Below are positions 1 through 64,000 of a stretch of DNA of 64,000 nucleotides, one piece after another. The number at the start of each line of letters is the position of its first letter. Position 1 is the stretch's first letter. Below the pieces are notes generated by a model. It had not been told where the DNA came from and searched no databases. It worked only from the letters and a program-made list of their open reading frames with translations. This DNA comes from Rhizobium sp. BK251. GTDB taxonomy: Bacteria; Pseudomonadota; Alphaproteobacteria; Rhizobiales; Rhizobiaceae. Location of the stretch: positions 248,001-312,000 of the forward strand of contig NZ_SLUQ01000004.1 in NCBI RefSeq assembly GCF_004345245.1, read 5' to 3'. The position numbers and the translations under genes were made by a program.

Positions 1-176
1 TCCTCATGCCGCGAACGCGGCTCCAGCTCAGCCTCGATCGCCTGCTCGAAGGTTTTCTCGGCGGCAGGCGGCGCGTCGGTCACGTCAGGCGAGATCTCTC
101 CCGGGGCCACGGGCTGCTGCTCCACCGGCTTTTCCCTGCCGAAGGTGAAGACCTTTTTGATGAAACTGAGCGCCAT
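1..176 (-). CDS. ftsY: Signal recognition particle receptor FtsY, N-terminal fragment
   Basis: The reverse strand opens with MALSFIKKVFTFGREK and continues into an acidic, Pro/Glu-rich stretch that runs off the left edge, so only about 58 residues are present. This matches the variable acidic N-terminal (A) region of alphaproteobacterial FtsY, the membrane-associated SRP receptor GTPase; the NG GTPase domain lies outside the window. The gene starts 16 bases after the stop of mtaB on the same strand, fitting the usual rhizobial order dapF-mtaB-ftsY. Identity rests on the N-terminus plus context, since no catalytic motif is visible. Confidence 0.8.
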   Translation of the reverse strand, partial: MALSFIKKVFTFGREKPVEQQPVAPGEISPDVTDAPPAAEKTFEQAIEAELEPRSRHE

Positions 177-192
177 GGGGTTTCCGTGAAAG

Positions 193-1467
193 TCAGGCCG
201 CGTCGGCGGCCATCGATTGCATGTTGAGATGCCTGCCATTGTGGCCGGTGATCGTAACCGGCACAAGATCGCGCGGCCTCAGGCCGGGTGCGGCAACAAG
301 CGTGAAATTTTCCGTGTGGGCGAGACCGTTGTTCTCCACAAGCAGCGATTGCCTGCTGCCCACCATGCCGTCGAGATGAGCCTGGTGCAGCCGCTGCCCC
401 GTTTCCCGGAGCCGTGCGGCGCGTTCCTTGACGAGCGCGCGGTCGAGCTGCGGCATGCGCGCTGCCGGCGTGCCGGGACGCGGACTGTAGGGGAAGACGT
501 GGAGATGCGCGATGCGCGCTTCCTCCGCCAGGCTGGCGGCATTGGCGAACATCTCCTCGGTCTCCGTCGGAAAGCCGGCGATCATATCCGCGCCCAGGCT
601 CGTTTCCGGTCGAAGACGGCGCACCTCCTCGACGAAGGCAAGCGCGTCGGCACGCAGATGCCGCCGCTTCATCCGCTTCAGGATCATGTCGTCGCCATGC
701 TGCAGCGAGAGATGCAGATGCGGCATGAAACGCGGCTCGTCGGCAATGAGGTCGAGAAGATGCCGGTCCGCCTCGATGCTGTCGATCGAGGAGAGCCGCA
801 GGCGGCGTATCTCGGGAACCTGCTTCAATAGGGTCTTGGCGAGAAAGCCGAGGCTCGGCTGACCGGGAAGATCCGCGCCGTAGCTGGTGGCATCGACACC
901 CGTAAGGACAATCTCGCGGTACCCACCCTCGACGAGACTGCGGGCCTGCTCGACGACGGCGCCCATCGGCACCGAGCGCGAATTGCCGCGGCCGTAGGGG
1001 ATGATGCAGAAGGTGCAGCGGTGGTCACAGCCGTTCTGGACCTGGATGAAGGCGCGGACATGGCCATCTATGTGCTTCACCATCTGCGGGGCCGTTGCCC
1101 GGACGCTCATGATGTCGTTGACGCGCAGCTTCTCTTCCGCCGAAACGCCGAAATCCGGCAGTCCGCGATAGGAGGCGCTCTTCAGCTTCTCCTCATTGCC
1201 GAGAACGGCATCGACCTCGGCCATTTCAGCGAAGGTCTGCTTTTCGGTCTGCGCCGCACAGCCGGTGACGATGATGCGGGCATGGGGATTTTCGCGTCGC
1301 GCCCGGCGGATCGCCTGACGGGCCTGGCGCACGGCTTCGCCCGTCACGGCACAGGTATTGACCAGGATGGCATTGTTGAGCCCGGCCTTTTCCGCCTGCG
1401 CCCTCATCACTTCGGATTCATAGGTGTTGAGGCGACAGCCGAAGGTGATGACCTCGACGCCGCTCAC
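193..1467 (-). CDS. mtaB: tRNA threonylcarbamoyladenosine (t6A37) methylthiotransferase MtaB
   Basis: A radical-SAM methylthiotransferase of about 424 residues that converts t6A37 to ms2t6A37 in tRNAs reading ANN codons. The N-terminal UPF0004 domain has the expected cysteines (FGCRLN, NTCAVT, VTGCAAQ) for one 4Fe-4S cluster. The radical-SAM motif CDHRCTFC holds the second cluster and is followed by [13 protein letters not shown]-terminal TRAM-like segment follows. I chose the GTG start that overlaps the dapF stop (GTGA), because it places [13 protein letters not shown] at the N-terminus as in the family. An upstream in-frame extension would run through dapF and is not needed. MiaB is excluded by the FGCRLN-type N-terminus. 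Confidence 0.92.
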
Positions 1468-2369
1468 CGCGTCTCGGCTCCCTGTTCGGCATCGCGCGAC
1501 CAGGAACCGGTCGTAGGGTCGACCGTGCCGGACCATTCCCATTCGGCCGGGCCGGTCATCACGACATGGTCGTCGTCGCGCCACTCGATGATGAGCGGCT
1601 GGCGAACCGGGCTGGAGGCGACGTCGATCTTGACCGTGCGGCCGGTGCGGCCGGTACGGGCAGCGCTGACGGCAGCGGCACAGGCGGCCGAGCCGCAGGC
1701 GAGCGTCAAGCCGGCACCGCGCTCCCAGGTGCGGGTGCGCAGCGAGGAATCCGAGGTGACTTCGGCCAGCGTGATGTTCGCGCGCTCCGGAAACATCGGA
1801 TGGTTTTCGAGCAGCGGGCCGAAGCGGACGAGATCATAGGACATCACATCCTTGTTGACCCAGAAGACTGCGTGCGGGTTGCCCATCGACATGGCCGAAG
1901 GCGAATGGAGCACCGGATTGTCGATCGGCCCGATCTGAAGCTCGATACGACTTGTGTCGTAAAATTCCTCGGCGAGCGGGATCCTGTCCCATTCGAAGAT
2001 GGGCTTGCCCATGTCGACGGAGATCGTGCCGTCCTCGTGCTCGACGGCATTCAGGATGCCCGCGACGGTCTGGAAGGTGAACACCTTCTTGCCGGTCTCG
2101 GCCGAGAGCGCCTGGACGACGCAGCGCGTGCCGTTGCCGCAAGCCTGCGCCTTGGAGCCATCGGAATTGAGAATATCGATAAAGGCATCGGTGCCATGGG
2201 CCTTCGGATCATGGATCGCCATGATCTGGTCGAATTGGGTCTCGCCATCGGCATTGAGCGCGATTGCAGCTGCTGGCGTCACCTTGTCGGTGCGGCCACG
2301 CATGTCGACGACAAGGATCTTGTTGCCAAGTCCATTCATCTTCGCGAATTCAACCGTACTGCTGCTCAT
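1464..2369 (-). CDS. dapF: Diaminopimelate epimerase
   Basis: Epimerises LL- to meso-diaminopimelate for lysine and peptidoglycan synthesis in the cytosol. The 301-residue protein has the two catalytic cysteine motifs of the family, ACGNGTRCV in the first half and ACGSAACAA in the second, and the N-terminal [10 protein letters not shown] signature. It begins with [16 protein letters not shown] and lies divergently from the EF-G-like gene. Its stop overlaps the GTG of mtaB by four bases, so the two are probably translationally coupled. Confidence 0.97.
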
Positions 2370-2563
2370 TTGGCCATTCCATGTCTCTTGGCCAGTATAT
2401 GGCGGAAAGCCGCGGGAATTACCAGTACCGCCATCAGGGCCGGCCGAAAGCGCCTTTGCCGACCACCCGCAATCAAGAAAACCTGCAAGTGTCTAGCGCT
2501 TCTTGCCAGTTCGGGGCATTCTGGAGGTTCGGATGCGTGCTTATGGCTATGGGAGGATTGCCG

Positions 2564-4525
2564 ATGCGCTGCTTTGCCGTGCTTGGACCGTCGCAAACGG
2601 GAAAATCGACACTCGTCGCCAAATTGGCAGCGCTCGAGGGTCGGCCAGCGAAGTCAGTCTCACCACCGGGATCAGGTCTTACCGAATTCGAATTCATGGA
2701 TGAAAGCTGGTGCGCGCTGGATACGCCCGGCACCAACGAAGCGATCGCCTATGCTCAGGATGCCCTCCTGGCAAGCGACGCCTGCATACTCTGCGTGTCC
2801 CCAGTACCCGAGGAGGCCGTACTCGCCGCCCCTTATCTGCGCGCGATCGAGGCCTCGGGAACACCCTGCATCCTCTTCGTCAACCGGATGGACGAGCCGC
2901 GCGGCCGCCTGCGCGATGTCATTGCCTCGCTTCAATCCTATTGCAACCACGCGCTGGTGCTTCGGCAGGTGCCCATCAGGGAGGGGGACAAGGTCGTCGG
3001 CAGCTGCGATCTTATTTCGGAGCGCGCCTGGCGTTACCGCGAGGGCCAGCCCTCGTCGCTGATAGAGCTTCCCGCGAGCGCTACCGAGCGCGAACAGGAA
3101 GCGAGGACCGAGCTTCTGGAGCATCTGTCCGAGTTCGACGACTGGCTGCTGGAGGAGCTCATTGAGGACCGCGAACCGGCAAGCGACGCGCTCTATTCGA
3201 TCTCCTCGCGCGTTCTCAGGGAAAACAGGATTGTTCCCGTGCTGTTCGGCTCGGCCAGCCATAGCAACGGCATGTTGCGGCTGATGAAGGCGTTGCGCCA
3301 TGAGGCACCCCCCGTCACGGCGCTGCGAAAGCGGCTTGCCGAGGCAGCGGGCGTGAGCGAGGGCACGCTTTCGGCCGTGAGTTTCCAGGCCTATCACCGC
3401 GCGAACATCGGCAAGACCGTTCTCGTTCGCGCGCTGGGCAACGGCCTGAAACAGGGTTCCGTTCTGGCCGGCGGCGGGCTCGGCTCGGTGCAGGAGGCGA
3501 CGACCGGCAAGCCCGTTGCCGGCGGATCGCCGGGCGAAGGCTATGTCTTCGCCGCAGTAAAATCGGACCACCTGCCTACGCCGGCCCTGTTGACGCCCAA
3601 CCAGGTGCTGCCGCCGCCCGAATGGACGGCGCCGCCGACACCGATGCTCGAGCGTATCCTGGTCGCGGGCAGCGAACGTGACGAGACCAAGCTCTCGGCG
3701 ACCCTGGCGAAGCTCGTCGAGACCGATCGCGGGCTGCGCGTGATGCAGGAGGAGGGAACCGGCGCCCCCTTGATTTGCGCCCAGGGACCGGTGCACCTGC
3801 GCGACGTGCGCAGGACCCTTTCGGAAGTATTCCACGTCGAGGTTGCGGAGCGTTCGCCGAGCCCCGTCTACCGTGAGACGATCTCGAAGCCTTCCAATGT
3901 TCACTACCGCCATCGCAAGCAGACGGGCGGTGCCGGGCAGTTCGCCGACGTGCAGCTCAGCGTGCGGCCGAATACCCGCGGCGAAGGCTTCACCTTTGGT
4001 GAGACCGTCAAGGGCGGCACGGTCCCCCGCAACTACATTCCGGCAGTGGAAGCGGGCGCTCGCGAGGCGATGGAAAAGGGCCCGCTCGGCTTTCAGGTCA
4101 TCGATGTCGAGGTGACGCTGACTGACGGACAGTATCATTCCGTCGACAGCTCGGATTTCGCCTTCCGCGCAGCGGCGAAGATGGGCGTCCGCCAGGCGCT
4201 GTCGCAGGCCTCGGCCGTATTGATGCAGCCGGTGGTCCGCGTCGAGATCCACATTCCCTCCGTCTATTCGGGCGGCCTGGTCGCCATCGTCTCCTCGTTG
4301 AAGGGCCAGGTGCTCGGCTTCGACCGCGACGAGGGCGCCAAGGGATGGGATATCTTCCGGGCGCTTGTTCCCGGCAGTGCGCTGGAAGAGCTGGCCCGCT
4401 CGCTTCGCTCGGCCACGCAGGGCATAGGCTACTTCACCAAGACCTTCGACCACTTCGAAGAGCTCTACGGCAAGGAGGCTGACGCCATCGTCAATGCACA
4501 TGGAGCCGGCACGAACGGGGGCTGA
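2564..4525 (+). CDS. Elongation factor G-like protein (divergent translational GTPase paralogue)
   Basis: About 653 residues with the EF-G domain order: G domain, domain II, domain III, domain IV (HYRHRKQTGGAGQFADV) and domain V. The ATG at 2564 follows GGGAGG with a 7-base gap, and Walker A (GPSQTGKST) starts only a few residues in. The G domain is unusual. The P-loop and DTPG are separated by roughly 35 residues, so switch I is shorter than in FusA. The switch II motif is DTPGT, lacking the catalytic histidine of DTPGH. The NKxD motif is NRMD. This matches the widespread but poorly understood EF-G-like family seen in Alphaproteobacteria rather than the essential fusA, which normally sits with rpsL/rpsG/tuf. 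Function unknown; GTP hydrolysis may be slow or altered. Confidence 0.85.
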   Translation: MRCFAVLGPSQTGKSTLVAKLAALEGRPAKSVSPPGSGLTEFEFMDESWCALDTPGTNEAIAYAQDALLASDACILCVSPVPEEAVLAAPYLRAIEASGTPCILFVNRMDEPRGRLRDVIASLQSYCNHALVLRQVPIREGDKVVGSCDLISERAWRYREGQPSSLIELPASATEREQEARTELLEHLSEFDDWLLEELIEDREPASDALYSISSRVLRENRIVPVLFGSASHSNGMLRLMKALRHEAPPVTALRKRLAEAAGVSEGTLSAVSFQAYHRANIGKTVLVRALGNGLKQGSVLAGGGLGSVQEATTGKPVAGGSPGEGYVFAAVKSDHLPTPALLTPNQVLPPPEWTAPPTPMLERILVAGSERDETKLSATLAKLVETDRGLRVMQEEGTGAPLICAQGPVHLRDVRRTLSEVFHVEVAERSPSPVYRETISKPSNVHYRHRKQTGGAGQFADVQLSVRPNTRGEGFTFGETVKGGTVPRNYIPAVEAGAREAMEKGPLGFQVIDVEVTLTDGQYHSVDSSDFAFRAAAKMGVRQALSQASAVLMQPVVRVEIHIPSVYSGGLVAIVSSLKGQVLGFDRDEGAKGWDIFRALVPGSALEELARSLRSATQGIGYFTKTFDHFEELYGKEADAIVNAHGAGTNGG

Positions 4526-4569
4526 AGCCCCTCCCCCGGGCAGGCAAGAGGCAATTTGCCGCTCATCGC

Positions 4570-4711
4570 TTGACTTTGACCACGCTTTCCTGTTTATCGC
4601 GGCGATCTGCGACGAGCGACAGCCTCCGAGCCACCGACCGGGACCCGCCAAGGTATAAAGAGATCCCGGAGGTCAACACCCGACAGCGCGATGCGCCCTC
4701 GGGTGCTTTTT
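4570..4711 (+). promoter_or_regulatory. Candidate promoter, short transcript and intrinsic terminator upstream of ffh
   Basis: The 268-base gap before ffh is structured. TTGACT at 4570-4575 is followed 17 bases later by TTTATC (4593-4598), a plausible sigma-70 promoter. At 4677-4711 there is a strong hairpin: CACCCGA (4677-4683) pairs with TCGGGTG (4699-4705), GCGC pairs with GCGC inside it, and CTTTTT follows directly. Together they would give an RNA of roughly 100 nt, either a small RNA or an attenuated ffh leader. It does not look like SRP RNA, as I do not see its conserved domain IV. Promoter and hairpin are read directly from sequence; the transcript is inferred. Confidence 0.5.
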
Positions 4712-4793
4712 GGCTTTGCGTCTTGTTTTCGTCAAGGAAAAGCACGACGTTTCGGCTATCGCAAAAGCCCGAAACGTTACCAAGGAAGAGCCA

Positions 4794-6371
4794 ATGTTTG
4801 AAAACCTCCAGGACCGTCTTGGATCCATCCTGAATGGACTGACAGGGCGTGGCGCGCTTTCGGAAAACGATGTTTCCGCGGCGCTGCGGGAGGTTCGCCG
4901 TGCGCTTCTCGAGGCCGACGTCTCGCTTGAGGTCGTCCGCTCCTTTACCGACCGCGTGCGCGAGAAGGCCGTCGGCGCCGAGATCCTGAAGTCGATCAAG
5001 CCCGGCCAGATGGTCGTCAAGATCGTCCATGACGAGCTGATCGAGATGCTCGGTGGCGAAGGCGTGGGCGTCGACCTGCATGCGGCGGCTCCGGTCGTCA
5101 TCATGATGGTCGGCCTGCAGGGTTCGGGCAAGACGACGACGACGGCAAAGATCGCCAAGCGGCTTACCGAGCGCGAGAAGAAAAAGGTGCTGATGGCGTC
5201 GCTCGATACGCGCCGCCCGGCCGCGCAGGAGCAGCTTCGCCAGCTCGGCGTCCAGACCAATATCGATACTCTTCCGATCATTCCCGGCCAGTCCCCGACA
5301 GATATCGCTGCCCGCGCAGTCCAGGCGGCCAAGCTCGGCGGCCACGACGTCGTCATCCTCGATACCGCCGGCCGCACGCATATCGACGAGCCCTTGATGG
5401 TCGAGATGGCCGACATCAAGAAGAAGTCGAACCCGCATGAAATCCTGCTGGTGGCGGATAGCCTGACCGGTCAGGACGCCGTCAACCTGGCCCGCAATTT
5501 CGACGAGCGCGTCGGCATCACCGGCCTGATTCTGACCCGCATGGACGGCGACGGTCGCGGCGGCGCGGCCCTTTCGATGCGCGCCGTTACCGGCAAGCCG
5601 ATCAAGCTCATCGGCGTCGGCGAAAAGATGGGCGAGCTGGAGGAATTCCATCCCCGCCGCATCGCCGACCGCATCCTCGGCATGGGCGACATCGTTTCGC
5701 TCGTCGAGAGGGCGGCCGAGAATATCGACGCCGAGAAGGCGCGCGCCATGGCCGAGAAGATGGCCAAGGGCAAGTTCGACCTCGACGATCTCGCCGACCA
5801 GCTTCGCCAGATGCAGAAAATGGGCGGCATGGGCGGCATCATGGGCATGATGCCCGGCATGGCCGGCATGAAGGACAAGATGTCGGCCGCCGGCCTCAAT
5901 GACAAGCTGTTCGGTCGCCAGATCGCGATCATCTCCTCGATGACCAAGGCCGAGCGTACCAACCCCGACATACTGAAGCATTCCCGCAAGAAGCGCATCG
6001 CTGCCGGCTCCGGCACGGACGCCGCCGACATCAACAAGCTGCTCAAGATGCACCGCCAGATGGCGGACATGATGAAAATGATGGGCGGCAAGGGCAAGGG
6101 CGGCATGATGAAACAGATGATGGGCGGCCTTGCGGGCAAGATGGGTCTTGGTGGCATGGGCGGCATGGGCGGCATGCCCGATCTTTCGAAGATCGACCCT
6201 AAACAGCTTGAGGCGCTGCAGAAGCAAGCAGAAGCCTCGGGCCTCAAGCCGGGCGGGCTGTCCGGCCTGAGTGGCGGAATGCCAGGCGGGTTGCCAGGTC
6301 TGGGGGGACCGAAGCTTCCAGGTCTGGGCGGTGGCTTTCCGGGTCTGCCCGGATTGCCGAAGAAGAAGTGA
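4794..6371 (+). CDS. ffh: Signal recognition particle protein Ffh (SRP54 GTPase)
   Basis: A 525-residue SRP GTPase that binds signal sequences of nascent membrane proteins and docks with FtsY. The start MFENLQDRLGSILNGLTGRG is the family N-terminus, with AAGGAAG upstream. NG-domain motifs seen: GLQGSGKTTTTAKIA (P-loop), DTRRPAAQEQL, DTAGRTHIDEP and RMDGDGRGGAALS. The M domain is methionine-rich (GGMGGIMGMMPGMAGM). The C-terminus extends beyond the enteric protein in a Gly/Pro/Leu-rich tail ending in KKK, common in rhizobial Ffh. It heads the ffh-chorismate mutase-rpsP-rimM-trmD group. Confidence 0.98.
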   Translation: MFENLQDRLGSILNGLTGRGALSENDVSAALREVRRALLEADVSLEVVRSFTDRVREKAVGAEILKSIKPGQMVVKIVHDELIEMLGGEGVGVDLHAAAPVVIMMVGLQGSGKTTTTAKIAKRLTEREKKKVLMASLDTRRPAAQEQLRQLGVQTNIDTLPIIPGQSPTDIAARAVQAAKLGGHDVVILDTAGRTHIDEPLMVEMADIKKKSNPHEILLVADSLTGQDAVNLARNFDERVGITGLILTRMDGDGRGGAALSMRAVTGKPIKLIGVGEKMGELEEFHPRRIADRILGMGDIVSLVERAAENIDAEKARAMAEKMAKGKFDLDDLADQLRQMQKMGGMGGIMGMMPGMAGMKDKMSAAGLNDKLFGRQIAIISSMTKAERTNPDILKHSRKKRIAAGSGTDAADINKLLKMHRQMADMMKMMGGKGKGGMMKQMMGGLAGKMGLGGMGGMGGMPDLSKIDPKQLEALQKQAEASGLKPGGLSGLSGGMPGGLPGLGGPKLPGLGGGFPGLPGLPKKK

Positions 6372-6382
6372 AAGGACCCCCC

Positions 6383-6697
6383 GTGGCCACCAATGATACC
6401 GATGTGAAAAGCCAGCTTGCTGGCTACCGTCAGTCGATCGACAACATCGACGCAGCCCTCATCCACATGCTCGCCGAGCGCTTCCGCTGCACCAAGGAAG
6501 TCGGCGTGTTGAAGGCAAAGTACAACCTGCCGCCGGCCGATCCGGCGCGGGAGGAATACCAGATCGACCGTCTTCGCCACTTGGCGAAGGACGCCAATCT
6601 GGATCCGGATTTCGCCGAGAAGTTTCTGAACTTCGTCATCAAGGAAGTCATCCGGCACCATGAGCAGATCGCAGCGGATCACGCCGCGGCAAAATGA
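6383..6697 (+). CDS. Chorismate mutase, AroQ class
   Basis: A small all-helical protein (about 104 residues) of the AroQ fold, predicted to rearrange chorismate to prephenate for Phe/Tyr synthesis. Helix 1 carries YRQSIDNIDAALIHMLAERF, followed by CTKEVGVLKAKYNLPPADPAREEYQIDRLRHLA, which matches the AroQ pattern of active-site Arg/Lys/Glu residues. I chose the GTG at 6383, preceded by AAAGGA at a 6-base gap. A GTG at 6368 overlapping the ffh stop is the alternative and adds five residues. It is a stand-alone monofunctional domain without a prephenate dehydratase fusion. Confidence 0.88.
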   Translation: MATNDTDVKSQLAGYRQSIDNIDAALIHMLAERFRCTKEVGVLKAKYNLPPADPAREEYQIDRLRHLAKDANLDPDFAEKFLNFVIKEVIRHHEQIAADHAAAK

Positions 6698-6745
6698 ACC
6701 ATACCGCGAAAAGAAGCGGTCAAGAAAAGCCTAAGGAGTAAAGAA

Positions 6746-7111
6746 ATGGCACTGAAAATTCGTCTCGCCCGCGGTGGCTCCAAGAAGCGCCCGTACTACC
6801 ATGTTGTCGTTGCCGACGCTCGCAGCCCGCGCGACGGCCGCTTCCTGGAAAAGCTCGGCGCCTGGAACCCGATGCTCGGCAAGGAAGACGCAAAGCGCGT
6901 CGAACTCAACGCCGACCGGATCAAGCACTGGCTCGACCAGGGTGCACAGCCGACCGACCGCGTCCTGCGCTTCCTGAACGAGGCCGGCCTTGCCAAGCGC
7001 GAAGCCCGCAGCAACCCGGAAAAGGCAAAGCCGGGCAAGAAGGCCCAGGAGCGCGCTGCCGAAAAGGCCCAGAAGGTCGCTGACGCCGCTGCAGCTGCCT
7101 CCGCGGAATAA
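6746..7111 (+). CDS. rpsP: 30S ribosomal protein S16
   Basis: 121 residues beginning [33 protein letters not shown], the conserved S16 N-terminus. It has the typical alphaproteobacterial extension rich in Lys, Ala and Glu after residue 90. The start is preceded by CTAAGGAGTAAAGAA, a strong ribosome-binding site. A small hairpin (ACCGC at 6703 with GCGGT at 6716) lies just upstream. The gene ends 23 bases before a strong palindromic terminator. Confidence 0.98.
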
Positions 7112-7133
7112 TTCGCAGCATTTCACCGATTGG

Positions 7134-7165
7134 ACGGGCGGCATGTCGACATGCCGCCCGTTTTT
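7134..7165. terminator. Rho-independent terminator after rpsP (28-bp perfect palindrome)
   Basis: Positions 7134-7161 form an uninterrupted 28-bp inverted repeat (arms ACGGGCGGCATGTC and GACATGCCGCCCGT) followed by a run of T up to 7165. It separates ffh-rpsP from rimM-trmD-rplS, although these genes lie close together. Confidence 0.85.
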
Positions 7166-7233
7166 CATTTCCAATTGTCGAAACATCTCCTATGAGGGGT
7201 TGATCTTCGTTTGAACCCGACGACGGCGAACTC

Positions 7234-7809
7234 ATGGCCAAGCTCGAAAATCCGGTTTTGATGGCAACCATTGGCGGCGCGCAGGGCTTGCGCGGCGAAG
7301 TGCGTGCCAAGACCTACACTTCAGACCCGACCGCGCTCGGCGACTACGGCAATCTTCATAGTCTCGACGGGCGCAGTTTCGAGATTTTGGAGATCCGCGA
7401 AGCGAAGAACGTCGCCATCGTGCGCTTCCGCGGTATCAATGACCGCAACGCCGCCGAGGCGCTGAATGGCCTCGACCTCTATATCGAGCGCGACAATCTG
7501 CCTGATCAGGAACTGGAAGACGACGAATTCTTTTATGCCGATCTGGAAGGTCTAGAGGCCGTGGACGCGAACGGCACCGGCTATGGCATCGTCAGCGGCA
7601 TCTACGATTTCGGAGCAGGTGATCTCCTCGAGCTCAAGGGGCCGGGCAAACGGCCGGTATTGATCCCCTTCTCCGAGACGGCCGTGATCGAAATCGATCT
7701 CGAGAACGGCAAGATCCTTATCGATCCCGTTGCGGCCGGCCTGGTCGACGACCAAGAGGAAGTTGCCAAGCTCAAGGGCCCGAAGCCGCCGCGCCGCGGC
7801 AAGAAATGA
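7234..7809 (+). CDS. rimM: Ribosome maturation factor RimM
   Basis: A 191-residue 16S rRNA processing factor that helps assemble the 30S head through S19. The N-terminal RimM domain ([25 protein letters not shown]) and the C-terminal PRC-barrel-like domain ([23 protein letters not shown]) are both present, with a Lys/Arg-rich tail. No good Shine-Dalgarno precedes the ATG; the N-terminal match decides the start. trmD begins seven bases after its stop, so the two are probably one transcription unit. Confidence 0.96.
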
Positions 7810-7816
7810 GCCGGCC

Positions 7817-8518
7817 ATGAGCTTCCGGGCGACGATCCTGACACTCTATCCCGAGATGTTTCCGGGGCATCTCGGCCTGTCGCTCGCCGGCAAGGCTCTC
7901 GCACGCGGAGACTGGACGCTCGACACCGTGCAGATTCGTGACTTCGCAACCGATCGCCACCGCACGGTGGACGACACGCCGGCCGGCGGTGGAGCCGGCA
8001 TGGTGCTGAAGCCGGACGTGCTAGGCCGTGCCATCGATCACGCGTCCGGCGACGACGCTCGGCCCCGTCTGCTGATGAGCCCACGCGGGCGGCCCCTGAC
8101 GCAGGAGCGCGTGCGCGAACTTGCGTCGGGCGACGGCGTCACCATCGTCTGCGGCCGCTTCGAGGGCATCGACCAGCGGGTGATAGAGGCGCGAGCGCTG
8201 GAGGAAGTCTCGATCGGAGACTACATCCTCTCCGGCGGCGAGCCGGCAGCACTTGTCCTGCTGGATGCCATCGTCCGCATCCTGCCGGGCGTCATGGGCA
8301 ACGACCTTTCGGGGGTGCATGAAAGCTTCGAGGGCGGACTTCTCGAACACCCGCAGTACACGAGACCGCAGGAATGGGAAGGCCGCGAGATACCGGCCGT
8401 CCTCACCTCGGGAAACCACGGCGCCATCGATCGCTGGCGGCGCGACGAGGCGCTGAGCTTGACCAAGGAACGCCGGCCGGACCTTCTTGCAAAGGCTGCG
8501 ACGATCAGGAAAGGCTGA
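7817..8518 (+). CDS. trmD: tRNA (guanine-N1)-methyltransferase TrmD
   Basis: A 233-residue SPOUT methyltransferase that makes m1G37 in tRNAs and prevents frameshifting. The N-terminus [20 protein letters not shown] is diagnostic. The trefoil-knot motifs [27 protein letters not shown] and [22 protein letters not shown] form the SAM pocket. The start lies seven bases after the rimM stop. Length is normal. Confidence 0.97.
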
Positions 8519-8577
8519 TAATCGCACCAGACGCGGCGAAATCGACACTTCGCCTTCACAAAAATGTCTCCCAAGGG

Positions 8578-8606
8578 ATGACAAGGCCGGCCGTTTCGTG
8601 TATTGG
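8578..8606 (+). promoter_or_regulatory. Candidate promoter for rplS
   Basis: In the 236-base gap between trmD and rplS, ATGACA (8578-8583) is separated by 17 bases from TATTGG (8601-8606). This would give an rplS leader of about 140 nt, long enough for regulation. I see no clear terminator in the gap. The call rests only on hexamer similarity and spacing. Confidence 0.35.
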
Positions 8607-8754
8607 CCCACCCGGAAATGGGGCATGCCCCGTCTGCCAGCAAACAAAGAATGGCGAATCCGCTCCCGCCCGCAAGGGCAAAATCCGGAGGCAATGGCCG
8701 AAGGATAAGTGTCGAGCGCTCTGGCTGTTTCAGAAGAACCAAAAGGTTAAGACG

Positions 8755-9297
8755 ATGAACATCATTCAGCAGCTCGAGGCCGAACAGGCCGCGAAGATCG
8801 AAGCCAAGCGCACGCTTCCCGAATTCTCCCCGGGCGACACCGTCCGCGTCAACGTGAAGGTCACGGAAGGCAACCGTACCCGCGTCCAGGCCTATGAAGG
8901 CGTCTGCATTGCCCGCTCCGGCGGCGGTCTGCAGGAAAACTTCACGGTCCGCAAGATTTCCTACGGCGAAGGCGTCGAGCGCGTATTCCCGATCTACTCC
9001 CCGATGATCGAAAGCGTCGAAGTCGTTCGTCGCGGTAAGGTCCGTCGCGCCAAGCTCTACTATCTGCGCGACCGTCGCGGCAAGTCCGCCCGTATCGTCG
9101 AGAACACTGGCACGCGCGCCCGCAAGCTCAACGACGCCGAGCGTCAGGCTGTTGCCGATGAGAAGGCACGTCTCGAGGCTGAAAAGGTCGCAGCAGCTCA
9201 GGCACTCGCAGCCGAAAAGGCAGCAGCCGAGGCCGCGGAAGCCAAGGCAGCAGCCGAAGCTGCAGCGGCAGCCGCTGCAGAGCCGGCCGCAGAATAA
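8755..9297 (+). CDS. rplS: 50S ribosomal protein L19
   Basis: The ATG at 8755 gives [36 protein letters not shown], the L19 N-terminus; upstream in-frame codons belong to the leader. About 115 residues form the L19 core at the 30S-50S interface ([42 protein letters not shown]). The rest is an Ala/Glu/Lys-rich tail making the protein about 180 residues, longer than enteric L19 but common in rhizobia. A strong terminator follows at 9343. Confidence 0.97.
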
Positions 9298-9342
9298 TTG
9301 GCCGGCGCCTTCGGACGCAGCACAGCTTTCCAAACTGTTTAT

Positions 9343-9368
9343 CGCCGGGACTTGTCCCGGCGATTTTC
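9343..9368 (+). terminator. Rho-independent terminator after rplS
   Basis: CGCCGGGAC (9343-9351) pairs with GTCCCGGCG (9354-9362) across a TT loop and is followed by ATTTTC. It lies 46 bases after the rplS stop, between convergent genes. Confidence 0.85.
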
Positions 9369-9413
9369 GTTTCCGGGCAGCGCTGTCATGGCGACGGCGC
9401 CGCAGCCGAACTG

Positions 9414-10196
9414 CTATCTGCTGGCTGAAGATGCCGAGCGGCTGTCGCTCTCGGAGAGTATCCGCTCGATGTCGGCAATGCGGCGCCTGCGCCGTCTGAG
9501 CTTCGAGCGTTCGAAGCCGAAGCGTTTCTCGACCTTCGCCTGACGGCTGGCCTGAAGCTGCTCGACATAGATGGCATCGGGCTTTGCGTTGCCGATCCGG
9601 TCAAAGATCCAGCAAAACGAGGCCGGCAGGGCGACCACGCGGAACTGCGGCTCGGCTTTCGCCTGATCCTCGTCGAGAATGCGCTGCAGCACCACTTGGT
9701 CCCAGATATCGGGATCACGGTCGCATTCCGCTTTCCACGCCTCGAGGAGCCGCAGGGCTGCCGGCGTGTCGTTGAAGAGTATTGTCGCCGATATCAGCCT
9801 TCCGTTCTCGCGATAGACGGCAATGTCGCAATCATAGGACGCCAACGCCGGCCAGGGATTGCGATGAAAGACGGCGTCGACATCGACATACAGCAACCGA
9901 CCTCGTTTGGCCTGCCGCTCTTTCAGCAGGAAGGTCGGCTTCAGGGCAGCGTTCCGCACCCAGCTTCCCGCGCTACTGACCGCGGTCGTCGCTACGCTGA
10001 GACCGAGCCGGAAGGCCGAGGCCGCCATGCGCGCCGCCTCCTGCTCGTAGAAGGAATTCGGCGTGAAGAAAGCCACGATTTCACCCGGCGGCGGCGCCGA
10101 CACGGACGCAACGTCCTCTAGCGCGGGAAAGGGCACGATGATTGCGCGATGCGCAGCCTTGTTCGCACGGAACAGGTCGAGAAGCTTCGAAAACAT
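9414..10196 (-). CDS. Putative glycosyltransferase-like protein (nucleotide-diphospho-sugar transferase fold)
   Basis: 260 residues without signal peptide or membrane segment. The central LLYVDVDAVFHRNPWP motif resembles the DxD metal/UDP-sugar site of GT-A glycosyltransferases. It is followed by a segment consistent with an acceptor region (NDTPAALRLLEAWKAECDRDPDIWDQVVLQRIL), where the WDQ pattern is typical of these proteins. The C-terminus is very basic (RSKLRRRRRR) and then Ser-rich. No sugar-biosynthesis genes are adjacent, so acceptor and donor are unknown. Convergent with rplS. Confidence 0.6.
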   Translation of the reverse strand: MFSKLLDLFRANKAAHRAIIVPFPALEDVASVSAPPPGEIVAFFTPNSFYEQEAARMAASAFRLGLSVATTAVSSAGSWVRNAALKPTFLLKERQAKRGRLLYVDVDAVFHRNPWPALASYDCDIAVYRENGRLISATILFNDTPAALRLLEAWKAECDRDPDIWDQVVLQRILDEDQAKAEPQFRVVALPASFCWIFDRIGNAKPDAIYVEQLQASRQAKVEKRFGFERSKLRRRRRRIADIERILSESDSRSASSASR

Positions 10197-10695
10197 GAAT
10201 GTCTTTCGGGGGAAGATAGAGCTTGATCAATGCGGCCGCCCGCAAAGCAGGCCGGCTGCGCGGCGTAGCCCCCCGCGGCCCGGTGAGCGAATGCCGAAAA
10301 TCTGGCATTTCTCTACTTGTTATAAATTAGACATTGTAAATATTAACTCCGATGCAGGCTGTACAAGATGTCATCGGGCGTAAGAGTGCCAATCATCTCG
10401 TACTATTGATTCAACACAAACCGTCCCCGGTATGGACTTTCCTCCTGCAACCGAGAGTTTATACTAGGCGTGTGTTGTGGCGAAACTGTGCAGGACTGGC
10501 GAACGAGGGCTGCGACTTTCGACCGCACCTTGAAGACCTCGGGTCCCTCGAATGCCTTTGGAAGGACTTTTCTTCAACGATGCCGATTTTGGGGCATCTT
10601 TGCGGCTTTTTCCGGCTGGCGCGGGGCGAACGGTCTTGCCATCGGCTTTGCAACTATGACACTTTCCTGCGATCATTTTTTCGGGAGACATTAGA
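10197..10695. other. 499-base intergenic region without a supported gene
   Basis: Lies between the divergent glycosyltransferase-like gene and the amino-acid binding protein. It contains an AT-rich patch (about 10310-10350) with TATAAATTAG and AATATTAA, likely promoter DNA. There is a TTTATACT -10-like sequence near 10460, and a GATGCC/GGCATC hairpin around 10579-10600 in the leader of the following gene. Short open frames here show no domain or codon signature I trust. Confidence 0.5.
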
Positions 10696-11493
10696 ATGCC
10701 GTTCCGCCGCTCCGTCCTTGCAGGATTGACCGCCCTCGTCCTCGCCCCGCTGACCGCCTTTGCGGCCGACCTTCCTGATCTCGGCGGCAAGACGGTCGTC
10801 GTCGTGACCGAGAACGCATACCCGCCACTGCAGTTCGTGGACCCGAAGTCGGGCCAGGCGATCGGCTGGGAATATGACGCGATGAACGAGATCGCGAAGC
10901 GGCTGAACTTCAAGGTCGAGTACCAGAACACGAGCTGGGACGCGATGATCCAAGCGGTCTCCGACGGCCAGTACAACATCGGCATGACCGGCATCACCAT
11001 CAAGGACGACCGCAAGGAGAAGGTCGACTTCTCCGATCCCTACATGCGGTCGCAGCAGTTCATGCTCGTGCGCGGCGACGAGAGCCGCTTCACCGACGCG
11101 AAGTCCTTTGCCGGCCTGAAGGACGGGCTGGTTGGTGCCCAGCCGGGTACCACGCCCTTCTACACCGCCGTCTATGAGGTTCTCGACGGCAACGAGCAGA
11201 ACCCGCGCATCAAGCTCTTCGAGACCTTCGGCGCAACCGTGCAGGCGCTGAAGACCGGCGATGTCGATGTCGTGCTGACTGACGGCACTGCCGGCAAGGG
11301 CTATGTCGATGCCTCGAACGGCGCGCTCAAGCTTGTCGGCGGGCCGCTCGGCACCGAGGATTTCGGCTTCATCTTCACGAAGGGATCCGATCTCGTTGCA
11401 CCCGTCAATGCAGCGATTGCCGCACTGAAGGCCGACGGAACCTTGGACACCCTGAACAAGAAGTGGTTCCTTGACTACAAGATGGGCGAATGA
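10696..11493 (+). CDS. Amino-acid ABC transporter, periplasmic substrate-binding protein (family 3)
   Basis: 265 residues with a Sec signal peptide (MPFRRSVLAGLTALVLAPLTAFA, cleavage after AFA). The mature part is a SBP_bac_3 domain: VVVTENAYPPLQFVDPKSGQAIGWEYDAMNEIAKRL at the start, then NTSWDAMIQAVSDGQYNIGMTGITIKDDRKEKVDFSDPYM, the conserved ligand-binding core of polar amino-acid receptors. The permease gene follows after 22 bases; no ATPase is present. Substrate not determinable. Confidence 0.9.
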   Translation: MPFRRSVLAGLTALVLAPLTAFAADLPDLGGKTVVVVTENAYPPLQFVDPKSGQAIGWEYDAMNEIAKRLNFKVEYQNTSWDAMIQAVSDGQYNIGMTGITIKDDRKEKVDFSDPYMRSQQFMLVRGDESRFTDAKSFAGLKDGLVGAQPGTTPFYTAVYEVLDGNEQNPRIKLFETFGATVQALKTGDVDVVLTDGTAGKGYVDASNGALKLVGGPLGTEDFGFIFTKGSDLVAPVNAAIAALKADGTLDTLNKKWFLDYKMGE

Positions 11494-11515
11494 GCCGCTT
11501 TCCGAGTAGCCTGTA

Positions 11516-12337
11516 ATGGCACTGCAGCCCTCTCCGGGCGGACAAACAAAGGGCGACTATCCCTGGTGGCTGGTCGCCCTTGCCTTGATCGGTGTGGCGC
11601 TCGCCATCGTCATCGTCACCAACGATATCTATGCCCAGGTTTTCCGCACTGTCGTCACCGGCGCCTGGGTAACCGTCTTCGTAACGGTCGTCGCCTTTGC
11701 ACTGGCAACGGCGCTCGGCCTCTGCATCGCCCTCCTCGGGCTCTCCGACAGTCTGGTGCTGCGCCAGATCGCGCGCTTCTACATCGAGATGATCCGCGGC
11801 ATCCCCATCCTCGTGCTGCTCTTCTACATCGCCTTCGTCGGCGCGCCGGGCCTCGTGGCAGCCTACAATTTCCTGACGACGCCACTCGTCAAGGCAGGGT
11901 TGACGGAGCCCGTGCTCGTGCGCGACGTCTCGCTCATGTGGCGGGCCATCATCGCGCTGATGATCGGCTATTCTTCCTTTATCGCAGAAATCTTCCGCGC
12001 CGGCATCCAATCCGTCGACGCGGGCCAGATCGAGGCGGCCAAGGCGCTTGGCCTGTCACGCTACCAGCGTTTTCGCCTTGTGATCTTCCCGCAGGCGATC
12101 CGGGTGATATTCCCGCCGCTCTCCAACGATTTCGTCTCGATGGTGAAGGACAGTTCCCTCGTCTCCGTCCTCGGCGTTGCCGACATCACGCAGATGGGCA
12201 AGGTCTACGCCTCGGGCTCCTTCCGCTTCTTCGAGACCTATTCGATCGTGACCTACATCTATCTGATCCTGACGATCGGGCTCTCCCTGATGCTCAGGCA
12301 GGTGGAGGCGCGAATGCGCAGGGTTCACGAGCGATAG
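11516..12337 (+). CDS. Polar amino-acid ABC transporter permease (HisM/GlnP type)
   Basis: 273 residues with several hydrophobic spans and the HEAT-type N-terminal permease region (GAWVTVFVTVVAFALATALGL, RFYIEMIRGIPILVLLFYIAF). The EAA loop, EAAKALGLSRYQRFRLVIFPQAIRVIFPPLSNDFVSMVKDSSL, is the ATPase-contact motif. It pairs with the preceding binding protein. Only one permease is encoded and the next gene is leuC, so it probably forms a homodimer and borrows an ATPase from elsewhere. Confidence 0.9.
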   Translation: MALQPSPGGQTKGDYPWWLVALALIGVALAIVIVTNDIYAQVFRTVVTGAWVTVFVTVVAFALATALGLCIALLGLSDSLVLRQIARFYIEMIRGIPILVLLFYIAFVGAPGLVAAYNFLTTPLVKAGLTEPVLVRDVSLMWRAIIALMIGYSSFIAEIFRAGIQSVDAGQIEAAKALGLSRYQRFRLVIFPQAIRVIFPPLSNDFVSMVKDSSLVSVLGVADITQMGKVYASGSFRFFETYSIVTYIYLILTIGLSLMLRQVEARMRRVHER

Positions 12338-12574
12338 GCCCGATGATTCGAATTGCCGTTGCGGTGAAAAATCGCTATATGCAGAGCCATGGAATCCAAG
12401 TTCAAATGCATCGGCGCGCATATCTTCGTATTGCAGGACCATTACCGCCTGCCTGCGCGCTTTTTTTCGAGCGTCACTGGTGCGCTCAGCAGCCGACTTC
12501 GTTGATCGAATGACGGCCGGCGGAGCCAACCGCCATTTTCCTGACTCCACAAGCATCAATATGGATTTGCAGCC

Positions 12575-13984
12575 ATGAGCGCACCCCGTACCCTTTACGA
12601 CAAGATCTGGGACGACCACCTCGTCGACGCACAGGACGACGGCACCTGTCTTCTCTACATCGACCGCCACCTCGTCCATGAGGTGACCTCGCCGCAGGCA
12701 TTCGAGGGCCTGCGCATGACCGGCCGCAAGGTTCGCCATCCGGAAAAGACGCTTGCCGTCGTCGACCACAACGTGCCGACCTCGCCGGATCGCAAGAACG
12801 GCATCAAGAACGAGGAAAGCCGGATCCAGGTCGAGGCGCTCGCAAAGAACGCGGCCGATTTCGGTGTCGAATACTACTCGGAGAACGACATCCGCCAGGG
12901 CATCGTCCACATCGTCGGCCCCGAACAGGGCTTCACCCTGCCGGGGATGACGATCGTTTGCGGTGACAGCCACACCTCGACGCACGGCGCTTTCGGCGCG
13001 CTCGCCCACGGTATCGGAACGTCGGAAGTGGAGCATGTTCTGGCCACCCAGACGCTGATCCAGAAGAAGGCGAAGAACATGCTGGTGCGCGTCGACGGCA
13101 AGCTGCCGCCGCATGTCACCGCCAAGGATATCATCCTTGCCATCATCGGCGAGATCGGCACGGCCGGCGGTACCGGCTACGTCATCGAATATGCCGGCGA
13201 AGCGATCCGCGCGCTGTCGATGGAAGGTCGCATGACGATCTGCAACATGTCGATCGAAGGCGGCGCCCGCGCCGGCCTGATCGCCCCCGACGAGACGACC
13301 TTCGCCTATGTGAAGGACAAGCCGCGCGCGCCGAAGGGTGCGGCCTGGGACATGGCGGTGGAATACTGGAAGACGCTGCACACGGACGAAGGCGCCCACT
13401 TCGACCGCATCGTCACGCTTGATGCCGCCAACCTTCCGCCCATCGTCTCCTGGGGTTCCTCGCCGGAAGACGTGGTCTCGGTCCAGGGCATCGTTCCCAA
13501 TCCTGACGATATCCATGACGAGACGAAGCGTACCTCCAAATGGCGCGCGCTCGACTATATGGGTCTGAAGCCGGGCACGAAGATGACCGACATCAAGCTC
13601 GATCGCGTCTTCATCGGCTCCTGTACCAACGGTCGCATCGAGGATCTGCGCGAGGTTGCCAAGGTCGTGGAGGGGCGCAAGGTCGCCTCGACCGTCGACG
13701 CGATGATCGTGCCGGGCTCCGGCCTCGTCAAGGAGCAGGCAGAAGCCGAAGGGCTCGACAAGATCTTCAAGGAGGCCGGCTTTGACTGGCGCGAGCCGGG
13801 CTGCTCGATGTGCCTCGCCATGAACGACGACCGCCTGAAGCCGGGCGAGCGCTGCGCTTCGACCTCGAACCGTAATTTCGAAGGTCGCCAGGGCTTCAAG
13901 GGCCGCACGCATCTCGTTTCGCCGGCCATGGCTGCCGCCGCGGCAGTTGCCGGCCACTTCGTCGATATCCGCGAGTGGAAGTAA
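12575..13984 (+). CDS. leuC: 3-isopropylmalate dehydratase large subunit
   Basis: 469 residues, normal length. LeuC with LeuD isomerises 2- to 3-isopropylmalate in leucine synthesis. The three cysteine ligands of the 4Fe-4S cluster are visible in [13 protein letters not shown] and GCSMCLAMN, along with the aconitase signature [30 protein letters not shown]. The gene stands alone; leuD and leuB are not adjacent, as in rhizobial genomes. In the 237-base upstream gap TTGCCG and CTATAT are 16 bases apart, a possible promoter. Confidence 0.98.
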
Positions 13985-13994
13985 CGCTCGCTTC

Positions 13995-14020
13995 GCCGCC
14001 TCCCGACCCAGGGAGGCGGC
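13995..14020 (+). terminator. Stem-loop after leuC
   Basis: GCCGCCTCCC (13995-14004) pairs with GGGAGGCGGC (14011-14020) across a six-base loop, ten bases after the leuC stop. No T tract follows, so it may protect the 3' end or act as a weak terminator. Confidence 0.55.
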
Positions 14021-14139
14021 CCACCGCCTGTGCGGCGACCTACTGACTCCCTCCCACGCTAAAATAAAGACAGCTTGCCCGTTCGGTGGCACAATGACGG
14101 CTGCAGGATTGCCTGTTTGGTCGCGCATGGGTGTTGAAG

Positions 14140-14688
14140 ATGGTCGACAATCCGGGAGCTGGTCATTCCGCGCATGAAAGACGCCTGATGCTGCTGCGTC
14201 ATGCCAAGGCCGCAAGGCCGGGAAGCGCCGCCGACCGCGACCGGCCGCTTGCCGAGCGCGGACGCGAGGCGGCGCCACAGATGGGCGCTTATATGAGGCG
14301 CGAGAATCTTCTGCCGGACCTCACCCTCGTTTCGACGGCGCTCCGCACCGAGGAGACCTGGAGCCTGCTCGGCGCCGCCCTTGGGCCGGACATGGCCAAG
14401 CGCGATGTATCCGAACTCTATGCGGCCTCGCCCAACCACCTCTTCAAGATCATCCGCGCCGTCCCTCCGGAAGTGCGGGCGCTCATGCTTGTCGGCCACA
14501 ATCCCGGCATTCCGGCGCTCGCCGTGCAGTTGCTCGGCCGAGGCGATGCCGAGGTGCGCCAGCGCCTTCTGGAGAAATTCCCGACCTGCGGTCTCGTCGT
14601 GATCGATTTTGAAGGCGATAGCTGGGAAGAGATTGTCGCGGGGACCGGCCATCTGGAGCGCTTCGTGACACCGGACACGATCTCCTGA
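14140..14688 (+). CDS. SixA-like phosphohistidine phosphatase / histidine phosphatase family
   Basis: About 182 residues of the branch-2 histidine phosphatase family. The RHG-type catalytic motif is LMLLRHAKAARPG, with the second catalytic histidine in LVGHNPGIPAL, both diagnostic of SixA proteins. STALRTEETW carries the conserved Arg. SixA removes phosphate from histidine-phosphorylated proteins such as phosphotransfer components. Start uncertain: GTG at 14131 and ATG at 14140 both fit, and neither has a strong ribosome-binding site. Stand-alone gene. Confidence 0.85.
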   Translation: MVDNPGAGHSAHERRLMLLRHAKAARPGSAADRDRPLAERGREAAPQMGAYMRRENLLPDLTLVSTALRTEETWSLLGAALGPDMAKRDVSELYAASPNHLFKIIRAVPPEVRALMLVGHNPGIPALAVQLLGRGDAEVRQRLLEKFPTCGLVVIDFEGDSWEEIVAGTGHLERFVTPDTIS

Positions 14689-14702
14689 AAGACGAGGGAA
14701 TG

Positions 14703-14729
14703 AAAAAGGGCGGCCAAGCCGCCCTTTCC
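14703..14729. terminator. Bidirectional terminator between sixA-like and aldo/keto reductase genes
   Basis: AAAGGGCGGC (14705-14714) pairs with GCCGCCCTTT (14718-14727) across a three-base loop. A-rich flank on the left and T-rich flank on the right make it usable from both convergent genes. Confidence 0.85.
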
Positions 14730-14733
14730 TTGC

Positions 14734-15564
14734 TTAGAACGTTGCCGTCATCGGATCCGACCCGATGCGGCCAGCGGAGTTGTCGAGCGGCGCAATCGCC
14801 GCCATGTCGTTGGCATCCAACTTGAAGTCGAACACCTTGAAGTTCTCCTCGATGCGCGACGGCGTCACCGACTTCGGAATGACGACAAGGCCGCTGTCCA
14901 TGTGCCAGCGGATGATGACCTGGGCCGGCGTCTTGCCGTGCTTCCTGGCGATCTCGCCGATGACCGGGTTGGATAGGAACCGGCCCTGGCCGAGCGGGCT
15001 CCACGATTCGGTGACGATGTTCAGCTTGGCGTGAGCTTCCCGCGCCGCCTTCTGCTGGAAGTCGGGATGCAGCTCGATCTGGTTGAGAACAGGCACAACG
15101 CCGGTCTCGCCGATGATGCGTTCCAGATGGATCGGATAGAAGTTTGAAACGCCGATGGAGCGCGCACGACCCTCCTCGCGGATGCGGACGAAAGCCTTCC
15201 AGGTTTCCTCGTAGAGGCCGCGATGCGGCGACGGCCAGTGGATGAGGTAGAGGTCGACATAGTCGGTGCCAAGCTTCTTCAGGCTGCCCTCGAACGCCCG
15301 CAGCGTCGAATCATAGCCCTGGTCGTTGTTGCGCAGCTTGGTGGTTACGAAGACGTCCTTGCGGTCGAGGCCCGAGGCGCGGATACCCTCGCCCACCCCC
15401 TGCTCGTTGTCATAGCCGGAAGCCGTGTCGATGTGGCGGTAGCCGGCGGCAAGCGCCGTACGCACGGTCGGCGCCGCGATGTCCGGAGGCGTCTGCCAGA
15501 CGCCGAGACCGACTTGGGGAATGCTATGTCCGTCATGAAATGCGATCAAAGGCTGATTGGTCAT
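14734..15564 (-). CDS. Aldo/keto reductase (2,5-diketo-D-gluconate reductase type)
   Basis: 276 residues starting MTNQPLIAFHDGHSIPQVGLGVWQT, with GGAGA upstream; the longer open frame has no such site. The catalytic tetrad is visible: Asp and Tyr in DTASGYDNEQGVGEGI, Lys in VTTKLRN and His in LIHWPSP. The C-terminal NADPH-binding segment is VIPKSVTPSRIEENFKVFDFKL. These NADPH-dependent TIM-barrel enzymes reduce aldehydes and keto-sugars; the true substrate is unknown. Confidence 0.93.
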   Translation of the reverse strand: MTNQPLIAFHDGHSIPQVGLGVWQTPPDIAAPTVRTALAAGYRHIDTASGYDNEQGVGEGIRASGLDRKDVFVTTKLRNNDQGYDSTLRAFEGSLKKLGTDYVDLYLIHWPSPHRGLYEETWKAFVRIREEGRARSIGVSNFYPIHLERIIGETGVVPVLNQIELHPDFQQKAAREAHAKLNIVTESWSPLGQGRFLSNPVIGEIARKHGKTPAQVIIRWHMDSGLVVIPKSVTPSRIEENFKVFDFKLDANDMAAIAPLDNSAGRIGSDPMTATF

Positions 15565-15740
15565 GATATTTCTCCAAATGGACGGCAGCCGCCCTATGCG
15601 GAGACCCGCATAAAATTGAATTTTGGGATTCCTGGCTCCACCAGGACGGTGGACGGTTGCACGCAGGACTATACGACAATCCGCCGCGCTTGGCACCCTG
15701 CCGCTCTCGGCAAATCACATCAGGCGAAAAGGGCAGGATT

Positions 15741-16289
15741 CTACAAGACCCTGACGACGGTGCCCTTTCGCATGTAGCGGACGAGCCGCTTCATGTCCTT
15801 GAGGCTGACCGCGACGCAGCCCTCGGTCGGCGCGAAGCCCGGCTTGGCGACATGAAAGAAGATAGCGGAGCCGCCATTGCGACGGCGTGATGAGATATTC
15901 CAATCCATGACGACACAGATGTCGTACAGACCATCCGGACGCATCATGTCCTCGTGGCTGGGCCGGAAAGGTGCCCTGACCAGTCGATTGTAGTTTGCGT
16001 TTCTCGGCTCGTCGCACCAGAGCATGCCGCGGGCGATTCGCCTGAGAGGCAGCCGGGTTGCGGGAGATGCCAGGCGATCGCCGCGAATATAGCCGTGGAT
16101 GAGCCTCATGGCGGCAAGCGGCGTGGCGCCATCACCCTCGCGCTTGCGTGAGCTGCGGCCGGAACGGCCGATCGCCGCGGTCACGGTGACCGTTCCGAAA
16201 CGAAGCAGTGCGCGGCTGCGGGCCCCCGGCGCCGGGCGAACAAGAATGGTCGAAGCCACTGTTTTGCATGATGAACTTGCTTTAGCCAT
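15741..16289 (-). CDS. L,D-transpeptidase (YkuD)-domain protein
   Basis: 182 residues ending in a YkuD-like catalytic core: IFFHVAKPGFAPTEGCVAVSLKDMKRLV, with the conserved His and the Thr-x-Gly-Cys nucleophile motif. The variant is TEGCVAV rather than SxGCIR, as in COG3786-type family members. Neither a convincing signal peptide nor a ribosome-binding site is seen at the first ATG, so the true start may differ. It lies divergently from the CenR-like regulator. Role in peptidoglycan cross-linking is inferred from the domain alone. Confidence 0.75.
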   Translation of the reverse strand: MAKASSSCKTVASTILVRPAPGARSRALLRFGTVTVTAAIGRSGRSSRKREGDGATPLAAMRLIHGYIRGDRLASPATRLPLRRIARGMLWCDEPRNANYNRLVRAPFRPSHEDMMRPDGLYDICVVMDWNISSRRRNGGSAIFFHVAKPGFAPTEGCVAVSLKDMKRLVRYMRKGTVVRVL

Positions 16290-16438
16290 TTTTCACTTGT
16301 GTTTGATTGGTGTGTGATTTCAACTCAGATCACCGCATTTTGCATCGCAGGACAAGGGATGCCCTTCGTCACCCAACTTTGCCAAGGGCAGATTTTGGCG
16401 TAGGACGTATGGGATCTAACCGCAAGGAACAGAGCCGC

Positions 16439-17122
16439 ATGACAGCACGGACAATTCTTCTGGTGGACGACGACGACGATTTGCGCGAGACGCTGAGCGA
16501 ACAATTGTCTCTGTACGAGGAGTTCACTGTTCTGCAGGAAGCAACCGCCGGCAAGGGTGTTCAGACCGCGCGTTCGACGGCTATCGATCTGCTGATCATG
16601 GATGTTGGCCTGCCGGACATGGACGGCAGGGAAGCAGTCAAGATCCTGCGCAAGGGCGGCTTCAAGGCGCCGATCATCATGCTGACGGGCCACGATACCG
16701 ATTCTGATACGGTGCTCGGGCTTGAGGCCGGGGCAAACGACTATGTCACCAAGCCCTTCCGTTTCGCGGTGCTGCTGGCCCGCATTCGTGTGCAGCTGCG
16801 CCAGCATGAGCACAGCGAGGACGCAACCTTCACGGTCGGCCCCTATCTCTTCAAGCCGAGCCAGAAGCTGTTGACCACGGATAACGGCCAGAAGATCAGG
16901 CTCACCGAGAAGGAAGCGGCAATCATCCGCTATCTCTATCGCGCCGATCAGAAGGTGGTGACCCGCGATATATTGCTCGAGGAAGTGTGGGGCTACAATT
17001 CGGGCGTGACGACGCACACCCTTGAGACGCATGTCTACCGACTGCGGCAGAAAATCGAGCGCGACCCTTCCAATGCCGAGATACTGGTAACGGAAAACGG
17101 TGGCTACAAGATCATCCCCTGA
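16439..17122 (+). CDS. OmpR-family response regulator, CenR/OtpR-like
   Basis: 227 residues: receiver domain (acid pocket LVDDDDDLRE, phosphoacceptor Asp55 in LLIMDVGLPDMDG, conserved Lys in YVTKPFR) followed by a winged-helix DNA-binding domain (LTEKEAAIIRYLYRADQKVVTRDILLEEVWGYNSGVTTHTLETHVYRLRQKIE). The ATG at 16439 is preceded by AAGGAA. No sensor kinase is adjacent. Linkage to a cyclic-nucleotide-binding protein matches the Brucella otpR locus and the rhizobial CenR regulators of cell-envelope functions. I infer orthology from memory of those proteins and synteny. Confidence 0.85.
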   Translation: MTARTILLVDDDDDLRETLSEQLSLYEEFTVLQEATAGKGVQTARSTAIDLLIMDVGLPDMDGREAVKILRKGGFKAPIIMLTGHDTDSDTVLGLEAGANDYVTKPFRFAVLLARIRVQLRQHEHSEDATFTVGPYLFKPSQKLLTTDNGQKIRLTEKEAAIIRYLYRADQKVVTRDILLEEVWGYNSGVTTHTLETHVYRLRQKIERDPSNAEILVTENGGYKIIP

Positions 17123-17137
17123 CGATAGAAAACTGCA

Positions 17138-17593
17138 ATGGCCCTGGCAGATGACATCCGCGTGCTTTCGCAACTGCCCCTCTTCAGGGGTATGGGTGAC
17201 GAGGAGTTGCGCCTGATCGCCTTCGGGGCGGATCGCCGCCACATCGCGGCGGGGCAGATGCTGTTCCGCGAAAAATCGCCGGCGGAGTGCGCCTATGTCG
17301 TCGTGAGCGGCGGTTTCGAGCTGACCGTCATCGGCGAGGGCGGCAAACCGCGCCGCGAGGCGGCGGTAAAGGCCGGTGCGCTGCTTTCGGAACTTGCGCT
17401 GGTAACTTTGGTCGAACGCAAGTTCACGGCGACCGCCACCGAGGATTCCGACGTGATCCGCATCACGCGTTCACTGTTCCATCGGCTGTTGGAGGAATAT
17501 CCGGACGCGGCAAGGCTGATCGAAGACCGCATCCGGCAGAACTTCGCCACGATGGCAAAACAGGCCGCTGCCCTTCTCCACCGCTTTTCCTGA
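17138..17593 (+). CDS. Cyclic nucleotide-binding (CRP/PKA regulatory-like) domain protein
   Basis: 151 residues made almost entirely of one cNMP-binding beta-roll (LPLFRGMGDEELRLIAFGADRRHIAAGQMLFREKSPAECAYVVVSGGFELTV, then GALLSELALV where the phosphate-binding cassette lies). No DNA-binding HTH follows; the C-terminus is a short helix. It starts 15 bases after the response regulator and is probably co-transcribed. The same gene pair occurs in Brucella with otpR. Whether it binds cAMP is not certain, because the canonical RxA of the cassette is not obvious. Confidence 0.82.
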   Translation: MALADDIRVLSQLPLFRGMGDEELRLIAFGADRRHIAAGQMLFREKSPAECAYVVVSGGFELTVIGEGGKPRREAAVKAGALLSELALVTLVERKFTATATEDSDVIRITRSLFHRLLEEYPDAARLIEDRIRQNFATMAKQAAALLHRFS

Positions 17594-17622
17594 GCGTTGG
17601 CGGGCAGCCGGACGCACCTCTC

Positions 17623-18426
17623 TCAAAGATTGAAGTGTGCCGTTACCGGCACATGGTCGGACGGCCGTTCCCAGCCGCGCGCCTCCTTCAGGACCTCGAT
17701 GCGCTGCAAGAGCGGTCCAAGGTCGGAGGAGGACCAGATGTGGTCCAGCCGGCGGCCGCGATCGGCGGCGGCCCAATCCTTCGCCCGGTAGCTCCACCAG
17801 GTATAAAGCTTCTCGCTCGCCGGCACCTTCTGACGCATGAGATCCAGCCACTTGCCGCGCTTCATGACCTCGGTCAGACCATCGGTCTCGACCGGCGTAT
17901 GGCTGACGATCTTCAGGAGCTGCTTATGCGACCATACGTCGTGCTCCAGCGGCGCGATATTGAGGTCGCCGACGAGGATTGCCGAGACGTTCGGCTCGCC
18001 CTCGGCCTTCAACTGCTTCATCTCGTCGATGAAATCGAGCTTGTGGCCGAACTTCGGGTTTATCGAGCGATCCGGCTCGTCACCGCCGGCCGGGACGTAG
18101 AAATTGTGCAACCGGATCCGGCGACCGCCGCGCTCGAAGATGGCCGAGATGTGACGGGCATCGCCGACGCCGCAATAGTCCTGCCGGTGGTCCTCGCTGA
18201 GCGGTATGCGCGAGGCGATCGCAACACCATGGTAGCCCTTCTGGCCGTGGATGATGATGTGGTCGAAACCCATGGCGCGAAGGGGAGCAGCCGGGAACAG
18301 CTCGTTCGGGACCTTGGTTTCTTGCAGGCAGAGGATGTCCGGCCGGTGGCGCAGCACGAACTGCTCCACGAGATCCATGCGCAGCCTGACCGAATTGATG
18401 TTCCAGGTCGTGATGGAAAAGCTCAT
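17623..18426 (-). CDS. xthA: Exodeoxyribonuclease III (AP endonuclease)
   Basis: 267 residues of the exonuclease-endonuclease-phosphatase fold acting at abasic sites and 3' blocks. Visible active-site motifs: TWNINSVR (Asn), CLQETK (metal Glu), GDLNIAP (Asp/Asn), RLDHIW and the C-terminal SDHVPV (catalytic His). The start has AAAGGAA six bases upstream. Convergent with the cNMP protein, 29 bases away. Confidence 0.96.
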   Translation of the reverse strand: MSFSITTWNINSVRLRMDLVEQFVLRHRPDILCLQETKVPNELFPAAPLRAMGFDHIIIHGQKGYHGVAIASRIPLSEDHRQDYCGVGDARHISAIFERGGRRIRLHNFYVPAGGDEPDRSINPKFGHKLDFIDEMKQLKAEGEPNVSAILVGDLNIAPLEHDVWSHKQLLKIVSHTPVETDGLTEVMKRGKWLDLMRQKVPASEKLYTWWSYRAKDWAAADRGRRLDHIWSSSDLGPLLQRIEVLKEARGWERPSDHVPVTAHFNL

Positions 18427-18519
18427 GCAATATTCCTTTCGCGCTCAATGCCACGGGTTTAGCCCGCCACGAAGGGAAAGGAAACAAGGCTGTCAGCGAT
18501 CAACAGGGCAGAGATGCAA

Positions 18520-18550
18520 AAGGCGACGCCATCGATAACGGCGTCGCCTT
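18520..18550 (-). terminator. Rho-independent terminator after the LolA-like gene
   Basis: AAGGCGACGCC (18520-18530) and GGCGTCGCCTT (18540-18550) form an 11-bp perfect stem with a nine-base loop. On the reverse strand the stem ends in CCTTTTGC, giving the U run. It lies 23 bases beyond the stop of the upstream gene. Confidence 0.8.
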
Positions 18551-18572
18551 CAACGTTGATGGCGCCGACAGG

Positions 18573-19256
18573 CTACCGATCTCGGCCGTTGACGTTATGG
18601 ATATCGCTGTAGGGGATCCGGAAGACGCTCTCGTCGAAATTGACACCGGTCTTGACGTTAAAGATCATGACCGAAGTATTCTTGCCCTGGTTATCGGTGA
18701 TCGTCCACTGGCGCAGGTCATAGGTTTTCGGGTCGAACATCATGGTGATCAGTGACGTCCCGAAGATCGTGCGGTTGCCGAGCGCGATCGTCGTAAGATC
18801 CGGTTCTTCCTTCACCCCGCGCACCATGCCCGCCGAAAGGTCGATCTTGTTGGCAAGCAGCAGCGTGAGCGGCGTCTTCGACAGCGGATACAGATCCCAG
18901 GTCTTCAGCTTGACGTTGCCGATCGCCACATTCCTGCCGTCAGCGATAACGCGCATCGGCGACGGATCTTCGTAGTTGAAGCGCATCTTGCCCGGGCGCT
19001 CGATGAAGAACCTGCCGCCCGTCTGCTCGCCGCGAGGACCGAACTGGACGAACTCGCCCTGCATGGTCGTGACGCCGGAGAAATGATCTGCGATCGCTTG
19101 CGCCGTGCCGGAGGATTGCGAGCCGGCCTGAGCGTGCGCGGGAAAAGGCAGCGCAGCCGCGACAGCGGCGGCGGCAAGGCCACCCAGAAGATCGCGACGC
19201 GTCATCTGCCAGCTGCCAAACGAGCCAGCCTGAAGGCGTGAATCGGTCGTTTTCAT
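18573..19256 (-). CDS. lolA: LolA-like outer-membrane lipoprotein carrier with a twin-arginine signal
   Basis: 227 residues. LolA shuttles lipoproteins across the periplasm. The mature part matches: TMQGEFVQFGPRGEQTGGRFFIERPGKMRFNYEDPSPMRVIADGRNVAI is the LolA fold start, with a long C-terminal beta region. The start is firm (AAGGAGA six bases before ATG). The signal region has an unusually long n-region and a TRRDLLGG twin-arginine motif, then AAAAVAAALPFPAHA, so Tat export is predicted instead of the usual Sec route. Upstream of it on the same strand lies ftsK, a common neighbour of lolA. Confidence 0.88.
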   Translation of the reverse strand: MKTTDSRLQAGSFGSWQMTRRDLLGGLAAAAVAAALPFPAHAQAGSQSSGTAQAIADHFSGVTTMQGEFVQFGPRGEQTGGRFFIERPGKMRFNYEDPSPMRVIADGRNVAIGNVKLKTWDLYPLSKTPLTLLLANKIDLSAGMVRGVKEEPDLTTIALGNRTIFGTSLITMMFDPKTYDLRQWTITDNQGKNTSVMIFNVKTGVNFDESVFRIPYSDIHNVNGRDR

Positions 19257-19397
19257 CTAATTCTCCTTTGTGGCGGACTGCTTGACGCCGAAAGACGGCG
19301 CCATCATGACACGCACTTTGTACGCCCGGAACATAACGGGCGAAGGCCGATCAGGTTTCCGTGAAGGTCCCGATGGGCCAGTTGCTGGGGCAGCGCC

Positions 19398-22076
19398 CTA
19401 GCGATCGAGGTCATCCTCGGTCGGCACCAGTATCTCTCGCTTGCCGGCGTGGTTGGCAGGGCCGATGATGCCTTCCTGCTCCATGCGCTCGATCAGCGAC
19501 GCAGCCCGGTTGTAGCCGATGCCGAGCCGACGCTGGACGTAGGATGTCGATGCCTTGCCGTCACGCAGAACAATTGCCACGGCCTGATCGTAGGGATCGT
19601 CGGACTCTGCCAGGTTCGAGGTGCCCGCCGGGCCGCCGACCCCGCCATCCTCGTCGTCATCTGCCGTGATTGCATCCAGATATTGGGGCGACCCTTGCGA
19701 TTTCAAGTAGGCAACGATTTCCTCGACCTCGGTGTCGGAAACGAAAGGACCGTGAACACGCTGGATGCGGCCGCCGCCCGCCATATAGAGCATGTCACCC
19801 ATGCCAAGCAGCTGTTCGGCGCCCTGCTCACCAAGAATGGTACGACTGTCGATCTTCGATGTCACCTGGAAAGAGATGCGCGTCGGGAAGTTCGCCTTAA
19901 TCGTGCCGGTGATGACATCGACCGACGGGCGCTGCGTGGCCATGATAACGTGGATGCCTGCGGCGCGCGCCATCTGCGCAAGGCGCTGCACCGCGCCTTC
20001 GATATCCTTGCCGGCGACCATCATCAGGTCGGCCATCTCGTCGATGATGACGACGATGTAAGGCATGGGCCGTAGGTCGAATTCCTCGGTCTCGTACATC
20101 GCCTCGCCCGTCTCCCGGTCGAAACCGGTCTGCACGGTGCGCGTGATTGCCTCGCCCTTGGCGATCGCCTGCTCGACGCGGGTGTTGAAGCCGTCGATGT
20201 TGCGCACGCCGATCTTCGACATCTTCTTGTAGCGCTCTTCCATCTCGCGCACGGTCCATTTCAGCGCGACGACGGCCTTCTTCGGATCGGTGACGACCGG
20301 CGAGAGCAGATGCGGAATGCCGTCATAGACGGAGAGTTCGAGCATCTTCGGATCGATCATGATCAGGCGGCACTGCTCCGGCGTCATCCTGTAGAGCAGC
20401 GAGAGAATCATCGTGTTGATGGCCACCGACTTGCCGGAGCCGGTGGTCCCGGCGACGAGCAGATGCGGCATCTTGGCGAGATCGGCGACGACCGGCTCTC
20501 CGCCGATAGTCTTGCCGAGCGCCATGCCGAGTTTCGCCTTGCTGCCTTCGAAATCGCGGCTTGCGATCATCTCGCGCAGGTAGACGGTCTCGCGCGTCGC
20601 ATTCGGGAGTTCGATGCCGATTGCGTTGCGGCCGGGCACGACGGCGACGCGAGCGGCGATCGCGCTCATCGAGCGGGCGATGTCGTCGGCAAGGCCGATG
20701 ACGCGTGACGACTTGATGCCTGGCGCCGGCTCGAGTTCGTAGAGCGTGACCACCGGGCCGGGGCGGACATGGATGATCTCACCCTTGACGCCGAAATCCT
20801 CCAGCACGCCCTCGAGCATGCGGGCATTCTGCTCCAGTGCGTCGGCGGTGAGCGTCGAATCGCGCACCACGCTTTTCGGCTCGGCAAGAAGATGGATGGA
20901 GGGCAGCTGGAACCCTTCCGGGCGGATGAAGGAGCCCTGCGCCTCACGCTCGGCCCTTGCGCCGGGCTTCGGTCGCGGCGCCGGTGCTACGACGCGTGGC
21001 TCCGGCCGGCCGCCGCCCTTTGCCGGTACGGCTCGCATCGACCAGCCGTCATCATCATCGTCTTCATCCGGGAGGATGTCGGCCGGACGGCGCGGCATGC
21101 CCGAACCGAAGGGCGAGTCGTCGTCTTCGTCATCATCGCCATCGAGGGAAAGTGCGGGGGCTGAAACGATGCGCCGCGAGGAGCCGTTTCGCGCGTCCAT
21201 GGACGGCTCCACGCGCTCGCCGCGCGCCGGCGACGCCTTGGCGCGTATCGGCTCGTTCAGCGTGCCGAATTCGTCGTCGTTGAAGTCGTAGGGCGCATCG
21301 AAGTCGCTGCTGCGGCGCTTGCGCGGCCCCAGGCCGAAGATGCGCCGCATGCGCGCATGCGCGGTGTACCAGGAATGAGTGAGCCCGCCGAAAGCGGCAA
21401 GAAGACCCGCGAAGGTGCCTTCGTCCTCCTCGTCGTCGGCGCCGACCGCCATCGCCCGGCTCGGAGGCTCGTCGATCTCCTGTGCGTCCTCTTCAACCGC
21501 CGTCTTGCCCACGATACCGGCGGCAAAGAGCATGAGCCACCCGGTCGGCACGGCGAGGATGCAGCCAAGCACGATCGCAAAGGTCCCGGTAGGGTAGGTG
21601 CCGACGAAAAGTGCCGGAAAGCGCAGGATCATGTCGCCGATGACGCCGCCGATGCCGTTGGGGATCGGCCAGGTCAGCGGCGGAGGGAAACAGCCTGCGA
21701 CGGCCGAAGCGAGAAGGGCGCTGCCGCCCCAGGCGCAAAGACGCGCCGGCAACCGGCTGATGCGGCGCCCGGAAACAAGCGCCAGTGCCCAGGCGACGAT
21801 GGGCAGCATGGCGAGAACGCTGGCGAGCCCCAGGAACTGCATCATGACGTCGGCAAAGGCCGCGCCGCTATAGCCGAGTATGTTGGCCGGCGCGTTGCTC
21901 GTGGCATAGGAATAGCTGGGATCCATCACGTTCCAGCTCGCCAGCGCCGCAACGGCAAGCGCCAGGAGCGCAAACAGAAGCAGCCCCGCCAGCGCGAGGA
22001 TCTTTCGCCAAACAAACGTCGAGAGCGTCGTGCGGCCGGCACGGCCGTCCATTGCTGCCGATATGCTTCTGCCCAT
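19398..22076 (-). CDS. ftsK: DNA translocase FtsK
   Basis: 892 residues. The N-terminal part carries about four membrane spans (for example [21 protein letters not shown]) anchoring the protein at the septum. A Pro/acidic linker around residues 210-370 follows, then the RecA-like motor with Walker [17 protein letters not shown], Walker [14 protein letters not shown] and [24 protein letters not shown]. The C-terminal gamma winged helix ([30 protein letters not shown]) reads KOPS. It resolves chromosome dimers and pumps DNA at division. Confidence 0.97.
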
Positions 22077-22232
22077 ATTGCCCCGCCCGCTGTCGTTCGG
22101 AATTCCGGCGAATCAGCCGGGTCCCCGGCCGGATTGCCACTAGGTAGACTCCAACTAATCAGATGCGGGTTAATGGGCCATTAACCATGGCATACCAGAT
22201 CGCCGGCAGGTGGGGTGGCCGCCGGGAACCCA

Positions 22233-22264
22233 ATAAAAAAGGCCCGAACCGAAGGGTCCGGGCC
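22233..22264 (-). terminator. Rho-independent terminator of glnK-amtB
   Basis: On the reverse strand GGCCCGGACC pairs with GGTTCGGGCC around a short loop (22241-22264, one mismatch) and runs into TTTTTT (22235-22240). It lies 78 bases beyond the amtB stop. The rest of the 265-base ftsK-amtB gap shows no gene. Confidence 0.85.
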
Positions 22265-22341
22265 AAGAGCGGCGTCTATTTGCATAGGCCGCGACGGGCT
22301 GTTGAGCGGCGCCGGGATAAATTCCCCCGGCGCCACAAATC

Positions 22342-23757
22342 TTAGGAGGCGTGATAGGCGGCTTCGCCGTGGGAAGCGAGGTCGAGGCCTTCGCGCTCGG
22401 CTTCGACGGATGCGCGCAGACCGATGACGACATCGACGATCTTGAAGATGACTGCCGAACCGACACCCGACCAGATCACCGTTGTGAGAACGCCCTTGAG
22501 CTGCGCCCAGACCTGCGTTGCCGTACCTGCATAGGAAGCAGCGAAGTCCGGCGTGGAGTAGTCCACGATGCCTGCGCCGCCGAGAGCCGGGTTGACGAGG
22601 ATACCGGTGCCGATGGCGCCGATGATACCGCCGATGCCATGGACGCCGAAGACGTCGAGGCTGTCGTCATAGCCGAACTTGTTCTTCACCACGTCGACGA
22701 AGAAGTAGCAGATCGGCGAGACGATGAGACCGAGGACGATCGCGCCCATCGGGCCGACGAAACCGGCAGCCGGGGTGACGGCGACGAGGCCGGCAACCGC
22801 ACCGGAGGCCGCGCCGAGCATCGAGGCCTTGCCACGAGCAAAGCTTTCGACGATGCACCAGGAGACAGCCGCTGCGGCCGTTGCCACGAAGGTATTGATC
22901 ATCGCGAGCGAGGCGTAGGAGTTGGCTTCCAGGTTGGAACCGGCGTTGAAGCCGAACCAGCCGACCCAGAGCAGCGAAGCGCCGACCATGGTGAGCGTCA
23001 TGGAGTGCGGAGCCATGATCTCTTTCTTGTAGCCGGTGCGCTTGCCGAGCATGATGGCGCCGACGAGGCCGGCGATACCGGCGTTGATGTGAACAACCGT
23101 GCCGCCTGCAAAGTCGATCGCACCATAGGAGAAGATCAGGCCGGACGGGCCGTCATATGCGCTGGGGCCGCCCCAGAACCAGACCATGTGCGCCATCGGG
23201 AAATAGACGAAGGTGACCCACAGGATGACGAAGAGCATCACGGCCGAGAACTTGATGCGCTCGGCGAAGGCACCGACGATGAGCGCCGGCGTGATGCAGG
23301 CGAACGTCATCTGGAAGCAGACGAAGGTCAGCTCCGGAATGGCGACGCCCTTGGTGAAGGTCTCGGCGAGACTGGTGGTGTCGACGCCTGCGAGGAAGGC
23401 CTTGGAGAAGCCGCCGACGAAGCTGTTCAGCGAACCGCCGTCGGTGAAGGCGAGAGAGTAGCCGTAGGTGACCCAGATGATCATGACGACGGCCGTGATC
23501 ATGAAAACCTGCATCAGCACGGAAAGCATGTTCTTGGCGCGCACGAGGCCGCCATAGAAGAGGGCGAGACCCGGAATGGTCATCAAGAGAACCAAGATGG
23601 TCGAGACCAGCATCCAGGCGTTGTCGCCCTTGTCCATGGTCATGGCAGGAGCGGCAGCAGGAGCGGCATCCTGTGCGAAGGCCATGACTGGCGCGAGCAG
23701 TGCCGCGAAAGTCGCGCCCGCCCGGGCAAGTGTGGAAGAAGATTTGGAAAATGACAT
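22342..23757 (-). CDS. amtB: Ammonium transporter AmtB
   Basis: 471 residues with a signal peptide (ending VMAFAQD) and eleven predicted membrane spans, the usual Amt topology. Family motifs seen: DKGDNAWMLVSTILVLLMTIPGLALFYGGLVRAKN, the pore region FAGGTVVHINAGIAGLVGAIMLGKR with one of the twin histidines, and FGVHGIGGIIGAIGTG with the second. AGGGAG lies upstream of the ATG. Co-transcribed with glnK (27-base gap) so GlnK can plug the channel when nitrogen is plentiful. Confidence 0.98.
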   Translation of the reverse strand: MSFSKSSSTLARAGATFAALLAPVMAFAQDAAPAAAPAMTMDKGDNAWMLVSTILVLLMTIPGLALFYGGLVRAKNMLSVLMQVFMITAVVMIIWVTYGYSLAFTDGGSLNSFVGGFSKAFLAGVDTTSLAETFTKGVAIPELTFVCFQMTFACITPALIVGAFAERIKFSAVMLFVILWVTFVYFPMAHMVWFWGGPSAYDGPSGLIFSYGAIDFAGGTVVHINAGIAGLVGAIMLGKRTGYKKEIMAPHSMTLTMVGASLLWVGWFGFNAGSNLEANSYASLAMINTFVATAAAAVSWCIVESFARGKASMLGAASGAVAGLVAVTPAAGFVGPMGAIVLGLIVSPICYFFVDVVKNKFGYDDSLDVFGVHGIGGIIGAIGTGILVNPALGGAGIVDYSTPDFAASYAGTATQVWAQLKGVLTTVIWSGVGSAVIFKIVDVVIGLRASVEAEREGLDLASHGEAAYHAS

Positions 23758-23784
23758 TAGAAAGAACTCCCTGATCAGTCGGTC

Positions 23785-24261
<477 letters not shown>

Positions 24262-24346
24262 CTATGCCGCAAGGCGCCAATAAAAGTGCAGTTGAGCGGC
24301 CAACGAGCGCACAAATAATGAGCAAATTTATAAAATAGCGTATTAT

Positions 24347-25231
24347 TTAATCATTTGCCTTTTTCCGAATCAGTCCTTCCTGCGCAACCGACGCAATCAA
24401 GACACCGGAACGGTCAAACAGACTGCCGCGCGTGAGGCCACGGGCGCCGAATGCGCTGGGACTGTCCTGCGTATAGAGGAGCCAGTCATCGAGCTTGCTC
24501 GGCCGGTGAAACCACATGGCGTGATCGAGGCTCGCAGCCTGGATGCTCTGGTCGAAGATGGACGTACCGTGGGCATAGAGCGCAGCGTCAAGCAGGGTCA
24601 TGTCCGAAAGATAGGCAAGCACGGCTGCCTGGCAGATCCGGTCGTCCGGGACCGGCCCGGTGGTCCGCACCCAGACGTCCTGACGCGGCTCCAGCTTCTC
24701 CCGGGAAAAGTAATGGGCAAGCGACAGCGGGCGGATTTCGATGGGTCGTTCGCGTTGCCAGTATTTGCGCACCGCCTCTGGCGCATGGGCAAGGTATTGC
24801 GCTTTGATCTGTTGCTCGTCGAGGAGTTTTTCGGGCGGCGGCACATCTGGCATGGCGATCTGATGCTCGAAACCCGGCTCCTCGATCTGGAAGGATGACG
24901 ACATGGCGAAGATTGCCTTGCCGTGCTGGATGGCGAGAACGCGGCGCGTATTGAAGCTCGATCCGTCCCGGATTCGCTCGACCTGGTAGATGATCGGCAC
25001 CGCGGGATCGCCGGGACGCATGAAGTAGGCATGCAGCGAATGCACGCTGCGATCGGCGTCCACGGTGCGTTGGGCCGCCACCAACGCCTGGCCGATCACC
25101 TGTCCACCGAAGACACGCTGCCAGCCGACCTGCGGGCTGCGTCCGCGAAAGAGATTGACCTCCAGCTGCTCCAGGTCGAGCGTCTCGATGAGCTGTTCCA
25201 TGGCGGTCGGCTTGCCGGTCTCTCGCGACAT
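24347..25231 (-). CDS. tesB: Acyl-CoA thioesterase II
   Basis: 294 residues forming the double hot-dog TesB fold. N-terminal LFRGRSPQVGWQRVFGGQVIGQALVAAQRTV and SLHAYFMRPGDP, and C-terminal SIFDQSIQAASLDHAMWFHRPSKLDDWLLYTQDSPSAFGARGLTRGSLFDRSG, contain the conserved Asp, Thr/Ser and Gln of the active site. It hydrolyses acyl-CoA to free acid and CoA. The start MSRETGKP has GGAGA upstream; MEQLIE ten residues later is less well supported. Confidence 0.95.
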   Translation of the reverse strand: MSRETGKPTAMEQLIETLDLEQLEVNLFRGRSPQVGWQRVFGGQVIGQALVAAQRTVDADRSVHSLHAYFMRPGDPAVPIIYQVERIRDGSSFNTRRVLAIQHGKAIFAMSSSFQIEEPGFEHQIAMPDVPPPEKLLDEQQIKAQYLAHAPEAVRKYWQRERPIEIRPLSLAHYFSREKLEPRQDVWVRTTGPVPDDRICQAAVLAYLSDMTLLDAALYAHGTSIFDQSIQAASLDHAMWFHRPSKLDDWLLYTQDSPSAFGARGLTRGSLFDRSGVLIASVAQEGLIRKKAND

Positions 25232-25269
25232 CTTGGACAGTCTCCGGTGGTAGGAACTGGACGGTGGAT

Positions 25270-25283
25270 GATCTATATAGATC
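25270..25283. promoter_or_regulatory. Palindrome in the tesB-ubiH divergent promoter region
   Basis: GATCTATATAGATC is a perfect 14-bp palindrome in the 84-base divergent gap. TATATA could serve as a -10 element in either direction. No clear -35 partner was identified, so it is a candidate only. Confidence 0.35.
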
Positions 25284-25315
25284 CTGTGTTTGTCACGGAA
25301 GGCAGGAGATCAGGG

Positions 25316-26530
25316 ATGCAGGACATGCTGGTTGTTGGTGGGGGCTATGTGGGACTTGCCGTCGCCGTCGCCGTCAAGCAGGCAGCGCCCCATCTTGACG
25401 TGACGGTCGCAGACGGGGCGCCGAAGGGCGCCTGGGAGAAGGATCTGAGGGCCTCCGCGATCATCGCAGCCGCAACGCGAATGCTGCAGGTCTTCGGCAT
25501 CTGGGACGAGATCCATCCCGAGGCCGAGCCGATCACGCGCATGATCGTCACCGATTCGAAGACGGGCGATCCCGTGCGTCCGGTTTTCCTTACCTTCGAC
25601 GGCGAGGTGCGCGACGGCGAGCCCTTTGCCCATATGATTCCGAACTCAGTCATTGTCGGCGCGCTGCGCCGCGCCTGCGAACGCCTCGGCATCGAAATCC
25701 GCCAGGGCATTGCCGCGACCAATTTCACGGCCGGCGAAGTGAGCGTCTCGACCACCTTCTCCGACGCCAGTGCAATCGAGTCCCGTCTGCTGGTCGCCTG
25801 CGATGGCGTGCGCTCGCGACTGCGCGACATGGCGCACATCAAGACGGTAAGCTGGGACTACGGACAATCGGGCATCGTCGTCACCGTCGAGCACGAACGG
25901 CCGCACAACGGCTGCGCCGAGGAGCACTTCCTGCCGTCAGGCCCGTTCGCGATCCTTCCTCTGAAGAACAATCGGTCCTCGCTGGTGTGGACGGAGCGCG
26001 CCGCCGATGCCGAACGGCTCGTCGCCTCCGATGACCTCGTTTTCGAGGAAGAGCTCGAGCGCCGTTTCGGCCACAAGCTCGGCGCGCTGCATGTCGTGGG
26101 AGACAGGCGCGCCTTCCCGCTCGGACTGACTCTCGCCCGCGATTTCGTCGCGCCGCGTTTTGCCCTTGCGGGCGATGCCGCTCACGGCATTCACCCGATT
26201 TCCGGCCAAGGCCTCAATCTCGGTTTCAAGGATGTGGCGGCACTTGCCGAAACCATTGTCGAGGCAGATCGTCTCGGGCTCGACATCGGTTCGGTAAACG
26301 TGCTCGAGCGCTACCAGACCTGGCGTCGCTTCGACACATTCCGCATGGGCGTCACCACGGATGTCCTGAACCGCCTCTTCTCGAATGATGTCACGCCGCT
26401 CCGCGTCGTGCGCGACTTCGGTCTCGGGCTGGTCGACCGCCTGCCGGGCTTGAAATCCTATTTCATCGGACAGGCTGCCGGCACCGCCGGTCGCGGCAGC
26501 CCGCGGCTGCTGACCGGCCAGGCGATCTGA
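25316..26530 (+). CDS. UbiH/UbiF-family FAD-dependent hydroxylase (ubiquinone biosynthesis)
   Basis: 404 residues. The ATG at 25316 has AGGAGA eight bases upstream and gives an N-terminal Rossmann motif, MLVVGGGYVGLAVAVAVKQ. The second FAD motif is RFALAGDAAHGIHPISGQGLNLGFKDVAALAE, the UbiH/COQ6 signature. VACDGVRSRLR is the DG motif. These enzymes hydroxylate the ubiquinone ring using NADPH and O2; which position this one modifies cannot be told. The longer open frame upstream is antisense to tesB. Confidence 0.92.
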   Translation: MQDMLVVGGGYVGLAVAVAVKQAAPHLDVTVADGAPKGAWEKDLRASAIIAAATRMLQVFGIWDEIHPEAEPITRMIVTDSKTGDPVRPVFLTFDGEVRDGEPFAHMIPNSVIVGALRRACERLGIEIRQGIAATNFTAGEVSVSTTFSDASAIESRLLVACDGVRSRLRDMAHIKTVSWDYGQSGIVVTVEHERPHNGCAEEHFLPSGPFAILPLKNNRSSLVWTERAADAERLVASDDLVFEEELERRFGHKLGALHVVGDRRAFPLGLTLARDFVAPRFALAGDAAHGIHPISGQGLNLGFKDVAALAETIVEADRLGLDIGSVNVLERYQTWRRFDTFRMGVTTDVLNRLFSNDVTPLRVVRDFGLGLVDRLPGLKSYFIGQAAGTAGRGSPRLLTGQAI

Positions 26531-26535
26531 GGGCG

Positions 26536-26724
26536 TCAGTCCTCGATCCGCCGCGCCTCGGAAACCAGCATGATCGGAATGCCGTCACGGATCGGATAGG
26601 CGAGCTTGGCCTTCTCAGAGACGAGCTCGTTCTTCTCCCGGTCGTAGCTGAGTCTGCCCTGTGTCAGGGGACAGACGAGGAGGTCGAGCAGCTTTGGATC
26701 GACTTTGCTGATGTTCTCGTCCAC
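26536..26724 (-). CDS. Trm112/UPF0434 family small protein
   Basis: 62 residues: [52 protein letters not shown]. This is the Trm112-like fold with the conserved LLVCP and [11 protein letters not shown] motifs. In eukaryotes Trm112 activates methyltransferases; the bacterial role is unsettled. Only one Cys is kept, so a zinc site is unlikely. It follows the LON-domain gene by nine bases in the same operon and is convergent with the UbiH-family gene. Confidence 0.9.
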
Positions 26725-26733
26725 CTGCAGCTC

Positions 26734-27414
26734 CTATTGCAGCACCGAATCGGAATCGCCGAACGTGCGGGCGAGCACGATCTCGGTTATGGCGATCAGC
26801 GTCTCCGCCCGGGTCTTCAGGTCGGGAGCCTCCAGAAGCGCCTGTTTTTCCGCCGGGCCGAAGGGCGACATCATCGCCAGCGAATTGACGAGCGTCATAT
26901 TGCCGGCGCGCTCGACGCTCTCCCAGTCCGCCTCGAGCTTGTTGGCCTCAAGATAGGCCTTGAAGGCGGCCAGAAGCGCGGCGCGATCGACCGTGTCCTC
27001 TTCGTTGCGCGAAGTAAGGTCGGCAATGAAGGGCACATTGCGGAAGATGCGGTAGGGCTCGGAGGTCGTTCTCTCCTCCAGCAGTCGGAAGCGGCAGATC
27101 CCGGTCAGGGACGCGATGTAGCGCCCGTCGCCGGTTTCGGCAAAGGAAGTGATACGCCCGACGCAACCGACGGGCGCCAGCGCCGGATTGCCGGCCGGGC
27201 TTTCCTCGCCGCCATGATCGCCAAGGGCCGGCTGGACGATGCCGATCAGCCGGTTTCCGGCCAGTGCGGCATCGAACATGGCAAGGTAGCGCGGCTCGAA
27301 GACATTCAGGGGAAGTTGACCGCCCGGCAAAAGCAGCACACCCGTCAGGGGAAAGACCGCGATGGTTTCAGGCAGATCGCTGGGCTTCAGGTATCTCGCA
27401 TTCCCCACTTGCAT
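26734..27414 (-). CDS. LON substrate-binding domain protein (no protease domain)
   Basis: 226 residues consisting of the N-terminal LON domain only: IAVFPLTGVLLLPGGQLPLNVFEPRYLAMFDAALAGNRLIGIVQP, then VGCVGRITSFAETGDGRYIASLTGICRFRLLEE. AAA+ and Ser-Lys protease parts are absent, as expected for the stand-alone COG2802 family. It lies between the thioredoxin-fold gene and the Trm112-like gene on the same strand, a grouping often seen in rhizobia. Possible role in proteostasis is inferred from the neighbour. Confidence 0.9.
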   Translation of the reverse strand: MQVGNARYLKPSDLPETIAVFPLTGVLLLPGGQLPLNVFEPRYLAMFDAALAGNRLIGIVQPALGDHGGEESPAGNPALAPVGCVGRITSFAETGDGRYIASLTGICRFRLLEERTTSEPYRIFRNVPFIADLTSRNEEDTVDRAALLAAFKAYLEANKLEADWESVERAGNMTLVNSLAMMSPFGPAEKQALLEAPDLKTRAETLIAITEIVLARTFGDSDSVLQ

Positions 27415-27521
27415 GAAGATTTATCCCAAATTCTCTTGCGGCAGGCGATGTCACGAACTCCACCCTGACGAAAGATGTGGTGCCCCTTGCGGAAAACACA
27501 AGGGGATTTCCGGGCGAATCG

Positions 27522-28484
27522 TCAGGAGAAGAGGATCGAGGAAAGCTTGCGCCGCGCCGCGATCGTTGCCGGGTCCTTCGGGCCCCATACCTCGAAGAAT
27601 TGCAGCAGCTGGCGTCGGGCTCCATCGTCGTCGAAGGTTCGGTCGCGACGCATGATGAGCAGGAGATGGTCGGCTGCCTCTTCATGCTTGCCCTCGACAT
27701 TGAGGATCTTGGCAAGCTTCATGCGCGCCTCGTGGTTATCGGCGTTGAGCGCAAGGTCATTCTGCAGCGCCACAGGGTCTCCGAGCTTGCGTGCCTCGTC
27801 GATCTGGTCGAGCTTCTTCAGCACCGCAATGATTCCCGCATCCTTGGCAAGCGCGTCAGGCAGTTCGGCAAGAGCCTCGCGCGCCTGGTCGCTCTGGCCG
27901 GCTGCGATCATGCACTCGGCGATGCCGGCAAGTGCCTTGGCATTCTCCGGGTCGGCCTGAAGCACCGCACCAAAGAGCTCGGCAGCGCCGTTGAAATCGC
28001 CGCCTGCAAGCAGTGTTGCAGCCTCCTGCAGGATCGCCTCGATCTCAGCCGCATCGTCCGCACCGGCGGGACCAGCCAGCCGGTCGATGAACTGCCGCAC
28101 CTGGCTCTCGGGTACTGCACCCATGAAACCATCGGCCGGACGGCCGTTGACGAATGCGATGACCGCCGGGATCGACTGGATGCCGAGCTGGCCGGGGATC
28201 GCGGGATGGTCGTCGATATTCAGCTTCACGAGCCTGACGCGGCCGCGGCCCTCGTTGACGACCTTCTCGAGCACGGGCGTCAGCTGCTTGCAAGGACCGC
28301 ACCAGGGCGCCCAGAAATCGACGAGAACCGGCTGCCGGCGAGATTCCTCCAGCACGTCGCGCGTGAAATTCGCCGTCGTCGTGTCCTTGATGTAGGACTC
28401 AGCCGCCGGCGCCGCGCCGTAGTTTGCCGACGCGGACATCTGTCCGCCGTAGGAACCGCCATAGGGATTGTCGGTACTGCTCAT
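27522..28484 (-). CDS. Thioredoxin-TPR fusion protein, CnoX/YbbN-like co-chaperone
   Basis: 320 residues. The thioredoxin domain (about residues 40-140) has an intact WCGPC redox site in VDFWAPWCGPCKQLTPVLEKVV and the cis-Pro in IQSIPAVIAFVNG. The remainder is tetratricopeptide-like helices. E. coli YbbN lost the first Cys; the active-site form here resembles the redox-active CnoX of Caulobacter. I place the start at MSSTDNPYGG because GGGAG is six bases upstream; ATG-CAT two codons earlier is also open. Probably co-transcribed with the LON-domain gene. Confidence 0.9.
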   Translation of the reverse strand: MSSTDNPYGGSYGGQMSASANYGAAPAAESYIKDTTTANFTRDVLEESRRQPVLVDFWAPWCGPCKQLTPVLEKVVNEGRGRVRLVKLNIDDHPAIPGQLGIQSIPAVIAFVNGRPADGFMGAVPESQVRQFIDRLAGPAGADDAAEIEAILQEAATLLAGGDFNGAAELFGAVLQADPENAKALAGIAECMIAAGQSDQAREALAELPDALAKDAGIIAVLKKLDQIDEARKLGDPVALQNDLALNADNHEARMKLAKILNVEGKHEEAADHLLLIMRRDRTFDDDGARRQLLQFFEVWGPKDPATIAARRKLSSILFS

Positions 28485-28541
28485 ATGCATCTCCCGCCTT
28501 GCCGGTTCTTTGACCGGTATCGATAGCGCTAAAATCGTATG

Positions 28542-29051
28542 TCAGGACGTCACTTTCAAGACAAGCGGCGCATGACCCGTCGCCTCCATGAAGCGAATAA
28601 GGTCATCCCGCCCGATGGACGTCGTGGCGTCATTGGAAAGCGGATGGCAGTTGATGATCTCGTGGGTCATCAGATCGGCGTCCAGGATGAAGGTTACCTT
28701 CTTCTCCGTGTCGTTGATCGCACCGAATGCGGTCACCGAGCCGGGGGCGACACCGAGATATTCCATCAGTTTCTCCGGCTTGCCGAAGGAAACCTTGCTC
28801 GCCGCACCGATGATAGCATGAACCGTCTTCAGGTCCACGACCGCGTTTTCCTCAACCGTCAGCAGGAAGAAATTGTCCTTCTTGTCCTTCACGAACAGGT
28901 TCTTGGTGTGGCCACCGTCGATCTCGTCGCGCAGCGACACCGACTCGGCGACCGTGAAGACCGGTGCATGTTCCTTGGTGAGATGTTTCACGCCGAGTCC
29001 GTCGAGAAAACGGAAAAGATCCTCGCGGCTCTTGAAGGAGGTAGCGCTCAT
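28542..29051 (-). CDS. Prolyl-tRNA editing protein ProX (YbaK/ProRS INS-like domain)
   Basis: 169 residues. KHLTKEHAPVFTVAESVSLRDEIDGGHTKNLFVKDKKDNFFLLTVEENAVVDLK is the free-standing editing domain signature that clears Ala from Ala-tRNAPro, with the conserved Lys in TKNLFVKDKK. The ending SIGRDDLIRFMEATGHAPLVLKV is also typical. The chosen ATG at 29051 begins MSATSFKSREDL; the extended open frame upstream has no homology. Confidence 0.9.
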   Translation of the reverse strand: MSATSFKSREDLFRFLDGLGVKHLTKEHAPVFTVAESVSLRDEIDGGHTKNLFVKDKKDNFFLLTVEENAVVDLKTVHAIIGAASKVSFGKPEKLMEYLGVAPGSVTAFGAINDTEKKVTFILDADLMTHEIINCHPLSNDATTSIGRDDLIRFMEATGHAPLVLKVTS

Positions 29052-29223
29052 GGCAGTCTCTTTGCGGCTGGCAGGCTGGGAAAACAAGTGAGGAACCCTT
29101 GATACGTCCCCCGCCAGCAATTGGCAATCGCTGCAGAGCCACCCGCGCCGATCGATTTCCCGCACGCCATCGCGACACTTTTCCACGCCGGCGATTTTTA
29201 TGCGCCTTTCCGTCATTTCCCTG

Positions 29224-29252
29224 TTGCATTTAAAAATCGGTTGGGCCATATA
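29224..29252 (+). promoter_or_regulatory. Candidate promoter of tRNA-Gly
   Basis: TTGCAT (29224-29229), a 17-base spacer and CATATA (29247-29252) precede the tRNA by 64 bases, giving a short 5' leader. Supported only by hexamers and spacing. Confidence 0.5.
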
Positions 29253-29315
29253 GCGCCCGTCGCCGCAAGACGGCACCCACGGTCCAGCTTACTACCCCGG
29301 ACCGCTGTGGAATGA

Positions 29316-29390
29316 GCGGGTGTAGCTCAGGGGTAGAGCACAACCTTGCCAAGGTTGGGGTCGAGGGTTCGAATCCCTTCGCCCGCTCCA
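29316..29390 (+). tRNA. tRNA-Gly(GCC)
   Basis: 75 bases including encoded CCA. The acceptor GCGGGTG pairs with CGCCCGC (one T-G pair), the D arm is GCTCAGGGGTAGAGC, the anticodon stem-loop AACCTTGCCAAGGTT gives anticodon GCC, and the T arm is GAGGGTTCGAATCCCTT. It sits at the boundary between the housekeeping block and the carbohydrate-catabolism genes. Confidence 0.97.
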
Positions 29391-29490
29391 GTTTCTCCCA
29401 GAATTCTGAAACATTCCGAGACGTATCCGCTGTTGACGGCGAAATTGCTTCGTCCCCGGACTGCTGCGTGACGCCCGCCCGACATGGCAG

Positions 29491-29522
29491 AAGTCCCGCG
29501 GCGGCCACACGCCACGGGACTT
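29491..29522. terminator. Stem-loop between tRNA-Gly and the GH4 gene
   Basis: AAGTCCCG (29491-29498) pairs with CGGGACTT (29515-29522), with further inner pairing. It sits between converging transcripts and may serve both; a long T run is lacking. Confidence 0.55.
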
Positions 29523-29550
29523 CCCTAAGGCCCTGACAGGGAGAGAATCG

Positions 29551-30921
29551 TCAGGCGGCCTGAACTTTTCGGGCGGTGCGCGCCCATTCCGGCAACCATT
29601 CACCGTGCCCGGCGAGCAACTCGTCGACCAGCGACCAGATCTGGTCGAGGTCGAGCTCTGCTGCCGTATGCGGATCCATCATCGCGGCGTGGTAGATATG
29701 TTCGCGGTTTTCGGTCATCAGTGCCTGTACCGTCAGTTCCTGGACGTTGATGTTGGTGCGGATCAGCGCCGTCAATTGCGGCGGCAGGTCGCCAATAAAA
29801 GTCGGCTGGATACCGGAAGCATCGACCAGGCACGGCACCTCGGCGGCGCAGTTTTCCGGCAGCGAGGTGATGCAGCCGTTGTTGCGGACATTGCCGTAGA
29901 TCACCGAGGGCTCGCCGGTCCAGACCGAGTTGATGATCGAGGAAGCATACTCCTTCGACTGTGCCACCTCGATCTTGTCGGCCGAGCGATAGGCTTCCGC
30001 CTGGCCCTTCCAGCGGGCGATCTGCTCGATGCAGCGCTTCGGATATTCGTCGAGCGGGATGCCGAACTTCTCGATCAGGTCCTCGCGGCCTTCCTTGATG
30101 AAGTAGGGCGTGTATTCGGCGAAGTGCTCCGAGCTTTCGGTCACGAAATAGCCGAGGCGCGTCAGCATCTCGTAGCGCACCTTGTTCGGGCAACGCGGGT
30201 TCCAGCCTGGCTTGGGCGCCCGGCCTTCCCGGTAGGCGCGCACGAGATCGGGATAGAGGTTCTTGTAGGAACCGTCCGGCTGGCGATGCTCGAATTTCAG
30301 ATAGAAGGCCATGTGGTTGATGCCGGCCGAGCGGTAGCGGATCTCCTCGTAGGGAATGTCGAGGTCGTGGGCGAGCTCCATCGCGGTGCCCTGTACCGAA
30401 TGGCAGAGGCCGACTTGCTTGATGGTGGGATACTTCTCGGAAATCGCCCAGGTGTTGATCGCCATCGGGTTGACATATTGCAGCATGATCGCATCCGGGC
30501 AGACAGCGAGCATGTCCTCGCAGATCTTCCAGAGATGCGGCACGGTGCGAAGCCCACGCATGATGCCGCCGACGCCGAGCGTGTCGGCGATCGTCTGGCG
30601 CAGGCCGTATTTCTTCGGCACTTCGAAATCCGTCACCGTGCAGGGCTCGTAGCCGCCGATCTGGAAGGCCACCACCACGAAATCGGCGCCTTCCAGTGCC
30701 TTGCGCTGGTCGGAAAAGGTCTCTGCCTTTGCCTTGACGCCGAGCGTCGAGATCAGCTTGTTGACGACGATGGCGCTCTCTTCGAGGCGCTGCGGATTGA
30801 TATCCATCAGGGCGACCGTCGCGCCGGACAGTGCCGGGCGCTGCAGCACGTCGCCAACAATGTTTTTCATGAAAACGGTGGAGCCAGCTCCGATAAAGGT
30901 GATCTTGGGATTTCTTGCCAT
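29551..30921 (-). CDS. agaL2: GH4 alpha-galactosidase/alpha-glucosidase (AgaL2-like)
   Basis: 456 residues of glycoside hydrolase family 4, which uses NAD+ and Mn2+ in a redox-elimination mechanism. NAD motif ITFIGAGSTVFMKNIVGDVL is at the N-terminus; GLCHSVQGTAMELA holds the metal-binding Cys-His, and NPMAINTWA is the conserved NP motif. The ATG at 30921 follows GGAGG. No signal peptide, so it cleaves imported sugar in the cytosol. It is the last gene of an operon whose order matches agaL1-agpA-B-C-D-agaL2, so alpha-galactosides (melibiose, raffinose) are the likely substrates. Confidence 0.88.
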   Translation of the reverse strand: MARNPKITFIGAGSTVFMKNIVGDVLQRPALSGATVALMDINPQRLEESAIVVNKLISTLGVKAKAETFSDQRKALEGADFVVVAFQIGGYEPCTVTDFEVPKKYGLRQTIADTLGVGGIMRGLRTVPHLWKICEDMLAVCPDAIMLQYVNPMAINTWAISEKYPTIKQVGLCHSVQGTAMELAHDLDIPYEEIRYRSAGINHMAFYLKFEHRQPDGSYKNLYPDLVRAYREGRAPKPGWNPRCPNKVRYEMLTRLGYFVTESSEHFAEYTPYFIKEGREDLIEKFGIPLDEYPKRCIEQIARWKGQAEAYRSADKIEVAQSKEYASSIINSVWTGEPSVIYGNVRNNGCITSLPENCAAEVPCLVDASGIQPTFIGDLPPQLTALIRTNINVQELTVQALMTENREHIYHAAMMDPHTAAELDLDQIWSLVDELLAGHGEWLPEWARTARKVQAA

Positions 30922-30942
30922 TATATCCTCCAGCATGGGCAA

Positions 30943-32610
<1,668 letters not shown>

Positions 32611-32620
32611 CTTGGTCACC

Positions 32621-33754
32621 TCAATAGGGATCGACTGCATCGCGCAGACCGTCGCCCAGCGCATTGAAGGCGAAGACGGTGATCAGCACGAAACCGACCG
32701 GCGCCAAAATCCAGGGATAGGTGCCGATGACGGAGTAGTTCGCGGTGTCCTGCAGCATTAGACCCCAGGAGATCAGCGGCGGCTTCACGGCAAAGCCCAG
32801 GAAGCCGAGGAATGATTCCAGCAGCACGACGCTCGGGATGTGCAGGGTAACCGCGACAATCACGTGGCTCATCACGTTCGGGAAGATGTGCTGGAAGATG
32901 ATGCGCCGATCGGTGGCACCGACGGCCATGGCCGCCCTCACGTAATCGATGCGTGCGAGGGCCAGCGTCTTGCCGCGCACCTCACGCGACATCTGCGCCC
33001 AGCCGAGCGCCGACATGACGACAATGACGAAGCCGAGGAAGACATTGGTCGGAGCTGTGACCGGTATCAGCGAGGTCAGCGCCAGATAGAGCGGCAGCTG
33101 CGGAAAGGCGAGCACCACTTCGACGAAACGCTGCACCCACGTATCGAAGGAGCCGCCGAAATATCCGGACACCATGCCGACCGTGGTGCCGATGACCGTC
33201 ACGATGAAGACGACGGTCAGTGCAATCGTCAGCGAAATCCGCGAACCGATGATGGCGCGGGAAAGCACGTCGCGGCCGAACTTGTCCGTGCCGAGGAAAT
33301 GCACAGGCTGGCCCGTGGTGGAACCGAAGAAGTGGCGATCCGTCGGGATCAGGCCGAACAGCTTGTACTCGGCCCCCTTCACGAAGAAACCGAGAAGATT
33401 GGGATTGTCGTAGTCCGGACCGACGATCGGCTGGAAGGTCACTGGATCGAGCTCGTCCGACTCGGTCTGTCCGTAGACGCGGGGCTGGAAAACGAAGTTG
33501 CCGTCCTTGTCGTGGAAGCTCATCACCTGCGGCGGTGCGAAGCCCACGTCGGTCGCCTTCGGATCCATCGGCGCGAAGAAATCTGCAAAGATCGCCATCA
33601 GCAGCAGCAGTCCGACGAGCACGAGGCCCATCATGCCGGTCCAGGAGCGCCTCAGCCGGCGCCAGACCAGCGCCATGTAGCTTTCGTTGCCGTGCGGCGC
33701 GTGTCTGACGGTTTCTTCATGCGGTGGCGGGGGAGCGGAATCGAAGGCTAGCAT
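32621..33754 (-). CDS. agpC: Alpha-galactoside ABC transporter permease (DppC type, AgpC-like)
   Basis: 377 residues. A soluble N-terminus precedes the first span (GMMGLVLVGLLLLMAIFADFF). A periplasmic insert of about 90 residues before FLGTDKFGRDVLSRAIIGSRISL is longer than in DppC. The EAA-like loop is DYVRAAMAVGATDRRIIFQHIFPNVMSHVIV. The start MLAFDSAPPP lies one base past the agpB stop with GGAGGAG upstream, so translation is coupled. Confidence 0.92.
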   Translation of the reverse strand: MLAFDSAPPPPHEETVRHAPHGNESYMALVWRRLRRSWTGMMGLVLVGLLLLMAIFADFFAPMDPKATDVGFAPPQVMSFHDKDGNFVFQPRVYGQTESDELDPVTFQPIVGPDYDNPNLLGFFVKGAEYKLFGLIPTDRHFFGSTTGQPVHFLGTDKFGRDVLSRAIIGSRISLTIALTVVFIVTVIGTTVGMVSGYFGGSFDTWVQRFVEVVLAFPQLPLYLALTSLIPVTAPTNVFLGFVIVVMSALGWAQMSREVRGKTLALARIDYVRAAMAVGATDRRIIFQHIFPNVMSHVIVAVTLHIPSVVLLESFLGFLGFAVKPPLISWGLMLQDTANYSVIGTYPWILAPVGFVLITVFAFNALGDGLRDAVDPY

Positions 33755-33755
33755 A

Positions 33756-34763
33756 TCAGGCTCCTCCATACGTGCGGACGCGGGGGTCCAGCATGGCAAG
33801 CAGCATGTCGGCGATGATGTTGCCGACGATCAGCGTGGCCGACAGCACCATCATGAAGGTTGCCGTCACGTAGACGTCGCCGACCGCCATCGATCCGACG
33901 ATCGCCGGTCCGACTGTCGGCAGCGAGAAGATGATCGCGGTCTCGATCTCGCCGGTCAGCATGTAGGGAAGCACGACCCCTTGATACATGACGAGCGGAT
34001 GCAGGGCGTTGGGCACGGCATGGCGCATCACCACCGCCCCGCCCGAAAGCCCTTTGGCGCGCGCGGTCTCCACATATTGCGCGTTCAAGGTGTCGAGCAG
34101 ATTGCCGCGCATCACGCGCATGTTGTAGGCGAGCCCGCCGAAGGTGGCGATCGCGACAACCGGCCAGACGTGGCTGACGAGGTCAACGAATTTTGCCCAG
34201 GACCACGGCGCTCCGCCATACTGTGGCGAGAAGAAGCTGCCGATCTCCGAGACGTTGAACTGGAATACGAGCAGGTAGACGATGATCAGCGCCATCAGGA
34301 AGCGCGGCACCGTCATGCCGAGGAAGGAGACGCCGGAGAGAAGGCTGTCGATCCAAGAATATTGCCGCGTCGCGGCCCAGATGCCGAAGCCGATGCCGAG
34401 CACGGATGCGAAGAGATGGCAGACCAGCGCGAGCAACAGTGTCCGCGGCAGGCGCTCGGCGACGACGTCGGCCACCGGCTTGTTGTAATACATGCTGTAG
34501 CCGAAATCGCCTTGGGTGACGATGCCTTTGATCCAGGCGAAGTACTGGACGACGATCGGTTGATCGAGACCGTGGGCGACGCGGTAGGCCTGCGCCTGTT
34601 CCTCTGCCTGTGCAAACGAGGCCCCGCTCTGATTGATCAGCTGCGAACGGAGGTAGTCGGCATAGTCGCCGGGCGGCGCCTGGATGATCGCGAAGGTCAC
34701 GACGCTGAGGATGATCAGGACCGGGATCGAGGAGGCTATGCGCACGAGCAGGAATCGCAACAT
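33756..34763 (-). CDS. agpB: Alpha-galactoside ABC transporter permease (DppB type, AgpB-like)
   Basis: 335 residues with the DppB N-terminus MLRFLLVRIASSIPVLIILSVVTFAI, six predicted spans and an EAA-type loop YVETARAKGLSGGAVVMRHAVPNALHPLV. Paired with the DppC-type gene. A strong stem-loop separates it from agpA upstream. Confidence 0.93.
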   Translation of the reverse strand: MLRFLLVRIASSIPVLIILSVVTFAIIQAPPGDYADYLRSQLINQSGASFAQAEEQAQAYRVAHGLDQPIVVQYFAWIKGIVTQGDFGYSMYYNKPVADVVAERLPRTLLLALVCHLFASVLGIGFGIWAATRQYSWIDSLLSGVSFLGMTVPRFLMALIIVYLLVFQFNVSEIGSFFSPQYGGAPWSWAKFVDLVSHVWPVVAIATFGGLAYNMRVMRGNLLDTLNAQYVETARAKGLSGGAVVMRHAVPNALHPLVMYQGVVLPYMLTGEIETAIIFSLPTVGPAIVGSMAVGDVYVTATFMMVLSATLIVGNIIADMLLAMLDPRVRTYGGA

Positions 34764-34827
34764 CGGACGGTTCGCTTCTCTTTGCCGCCAGTCGCGCCCG
34801 TTGGTGCGGCCGGCTTGTTGGTCTTGC

Positions 34828-34852
34828 CCGGCCGCGCTTCACGCGCGGCCGG
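34828..34852 (-). promoter_or_regulatory. Stem-loop between agpA and agpB
   Basis: CCGGCCGCGC (34828-34837) and GCGCGGCCGG (34843-34852) form a perfect 10-bp GC stem with a five-base loop in the 117-base gap after the binding-protein gene. No U run follows. Likely an mRNA-stabilising or partial-termination element that keeps agpA expression above that of the permeases. Confidence 0.6.
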
Positions 34853-34880
34853 AATGTCTCGTTTCACTGGGAGGGAACTC

Positions 34881-36968
34881 TTAGTTGATCGGGCCTTTCT
34901 CGCCGGGCTTGCCGGGCAGCTGCTCGGGGAACAGCTCGTATTTGCCCTGCTTGTCGGCGGCCACCCACAGGCGCTCGCGGATGACGGAATCTTCGGCCCA
35001 GTTGAACATGAAGATCGGCGTACCCTCGGGCACGTTCGAGAAGCGCTTGTTGATGATCAGCGCGCCCGGATATTCCGTCAGGCCCACGGTATCGACGTTC
35101 TCCGTCGCCACCTTCTGGTACTGCTTCATCAGGTCGACGCGCTCGTCATTGTTCTGGCTGGTCTGGAACTTGGTGACGATGTCCACCATCTCCTGCTCGT
35201 AGGGCATCAGGTCGACCTTGCCGTCCTTGCCGGCGCGATGCTGCCAGCTCGTACGCGGACCGACAGGAGCAAGCTGTTCGGTGTTCTGCACGACCGATGC
35301 CAGCTCAGGCGTATTGCGCTGGATGACCCAGTCGAAACGACCGCCATAGTGGGCATCGTCGCGCTTCGGACCATCGAGGGCATTAAGAATGACCTTGACG
35401 CCGAGCTTCTCCATCTGGCCGATGACGCCTTCGGCAAGGCTTTTGTCGGTGGCGTAGCCGTTGTTGACGAGAAGCACGATCTCGACATTCTTGCCGCCCT
35501 CGGCTCCGGCCGGGAAGTTCACGAAGCCATCGCCGTCGGTGTCCTTCAGGCCGACCTTGGCAAGCAGGGCCTTGGCGCCCTCGAGATCATAAGGGTAATA
35601 GACGACGGAGTTGCGGTCGTAGAAGCTCGTGCCCGAAGACAGGCCGCCCGGATAGATCGCGGTGAACGGGCCCTTGACCAGGGAGTCGCCGATCGCCTTG
35701 CGGTCGAGCGCCATGGTTACCGCCTTGCGGAAGTCTTCGTTGCGGTTCAGCTCGCGGATTGCCTGGCTGCGTGCGTCAGGATCGCCCCAGCCGTTGCCGG
35801 AGAGGTTCATGCGCATGTTGTAACCGATAAGGCGCGGGCCGAAGGCAAGGCGCGCCGGCGCCGTCTTCTCGGCCGCACGCTTCAGCGATGCCACGAAGTT
35901 TTCCGGCTGTTCGAGGTTCGAGATATCGCCCGAGCCGGCAACGGCCTGCACGTCACGATCAGCCCATGTCGAGAGCTTGTAGTGCAGCTCGTTGAGATAG
36001 GGGAGCTGGTTGCCCTTCTCGTCGACCTTCCAGTAGTAGGGGTTGCGGCGCATCACGATGATGTCGTCGGAGCGGTATTCGACCGGCACCCACGCGCCCA
36101 TGACGGGCATGTTCATGAATTCCGGCGGGAAGGCATTCTTGAACTGGTCGTAGGTGTTCTTCGAGTATTTCGGATGCTGGGGCTTCAGGATATGCGATGG
36201 TCCCGGGCAGAAATTCGGATAGGCCATTGCATAGAGGTACTGCTTCGGGAAGGCCTCTTTGAAGGTCCATTGGACGGTGTTGTCGTCGATCTTCGTCAGC
36301 GTCGTGCCTTCACCGAAGGCTTCGGGCGAGGCACCGCCGCCGAGCGGCGAGACGTTGGGGTCGATCACCTCGTCTTCCCAGTAGAACATGATGTCGTCAG
36401 CGCCGAAGGGCACGCCGTCCGACCACTTCGCACCCTCGACGAGATGCATGGTCAGCTTGTGGCCGTCCTCCGACCATTCCCAGCTTTTGGCGAGGTTCGG
36501 CAACGGTTCGGTGTCCTTCGCCTCGACCTGGAAGAGGGGTGCAGTGCGCGTCAGGCATTCGGACAGGCCGATGTCGATGCCGCCCCAGCCTTGCGTCTGG
36601 CCAGCGCCGTAGTTCCAGCCTTCCGGACGTCCGCCGATGACGTGGCGCATCGTGTCGCCGTAGACGCCGACGCCGTCGACCATGTTTTCCGTCTTGAAGA
36701 CGAGCGGCTCCTTGGGCAGGCGATCCTTGACCGGCGGCAGCTTGCCGCTCTCGACGAACTTCGTCGTCACCCAATCGGGTTCATGATATTCGGGCAGCGC
36801 CTTGAATTCGAGGATGGAGTCGCGTGCGACGTATTTGATTTTGCCTTCCGCCGGAAACTGCGGTGGAACAGGCGGTGCTGTCGGCTCGGAGGCATAGGCG
36901 CTCAAGGCTGCGACCGAGACGCTGAGCGTCAGTCCGGCCAGGACGCCAATTTTACGGAAATTTTTCAT
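34881..36968 (-). CDS. agpA: Alpha-galactoside ABC transporter, periplasmic binding protein (family 5, AgpA-like)
   Basis: 695 residues, long for SBP family 5 but typical of oligosaccharide-binding members. Signal peptide MKNFRKIGVLAGLTLSVSVAALSAYASE. Family regions: ECLTRTAPLFQVEAKDTEPLPNLAKSWEWSEDGHKLTMHLVEGAKWSDGVPFGADD (the SBP_bac_5 core) and FRKAVTMALDRKAIGDSLVKG near the middle. The ribosome-binding site AGAGGGAGAG is clear. It captures alpha-galactosides in S. meliloti AgpA, whose locus this matches. Confidence 0.9.
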   Translation of the reverse strand: MKNFRKIGVLAGLTLSVSVAALSAYASEPTAPPVPPQFPAEGKIKYVARDSILEFKALPEYHEPDWVTTKFVESGKLPPVKDRLPKEPLVFKTENMVDGVGVYGDTMRHVIGGRPEGWNYGAGQTQGWGGIDIGLSECLTRTAPLFQVEAKDTEPLPNLAKSWEWSEDGHKLTMHLVEGAKWSDGVPFGADDIMFYWEDEVIDPNVSPLGGGASPEAFGEGTTLTKIDDNTVQWTFKEAFPKQYLYAMAYPNFCPGPSHILKPQHPKYSKNTYDQFKNAFPPEFMNMPVMGAWVPVEYRSDDIIVMRRNPYYWKVDEKGNQLPYLNELHYKLSTWADRDVQAVAGSGDISNLEQPENFVASLKRAAEKTAPARLAFGPRLIGYNMRMNLSGNGWGDPDARSQAIRELNRNEDFRKAVTMALDRKAIGDSLVKGPFTAIYPGGLSSGTSFYDRNSVVYYPYDLEGAKALLAKVGLKDTDGDGFVNFPAGAEGGKNVEIVLLVNNGYATDKSLAEGVIGQMEKLGVKVILNALDGPKRDDAHYGGRFDWVIQRNTPELASVVQNTEQLAPVGPRTSWQHRAGKDGKVDLMPYEQEMVDIVTKFQTSQNNDERVDLMKQYQKVATENVDTVGLTEYPGALIINKRFSNVPEGTPIFMFNWAEDSVIRERLWVAADKQGKYELFPEQLPGKPGEKGPIN

Positions 36969-37087
36969 CGTCTCTCCCTCTTGCTTCGGGACGCCTTTCG
37001 GTTGCCCCGGTTCTCCTCAAACGGTCCGGTGACGGGCTGCGATGGGCTCCCTCCCGGAGCCTCAGCGCCACCCGTCCTCCCGGAAGA

Positions 37088-38554
37088 TCAGACAGCCTGC
37101 TTGATCGCGGCCTTTTCAGCCCGCAGCTCCTCGATGGAGCGCACGTTGCGCCGCGCCGCACCTGCCCAGTCGCGGGTCTTCACCTTGGCCTGTGACAGCC
37201 TTTCCCTGGCAGCCGGCAGCGCATCGGCATATTGCGGCAGCCAGCGTGCCTGCGCGACGACCATTTCATCGACCATCTGCCAGACCTCCTCGGGTGTCGC
37301 GACGGCACCGACCAGCGGATCGTGCAGGACCGCTAGCTTCAGAAGGTCGATGTCGCCGCTGACGGCCGCATGGACCGACATGCGCTGGACGTTGATCGAG
37401 GAAATGCAGGTGGCAGCGCAGGCTTCCGGAATGGTGACGCCGGAGACCATGTTGATGCCGAAGCGGTCGACGAAGCCCGGCGATTCGATGATCGCATCGG
37501 CCGGCAGGTTGGTGATGACGCCGTTGTTCTTCACGTTGAAGTGGCCGCGATAAACTCGGTTTGTTTCCAGTCCTTCAAGAATGTGGCTCGCATGCTCGTT
37601 GGAGCGCTTGGCCGGATCGATCGGCTTGGAAGCCGATTCGAGGAACTGCGGGAATTCCGTCTCGAACCAGTTGCGGGTTTCCGTCGAGTGGCGGAGATAA
37701 CCACCAGTCTCGCCATGGATCCAGTCGGACATGTCGATCCACTTGGTGATTTCCTCCGGCCGCTTGCGGTACCACGGCAGGTATTCCGAAAGGTGCCCGT
37801 TGCTCTCCGTCGAATAGACGCCGAAGCGCTTGAGCACGTCGATGCGGAGCTTCTCCTGCTGCGAATAGACAGGATGCGCCTCGAAGGCAGCGACCAGCTC
37901 ATCCTTGCCGATCTTGCGACCGTTGAGCCGCAGATCGACGAACCAGGTCTGGTGATTGATGCCGGAGCAGATGTAGTCGAGCTCCTTTACCGACTTCGCG
38001 CCGAGCACCTCGGCGATCTGCTCTGCGCCGTGCTGGACGCCGTGGCAGAGACCGACCGTGTCGACCTTGCCGTATTCGATCGCCGCCCAGGTGTTCATTG
38101 CCATCGGGTTGGCGTAGTTCAGGAATTTCGCGCCCGGTTCTGCGACTTCGCGGATGTCCTTGCAGAAGTCGAGGATGACCGGGATGTTGCGCTGGCCATA
38201 AAGAATGCCGCCGGCGCAGATCGTATCTCCGACGCACTGGTCGATGCCATACTTCAGGGGGATGCGGATGTCGTCGGCATAGGCTTCGAGACCGCCGACG
38301 CGCACGCAGCTGATGACATAGCGCGCGCCCTCGATTGCCTTGCGGCGATCCGTCGTCGCCGTGACTTTCGTCGGCAGATTGTTTGATTCGACGATCTTGT
38401 CGAGGATCGCCTTGATCATCTGGAGATTGTGCTCGCTCAGGTCCGTCAGCGCGAACTCGATGTCCTTGAATTCCGGCACGCACAGGATGTCCGTGAACAG
38501 TTTCTTCGTGAAACCGATGCTGCCGGCGCCGATGATAGCGATTTTGAAACTCAT
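37088..38554 (-). CDS. agaL1: GH4 alpha-galactosidase (AgaL1-like)
   Basis: 488 residues, second GH4 enzyme of the locus. N-terminal NAD site FKIAIIGAGSIGFTKKLFTDIL, Mn2+ site GLCHGVQHGAEQIA, and NPMAMNTWAAIEYGK. The ATG at 38554 follows GAGGTGAAGG. First gene of the agp operon, reading away from the AraC regulator. Diverged from the downstream paralogue (GH4, 456 residues), so the two may prefer different linkages or aglycones. Confidence 0.88.
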   Translation of the reverse strand: MSFKIAIIGAGSIGFTKKLFTDILCVPEFKDIEFALTDLSEHNLQMIKAILDKIVESNNLPTKVTATTDRRKAIEGARYVISCVRVGGLEAYADDIRIPLKYGIDQCVGDTICAGGILYGQRNIPVILDFCKDIREVAEPGAKFLNYANPMAMNTWAAIEYGKVDTVGLCHGVQHGAEQIAEVLGAKSVKELDYICSGINHQTWFVDLRLNGRKIGKDELVAAFEAHPVYSQQEKLRIDVLKRFGVYSTESNGHLSEYLPWYRKRPEEITKWIDMSDWIHGETGGYLRHSTETRNWFETEFPQFLESASKPIDPAKRSNEHASHILEGLETNRVYRGHFNVKNNGVITNLPADAIIESPGFVDRFGINMVSGVTIPEACAATCISSINVQRMSVHAAVSGDIDLLKLAVLHDPLVGAVATPEEVWQMVDEMVVAQARWLPQYADALPAARERLSQAKVKTRDWAGAARRNVRSIEELRAEKAAIKQAV

Positions 38555-38612
38555 GACCTTCACCTCAATTCGATCAGATGCTAAAAAGAAGGCGGCAAGG
38601 GAGGAAAAGCCA

Positions 38613-38628
38613 ACATGCGCGTGCATGT
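38613..38628. promoter_or_regulatory. Inverted repeat in the agaL1-agpT divergent region
   Basis: ACATGC (38613-38618), four bases, GCATGT (38623-38628) form a 16-bp dyad within the 245-base gap between the divergent genes. Position suits a regulator site; the family here is AraC, which more often uses direct repeats, so assignment is uncertain. Confidence 0.35.
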
Positions 38629-38799
38629 GGTCGAAAAAGCTTCAAAACTGGTCTTTTTTCCTCCCAGCCGCTCCGTCCGGCTGTACTCTCTTCCTCTTGT
38701 CGACGGCGATTATGCCCAGATTTTCGGAGCCGAACAGAGAACGATTATGCTTTTGCGGGTAATTTTGTGCTGCACGATTTGATTGCCAATGGCCAGGGA

Positions 38800-39642
38800 A
38801 TGAGAACCGTCTCGCTGCCCCGCGGACGACAGCGCCTCCACGCCATGCCCACAAGCGCGGGTTACGAAGTCAGGGAGAATGAGCCCTATGACTGGGATGG
38901 GCGCCGGCGCGGGCAGACGCCCTTCACCGTGCTCCAGCACACGATCAGCGGCACCGGGCGGCTTCGTTACCAGAACAGGAACTACAAGCTCCAGGGTGGC
39001 GATACGATGATGGTGCTCGTTCCGCACAATCACCGCTACTGGCTCGAAAAGGGCGAACGCTGGGAGTATTTCTGGATCTCGGTAAACGGCGAGGAGACGC
39101 TGCGCATTCACAAGATGGTGCTGGCACTCGCCGGGCCGGTTCTCCGGCTGAAGCCTTCGACGATCGATCACCTTGCCGACTGCAGCCTTCGGCTTCTCAA
39201 GGGCGCGACCACGCCGGGTGCCGCATCCGCCGTTGCCTATGAAGCCGCGATGGCGCTCTATGACGATGTGTTCGGCTCGCCCGCCTTCATGGCCGAGCAG
39301 AGCGCGATGCAGCCGGTCATTGATCACATCAACACCAACCTGGAAAAACCGCTCCCCGTCAGCGAACTTGCGACCATCGTGGGGCTCAGCCGGGCGCATT
39401 TCTCGCGCAGCTTTGCGGAAAGCGAAGGCGTGCCGCCCGCGGAATACGTTCTCCAGCAGCGCCTGCAGCGCGCCGCCAAGCTCCTCACTAAGGCCGATTT
39501 CCTGCCGGTCAAGGAAGTCGCCATCATGTGCGGCTTCGAGGACGCGAATTATTTCTCCAAGGTGTTCCGCCGCATTTACGGCACCAACCCGACCGAGTTC
39601 CGCACGACAGGGATGTATGCAAGCATCGGCAGGGGTCGCTGA
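38800..39642 (+). CDS. agpT: AraC-family regulator of the alpha-galactoside locus (AgpT-like)
   Basis: About 280 residues. The N-terminal half is a cupin-like sensing domain (GTGRLRYQNRNYKLQGGDTMMVLVPHNHRYWLEKGERWEYFWISVNG). The C-terminal 100 residues hold two AraC helix-turn-helix motifs (VSELATIVGLSRAHFSRSFAESEGVPPAEYV and VKEVAIMCGFEDANYFSKVFRRIYGTNPTEFR). Start uncertain: ATG at 38800 begins MRTVSLPRGRQR, and GTG at 38767 is an alternative; neither has a strong ribosome-binding site. Divergent from agaL1, consistent with an activator induced by galactosides. Confidence 0.85.
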   Translation: MRTVSLPRGRQRLHAMPTSAGYEVRENEPYDWDGRRRGQTPFTVLQHTISGTGRLRYQNRNYKLQGGDTMMVLVPHNHRYWLEKGERWEYFWISVNGEETLRIHKMVLALAGPVLRLKPSTIDHLADCSLRLLKGATTPGAASAVAYEAAMALYDDVFGSPAFMAEQSAMQPVIDHINTNLEKPLPVSELATIVGLSRAHFSRSFAESEGVPPAEYVLQQRLQRAAKLLTKADFLPVKEVAIMCGFEDANYFSKVFRRIYGTNPTEFRTTGMYASIGRGR

Positions 39643-39693
39643 GACCTTCCTATCGACTTTGCTGATGCAAGGCCCGTCTTCCATGAAATTTTC

Positions 39694-39742
39694 GAGAAAA
39701 CCTTTTCTCATGTTGACTCGTCATGTGAGAAAAGGTTTTCTC
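39694..39742 (+). promoter_or_regulatory. Twin LacI-type operators with overlapping promoter
   Basis: GAGAAAACCTTTTCTC (39694-39709) and GAGAAAAGGTTTTCTC (39727-39742) are each near-perfect 16-bp dyads and exact inverted copies of each other. Their centres are 33 bp apart, about three helical turns. TTGACT (39713-39718) lies between them, and a 17-base spacer puts the -10 region (39736-39741) inside the second operator. This fits autorepression of the LacI-type gene starting 20 bases downstream. Confidence 0.75.
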
Positions 39743-39762
39743 TGCGCATCAAGCGGGAGGAA

Positions 39763-40788
39763 GTGCTGAGTAGCGGGCAAGCAAGAAGCGGTCGAGTGAC
39801 CATCCACGACGTTGCGGCTGCCGCCGGCGTGAGCATTTCGACGGCGTCGAAAGCGTTGAACAACACCGGCCGCATGGGAGAGGAAACGCGCCAGAGGGTG
39901 AAGCGGGTGGCGGGCGAAATCGGTTTCCGGCCGAATGCGCTTGCGCGCGGCTTGCTGAGCAAGCGGAGCTTTACCGTCGGGCTTTTGACGAACGATACCT
40001 ACGGACGCTTCACACTCCCGGTCATGGCGGGCATTTCGGAGGCCCTCGTCGATCACGGCGTTTCGGTCTTCCTCTGCGCGATTGAGGATGACCCGGCGCT
40101 CGGGCAGACCCACGTGGATGCCATGCTCGACAAGCAGGTGGACGGCATCATCGCCACCGGAAAGCGCCTCGACAGGCGCCTGCCGGTCGATCTGTCGAAC
40201 CTGCCGGTACCGGTGGTCTACGCGTTCACGGAAGGTACGCCCGACAGTGTCACCTTCATGTCGGACGACGAGCAGGGTGCACGGCTGGCGGTGGAATGGC
40301 TGGTGCAGATCGGACGGCGGCGGATCGCTCATATCACGGGACCCGAGAATTTCTTCTCGGTTCGCGAACGCGCCAATGCCTATCGGGACGTGGCGGGTAG
40401 CCGCGAACCGGTGATGTACGGCGTGTGGTCGGAGGTCTGGGGGCACGAGGCGGTGGCGCGGCGTTGGAGCGAGGACGGTGAGAAGCCGGATGCAATCTTC
40501 TGCGGCAACGACCAGATCGCCCGCGGTGTCGTGGATGCGCTGCGTGAGCGCGGCATCAGGGTTCCCGAGGACGTTTCCGTTGTCGGCTTCGACAACTGGG
40601 AGATCGTGGCGGCTCAGACACGGCCGCCGCTGACGACGGTGGACATGTGCCTGAAGGAGCTCGGGCGCCAGGCGGGATTGACGGTTCTGGCGCTTGCAGA
40701 GGGGCAGGCGGTGGAGCCGGGCTTGAGGAAATTGCCGTGCCGTCTGGTCGTGCGGCAATCATGTGGGGGTGAAAGCCCCGAAGACTGA
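39763..40788 (+). CDS. LacI-family transcriptional regulator
   Basis: 341 residues. The LacI helix-turn-helix VTIHDVAAAAGVSISTASKALNNTGRMGEETRQRVKRVAGEIGFRPNALARGL is at residues 12-65, followed by a periplasmic-binding-like sugar domain with GVVDALRERGIRVPEDVSVVGFDNWEIVAAQTRPPLTTVD. The start is GTG at 39763 just after GGGAGG; GTG at 39796 is an alternative that would still keep the HTH. It probably represses the sugar ABC/GH127 operon that follows after 41 bases and is released by an arabino-oligosaccharide or a product. Confidence 0.93.
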   Translation: MLSSGQARSGRVTIHDVAAAAGVSISTASKALNNTGRMGEETRQRVKRVAGEIGFRPNALARGLLSKRSFTVGLLTNDTYGRFTLPVMAGISEALVDHGVSVFLCAIEDDPALGQTHVDAMLDKQVDGIIATGKRLDRRLPVDLSNLPVPVVYAFTEGTPDSVTFMSDDEQGARLAVEWLVQIGRRRIAHITGPENFFSVRERANAYRDVAGSREPVMYGVWSEVWGHEAVARRWSEDGEKPDAIFCGNDQIARGVVDALRERGIRVPEDVSVVGFDNWEIVAAQTRPPLTTVDMCLKELGRQAGLTVLALAEGQAVEPGLRKLPCRLVVRQSCGGESPED

Positions 40789-40829
40789 GGAACAGGCGCG
40801 AAGGAGACGCGCCACGATGGGAGGAATAC

Positions 40830-42068
40830 ATGATCAAGCGTCTACTGGCGGCAGTAAGTGTCGCCACACTGTGCATGACGTCCGCAGCCTCGGCCGCCGA
40901 CAAGATCGAAATGTGGGTACGCACCGGCATCGGCGATGCGTTCAACAAGGTCGTTGAAGCCTACAACGGCAGCCACGAGAACCAGGTCGTCGTCACCGAA
41001 GTGCCTTTTTCCGAACTCGTGCAGAAATACGCGACGGCAATCGCCGGAGGCCAGGCGCCGGACGCACTGTCGATGGACTTGATCTACAATCCGGCCTTCG
41101 CCGCTGCGGGCCAGCTCGAGGACCTGACAGACTGGGCAAAGCAACTTCCATACTTCAATTCGCTCTCGCCCTCGCATGTTCGCCTCGGTACCTATCAGGA
41201 CCGGATCTACGGCCTGCCGCTTTCGGTCGAGACCTCGGTGTTCGCCTGGAACAAGGACCTCTACAAGAAGGCCGGCCTCGACCCTGAAAAGGCGCCGACC
41301 ACCTGGGAAGAGATCGCTGCCAACGCGGAAAAGATCCGCGCTCTCGGTGACGACACCTACGGCTTCTATTTCTCGGGTGGCGGTTGCGGCGGCTGCATGA
41401 TCTTCACCTTCACCCCGCTGGTCTGGGGCGCAGGCACCGACATCCTCTCCGCTGACGGCAAGACGGCGACGCTCGACACGCCTGAGATGCGCAAGGCCGT
41501 CAATTATTACCGTGACATGGTCAAGAAGGATGTGGTTCCCGCCGGCTCGGCGAGTGACAACGGCACGAGCTTCCTCAGCTTCACGAACGGCAAGATCGGC
41601 CAGCAGAGCCTCGGCGCCTTCGCTATCGGCACGCTGGTCACTCAACATCCGGAGATCAATTTCGGCGTGACGCTGATCCCCGGCGTCAATGGCCAGCCTT
41701 CGTCCTTTGCCGGCGGCGATAACTTCGTCATCACCAAGGGCACCAAGAAGATCGACGCGGTAAAGGACTTCCTCCAGTTCATCTATTCGATGGACGGCCA
41801 GAAGATCATGGCGAAATACGGAAGCCTGCCGACGCGTGGCGATATCGCCGAAGAGGTGCTGACCGGTCTGGATCCGCGCATGGAGGTTGGCCTGAAGGCG
41901 ATCAGCGTCGCCAAGACGCCTTATACGCTGCAGTTCAACGACCTGATCAACAGCGCCAACGGCCCCTGGGCCACCTTCACCAATGCCGCCATCTTCGGTG
42001 AAGACGTCGACGGTGCCTTCGCCAATGCCCAGTCGGAAATGCAGTCCATCATCGACAGCGGCCAATAA
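40830..42068 (+). CDS. Sugar ABC transporter substrate-binding protein (family 1)
   Basis: 412 residues with a signal peptide (MIKRLLAAVSVATLCMTSAASA) and the SBP_bac_1 fold: DKIEMWVRTGIGDAFNKVVEAYNGSHENQVVVTEVPFSELVQKYATAIAGGQAPDALSMDLIY. GGGAGGAAT precedes the ATG. It is followed by two MalF/MalG-type permeases, a GH127 enzyme and an ATPase. The intracellular GH127 suggests import of a short beta-L-arabinofuranoside oligosaccharide. Confidence 0.92.
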   Translation: MIKRLLAAVSVATLCMTSAASAADKIEMWVRTGIGDAFNKVVEAYNGSHENQVVVTEVPFSELVQKYATAIAGGQAPDALSMDLIYNPAFAAAGQLEDLTDWAKQLPYFNSLSPSHVRLGTYQDRIYGLPLSVETSVFAWNKDLYKKAGLDPEKAPTTWEEIAANAEKIRALGDDTYGFYFSGGGCGGCMIFTFTPLVWGAGTDILSADGKTATLDTPEMRKAVNYYRDMVKKDVVPAGSASDNGTSFLSFTNGKIGQQSLGAFAIGTLVTQHPEINFGVTLIPGVNGQPSSFAGGDNFVITKGTKKIDAVKDFLQFIYSMDGQKIMAKYGSLPTRGDIAEEVLTGLDPRMEVGLKAISVAKTPYTLQFNDLINSANGPWATFTNAAIFGEDVDGAFANAQSEMQSIIDSGQ

Positions 42069-42084
42069 TCTCTCTTCTGGCCGT

Positions 42085-42113
42085 GGCCGGAGGGTGGTGA
42101 TGGCCCTCCGGCC
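42085..42113 (+). promoter_or_regulatory. Stem-loop between binding-protein and permease genes
   Basis: GGCCGGAGGG (42085-42094) and CCCTCCGGCC (42104-42113) form a perfect 10-bp stem with a nine-base loop, 16 bases after the binding-protein stop. No T run. Same position and size as the agpA-agpB element. Confidence 0.6.
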
Positions 42114-42142
42114 GACTTTCCCAGTGAATTTGGAGTTTGTGG

Positions 42143-43060
42143 ATGACTGGCTCTGATCGGCGGCAACTATCGCCCCCGCGAAAGCGGCGGCGGAGATCGC
42201 AGTGGCGCGGCCTGCTCTATATCGCGCCGGCAATGCTGCTCGTCATCGTCTTCTTCGTGGCGCCGGTGCTCTTCACAGGCTGGATGAGCCTGCACAACTG
42301 GCCGCTGATGGGCGCATCGCGCTGGATAGGTTTCAACAACTACATCCGCATGTTCAACGACAACCGGTTCATACTGGCGCTGAACTTCACCGCCTACTAT
42401 ACGGTGATCGTCACCATAGCGATCTTCGCAGTCGCCTTTCCTCTCGCGATCTTCGTCGAAAAGCATCGCCGCTTCGTCAGCGCCTATCGCACGATCATTT
42501 TCCTGCCTGTCGTCGTCGGCCTCGCCACCTCCTCGCTTCTCTGGGTCTGGCTCGCCAATGTCGACAGCGGCTTCATAGGCCCGGCGCTGCGTGCGCTCGG
42601 GCTTGTGGCGAAGAGCCCCAACCTGATGGCAAACTTCGATACAGCCTTTGCGACGATCGTCGTCATGGTCGTCTGGAAGATCGCAGGCTTCACCATGATC
42701 ATCTTGCTGACCGGCCTCCAGGCCATTCCCTCGGAACTGACCGAGGCGGCGCGCATCGATGGCGCCGGCCGCTGGCAACGCTTCAGGCATCTGACCCTGC
42801 CGCTGATGCGCAAGACGATTGCGCTCGCACTGATCGTCTCGGTGACCGGCTCGATCCTCGCCTTCGACCAATTCTACATCATGACGAGCGGCGGGCCGCA
42901 GAACCGGATGATCTCGGTGGTCTACTACATCTTCAACCAGTCCTTCGTGTCCTTCAATCTCGGCTATGGCGCCGCACTTTCGATCGTGCTGCTCGCGATC
43001 CTGGTCGTCATCAGCATCGCGCAGCTCTGGCTGCTGCGCGTCGGGGAGGAACGCCCATGA
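42143..43060 (+). CDS. Sugar ABC transporter permease (MalF/UgpA type)
   Basis: 305 residues beginning MTGSDRRQLSPPRKRRRR, a basic cytosolic start, then six spans (LLYIAPAMLLVIVFFVAPVLFTGW and others). The EAA loop is LTEAARIDGAGRWQRFRHLTLPLMRKTIALAL. TGGAG precedes the ATG. Its stop overlaps the next permease by four bases (ATGA). Confidence 0.93.
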   Translation: MTGSDRRQLSPPRKRRRRSQWRGLLYIAPAMLLVIVFFVAPVLFTGWMSLHNWPLMGASRWIGFNNYIRMFNDNRFILALNFTAYYTVIVTIAIFAVAFPLAIFVEKHRRFVSAYRTIIFLPVVVGLATSSLLWVWLANVDSGFIGPALRALGLVAKSPNLMANFDTAFATIVVMVVWKIAGFTMIILLTGLQAIPSELTEAARIDGAGRWQRFRHLTLPLMRKTIALALIVSVTGSILAFDQFYIMTSGGPQNRMISVVYYIFNQSFVSFNLGYGAALSIVLLAILVVISIAQLWLLRVGEERP

Positions 43061-43920
43061 TCTCCTCCAGGCAGCGCCGAGCGAGAAAGGCGTTCAGGGC
43101 CGCAACCGCCTATCACGGCACCGGCCTCATCATTGCGATTTTCTTCCTCGCGCCCTTCATCATCTCGCTCCTTGCCTCCTTCCGCCACGGTACGGAGGCA
43201 AGTCTTCCGCCGCTGCCACCATGGCCGACAAACGGGGTGAGCTTCGATGCCTATGCGCTGCTCGACACCTTCGGGGCCGGCATCTGGCAGCACATGGTCA
43301 ACTCGCTGGTCGTTTCCCTCGGGACGGTCGTGCTGACGGTCTCCGTCAGCCTGCTCGCCGGCTACGGTTTCTCGCGCTACCGTTTTCCGCTGAAGAACGT
43401 GCTGTTCGTGCTGATCATTGCCACCCTGATGATCCCGTTCCAATCGATCCTGACGCCGCTCTTCATCATCCTGGCAAAGCTCGGCCTCAACAACTCGCTG
43501 CTCGGCCTGACGCTGGTCTACGTGACGCTGCAGCTTCCCTTCTCGGTCTTCATGATGCGCAACGCTTTCGACGCAGTGCCCAAGGAGATCGAGGAAGCCG
43601 CCCGCATCGACGGGGCGCGCGACCTGAAACTGCTGGTGCGCGTGCTCCTGCCCCTGGTGCTGCCGGGTGTGGCGACGGTGGCGATCTTTGCCTTCCTCAA
43701 TGCCTGGAACGAGTTCCTTGCGGCCCTCGTGCTGCTCTCCAGCAATGAGAAATACACGCTGCCCGTCCTGATGACGGCGGTGCGCGCCGGTCGCCTCGGC
43801 GCCATCAACTGGGGTGCGGTCCAGGCGGGCGTCGTCGTCATGACGATCCCCTGCCTGATCGTCTTCCTGCTCCTGCAACGCTACTACATGCGCGGGCTGA
43901 TGGCCGGCGCAGTCAAATGA
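43057..43920 (+). CDS. Sugar ABC transporter permease (MalG/UgpE type)
   Basis: 287 residues; the ATG overlaps the previous stop. Spans include GLIIAIFFLAPFIISLLASF and VLFVLIIATLMIPFQSILTPLF; the EAA loop is IEEAARIDGARDLKLLVRVLLPLVLPGVATVAIFAF. Partner of the preceding permease. Confidence 0.93.
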   Translation: MISSRQRRARKAFRAATAYHGTGLIIAIFFLAPFIISLLASFRHGTEASLPPLPPWPTNGVSFDAYALLDTFGAGIWQHMVNSLVVSLGTVVLTVSVSLLAGYGFSRYRFPLKNVLFVLIIATLMIPFQSILTPLFIILAKLGLNNSLLGLTLVYVTLQLPFSVFMMRNAFDAVPKEIEEAARIDGARDLKLLVRVLLPLVLPGVATVAIFAFLNAWNEFLAALVLLSSNEKYTLPVLMTAVRAGRLGAINWGAVQAGVVVMTIPCLIVFLLLQRYYMRGLMAGAVK

Positions 43921-45872
43921 TCCCGAACGAAATGGATGAGACAATGAACCAGCTGAAAAGAGACCGCCAGTTCCGCCCCCTCCCCGTTCCGAGCGTCACG
44001 CTCGGCGGATTGTTCGGCGACCGGCAGGAAGCCATCTGCGATGCGACCGCCGAGATCCTGCTGGACCGCTGCGTCAAGGCCGGCATGCTGCAGGCCATCG
44101 ACACCAGCCAGCCAAGCCCGGGCATCGTCATTCCGATCCAGCCCTGGGGCGGCACCACGCAGATGTTCTGGGACAGCGATCTCGGCAAGTCGATCGAGAC
44201 CATCGCCTATTCGCTCTACAGGAAGCCCAACCCACACCTGGAGGCCCGCGTCGACGCCATCGTCGACATGTACGAAAAGATGCAGGACGAGGACGGCTAT
44301 CTGAACGCCTGGTTCCAGCGCGTCCAGCCCGACCGCCGCTGGACCAACCTGCGTGACCATCACGAACTCTATTGCGCCGGCCACCTGATCGAGGGAGCCG
44401 TCGCCTACTACCAGGCGACCGGCAAGCGCAAGCTGCTCGATGTCATGTGCCGGTACGTCGACTACATGATCAAGGTCTTCGGCCATGGCGAGGGGCAGAT
44501 GCCCGGCTATTGCGGCCACGAGGAAATCGAGCTGGCGCTAGTGAAGCTCGCGCGCGTGACGGGCGAGAAGAAATATCTAGACCTTTCGAAATTCTTCATC
44601 GACGAGCGCGGCACCGAGCCGCATTTCTTCACCGCGGAAGCGATCCGGGATGGCAGGGATGCCGCCGATTTCCACCAGAAGACCTATGAATACGGCCAGG
44701 CACATCAGCCGGTGCGCGAGCAGAAGAAGGTCGTCGGTCACGCGGTGCGTGCCATGTACCTCTATTCCGGCATGGCCGACATCGCCACGGAATACAACGA
44801 CGACAGCCTGACTGCTGCCCTTGAGACGCTTTGGGACGACCTGACGACGAAGCAGATGTACGTCACAGGCGGCATCGGACCTGCGGCCTCCAACGAAGGC
44901 TTTACCGACTACTACGATCTGCCGAACGAGAGTGCCTATGCCGAAACCTGCGCCTCGGTCGGCCTCGTCTTCTGGGCGAACCGCATGCTCGGCCGCGGCC
45001 CGAACCGGCGCTACGCCGACATTATGGAGCAGGCGCTTTACAATGGCGCAATGTCCGGGCTTTCCCTCGACGGAAAGACTTTCTTCTATGAGAACCCGCT
45101 CGAAAGCGCCGGCAAGCACCATCGCTGGATCTGGCACCATTGCCCCTGCTGCCCGCCGAACATCGCCCGCCTGCTGACTTCCGTCGGCTCCTACATGTAT
45201 GCGCTCGCCGCCGACGAGATCGCCGTCCATCTCTACGGCGAGAGCAAGGCCCGTTTCGAGATCGCCGGCGCAAAGGTCGAGCTTTCGCAGGAAACGCGCT
45301 ATCCCTGGGACGGCGCGGTTCGCTTTGCCGTCTCCCTCGACAGGCCGGCACGATTTGCCCTGTCGCTGCGAATCCCGGAATGGGCCGAGGGCGCCGGCAT
45401 AAAGGTCAACGGCGAAACGCTCGGTCTGGCGACGGTCACCGTCGACGGCTATGCCCGCATCCAGCGCGAATGGAAGAATGGCGACAGGGTCGAGCTCGAC
45501 ATTCCGCTGAGGCCGCGCGCGATCTGGGCGAACCCGTTGGTGCGCCAGGATGCGGGCCGCACGGCGCTGATGCGCGGGCCGCTGGTCTATTGTGTCGAGA
45601 CGACCGACAATGGCGAGGGCCTCAACGGCATCGCGCTTGCTTCCGACGTCTCCTCGGCCAAGCTGACTGAAGTTCCCGGGCTGCGCGGCGTGGTCGCACT
45701 CGACCTGCCGGCGACGCGCGACGAGCCCAACTGGGGTACGTCTCTCTACCGCACCTCTCCGCCAAGCAGGAAGAAAACGACGGCCCGCTTCGTGCCCTAT
45801 CCCTTCTGGGACAATCGCGAGCCCGGCGAAATGCTGGTATGGGTAAGGGCGGGCGAAGCGCGTGGGGAATGA
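43917..45872 (+). CDS. GH127 beta-L-arabinofuranosidase (DUF1680 family)
   Basis: 651 residues with no signal peptide, so cytosolic. An (alpha/alpha)6 catalytic region covers roughly residues 20-440. Metal/nucleophile residues of the GH127 family are present: Glu343-Thr-Cys345 in YAETCASVG, and Cys409, Cys411 and Cys412 in HCPCCPPN, corresponding to the Zn-bound Glu and Cys cluster with a Cys nucleophile described for Bifidobacterium HypBA1. A beta-rich C-terminus follows. It releases beta-L-arabinofuranose, for example from hydroxyproline-linked arabinosides of plant extensins. Start uncertain: ATG at 43917 overlaps the permease stop; ATG at 43932 or 43944 is also possible. Confidence 0.9.
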
Positions 45873-45873
45873 C

Positions 45874-46947
<1,074 letters not shown>

Positions 46948-46976
46948 CGATCGCGCCGGAGCGGCGCTTCGGCAGA

Positions 46977-47084
46977 TCTAGAGCATTTCCGTCTTTCCCC
47001 GAATTACAGAAATGCTCTATCTCTTTGTTTTTACGCAATTCCGGACGCAAAACCGCTCCGCACTTTTGCTGGAATTGCTCTAGA
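46977..47084. repeat. RIME-like intergenic repeat
   Basis: A 108-bp palindromic-mosaic element. Its ends are TCTAGAGCATTTCC (left) and GGAATTGCTCTAGA (right), inverted repeats with one mismatch. The interior has CAGAAATGCTCTATCTCT, TTTACGCAATTCCGGACGCA and AAACCGCTCCGCACTTTTGC segments that I recognise from the RIME-type repeats abundant in Rhizobium and Sinorhizobium genomes. It fills the space between two convergent genes and overlaps the last codons of the GntR-type gene. Confidence 0.8.
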
Positions 47085-47850
47085 AGGAGAGGTCGAGCAC
47101 ACGGCCTTCGAAGAGGCGGTCTCGCGATCCTTCGAGGTGAGTCTGCATCAGGTCGCGGGCGTCTTCGGCTCGGCCGTCCGCAATCGCCTTGTAGATCGCG
47201 TTGTGTTCCTGGAACACCTGCTCAAGCCCCTGCCGCGGACCGAGGAGCGACAGCCCGTGCAGATGCATGCCGACGGCGATGTGCGCCTTCAGCGCGTCGA
47301 TCGACGCGGTATAGTAGTGGTTGTTGGCCGCTTCCGTGACCGAGCGGTGGAAAATGAAATCGGCGTCCGCACGGTGGAGTTGGTGGCTGGTCGCCTCCCG
47401 CAGGTCCGCCAGTGCCGACGCAATCTTCTGGATCGCCGCATCGTCGCGCCGCTTGGCCGCGAAAAAGGCCGCAGCCGGCTCGATTGTCAGGCGGAATTCG
47501 TAGCAGCGCTGGATATCGGCGATCGTCTTGACCGGCGAATAGGCAAGCTGCGTCGTCGGCGAACCGTGAGCGCTGACGAAGGTGCCGGCGCCCTGTCGTG
47601 CGTAGACGATACCCTGCTCCCGCAGCCGCGCCAGCGCATCGCGCACGATGGGACGCGAGACACCAAGCAGGGAAGCGAGCTCATGCTCGCCGGGAAGGCG
47701 TGAGTCCGGCGGATAATTGCCGGCCCGGATGCGTTCCATCAACTGGTTGAAGACGCGATCCACCAGCTTGGTGGCCTTGCCGCGCTCGGGCCGAGGCGTC
47801 TGGGCCGCGTCGCCATTCGCAGGTGCGCCATTTGCTTCATCCACGCTCAT
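47080..47850 (-). CDS. GntR-family regulator, FadR subfamily
   Basis: 256 residues: winged HTH (LVDRVFNQLMERIRAGNYPPDSRLPGEHELASLLGVSRPIVRDALARLREQGIVYARQGAGTFV) plus an all-helical FCD domain (FRLTIEPAAAFFAAKRRDD, then DADFIFHRSVTEAANNHYY and EHNAIYKAIADGRAEDARDLMQTHLEGSRDRL) with the Asp/His residues that bind metal and an organic acid. The start MSVDEANG has AGGAGA just upstream. Last gene of the leftward operon, and probably its sugar-acid-responsive repressor. Its TAG stop lies inside the RIME-like repeat. Confidence 0.92.
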   Translation of the reverse strand: MSVDEANGAPANGDAAQTPRPERGKATKLVDRVFNQLMERIRAGNYPPDSRLPGEHELASLLGVSRPIVRDALARLREQGIVYARQGAGTFVSAHGSPTTQLAYSPVKTIADIQRCYEFRLTIEPAAAFFAAKRRDDAAIQKIASALADLREATSHQLHRADADFIFHRSVTEAANNHYYTASIDALKAHIAVGMHLHGLSLLGPRQGLEQVFQEHNAIYKAIADGRAEDARDLMQTHLEGSRDRLFEGRVLDLSF

Positions 47851-47869
47851 TCTCCTCGCCGGCATCTGT

Positions 47870-48931
47870 TTATGCCGCCTGATTCCGCGGAATCAGTTTT
47901 AGCAAACTATTGGAATTGCCGAAGCCCCCGGACTTGACTGCGCACCGGAATTGCCGGCCGTCGGGGTCTGCAACATCGAACCAGGGAACTCCGGCCTCGA
48001 TTTCGCCCTTTGGCATCAGCACCCTGACGCCCAGTTCGCGAAAGATGGCGAGCGCAGTATCACCCCCGCCGACCATGATCATATCAGGTCTTGTCTCGTC
48101 TATGACTAATTTAACGCCCGTTGCAAAGCGGGTCGCCACGATGGCCGCATCGCTCGACACCTCCCCAGTGCAGCGGAGGAGCATCGGCAGCACGGCGCGA
48201 CTGTCGCGACCGACGCCACCCATCGGCGCATCCACGACCCTGGCGAGGGCACCGGACGCTTCGAGCTGCTCCATCTGCTGGGCGGTGATCGGGTCGCGGG
48301 AGCCGAAGGCAAACAGCGTCTTCGGCTCCGGGCGAAATGCCTGCCCCCGTCCAGCAACCTTGCCGAGGCGCCGGGCGAGGGCAGCGCCGAGACCGCGCGC
48401 GCCGACGGCGAGGACCCGACGCCAGTCGTTGCGCGCGGCAATACGATTGAGATCCGCGTCGTCCTCAGCATCGGCAACCGTTACTGTCTGAGAGCAACCG
48501 GAAAAAAGGTCTGCAACAGGGATCGGCGTTTCGACGCCGCGACCGACGACGCAGCCGCGATAGGTGATCCGCTCCTGATCGGGGATGGCCGGGGCGACGA
48601 GGATGCCCGTCATCCCGAGCATCTCCGCAAGTGCGATGCTTTCGGCGGCGACATTTCCCTTCAGGCGAGAGTCGATCTTCTTCATGACGATCGAAGGCAA
48701 CGCGGGAAGCAACGCCCGTGCAGCTTTGCGCACGACCTCTCCTGCCTCGTTCTCGCCGAGAGCGCGTGACGCCGTGTTGATAACGACCACGTCCGCCCTG
48801 GTCCTCACCGCCTCCTCCGCTGCATTCACATCAACGGCAACGGCCACCGAAAGGCCGGCTTCGACAAAGGGCGTGCCCGTGTCGAGCGCTCCGGTGAGAT
48901 CATCGGCGATGATGGCAGCCTTCAGCGTCAT
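47870..48931 (-). CDS. Four-carbon acid-sugar kinase family protein (DUF1537)
   Basis: 353 residues. The N-terminal domain begins AAIIADDLTGALDTGTPFVEAGL, and VMKKIDSRLKGNVAAES holds the conserved Lys/Asp/Arg motif. The C-terminal nucleotide-binding domain includes VGGGDTALAIFRELGVR and CAVKSGGFGNSNSL. Relatives (DtnK, OtnK) phosphorylate D-threonate, D-erythronate or 2-oxo-tetronate at O4 with ATP. The start ATG overlaps the stop of the ABC ATPase upstream (ATGA), tying it to transport. A PdxA2-like gene in the divergent operon would take the next step. Confidence 0.9.
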   Translation of the reverse strand: MTLKAAIIADDLTGALDTGTPFVEAGLSVAVAVDVNAAEEAVRTRADVVVINTASRALGENEAGEVVRKAARALLPALPSIVMKKIDSRLKGNVAAESIALAEMLGMTGILVAPAIPDQERITYRGCVVGRGVETPIPVADLFSGCSQTVTVADAEDDADLNRIAARNDWRRVLAVGARGLGAALARRLGKVAGRGQAFRPEPKTLFAFGSRDPITAQQMEQLEASGALARVVDAPMGGVGRDSRAVLPMLLRCTGEVSSDAAIVATRFATGVKLVIDETRPDMIMVGGGDTALAIFRELGVRVLMPKGEIEAGVPWFDVADPDGRQFRCAVKSGGFGNSNSLLKLIPRNQAA

Positions 48932-49920
48932 GCATCCTGCCCCGGATTGACCGCATGGCAGGCAACGAGATGGCCTGGCTTTGCTTCCTTCCATTCGGGC
49001 ACGACCTTGCCGCAGACCTCCATGGCGATCGGGCAGCGCGTGTGAAAACGGCAGCCGCTCGGCGGGTTGAGCGGGCTCGGCACGTCGCCCTGCAGGATCT
49101 GGCGCTGGCGGCCGCGCTCGTGCTCGGGATCGGTCTCCGGCACGGCGGAAAGAAGCGCCTTCGTATAGGGATGCAGCGGGTTCTCGAAGAGCTCGTCGCG
49201 TGTCGCAAGCTCCGCCAGGCGACCGAGATACATCACGCCGACGCGCGTGCTTATGTGGCGGACAACCGCCAGGTCATGGGCGATGAAGAGATAGGTCAGC
49301 CCGTATTTCTCCTGCAGGTCGAGCAGGAGATTGATGATCTGTGCCTGGATCGATACGTCGAGCGCAGAGATCGCCTCGTCGCAGACGATGAATTTCGGCT
49401 GGCACGCAAGGGCACGAGCGATGACGACACGCTGCCGCTGGCCACCCGAAAGCTCGTGCGGGTAGCGCTGCGCAAAGCGCGGCGGCAGGCCGACATCCGT
49501 CAGCAACGCACCAATCTTGTTCTTTATCTCAGCCTTGGTCGCAAGCTTGTGGAAGAGGATCGGCTCGGCGATCGCCTCGCCGATCGTCATGCGCGGATTG
49601 AGCGTGGAGTAGGGATCCTGGAAGACGATCTGCAGGTCGCGGCGGAAGGGCCGCATCTGCTTTTCGTTGAGCACGGCCAGATCCTGGCCCTTGTAGACGA
49701 CCCGGCCGCTCGTTGCCCGATGAAGGTTGAGGATCGTGAAGCCGGTCGTCGACTTGCCGCAGCCGGATTCACCGACGAGGCTGAGAGTCTCGCCCTCCAT
49801 GATGTCGAGGTCGACATTGTCGAGTGCATAGACCGTCGCCGCGCGGTCGCCGAAGGCGCCGAGCTTGACGTGGAAGTGCTTGACCAGGTTTTCGACCTTG
49901 AGAAGCGGTTCAGCACCCAT
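48928..49920 (-). CDS. Oligopeptide/glycoside ABC transporter ATPase (DppF/OppF type)
   Basis: 330 residues. Walker [13 protein letters not shown], signature [15 protein letters not shown], Walker [20 protein letters not shown], and the C-terminal Cys-containing oligopeptide-ABC domain ([27 protein letters not shown]) that can hold an Fe-S cluster. I prefer ATG at 49920; GTG one codon earlier overlaps the preceding stop. Pairs with the DppD-type ATPase. Confidence 0.94.
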
Positions 49921-50924
49921 CACGCGGCCTCCTGTACTTTCTGGACGACGAAGCAGGCGGCGCGATGGCCACCTGCGCCGGCAAGCGGTTCGAGCTTCGG
50001 CACCCGCTCATGACAGACCGCTTCGACAAGGGGGCAGCGCGGCGCGAAGGGGCAACCCTTCGGACGGCGACCCGGCTCCGGCGGTGTCCCGCCGATCGAG
50101 GAGAGCCTGCTCGTAGGCGCATCCGAAAGCTTCGGGATCGAGGCAAGCAGGCCGCGGGTATAGGGATGGCTCGGCCGCGCATAGAGCTCGTCGACCGGCG
50201 CGTCCTCGACGACCGTGCCGGCATAAAGGACGGCAACCCGATCGACGAGGCCCGCGATCAGCGCAAGGTCATGGGTGATCCAGACGACCGACATGCCGAG
50301 CCTCGCGCGGAGGTCCTTCACGAGATCGACGATCTGCGCCTGGATCGTGACGTCGAGCGCGGTGGTCGGTTCGTCGGCGATCAGGAGCTTCGGATCGCAG
50401 GCAAGGCCGATCGCTATCATAACGCGCTGGCGCATGCCGCCCGAAAGCTCGTGCGGATAGGCCATCAGCCGTTCTTCCGGCCCGGGAATGCCGACGAGGC
50501 GAAGAAGGTCGATTGCCCGGACGCGGGCATCCGCCTTCGACATCTTGCGGTGATAGATCAGCGGCTCGCAGATCTGGTCGCCAACGCGCATGACCGGGTT
50601 CAGCGAGGTCATCGGATCCTGGAAGACGAAGCCGATGTCGCCGCCGCGCACCTTGCGCAGGTCCGAATTGGACATCCTCTGCAGGTCGCGACCATCGAAA
50701 TTTGCGGTCCCCTTGGTCACCTTGATCTTGTTCGGAAGAAGCCGCATGAGGCTCAGCATCGTCAGGCTCTTGCCGCAGCCGGATTCGCCGACGACGCCCA
50801 GCGTCTCGCCCTTGTTGACGTAGAGGTCGATTCCGTCGACCACGACTGCCGGGCCATTGCGGCCGTCGATCTCGACCGTGAGGTCGCGGACGTCCAGCAG
50901 GCGTTCGTTCGTCTTGGAGTTCAT
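49920..50924 (-). CDS. Oligopeptide/glycoside ABC transporter ATPase (DppD/OppD type)
   Basis: 334 residues. Walker [14 protein letters not shown], signature LSGGMRQRVMIAI, Walker B LLIADEPTTALDVTIQAQI, C-terminal GRRPKGCPFAPRCPLVEAVCHERVP. Start at the ATG immediately inside the TGATG overlap with the DppC-type gene; GTG three bases earlier is possible. Heterodimer partner of the DppF-type protein. Confidence 0.94.
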   Translation of the reverse strand: MNSKTNERLLDVRDLTVEIDGRNGPAVVVDGIDLYVNKGETLGVVGESGCGKSLTMLSLMRLLPNKIKVTKGTANFDGRDLQRMSNSDLRKVRGGDIGFVFQDPMTSLNPVMRVGDQICEPLIYHRKMSKADARVRAIDLLRLVGIPGPEERLMAYPHELSGGMRQRVMIAIGLACDPKLLIADEPTTALDVTIQAQIVDLVKDLRARLGMSVVWITHDLALIAGLVDRVAVLYAGTVVEDAPVDELYARPSHPYTRGLLASIPKLSDAPTSRLSSIGGTPPEPGRRPKGCPFAPRCPLVEAVCHERVPKLEPLAGAGGHRAACFVVQKVQEAA

Positions 50925-51883
50925 CACTTGCTCCCCCGCGGGTTGAGTGCATCATTGAGACCGTCGCCGAGGAAGCTGAAGGCAACCGAGGCAAGGCCCA
51001 GCACCGCCGCCGGAGCGGCAAGGAGATGCGGATAGTGCTGCCAGACGCGCAGACCATCCGAGATCATGTTGCCCCAGCTGGGCGTGGGCGGATTGACGCC
51101 GACGCCAAGGAAGCTGAAGGCGCTTTCAAGGACCATGGCAGTGCCGAGACCGGCGCTGACAGAAACGATGAGCGGCCCGAGCGCATTCGGCACGATATAG
51201 CGCTTGATGATGATCCAGTTCGAAAGACCGAGCGCCTGCGCCGCCGTGATGTAGGGGCGGTTGCGGATGGACAGCACCTGGGCACGCACGAGCCGGGCAT
51301 AGGGCGGCCACGAGATCAGCGCCATGGAACCGAAGACAAGCAGGAAATCCACCCAGATCGTCTGGCGGTAGAAGGGATTGAGCGTCTCGAGATAGCGCGC
51401 CTCCATCCACCTCGTGATCGGCGTCTTCAGCGAAGCATTGATGACGACGACGAGAAGCAGGTTCGGAACCGACATCGTGACATCGGTGAGCCACATGATG
51501 GCGCGGTCGAAGGGATTACCGAAGAAGCCGGCGATCGCGCCGAGCGTAAGCCCGATCAGGACCGCGATGAAGGTGACGATCACCGCGACGAGAAAGGCCG
51601 TGCGCGTGCCAAAGACGACGCGGCTGAAGACATCGCGCCCGAGATCGTCCGTGCCGAACAGATGCGCGAGCGAAGGCGACGCGTTCCGGGCGGCAAGATC
51701 CTGGCTGAGGTAGTCCTGCGGCGTCAGGTAGGGTCCGAAGATCGCGGCGAAGGCGAGGATCAGCACGACGATGAGGCCGAAGATTGCAAGCTTGTTGCGC
51801 TTCAGGCGATACCAGGCATCGCGCCAGAGGCTGACCGGCGGCTCCTCGGCATTGTCGATAATCGAGAGAGGAATGGCGGACAT
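50924..51883 (-). CDS. Oligopeptide/glycoside ABC transporter permease (DppC type)
   Basis: 319 residues: N-terminal cytosolic stretch and first span (LAIFGLIVVLILAFAAIFGPYL), LFGTDDLGRDVFSRVVFGTRTAFLVAV, and EAA loop YITAAQALGLSNWIIIKRYIVPNALGPLIV. The ATG at 51883 has AAGGAG upstream; a TTG two codons earlier is less likely. Confidence 0.93.
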   Translation of the reverse strand: MSAIPLSIIDNAEEPPVSLWRDAWYRLKRNKLAIFGLIVVLILAFAAIFGPYLTPQDYLSQDLAARNASPSLAHLFGTDDLGRDVFSRVVFGTRTAFLVAVIVTFIAVLIGLTLGAIAGFFGNPFDRAIMWLTDVTMSVPNLLLVVVINASLKTPITRWMEARYLETLNPFYRQTIWVDFLLVFGSMALISWPPYARLVRAQVLSIRNRPYITAAQALGLSNWIIIKRYIVPNALGPLIVSVSAGLGTAMVLESAFSFLGVGVNPPTPSWGNMISDGLRVWQHYPHLLAAPAAVLGLASVAFSFLGDGLNDALNPRGSK

Positions 51884-51885
51884 GG

Positions 51886-52842
51886 TCAACGGCTCCTTCT
51901 TGCGTCGTTGGCACGCGGATCAAGCATCGGGTAAAGCACGTCGACGAGAAGGTTCGACAGCATCACCAGGAAGGATCCGATGAGTGTGATCGCCAGGATG
52001 ACGGGATAGTCCGAATTTGTGAGCGCCTGCACTGTCAGGCGGCCAAGGCCGGGAAGGCCGAACACGAGCTCCACAAAGATCGCGCCGTTGACGATGGTGA
52101 TCATGATGAGGCCGAGCTGGGTCACGATCGGCGTCAGCACCGGACGCAGGATATGCCGGAGCGCGACGATGACTTCCGGCACACCCTTGGCGCGAGCCGT
52201 CCGCACGAAATCCTCTGACAGCACCTCTATGACGGCGGCGCGCGTCTGGCGCACGATGAGCGCTATCGGCTGAAAGGAAAGCACGATCAGCGGCAGCAGG
52301 ATCCGCACGTCGAAGACGCCGCCCCAACCGTAGGGCACCTTGATCATCGGCAGGAGCACGATGAGGGCCACCATGAGCAGCGGACCTGCGACATAGGCCG
52401 GGATCGCCCAGAGGAAAAGGGCCGAGCCGAGGATCGTGTAGTCGATACGCGAATTCTGGTTCATTGCCGCGATCATGCCGAGCGGAATCGCGATGACCGC
52501 GGTCAGCACGATGGAACAGAGCGCCAGCTGGAAAGAAACCGGGGCGGCGGCCGAAACCATCGACCAGACCGAGCGACCCGATGTCAGCGAATTGCCGAAC
52601 TGGCCATGCAGCAGGTTCCAGATATAGACGCCGAACTGCTCGATGAACGGCTTGTTGAGGCCCGCGCTCTCGCGGATCGCCTCGATGCGCTGCGGATTGT
52701 AGGCGACATCGCCGGGCGCCCGCAGGAAGATCAGCTTGATCGGATCACCGGCGCCATAGAAGGCCATCGCATAGACCGCCATCATGACGACCAGGACCGA
52801 CGGAATCCAGATGGCAAACCGCGTTAGCACGTAGCGAAGCAA
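51886..52842 (-). CDS. Oligopeptide/glycoside ABC transporter permease (DppB type)
   Basis: 318 residues starting MLRYVLTRFAIWIPSVLVVMMAVY if the TTG at 52842 is used; GGGAGG lies five bases before it. A GTG two codons upstream is also open but its ribosome-binding site would abut it. Six spans and the EAA loop FVRTARAKGVPEVIVALRHILRPVLTPIV are present. It follows the binding-protein gene after a 145-base gap containing two stem-loops. Confidence 0.9.
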   Translation of the reverse strand: MLRYVLTRFAIWIPSVLVVMMAVYAMAFYGAGDPIKLIFLRAPGDVAYNPQRIEAIRESAGLNKPFIEQFGVYIWNLLHGQFGNSLTSGRSVWSMVSAAAPVSFQLALCSIVLTAVIAIPLGMIAAMNQNSRIDYTILGSALFLWAIPAYVAGPLLMVALIVLLPMIKVPYGWGGVFDVRILLPLIVLSFQPIALIVRQTRAAVIEVLSEDFVRTARAKGVPEVIVALRHILRPVLTPIVTQLGLIMITIVNGAIFVELVFGLPGLGRLTVQALTNSDYPVILAITLIGSFLVMLSNLLVDVLYPMLDPRANDARRSR

Positions 52843-52917
52843 GGCCACCTCCCACCTGTTCTTCGGCGCGACCCGTGAGCGTACCCGCGGGCTGCACCTA
52901 CTTCACTCTTGAAGCTT

Positions 52918-52979
52918 GCGCGAAGGCCTTGAGGTCTTCGCGCGGTTTTCATGAAGGGAGCCGCGATGGGATCCCTTCA
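52918..52979 (-). promoter_or_regulatory. Two stem-loops between binding-protein and permease genes
   Basis: GCGCGAAG/CTTCGCGC (52918-52925 with 52936-52943) and TGAAGGGA/TCCCTTCA (52952-52959 with 52972-52979) are perfect 8-bp stems in tandem just beyond the binding-protein stop. They parallel the elements at 34828 and 42085 and probably shape differential expression in the operon. Confidence 0.6.
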
Positions 52980-52987
52980 CGTCCTCC

Positions 52988-54628
52988 TCAACCGATGGAA
53001 ACGTCCCAGGGCGTCACGACCTGCCAGTCGAGGTTCTTCTCCATGCCCTTGACGTCCTTCGTCGCCCAGCGCGACATGGCCTGAGAATACCATGGAATGA
53101 AGGCCCAATCCTCGCGGAACGCCTTCTGCGCTTCCTGGGCAAGCTTGGCGCGCTGCGGATCGTCCGCCGCCTTGGTTGCGGCTTCAGCAAGCAGGCTGTC
53201 GACCTTGTCGTTCTTGTAGCCGCCGAGCTTGTTCTGGGCGTTGGAAGAGGTCGAGGCGATGGAGCCGGCAAGATAGGACACGGCATCGGGAACGCGCGTG
53301 CCGACGTCGTCGCGGAAGATCTGGACCGAATTCTGGTCCGGACCTGCATAGGCGTCCTGCTGGGGCTTCATGTCCACCGCCGTGATGCCGAGGTTCTGGC
53401 GCCATTGCTCGGCGATGAACTGCGCCGCGGCCTGGATCGCCGGCGCCGAGACACCGACGAACATGATCTTCGGCAGGCGCTCCGGACCGCCATAGCTCGA
53501 TTCCGCGAGAAGCTTCTTCGCGCCTTCCGGATCGTAGGGATAGGGCACAAAGCCGGAATCGTCCGCTCCGGGCACGGAGTTGAGGATCTGGTCGGCCTTC
53601 TTGTGCGGCCCGTCCGGATAGGAGGCCTTGAAGAGGCCGTCGCGGTCGACGGCCATGATCAATGCCTGGCGCACCTTCGGATCGTCCATCGGCGCGCGCG
53701 TGATGTTGAACCAGAAATGCTGGCTGGTCGGAATGATCGGCCCTTCCGAAAACTCTGGACCGAGATCCTGGATGATCGTCGAGGTTACAAGTTCGGTGTG
53801 GGCATTATACTCGCCCGACTTGATGAGCTGCGTCGCGGTGACGTTGTCCTCGACCGAGGTGATCTCGATGCGGGCGAGCTTCGGCTTCGGTCCGAAGAAG
53901 TTCTCGTTGGGCTCGAAGGTCAGCGTGCCTGCGTCGATATCGAGGGCAGTGAGCTTGAACGGGCCGGAATAGACGGCACCGCTATCGGGCGTGTACCAGT
54001 CTGCAATCTCCTCGCCATCGCTCCCGCGGGACTGCGACGCCTTGGTGATCGGGATGATGTGGTTGGCAAGCCGCATGAAGAAGATCGGGTCCGCGTCGGT
54101 CAGCGTGCAGACGACCGTGCCCTCGTCCGGCGTCGTGACACCTGTCAGCTCGTTGCCCGAGCCGGAGGCGATCTCCTTGAAGCCTTGCACGTGGCTCAAC
54201 ACCTGGTCGGCGCGCTGGCTCTTGGAATTCGGCATCGAAGCGACTTCCCAGGAACCCTTCACGTCTGCTGCGGTGATCTTGCTGCCGTCGGAGAAGACCG
54301 CCTTCGGGTCGATCTTGAAGGTCCAGACCTTGTTGTCTGGCGATTCCCAGCTCGTGAAGACATAGGGCTGGATCTTGCCGGCGGCGTCGAAATACATCGG
54401 CGACGCCCACCAGAACGAATTCCAGCGGAAGGTTCTGCCGCCGCCGCGCAGCGGCGACCAATCCTGGTCAAATGCAGGGTTGATGGCTTTCAGGACCTGA
54501 CCGTCCTGCGCCATGACGATGCGTGCGTTCAGGCCGAAAAGGGTGATGCCGACGCCGGCGGCGAGCCCGAGCTTCAGGGCATCGCGTCGCGACATCTGCG
54601 AAATGGTATCGTCATTGCGAATTGTCAT
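52988..54628 (-). CDS. ABC transporter substrate-binding protein, family 5, Tat-type signal
   Basis: 546 residues. GGAGGAG precedes ATG at 54628. The N-terminus has a twin-arginine motif (QMSRRDALKLGLAAGVGITLFGL), implying export in folded form. The mature protein is an SBP_bac_5 receptor (NPAFDQDWSPLRGGGRTFRWNSFWWASPMYFDAAGKIQPYVFTSWESPDNKVWTFKI, later MDDPKVRQALIMAVDRDGLFKASYPDG). Family 5 includes peptide and many oligosaccharide receptors; the sugar-acid genes around it argue against a peptide ligand. First gene of the leftward operon. Confidence 0.92.
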   Translation of the reverse strand: MTIRNDDTISQMSRRDALKLGLAAGVGITLFGLNARIVMAQDGQVLKAINPAFDQDWSPLRGGGRTFRWNSFWWASPMYFDAAGKIQPYVFTSWESPDNKVWTFKIDPKAVFSDGSKITAADVKGSWEVASMPNSKSQRADQVLSHVQGFKEIASGSGNELTGVTTPDEGTVVCTLTDADPIFFMRLANHIIPITKASQSRGSDGEEIADWYTPDSGAVYSGPFKLTALDIDAGTLTFEPNENFFGPKPKLARIEITSVEDNVTATQLIKSGEYNAHTELVTSTIIQDLGPEFSEGPIIPTSQHFWFNITRAPMDDPKVRQALIMAVDRDGLFKASYPDGPHKKADQILNSVPGADDSGFVPYPYDPEGAKKLLAESSYGGPERLPKIMFVGVSAPAIQAAAQFIAEQWRQNLGITAVDMKPQQDAYAGPDQNSVQIFRDDVGTRVPDAVSYLAGSIASTSSNAQNKLGGYKNDKVDSLLAEAATKAADDPQRAKLAQEAQKAFREDWAFIPWYSQAMSRWATKDVKGMEKNLDWQVVTPWDVSIG

Positions 54629-54709
54629 TTTCTCCTCCGTAGCAAGCAGTGCGCCGCTCGAAAGACCCTCCCCGAGGAGACGCATCATGATCTGGAGAGT
54701 TGCGCGATA

Positions 54710-54724
54710 TTGTAAATCTGTCAA
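54710..54724 (-). promoter_or_regulatory. Operator-like motif and -35 of the leftward operon
   Basis: TTGTAAATCTGTCAA on the plus strand; the reverse strand therefore has TTGACA at its 5' end, a consensus -35 for the binding-protein operon starting about 82 bases away. The motif shares 12 of 15 positions with the reverse complement of the core of the rightward motif. Confidence 0.55.
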
Positions 54725-54810
54725 TCAAAAATAACGAAAAACACCGGACAACGTGAGGGCAAAAATATTTATCGTTAAATATCAATGGTTTTTCAATTGC
54801 GACTTGTTTC

Positions 54811-54855
54811 GGCCAAAGTTGTAAGATTGACAACTTGGCCTTATTGCGGTGAATA
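54811..54855 (+). promoter_or_regulatory. Operator and promoter of the rightward operon
   Basis: AAGTTGT (54816-54822), seven bases, ACAACTT (54830-54836) is a perfect dyad extended by GGCC on both sides (54811-54814 and 54837-54840). A consensus -35 TTGACA (54827-54832) lies in its right half; 17 bases later is TGAATA (54850-54855) as a weak -10. A repressor bound here would block RNA polymerase. Confidence 0.6.
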
Positions 54856-54904
54856 CGGCATGATAGGACCTGCCGAGACCCCTCGGCATGAAGAGGAGGA
54901 TAAG

Positions 54905-55810
54905 TTGAGCAAGCACCGGATTACAGGCGTTTTCAGCGCCGCCACCACCCCTCTCAATGCCGACGGCAGCCCCGATCTCGGACTTTTCACCGAACATTGC
55001 CATCGCCTCATCACGGAAGGATGTCACGGCGTAGCACTTTTGGGGACGACCGGAGAGGCGAACTCCTTCTCCAGCGCCGAGCGCCGTGCGATGCTTGAGG
55101 CCGCATTGAAGGCGGGCGTTCCGGCCGACAAGCTCCTGCCGGGCACCGGCGTTGCGGCCATTCCTGAAACCGTGGAGCTGACGCGGCACGCGCTGTCGCT
55201 CGGCGTGACGAAAGTGGTCATGCTGCCGCCCTTCTACTACAAGGGCGTTTCCGACGAAGGTCTTTTTGCCTCCTACGCCCAGATCTTCGAGAAGCTCGGC
55301 GACAACCGCCTGCAGGTCATCCTCTATCATATCCCACAGGTCTCCGGCGTTCCGCTGTCGATCCCGCTGATCAGCCGATTGATAAAGGCATTTCCCGAGA
55401 CTGTCGTTGGCATCAAGGAATCTGCCGGCGATTTCAATAACATGCAGGCGATCATCGCCGAGTGTCCGGGATTCTCGGTCCTCTGCGGCGCCGATCCGCT
55501 GCTGCTGCCGCTCCTGAAGGCCGGCGGCGCGGGCTGCATCACCGCCACGTCGAACCTTGTCGCCGACTCCTTGCGCACGGTCTACGACCACGTCCATGAC
55601 GAGAGCCATGCCGCCGCCGTCGAGACAGCCCAGGCGCGCATCACCGCCTATCGCACGCTGTCGAACTCCTATGTGCAGATCCCGACGATCAAGGCCATGG
55701 TCGGCCTGAAGACGGGCAATCCCGTCTGGAAGCGCACGCGGCCGCCATTGATGCCGATCAGCGACACCGAATATGCCGCCCTTGCCGAAGGCTACGCAAA
55801 ACTGCAGTGA
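54905..55810 (+). CDS. DapA-family lyase/dehydratase (dihydrodipicolinate synthase/NAL superfamily)
   Basis: 301 residues from a TTG start with AGGAGG five bases upstream; no in-frame ATG fits. The TIM barrel has GTTGEAN (48-53 region), Tyr141 in LYHIPQVSG and the Schiff-base Lys171 in VVGIKESAGD, so catalysis through a pyruvate-type imine is expected. True DapA is usually elsewhere with lysine genes; here the neighbours are sugar-acid dehydrogenases. It could split a 2-keto-3-deoxy acid to pyruvate plus aldehyde, or dehydrate one. Sialate lyase is possible but nanK/nanE are absent. Confidence 0.9.
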   Translation: MSKHRITGVFSAATTPLNADGSPDLGLFTEHCHRLITEGCHGVALLGTTGEANSFSSAERRAMLEAALKAGVPADKLLPGTGVAAIPETVELTRHALSLGVTKVVMLPPFYYKGVSDEGLFASYAQIFEKLGDNRLQVILYHIPQVSGVPLSIPLISRLIKAFPETVVGIKESAGDFNNMQAIIAECPGFSVLCGADPLLLPLLKAGGAGCITATSNLVADSLRTVYDHVHDESHAAAVETAQARITAYRTLSNSYVQIPTIKAMVGLKTGNPVWKRTRPPLMPISDTEYAALAEGYAKLQ

Positions 55811-55821
55811 AGGAGGGCGTC

Positions 55822-57006
55822 ATGAATTTTACAGGTTTGTCGCCAGAAGCCGTTCCGGCCCGAATGACGGGCATGCTCGAGGCCAATGATGCACAGCCCG
55901 GCCGCCGGGACGCCTACCTGCCCTCTCCCTGCATACAGAACCATGCGGCAAACCTCGCTTTCCTGCCGGATGGCACGCTGACCTGTGTCTGGTTTGGCGG
56001 CACGATGGAGGGGATGGGCGACATCTCAATTTACATGTCGCGGCTTCGCCAGGGTTCCGATCGCTGGTCCAAGCCCGAGAAGATGTCCGACGATCAGGCC
56101 AAGTCCGAGCAAAACCCGTTGATTTTCAACGCGCCGGACGGGCGCGTGTGGCTGCTCTACACCTCGCAGACCTCCGGCGACCAGGACGGCGCGATTGTCA
56201 AATGTCGTATCTCCGAGGATGGCGGCGAGACATTCGGCCCAACTCGGGTCCTTTGCGACCTGCCCGGAACCTTTGTGCGCCAGCCGATCGTGGTCAATGG
56301 TAAGGGTCACTGGCTCTTGCCGACGTTCCGCTGTGTGAGCCTGCCGGGCCAGCGGTGGAGCGGAGATGCCGATACGGCCGGCGTCCTGATCTCCGGCGAC
56401 CAGGGCAGGACGTGGCAGATGCGTGACGTGCCGGGCAGTCTCGGCGCCGTGCACATGAACATCCTGAAGTCCGACAACGGCAACATGGTTGCCTTCTTCC
56501 GCAATCGCTATTCGGAGAATGTCCTGTCGTCTTCATCGACAGACGATGGCCAAAGCTGGAGCGCGCCGGAACCCGTCAATCTGCCGAACAACAACTCCTC
56601 GATCCAGGCGACGATGCTTGAAGATCGAAGAATTGCAATGGTTTACAATCACAGCAATGTAGCGACCTCCGACGCGCGGCGCCTGTCCCTCTACGACGAA
56701 ATTGAGGATGGCAAGGCCCCCGAGCCGGCAGTCATGCAGCCTGTCGGGCGCAAGGCCGTCTGGGGAGTGCCGCGCGCGCCGCTCAGCCTTGCAGTTTCGA
56801 GCGATGGCGGCAAGACCTTCGGGCGGCGCATCGATCTGGACACCGGCGACGGCTACTGCCTCAGCAACAACTCGAAAGACATGGTCAATCGGGAATTCTC
56901 CTATCCGACAATCATCGAAGGTCCGGATGGAGCATTGCACATCGCCTATACCTACTATCGCCGGGCGATCAAATACGTGCGTTTGCCAGCAAAATCAGCC
57001 GCTTGA
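55822..57006 (+). CDS. Sialidase-like beta-propeller protein (BNR_2 family), cytosolic
   Basis: 394 residues, no signal peptide. At least four Asp-box-like repeats: SEDGGETFG, SGDQGRTWQ, STDDGQSWS and SSDGGKTFG. Other sialidase-like pieces are FLPDGTLTCVWFGGTMEG, FVRQPIVVNGKGHWLLPTF and REFSYPTIIEGPDGALHIAYTYYRR. The ATG at 55822 follows AGGAGG. It lies 11 bases after the DapA-family gene, so they share a transcript. True sialidases are normally secreted, so this may be a hydrolase or lyase acting on an imported acidic glycoside. Catalytic arginines cannot be assigned with confidence. Confidence 0.8.
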   Translation: MNFTGLSPEAVPARMTGMLEANDAQPGRRDAYLPSPCIQNHAANLAFLPDGTLTCVWFGGTMEGMGDISIYMSRLRQGSDRWSKPEKMSDDQAKSEQNPLIFNAPDGRVWLLYTSQTSGDQDGAIVKCRISEDGGETFGPTRVLCDLPGTFVRQPIVVNGKGHWLLPTFRCVSLPGQRWSGDADTAGVLISGDQGRTWQMRDVPGSLGAVHMNILKSDNGNMVAFFRNRYSENVLSSSSTDDGQSWSAPEPVNLPNNNSSIQATMLEDRRIAMVYNHSNVATSDARRLSLYDEIEDGKAPEPAVMQPVGRKAVWGVPRAPLSLAVSSDGGKTFGRRIDLDTGDGYCLSNNSKDMVNREFSYPTIIEGPDGALHIAYTYYRRAIKYVRLPAKSAA

Positions 57007-57333
57007 GGCAAGATAGCATTAGTAAGGACTTTCGAAACGGCTGGGCGCACATGCGCCTGGCCAAGCCCCGTTTGGACTGACTTTGTTTACAAATAAACGT
57101 CTTCAAGCCATCTTGCGTTGCGCTGGAAATTAGCCGCCTGCAACGATCTGATTATTCTTTCAAAATCAATACATTACTGGATATTTGACGCTTTCCAAGG
57201 ACTTCACTGCCATGAATTTCGAAGCTCATGGTAAGAAAAATCGGCCTTCATTCTTGTCAAAAAGCTCTGCTTGATATAACAACTTTACATCATTGGCGGC
57301 TGCGATCCGCCGTTATATCGGGAGGCCGCTCTA
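57007..57333. other. 327-base gap with candidate operator and promoter before the alcohol dehydrogenase
   Basis: No gene seen. Contents: a short dyad GGCGCA/TGCGCC at 57044-57057; TTTGTTTACAAA at 57082-57093, a dyad resembling FadR-type GntR sites; and an AT-rich stretch with TATAAC at 57275-57280 that could be the -10 of a second promoter, with TTGTCA at 57254-57259 at a short 15-base spacing. Confidence 0.5.
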
Positions 57334-58467
57334 ATGGTCAGTTTGGATTCGCCTATCACGATCGTCCGGCCGCAGCTGATTGAATTCGGAGTGGGTACCG
57401 CCGGCCGGCTGGGCAAATGGGCGACTGACAAGGGATGTCGCCGCACACTGGTGATCTCCGATGCCTTCAACGCTTCCCGCATCGATGTGCTCGAGCTTCG
57501 CGGCGAGGTTTCGGTCTTTTCCGAAGTCACGCCCGAACCCGATATCGGTAATCTCGACCGCGTGCTCGCCGCAGCGGAGGCAGTCAATGCGGATCTTATT
57601 GTCGGCTTCGGCGGCGGCAGCGCCATGGATCTTGCCAAGCTTGCTGCCGTTCTCGCCGGCTCCTCCCAGACGCTGCATGAGGTCGTCGGACCGAACAAGG
57701 TCCGCGGACCCCGCAAGGTAGCCCTTGCCCAGGTGCCGACGACGTCAGGCACGGGCAGCGAGGCCGGCATTCGCGCCCTCATTACCGATCCTTCGACGAT
57801 GGCAAAGCTCGCGGTTGAAAGCCCGCTGATGCTCGCCGACATCGCCGTGGTCGATCCGGTACTCACATTCACGGTTCCCGCGCGAACGACCGCGGCGACC
57901 GGCGTCGATGCCATGGCCCACTGTGTCGAGGCGTTCACCAATCGCAAGGCGCATCCGATGATCGACATCTATGCGATCGAGGGCACGCGGCTCGTCGGAA
58001 AGTATCTTGCCCGTGCCGTCAGGAACGGATCCGATGCCGAAGCGCGTGCTGGCCTCTCGCTTGCTTCCCTCTATGGCGGCTTCTGCCTCGGTCCCGTCAA
58101 CACAGCCGGCGGCCACGCACTTGCCTATCCGCTTGGAACGCGCTGGCACGTGGCGCATGGCGCGGCCAACGCGCTTATCTTCCCGCATGTTCTGGCCTTC
58201 AACACCCCGTCCGTGCCGGAAAAGACACAGGCGATCATGGAAGCTCTCGGCTATCCTGCCTCGGAGAACATCAAGTCCGTCTTCGATGCCGCCTACGCTT
58301 TCTGCGCCGATCTCGGTATCGAGATGAAGCTCTCCGGCCTTGGCGTGCCTGAGAGCGATCTGGATGCGATGGCAGACGATGCCTTTGCCATCCGCCGGCT
58401 GCTTGACAACAATCCGCGCGACCTGTCGCGCGATGATATCCGTTCGATCTACGAGGCAGCGTTCTAA
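57334..58467 (+). CDS. Iron-type (group III) alcohol dehydrogenase
   Basis: 377 residues. NAD(P) site [14 protein letters not shown], conserved [10 protein letters not shown], and metal ligands Asp192/His196 ([12 protein letters not shown]), His261 ([10 protein letters not shown]) and His275 (HVAHGAANA). GGGAGG lies eight bases before the ATG. It would interconvert an aldehyde or hydroxy acid with its alcohol/keto form. Maleylacetate reductase and hydroxyacid-oxoacid transhydrogenase belong to the same superfamily, so the substrate is open. Confidence 0.92.
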
Positions 58468-58498
58468 GATCGCTGGCCTTTCGAGAGGAGCACGACTG

Positions 58499-59503
58499 AT
58501 GCAGAGCAATGCGAAAGTGGCGGTGACGCTGGGCGACCCGGCCGGCGTCGGCCCGGAGGTGATCGTCAAGGCGCTGGCGGCGATGCCGGCGCAGGAACGG
58601 CGTGATTTCGTCATCGTCGGCAATACCGAAGCCCTGGAGCGCGCGGGTCGCGCGACCGGCATCGACCTGCGCTTCGCGCCCTCGGCTTCCGATGACGGAC
58701 TCACCATTGCCGTCGACGAGGTGCCGCTTGGCGCGCCGCTACCGGAAATCGGCAAGGTCAGTCCGATCGCGGGCGACGCCTCGGTGAAATACATCTCCCG
58801 TGCCGTCGATCTTGCCATGACCGGCAAGGCGGACGTCATCGTCACCGCGCCGATCAACAAGGAGGCCATGAACCTCGCCGGCCATCATTTCGATGGCCAT
58901 ACGGGCCTGCTCGCGCATCTGACGGGCTCCAAAAGCTCCTTCATGCTGCTTGCCTCCGAGCGCCTGAACACCATCCACGTCTCGACGCATGTGTCGCTGA
59001 GGGGCGCAATCGAGCGGGCAAAGACCGAGCGCGTGCTCGCCACCATCGAGGCCGGGCACAACCACTTCATGCGTCTCGGCAAGAAGGCGCGCATCGCCGT
59101 CGCCGGGCTCAACCCGCATTGCGGCGAGAACGGGCTTTTCGGCACCGAGGACATGGAATTTCTCGCGCCCGCCGTCGAGCAGGCAAGAGCCAGGGGCATC
59201 GATGTCGTTGGCCCCATCTCGGCCGATACGGTCTTTGCGCGGGCCTATAACGGCGCCTTCGATCTCGTGATCGCCCAGTATCACGACCAGGGCCATATCC
59301 CGATCAAGCTCGTCGCCTTCGAAACCGCCGTCAACGTCTCGCTCGGCCTGCCGATCGATCGCGTCTCGGTCGACCATGGCACGGCCTTCGACATCGCCGG
59401 CACCGGAAAGGCGAACCACGTCAACATGCTTTCGGCGATCGCCTATGCACGGCTGATGGCGAAGTCGCCGAGGCAACAGGCGAAAGCACCCGAGCTCTCT
59501 TGA
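58499..59503 (+). CDS. PdxA2-like 4-phospho-four-carbon-acid dehydrogenase
   Basis: 334 residues of the PdxA family. Metal ligands His164 (STHVSL), His207 (NPHCGE) and His262 ([10 protein letters not shown]) match those of E. coli PdxA. AGGAG precedes the ATG at 58499. A pyridoxine role is less likely in this context; PdxA2 proteins paired with DUF1537 kinases oxidise and decarboxylate D-threonate or D-erythronate 4-phosphate to dihydroxyacetone phosphate. The DUF1537 kinase lies in the opposite operon. Confidence 0.9.
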
Positions 59504-59540
59504 GGAGGGCGCAACCCTGCATCTTCGAGGAGGACCGGCA

Positions 59541-60506
59541 ATGAGGGAAACGGTGGTGGTTCTGGGCGGAGAGCTCGCCCCCGAGGGCCGGGCAATTCTC
59601 GAAGATGCAGGCGTCGCGGTCATCGCGACAAAACCCTATCTCGACCGGCAGGCCGTGATCGCGGCGATGACACAACACAGGCCGGCGGCGGTTATCGTCC
59701 GCCTGCTTGCGGAGATTTTGGGACCAGAGGAGATGCAGGCCGGCGGGCGCCTGCGGCACGTCGCAAAGCACGGCGTCGGCACCAATGACATCGACCTGCG
59801 GGCGGCAAGCCAACTCGGCATCCCCGTCTCGATGACGACGGGCAGTAACGGTCATTCGGTCGCCGAGCACGCGCTGGCGCTCATCATGGCTCTTGTGAAG
59901 GATTTTTCGCGACAGGACGCCCTCATCCGTGACGGCGTCTGGGACAAGAGCCAGTACCAGGGCCGCGAACTGCGGGGTCAGCGCCTCGGTCTCGTCGGCT
60001 ACGGCTTCATTGGCCAGACGCTTGCCGGCATGGCGGCGGCCCTTGGAATGCGGATTTCCGCCTTTGACCCGCATACGCCTGCGGAGGCCTTTCGAAACGG
60101 CGTCACACGGGAGACAGACCTCGACAAGCTGCTTTCCGAAGCCGATATCGTCAGCCTCCACTGTCCGCTTACGCCCGAAACACGCAATCTCATCGATGCG
60201 CGCCGCATCAGGCTCATGAAGAGCGGCGCCTATCTTGTGAATACGGCACGCGGCGAGGTCGTCGACGAGGCGGCGCTGATCGAGTCCCTGACGGACGGAC
60301 ACCTTGCGGGAGCGGGTCTGGACAGTTTTGCCGTCGAACCACCCGACCAGGACAATCCGCTGTTCAGGTTGGCCAACACGATCGTCACCCCGCACGTGGC
60401 CGGCGTGACGCTGGACGCCAAGCGCGCCATGTCCGTCATGGCCGCCGAAAACGTACTGGCGACGCTGTGCGGCGAGGAATTGGCACCCCGCGTCCTCGCT
60501 CGCTGA
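59541..60506 (+). CDS. D-2-hydroxyacid dehydrogenase (phosphoglycerate dehydrogenase-like)
   Basis: 321 residues. NAD site LGLVGYGFIGQ, catalytic Arg in VNTARGEVVDEAAL, Glu in AGLDSFAVEPPDQDNPL and His in TPHVAGVT. The C-terminal ACT/regulatory domain of SerA is missing, so it is a two-domain glycerate/hydroxypyruvate-type enzyme. GAGGAGG lies upstream. Likely interconverts a 2-keto and D-2-hydroxy acid in the pathway. Confidence 0.92.
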   Translation: MRETVVVLGGELAPEGRAILEDAGVAVIATKPYLDRQAVIAAMTQHRPAAVIVRLLAEILGPEEMQAGGRLRHVAKHGVGTNDIDLRAASQLGIPVSMTTGSNGHSVAEHALALIMALVKDFSRQDALIRDGVWDKSQYQGRELRGQRLGLVGYGFIGQTLAGMAAALGMRISAFDPHTPAEAFRNGVTRETDLDKLLSEADIVSLHCPLTPETRNLIDARRIRLMKSGAYLVNTARGEVVDEAALIESLTDGHLAGAGLDSFAVEPPDQDNPLFRLANTIVTPHVAGVTLDAKRAMSVMAAENVLATLCGEELAPRVLAR

Positions 60507-60535
60507 ACACCATCCGACGCCAAGAGGAGGTCTCC

Positions 60536-61600
60536 ATGGCCGACAACGCCGTTTCCGACATTCGCTATTCCGCCACTGCGCTGGAAGCATTCGCGAAATC
60601 GCTGTTCTCCGCGGCGGGCCTCGATGAGGACAAGGCAACGTCCGTTGCCCGCTATCTCGTCGAAGCGGACCTCATGGGCCACACGACCCATGGCCTCGCC
60701 CTTGCCGGCTGGTATCTGCAGAGTATCGCCGATGGCGTCATGAAGGGCTCGGGGGCACCGGAGGTTATCTCGGATCGGGGCCCCGCGGTCGCCTGGAACG
60801 GCCAGCGGCTCCCCGGGGCGTGGCTGACGTCGGAGGCGGTAAAGCTTGCCTGCGAGCGCTCCGCGAAATTCGGCACCGCAACCGTCACCATCGCCGACAG
60901 CCATCATATCGGCTGCCTTGCCGCCTACCTCACAATCGCAACCGATCGAGGCTACATGGTGAGTATCGCAAGCTCCAGCCCATCCGGCGCTCAGGTCGCA
61001 CCTTTCGGCGGCACCCGGGGCATCTATACGCCGAACCCGGTCGCCCATGGCATCCCGACGCCGGGAGATCCGATCCTCATCGATATCAGCGCCTCGATCA
61101 CCACGGTCAACATGGCGCAACGTCTCATCCGCGACGGCCGCCAGTATGAGCACGAATGGCTGCTGGATGAGAACGGCAATCCGACGCGCGATCCCCGCGC
61201 GATCGAGCGCGGCGGCACGCTGCTGCCGACCGGTGGGCTGGACCATGGCCAGAAGGGATATGGGATGGCACTGCATGTGGAAGCCTTTACGCAGGGTCTC
61301 GCCGGCTATGGCCGTGCGGATTCGCCGAAGGGGACGAGCGCCGCCGTCACCGTGCAGGTCTTCGATCCCGATGCCTTTGGCGGCCGTGAGGCGTTCCTGA
61401 AGCAGACCGGCTGGCTGGCAGCGGCCTGCCACGACAATCCTCCACGCCCGGGCGTGGCGCGTGTCCGCCTTCCCGGCGAAAACGGCCTTGCCAAAAAGCG
61501 CAAAGCGCAGGCAGAGGGCGTACCGCTCTTTCCTGCCATCATGCCCTCGCTCCGGCCTCATGCCGAACGGCTGGGCGTCACGCCGCCGACCGCAGGCTGA
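60536..61600 (+). CDS. Ldh2/MdhC-family NAD(P)-dependent oxidoreductase
   Basis: 354 residues of the malate/L-lactate dehydrogenase type-2 family, which has an NAD fold unlike the Rossmann LDHs. Conserved GHTTHGLALAGWYL and ADSHHIGCLAAYLTIA carry the active-site His residues; PNPVAHGIPT and GQKGYGMALHVEAF are also typical. AGGAGG precedes the ATG. Members reduce 2-keto acids or 2,3-diketo-gulonate. Last gene of the rightward operon; convergent with the sugar ABC genes. Confidence 0.92.
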   Translation: MADNAVSDIRYSATALEAFAKSLFSAAGLDEDKATSVARYLVEADLMGHTTHGLALAGWYLQSIADGVMKGSGAPEVISDRGPAVAWNGQRLPGAWLTSEAVKLACERSAKFGTATVTIADSHHIGCLAAYLTIATDRGYMVSIASSSPSGAQVAPFGGTRGIYTPNPVAHGIPTPGDPILIDISASITTVNMAQRLIRDGRQYEHEWLLDENGNPTRDPRAIERGGTLLPTGGLDHGQKGYGMALHVEAFTQGLAGYGRADSPKGTSAAVTVQVFDPDAFGGREAFLKQTGWLAAACHDNPPRPGVARVRLPGENGLAKKRKAQAEGVPLFPAIMPSLRPHAERLGVTPPTAG

Positions 61601-61628
61601 CGACGCCTGGGCTCTGCGGCCTCTGGTC

Positions 61629-62699
61629 TTAGATTCGCATGCCGCTTGTCTGATCGAAGAGATGCAGCTGCGAGGATTCGACGATCAGGCCGATCGTCTC
61701 GCCGGCATGGACCTTCCCGCGGCCCGTCTCTACGATCGTCAGCTCCGGCGTCGTCGCAGCAGTCAGGAAGGTAGACGAGCCCGTCGATTCGACCACCGCG
61801 ATCGGAACGTCGAAACTGCCCTGCCCGGCACCGGTCGTGCCGATATGCTCAGGCCGGATCCCAGCCGTGACCTTGCGTCCCGGCTGGAGCTGGTGGTCGA
61901 TCGCGACCTTCTGTCGGATGGTGCCAAGATCGAGCGAGAGGCTCTTTCCATCTTCATTGACCGTCGCCGGAATGAAGTTCATCGCCGGCGAACCAATGAA
62001 GCCCGCGACAAATTTATTAGCCGGCTTATCATATAGATCCAGCGGCTGCCCCTGCTGCTCGATGACGCCTTCCCTCATGACCACGACGTGATCGGCCATG
62101 GTCATGGCCTCGATCTGGTCGTGGGTGACATAGACCGAGGTTGCATGCAGGCGATCATGCAGGGCGCGGATCTCCTTGCGCATGTGGACGCGCAGCGCCG
62201 CATCGAGGTTCGACAGCGGCTCGTCGAAGAGGAAGGCCTTGGGATGGCGGATGATCGCGCGGCTCATGGCGACGCGCTGGCGCTGGCCGCCGGAAAGCTC
62301 GCGCGGGTAGCGCTTCAGGAGGCGCGAAAGCCCGGTGGTGGCGGCGACTTCCTCGGCCGCCTTCTTCGCCTCGGCCTTGGCGACGCCGCGTATGCGCAGG
62401 CTGTAGGTCAGGTTTTCCTCGACGGTCATGTGCGGATAGAGCGCATAGGACTGGAAGACCATGGCGACGTCGCGCTTGCGCGGCGGCACATTGTTCATCA
62501 GCTCGCCGGCGATCTTCAACTCGCCCTCGGTGATGGTTTCCAGGCCCGCGAGGGAGCGAAGAAGAGTGGACTTCCCGCAACCCGACGGACCCACCAGGGC
62601 GACGAACGTGCCCTTGGCGATCGACAGGTTGATGTTTTTCAGGGCGTGAAACGCACCGTAATGCTTGTTGACGCCGCTGAGCTCGATCTGATTGGTCAT
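61629..62699 (-). CDS. Sugar ABC transporter ATPase (MalK/UgpC type)
   Basis: 356 residues starting MTNQIELSGVNKHYGAFHALKNINLS. Walker A GPSGCGKSTLLR, Q-loop [54 protein letters not shown], and a TOBE domain with AGIRPEHIG. Its ATG overlaps the stop of the upstream permease. A second MalK-like ATPase of the window, separate from the GH127 one. Confidence 0.94.
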   Translation of the reverse strand: MTNQIELSGVNKHYGAFHALKNINLSIAKGTFVALVGPSGCGKSTLLRSLAGLETITEGELKIAGELMNNVPPRKRDVAMVFQSYALYPHMTVEENLTYSLRIRGVAKAEAKKAAEEVAATTGLSRLLKRYPRELSGGQRQRVAMSRAIIRHPKAFLFDEPLSNLDAALRVHMRKEIRALHDRLHATSVYVTHDQIEAMTMADHVVVMREGVIEQQGQPLDLYDKPANKFVAGFIGSPAMNFIPATVNEDGKSLSLDLGTIRQKVAIDHQLQPGRKVTAGIRPEHIGTTGAGQGSFDVPIAVVESTGSSTFLTAATTPELTIVETGRGKVHAGETIGLIVESSQLHLFDQTSGMRI

Positions 62700-63523
62700 T
62701 TGAGGGCTCCAGAGGTGAGGCCGGATACGATGCGGCGCTGCAAGAGAACAAAGATGGCAAGGATCGGCGTCACATACATCGTGGCGTAGGCCATGATGTT
62801 GTTCCACTCATTGGTATTCGGCCCCATGAAGGAATTGAGGCCGACGCTCGCCGGCTGAAGTTCGGCCGCCTGGATCATCGACTTCGAATAGACGAATTCG
62901 CCGAAGGCCTGCATGAAGATGAGGATGGCGCTGACGAGGATGCCGTTGCGGGCAAGCGGCAGCACGATGTTGAAGAAAGCGCCGACGCGGGAATTGCCGT
63001 CGACGAGGGCTGCCTCCTCGAGTTCCATCGGCACCGCCATGAAGGTGGCGCGCACCAGCACGACGAAGAAGGGCATGCTCTTGGCGGCAATCGAGATCAC
63101 CACGGCGAGCCGCGGATAGTCCAGCATGCCAAGCTGCGAGAAGCCGACGAAGATCGGGGTCACCATCAGCGATGCCGGCAGAACCTGCAGCATCAGGATG
63201 AGGAAGAGGCCGATATCGACCCAGATGTTGCGGTAACGCGCCAGCACGTAGGCGCAGCCGACGCCAAGTACGGTGATGAGCGTCACCGAGCCGAGCGCGA
63301 TGACCAGGGAGTTCCAGAGATAGCGCCCCATCCCGCGACTTTCCCACACATAGCCGTAGGTGCCCCATTGGGGATCGCTCGGCCAGAAGCTAGGCGGTGT
63401 GGCAAACATCTCGGAGCCGCTCTTCAGCGCCGTGATGTACATCCAGTAGAGGGGGAAGAGGTAGATCGCCGCCATGACAATGGCGATCGCGAGCATCAGG
63501 CGGTTGCGCATTGTCTCGGTCAT
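62696..63523 (-). CDS. Sugar ABC transporter permease (MalG/UgpE type)
   Basis: 275 residues. N-terminal MTETMRNRLMLAIAIVMAAIYLFPLYWMYITALKSGSEMFATPPSF, six spans, and EAA loop LEEAALVDGNSRVGAFFNIVLPLARNGILVSAI. Four-base overlaps with genes on both sides show a tight operon. Confidence 0.93.
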   Translation of the reverse strand: MTETMRNRLMLAIAIVMAAIYLFPLYWMYITALKSGSEMFATPPSFWPSDPQWGTYGYVWESRGMGRYLWNSLVIALGSVTLITVLGVGCAYVLARYRNIWVDIGLFLILMLQVLPASLMVTPIFVGFSQLGMLDYPRLAVVISIAAKSMPFFVVLVRATFMAVPMELEEAALVDGNSRVGAFFNIVLPLARNGILVSAILIFMQAFGEFVYSKSMIQAAELQPASVGLNSFMGPNTNEWNNIMAYATMYVTPILAIFVLLQRRIVSGLTSGALK

Positions 63524-64000
63524 CCGCGCACCTCATGGCGTGTCGAGCGGACATAGACGACAGAGGCGAACATGACGAACACGATCATGATAACGGAGAT
63601 CGTCGCGCCCTTGGCGAAATCATACTGGCGGAAGGACAGATCCCAGGCCCAGTATTGCGTGACGTTGGACGAATTGTTCGGTCCGCCTGACGTGATCGCC
63701 GCGAAGAGGTCGAACTGCTGCAGCGTAAAGATCAGGCCGAGGGCGACAATGGCGCCGATCGTCGAGCGCATCATCGGCAGCGTGATCGTCCAGAAGCGCT
63801 GCCAGGCATTGGCGCCGTCGAGTTCGGCCGCTTCGTAGAGATCGCCGGGAATGCCGGAAAGACCAACCGAGAGCAGGATCATGTTGAAGGCGGTGCCGAG
63901 CCAGACATTGGCGATGATCACGGCATAGAGCGAGAAATGAGGGTCCGAGCGCCAGAAGATGTTGCTGCTGATGATGCCGCTTTCCTTCAGGATGAAATTC
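63520..64000 (-). CDS. Sugar ABC transporter permease (MalF/UgpA type), C-terminal part
   Basis: About 160 residues up to the right edge, open beyond it. The EAA loop is LYEAAELDGANAWQRFWTITLPMMRSTIGAIVALGLIFTLQQFDLF. Upstream in the window the frame reads NFILKESGIISSNIFWR, so the apparent internal start at 63921 is not the true one. Binding protein and start lie outside the window. Confidence 0.92.
   Translation of the reverse strand, partial: NFILKESGIISSNIFWRSDPHFSLYAVIIANVWLGTAFNMILLSVGLSGIPGDLYEAAELDGANAWQRFWTITLPMMRSTIGAIVALGLIFTLQQFDLFAAITSGGPNNSSNVTQYWAWDLSFRQYDFAKGATISVIMIVFVMFASVVYVRSTRHEVRG

Follow-up and report, generated by a model that had tools for sequence, protein, structure and literature searches.

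A sialidase-like gene beside a divergent importer operon

We analyzed a 64,000-nucleotide stretch of the Rhizobium sp. BK251 genome (hereafter the window) around a gene for a 394–amino acid sialidase-like protein (55822 to 57006, + strand). We predict this protein to be a cytosolic ketosidase with a sialidase fold that acts on glycosides of 3-deoxy-D-lyxo-2-heptulosarate (Dha), on the basis of its open reading frame (ORF), a Pfam domain, an AlphaFold2 model, fold matches, and residue counts among homologs. Translation of the stretch confirmed that the ORF is real; its mechanical call starts at a GTG at 55807. Residues 51 to 374 match Pfam BNR_2 (E = 1.1 × 10−64), and an NCBIfam scan of the protein found no model that attains its cut-off. 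Four canonical Asp boxes can be read in the translation (SEDGGETF at residues 131 to 138, SGDQGRTW at 191 to 198, STDDGQSW at 239 to 246, and SSDGGKTF at 326 to 333), and a fifth, degenerate box ends at W82. The most hydrophobic 15-residue stretch within the first 45 residues has a mean Kyte-Doolittle value of 0.38, versus 1.84 to 3.05 in four distant relatives. Thus, no signal peptide is apparent from the hydrophobicity of the N terminus, as a preliminary description of this DNA had stated, and the protein is predicted to be cytosolic. Among three N termini of remote homologs that we compared (L152, L154, and L157), each has a hydrophobic stretch. Many database records of sialidase-like homologs carry the name exo-alpha-sialidase.

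Upstream of this gene and divergent from it (47080 to 54724, − strand) lie a regulator, a kinase, and an importer. The regulator (47080 to 47865) is of the FadR/GntR type, with Pfam GntR and FCD domains, and 92 of 104 related loci have one of this type. The NCBIfam model that best fits the regulator encoded here is NanR, at 102 bits and far below the cut-off of 260. The kinase (47870 to 48931) belongs to the DUF1537 family of four-carbon acid kinases (Pfam PF07005/PF17042) and is a predicted D-threonate kinase. Its ORF extends to 48994, homologs begin near 48931, and its best NCBIfam match, D-threonate kinase, scores 135 of the 450 bits needed. Pfam and NCBIfam identify the components of an Opp-type ABC importer as OppF-like (48928 to 49923) and OppD-like (49920 to 50927) ATPases and OppC-like (50924 to 51889) and OppB-like (51886 to 52848) permeases, followed by a family 5 solute-binding protein (52988 to 54724; Pfam SBP_bac_5, E = 1.6 × 10−60) that occurs in 93 of the 104 related loci.

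Three further enzymes are encoded on the + strand. Immediately before the sialidase-like gene is an aldolase of the DHDPS/NanA superfamily (54905 to 55810; Pfam DHDPS, E = 1.4 × 10−47), a predicted Dha aldolase whose ORF is called from 54785 with a likely TTG start at 54905. It retains the GTTGE, Tyr, and Lys motifs and falls short of the NCBIfam equivalog model for NanA (86 of 382 bits). Downstream is an Fe-containing alcohol dehydrogenase (Fe-ADH; 57334 to 58467; Pfam ADH_Fe_C/Fe-ADH), a predicted tartrate-semialdehyde (threuronate) reductase that scores 203 of 500 bits against the 4-hydroxybutyrate dehydrogenase model. We infer that succinate semialdehyde, the substrate of 4-hydroxybutyrate dehydrogenase, stands here as the deoxy analog of tartrate semialdehyde. 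The last enzyme (58499 to 59503, with an ATG at 58499; Pfam PdxA, E = 5 × 10−97) is a PdxA-type dehydrogenase and a predicted D-threonate 4-phosphate dehydrogenase; it stays below the cut-off of the model of that name (309 of 583 bits) and passes the generic pdxA model (342 of 290 bits).

In the flanking window ORFs covered by our Pfam scans, no homologs of nanK, nanE, or nagA/B were found. The preliminary description had accordingly placed the gene in a cluster without sialic acid genes. Given the adjoining NanA-superfamily aldolase and a GntR regulator whose nearest model is NanR, this holds for the specific genes and not for the general plan of the cluster.

The divergent promoter region contains an inverted repeat, AGTTGT-N7-ACAACT (54817 to 54835), that we regard as a candidate operator and that shares its right half with part of a TTGACA-like −35 element. 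Close Rhizobium relatives retain the repeat with an altered spacer. Scanning for FadR-type operator boxes gave inconsistent results. A later tally of TTGT-N3-7-ACAA showed that it occurs in 66 of 86 divergent regions, mostly from close relatives, versus 2.7% of random stretches (one of the 20 regions without it, that of L094, was empty). The repeat could function as an operator or as a −35 box, and the GntR protein would control the genes.

Two other groups of genes in the window deserve mention. A GH127-family gene (43917 to 45872) has aceric acid hydrolase as its best NCBIfam match, below the cut-off (412 of 950 bits), and is followed by a MalK-type ATPase; in A. fabrum, about 10 kb separates a relative (L106:22871-24634) from the sialidase-like gene. 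Because these are the only two loci with such a gene close to the cluster, we did not count GH127 as evidence for the system. Further away is a second Opp-type ABC importer (30943 to 38626) with a GH4 gene (37088 to 38626) that scores above the cut-off of an NCBIfam alpha-galactosidase subfamily model; a further ORF of GH4 type occupies 29551 to 30942.

A GH33-like fold with an altered active site

The AlphaFold2 model of the sialidase-like protein, built from 42 sequences, has a mean pLDDT of 83 and a pTM of 0.86, with residues 280 to 308 poorly defined. Its top Foldseek match is the GH33 sialidase 1wcq (E = 4.2 × 10−16, TM 0.69), and VIA-align superposes it on the Micromonospora viridifaciens sialidase 2ber with Z = 34.5 over 310 residues (rmsd 2.5 Å). 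Nearly all the matches listed for the model by Foldseek and VIA are GH33 sialidases. The model thus points to a sialidase-type beta-propeller with Asp boxes. Together with the BNR_2 match and the four canonical boxes, it bears out the earlier recognition of a sialidase-family propeller with at least four such motifs. The GH143-related PDB entry 5mqr was a weak profile match (E = 0.043 with the A2 profile and 1.7 × 10−5 with the broad A3 profile) that spans only about 65 residues and is weaker than most GH33 chains. No model named GH143 is among the library models matched by the protein, and no GH143 chain is among the 50 VIA matches listed, which we do not count as a negative.

We compared active-site residues among 99 clade members (98 distinct) and 13 remote homologs (23 to 31% identity), using as GH33 template the GH33 domain of L191, which matches the PDB sialidases 1kit and 1eur, and the GH33-like protein L192. 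N-terminal alignments to this two-sequence template were unstable; we report all four global profile alignments (the strongest with probability 99 and E = 1 × 10−17), which were run along with local ones. The catalytic Glu column of GH33 falls on His211 in all four, as well as in MAFFT and in a separate HMMER alignment. All 99 clade members have His here; the remote homologs have Gln (12 of 13) or His (1 of 13). Arg3 of the arginine triad corresponds to Arg318 in four of four global alignments and Arg2 to Arg227 in three, with an offset of one column in the fourth. The Arg1 column falls on His41 in two global runs and on Leu33 in the other two and in MAFFT, so no Arg occupies this position in any of these alignments. 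The Tyr nucleophile column falls on Tyr361 in three of four global runs; the fourth selects Tyr345 instead, a position that varies within the clade (Tyr in 61 of 99). In none of the four global alignments is the acid/base Asp of GH33 more than two residues away from Glu63.

His41, Glu63, Asp67, His211, Arg227, Arg318, and Tyr361 are invariant among the 99 clade members, and Glu63, Asp67, Arg227, Arg318, and Tyr361 are kept in all 13 remote homologs as well (His41 in 12 of 13). An insertion near residues 280 to 316 contributes Arg286, Arg287, Tyr291, Asp292, and Trp314, each present in 99 of 99 clade members; all 13 remote homologs have gaps at the first four of these positions, and 12 have one at 314. 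Remote homologs L152 to L162 have Gln at position 211, and the catabolic gene set described below was found with none of them.

The arginine triad and the Tyr/Glu pair, to which the preliminary description had pointed as the residues to look for, are therefore incomplete: Tyr361, Arg227, and Arg318 are kept, there is no Arg1, and His211 replaces the Glu of the nucleophile pair. By sequence, we regard this as a sialidase-superfamily protein that lacks the full GH33 catalytic set. The retained Tyr361 and two arginines lead us to expect a ketoside with a C1 carboxylate as the ligand; because two GH33 catalytic positions have changed, hydrolysis is not certain. That the protein is an ordinary cytosolic GH33 sialidase working on imported sialosides is very improbable. 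The nearest solved fold and the name carried by many database records would suit such an enzyme, and this is outweighed by the incomplete catalytic set, the absence of NanK and NanE among the cluster ORFs scanned, and downstream enzymes that are unfit for ManNAc.

A conserved set of four partner enzymes

We examined 104 clade loci whose sialidase-like proteins are homologs with at least 43% identity. Eighty of these are the best 80 of 134 from one contig scan; all 80 are Rhizobiaceae or "Rhizobiales" isolates and at least one record is duplicated (L025 = L036), so the counts that follow are not counts of independent events. Flanks were mostly 10 kb per side and up to 14 kb (20 kb in total for some genomes, and more in the window). 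By homology at E ≤ 10−15 within the fetched flanks, the DHDPS-family aldolase is present in 102 of 104 loci, the Fe-ADH in 103, the PdxA-type enzyme in 103, and the kinase in 97. All four occur together in 96 of 104 loci, mostly from Rhizobiaceae, and at the same threshold this set was found in none of the 13 remote-homolog loci.

Eight loci are exceptions. L039 and L208 end at a contig edge and L210 at the limit of the fetched region; truncated surroundings probably explain their missing genes. In L146 (genome G168), only a symporter, the sialidase-like gene, and a short-chain dehydrogenase (SDR) are together, and the aldolase, kinase, PdxA, and Fe-ADH genes are adjacent on another contig. 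The Pantoea type (L108, L142, and L150) has no intact kinase in its flanks. In genome G235, a kinase fragment (L150:5595-5846) adjoins PdxA, and an intact kinase is encoded on another contig (L218:9065-10336), which scores as a D-threonate kinase at 655 of 450 bits. In Cupriavidus sp. KK10 (L138:7524-9848), the DUF1537 kinase and PdxA are fused in one 775–amino acid protein.

The association can also be seen from the side of the partners. An Fe-ADH ortholog of at least 56% identity is present in 8 of 61 family genomes, and the sialidase-like gene lies beside it in all eight. The window genome (6.69 Mb) has two DUF1537, three PdxA, and five DHDPS matches, of which one DUF1537 and one PdxA are in the cluster; with so few copies, we take their meeting there not to be chance. 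The enzyme genes are annotated in R. johnstonii 3841 (on pRL9), A. fabrum pAt, M. nodulans, and Roseicitreum, with differing gene orders and importers. On S. meliloti pSymB, the Fe-ADH stretch is unannotated and present as two overlapping ORFs, and the Pantoea stretch is without the kinase. In S. meliloti ml56 (L109:12150-13067), Fe-ADH homology is split over two overlapping unannotated ORFs, a possible frameshift. In a plasmid search that includes remote homologs, 264 of 309 matching records were from Rhizobium, Sinorhizobium, Pantoea, Agrobacterium, Ensifer, and Neorhizobium.

Importers vary among Opp-type ABC systems, sodium symporters, and TRAP systems (adjoining the cluster in L151). The sodium symporter is found in 10 of 104 loci (L107, L108, L138, L139, L142, and L146 to L150). 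A small SDR of one type (E ≤ 10−15) occurs in exactly these 10 loci, and a different SDR-like ORF (11459 to 12205) lies beside the TRAP genes of L151. Neither the symporter nor the SDR that accompanies it has a step in the pathway proposed below. A YhcH-family protein is present in 6 of 104 loci, all enterobacterial. Neighbors that would suit rhamnogalacturonan-II (RG-II) are rare and could be there by chance: GH127 in two loci (the window and L106) and a galactarate-type gene set in two others (L098 and L209). The latter set (L209:13053-18822 and L098:16647-20647) lies within about 10 kb of the cluster and looks like one for oxidative galacturonate use: it encodes a 5-keto-4-deoxyglucarate dehydratase (KdgD, above its cut-off in L209), a member of the enolase superfamily, a lactonase-like protein, and a TRAP binding protein.

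The preliminary description had left room for a hydrolase or a lyase of new specificity working on an imported substrate; we favor the hydrolase. Sialidase-like folds host lyases too, so the protein might instead resemble a polysaccharide lyase, or be some other hydrolase of a uronic acid conjugate, with neighbors that belong to an unrelated C4 acid pathway. We consider this improbable, since the gene set persists despite differing gene orders and a choice of importers, and since the loci of the 13 remote homologs did not yield it.

Divergent partners around one predicted glycosidase

Sialidase-like proteins of the main groups are 43 to 55% identical to that of the window. Their partners have diverged further. 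The aldolase type shared by Rhizobium, Methylobacterium, and G145 has 20 to 30% identity to other cluster aldolases and 23 to 27% to E. coli NanA, DapA, and YagE, and is thus no nearer to the former than to the latter. The Fe-ADHs of alphaproteobacterial and enterobacterial loci are about 30% identical, and kinases are mostly 24 to 36% identical between groups. Judging from these sequences, the same four enzyme classes may have gathered around one glycosidase more than once. Separate recruitment of the aldolases is not a necessity because, in a tree with long branches, a single clade of all 13 cluster aldolases was not rejected (AU test, p-AU 0.14). This result slightly lowers the odds for both the best explanation and a new pathway.

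Chemistry points to D-threonate and, probably, Dha

The main clue, which the preliminary description missed, lies in the operon partners: together they suggest that a 2-keto-3-deoxy sugar acid is cleaved to pyruvate and a four-carbon semialdehyde, which is converted to D-threonate. Among enterobacterial loci, all three kinases tested pass the NCBIfam D-threonate kinase cut-off of 450 bits (506 in L139 from Klebsiella, and 613 and 615 in L147 and L148, which share its layout). All six PdxA proteins (from L139, L147, L148, L108, L142, and L150) exceed the D-threonate 4-phosphate dehydrogenase cut-off of 583, at 657 to 682 bits. The Burkholderiales-type (L149) and alphaproteobacterial kinases and PdxA proteins that we scanned fall far below these cut-offs. 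The D-threonate end of the pathway is therefore assigned by analogy in these groups, including the window, where the kinase and PdxA would have the same specificity. Zhang et al. reportedly described D-threonate catabolism by DtnK and PdxA2 in 2016. Within the DUF1537 family, DtnK is an established D-threonate kinase (PMC10971088).

If the Fe-ADH yields D-threonate, then the aldolase product is D-threuronate (tartrate semialdehyde), and adding back pyruvate gives a 3-deoxy-2-heptulosaric acid. We followed five 3-deoxy-2-ulosonates through cleavage and reduction in Fischer projection, with configurations taken from nomenclature. Dha alone gave a C4 acid, which is D-threonate; Kdo gave D-arabinose and DAH gave D-erythrose. 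On this bookkeeping, Kdo, DAH, KDG, and KDX were rejected as substrates. L-Threonate from ascorbate was also rejected, as the aldolase would have no place, and so was an ordinary nan pathway.

The aldol cleavage erases C4, so the C4 epimer of Dha fits equally, its D-xylo configuration also leading to D-threonate, and DHDPS-family aldolases are promiscuous. A ketosidase for another 3-deoxy-2-ulosonic or -ulosaric acid, such as this epimer, Kdo, or a bacterial nonulosonic acid, is accordingly conceivable, albeit unlikely: D-arabinose from Kdo and D-erythrose from DAH need no four-carbon acid kinase and PdxA, and neither NanK nor NanE was found among the cluster ORFs scanned.

The remaining question is what the sialidase-like protein does for this aldolase-to-D-threonate route. 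Sodium symporters carry monosaccharides more often than disaccharides, so a cytosolic glycosidase would be unexpected in the 10 symporter loci. Together with the occurrence of varied transporters alongside the same enzymes, the replacement of the GH33 Glu by His, and the lack of an Arg at Arg1, this could mean that the protein readies the free ulosaric acid for the aldolase, as a mutarotase, a lactonase, or an anhydro-sugar hydratase. We give this the largest share among the alternatives, about one chance in five. Against it, Tyr361 and the two carboxylate-binding arginines are present in 99 of 99 clade members and 13 of 13 remote homologs. A mutarotase would, moreover, be a second and redundant anomerase in the six loci with a YhcH-family "openase." YhcH is described as opening Neu5Ac for its aldolase (PMC8141875); by analogy, its relative in the six enterobacterial loci fits the Dha scheme.

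We therefore prefer a Dha ketosidase that opens a Dha catabolic pathway, with a probability of about 0.58. We infer the substrate, the hydrolysis, and the order of steps as follows. The glycoside would be taken up by the Opp-type ABC importer, and its ketosidic bond cleaved by the sialidase-like enzyme, whose two retained arginines would bind the C1 carboxylate for an attack of Tyr361 on C2. Open-chain Dha would then be split by the DHDPS-family aldolase into pyruvate and D-threuronate, which the Fe-ADH would convert to D-threonate. The DUF1537 kinase would form D-threonate 4-phosphate, and the PdxA-type enzyme would oxidize and decarboxylate it to dihydroxyacetone phosphate.

A rare, acidic sugar from plant cell walls, Dha is an orphan component of a polymer made by all vascular plants. 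A 2025 review describes it as known in plants only from RG-II and as related to sialic acid, tables its biosynthesis as unknown, and states that Dha standards are lacking (PMC12168206). In RG-II, a disaccharide side chain bears Dha and is capped by beta-1,5-arabinofuranose, although the source pairs chains and acids loosely (PMC12282258). Dha is also reported from prasinophyte algal scales and the Tetraselmis theca (PMC10762512), and an algal source would make sense for Roseicitreum, a carrier that comes from intertidal sediment. Three genes called dapA are reported to be up-regulated by Rhizobium phaseoli in maize exudate (PMC8581550), which we did not use as evidence. Among the literature matches listed, which are mostly open-access, there is no report of bacterial Dha breakdown to central metabolism.

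The odds are slightly better than even that plant-associated Proteobacteria have a complete new pathway of Dha catabolism with a new family of intracellular sialidase-superfamily glycosidases (His for the GH33 Glu, and no Arg1), perhaps assembled repeatedly from different aldolases around one glycosidase. Import and a ulosonate aldolase would be of a kind known from sialic acid; the substrate, the exit through D-threonate, and the altered glycosidase would be new. If this is true, then many genes of rhizobia, Pantoea, and others bear the name exo-alpha-sialidase wrongly, the cluster is a marker for the use of RG-II or algal scales, and the glycosidase and aldolase are tools to make and measure Dha.

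Comparison with known systems

The sialidase-like protein resembles GH33 sialidases such as that of M. viridifaciens (1eur/1wcq/2ber) in its propeller, Asp boxes, Tyr nucleophile position, and two carboxylate-binding arginines. It differs from them in lacking Arg1, in having His211 for Glu and, no more than two residues from the position of the acid Asp, Glu63, in its clade-specific insertion near residues 280 to 316, in having no apparent secretion signal, and in an identity of only about 20%. With the GH143 domain of Bacteroides BT1020 (PDB 5mqr), an RG-II Dha hydrolase, it shares the proposed substrate, and it matches 5mqr weakly (E = 1.7 × 10−5, broad profile); BT1020 is a large two-domain protein, unlike the 394–amino acid protein described here.

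At the level of the pathway, the closest relative is sialic acid catabolism (E. coli nanA-nanT-nanE-nanK-nanQ, L203), which likewise combines an importer, a DHDPS-superfamily aldolase, a GntR regulator (in most of our loci), and a YhcH/NanQ-family protein (in six). The proposed pathway differs in that the glycosidase would be intracellular and the aldolase product would pass to an Fe-ADH, a DUF1537 kinase, and PdxA instead of NanK and NanE. Its lower part is like D-threonate catabolism by DtnK and PdxA2, as the kinase and dehydrogenase of enterobacterial loci pass the same NCBIfam models; unlike in that system, D-threonate would here be an internal intermediate derived from a seven-carbon sugar acid.
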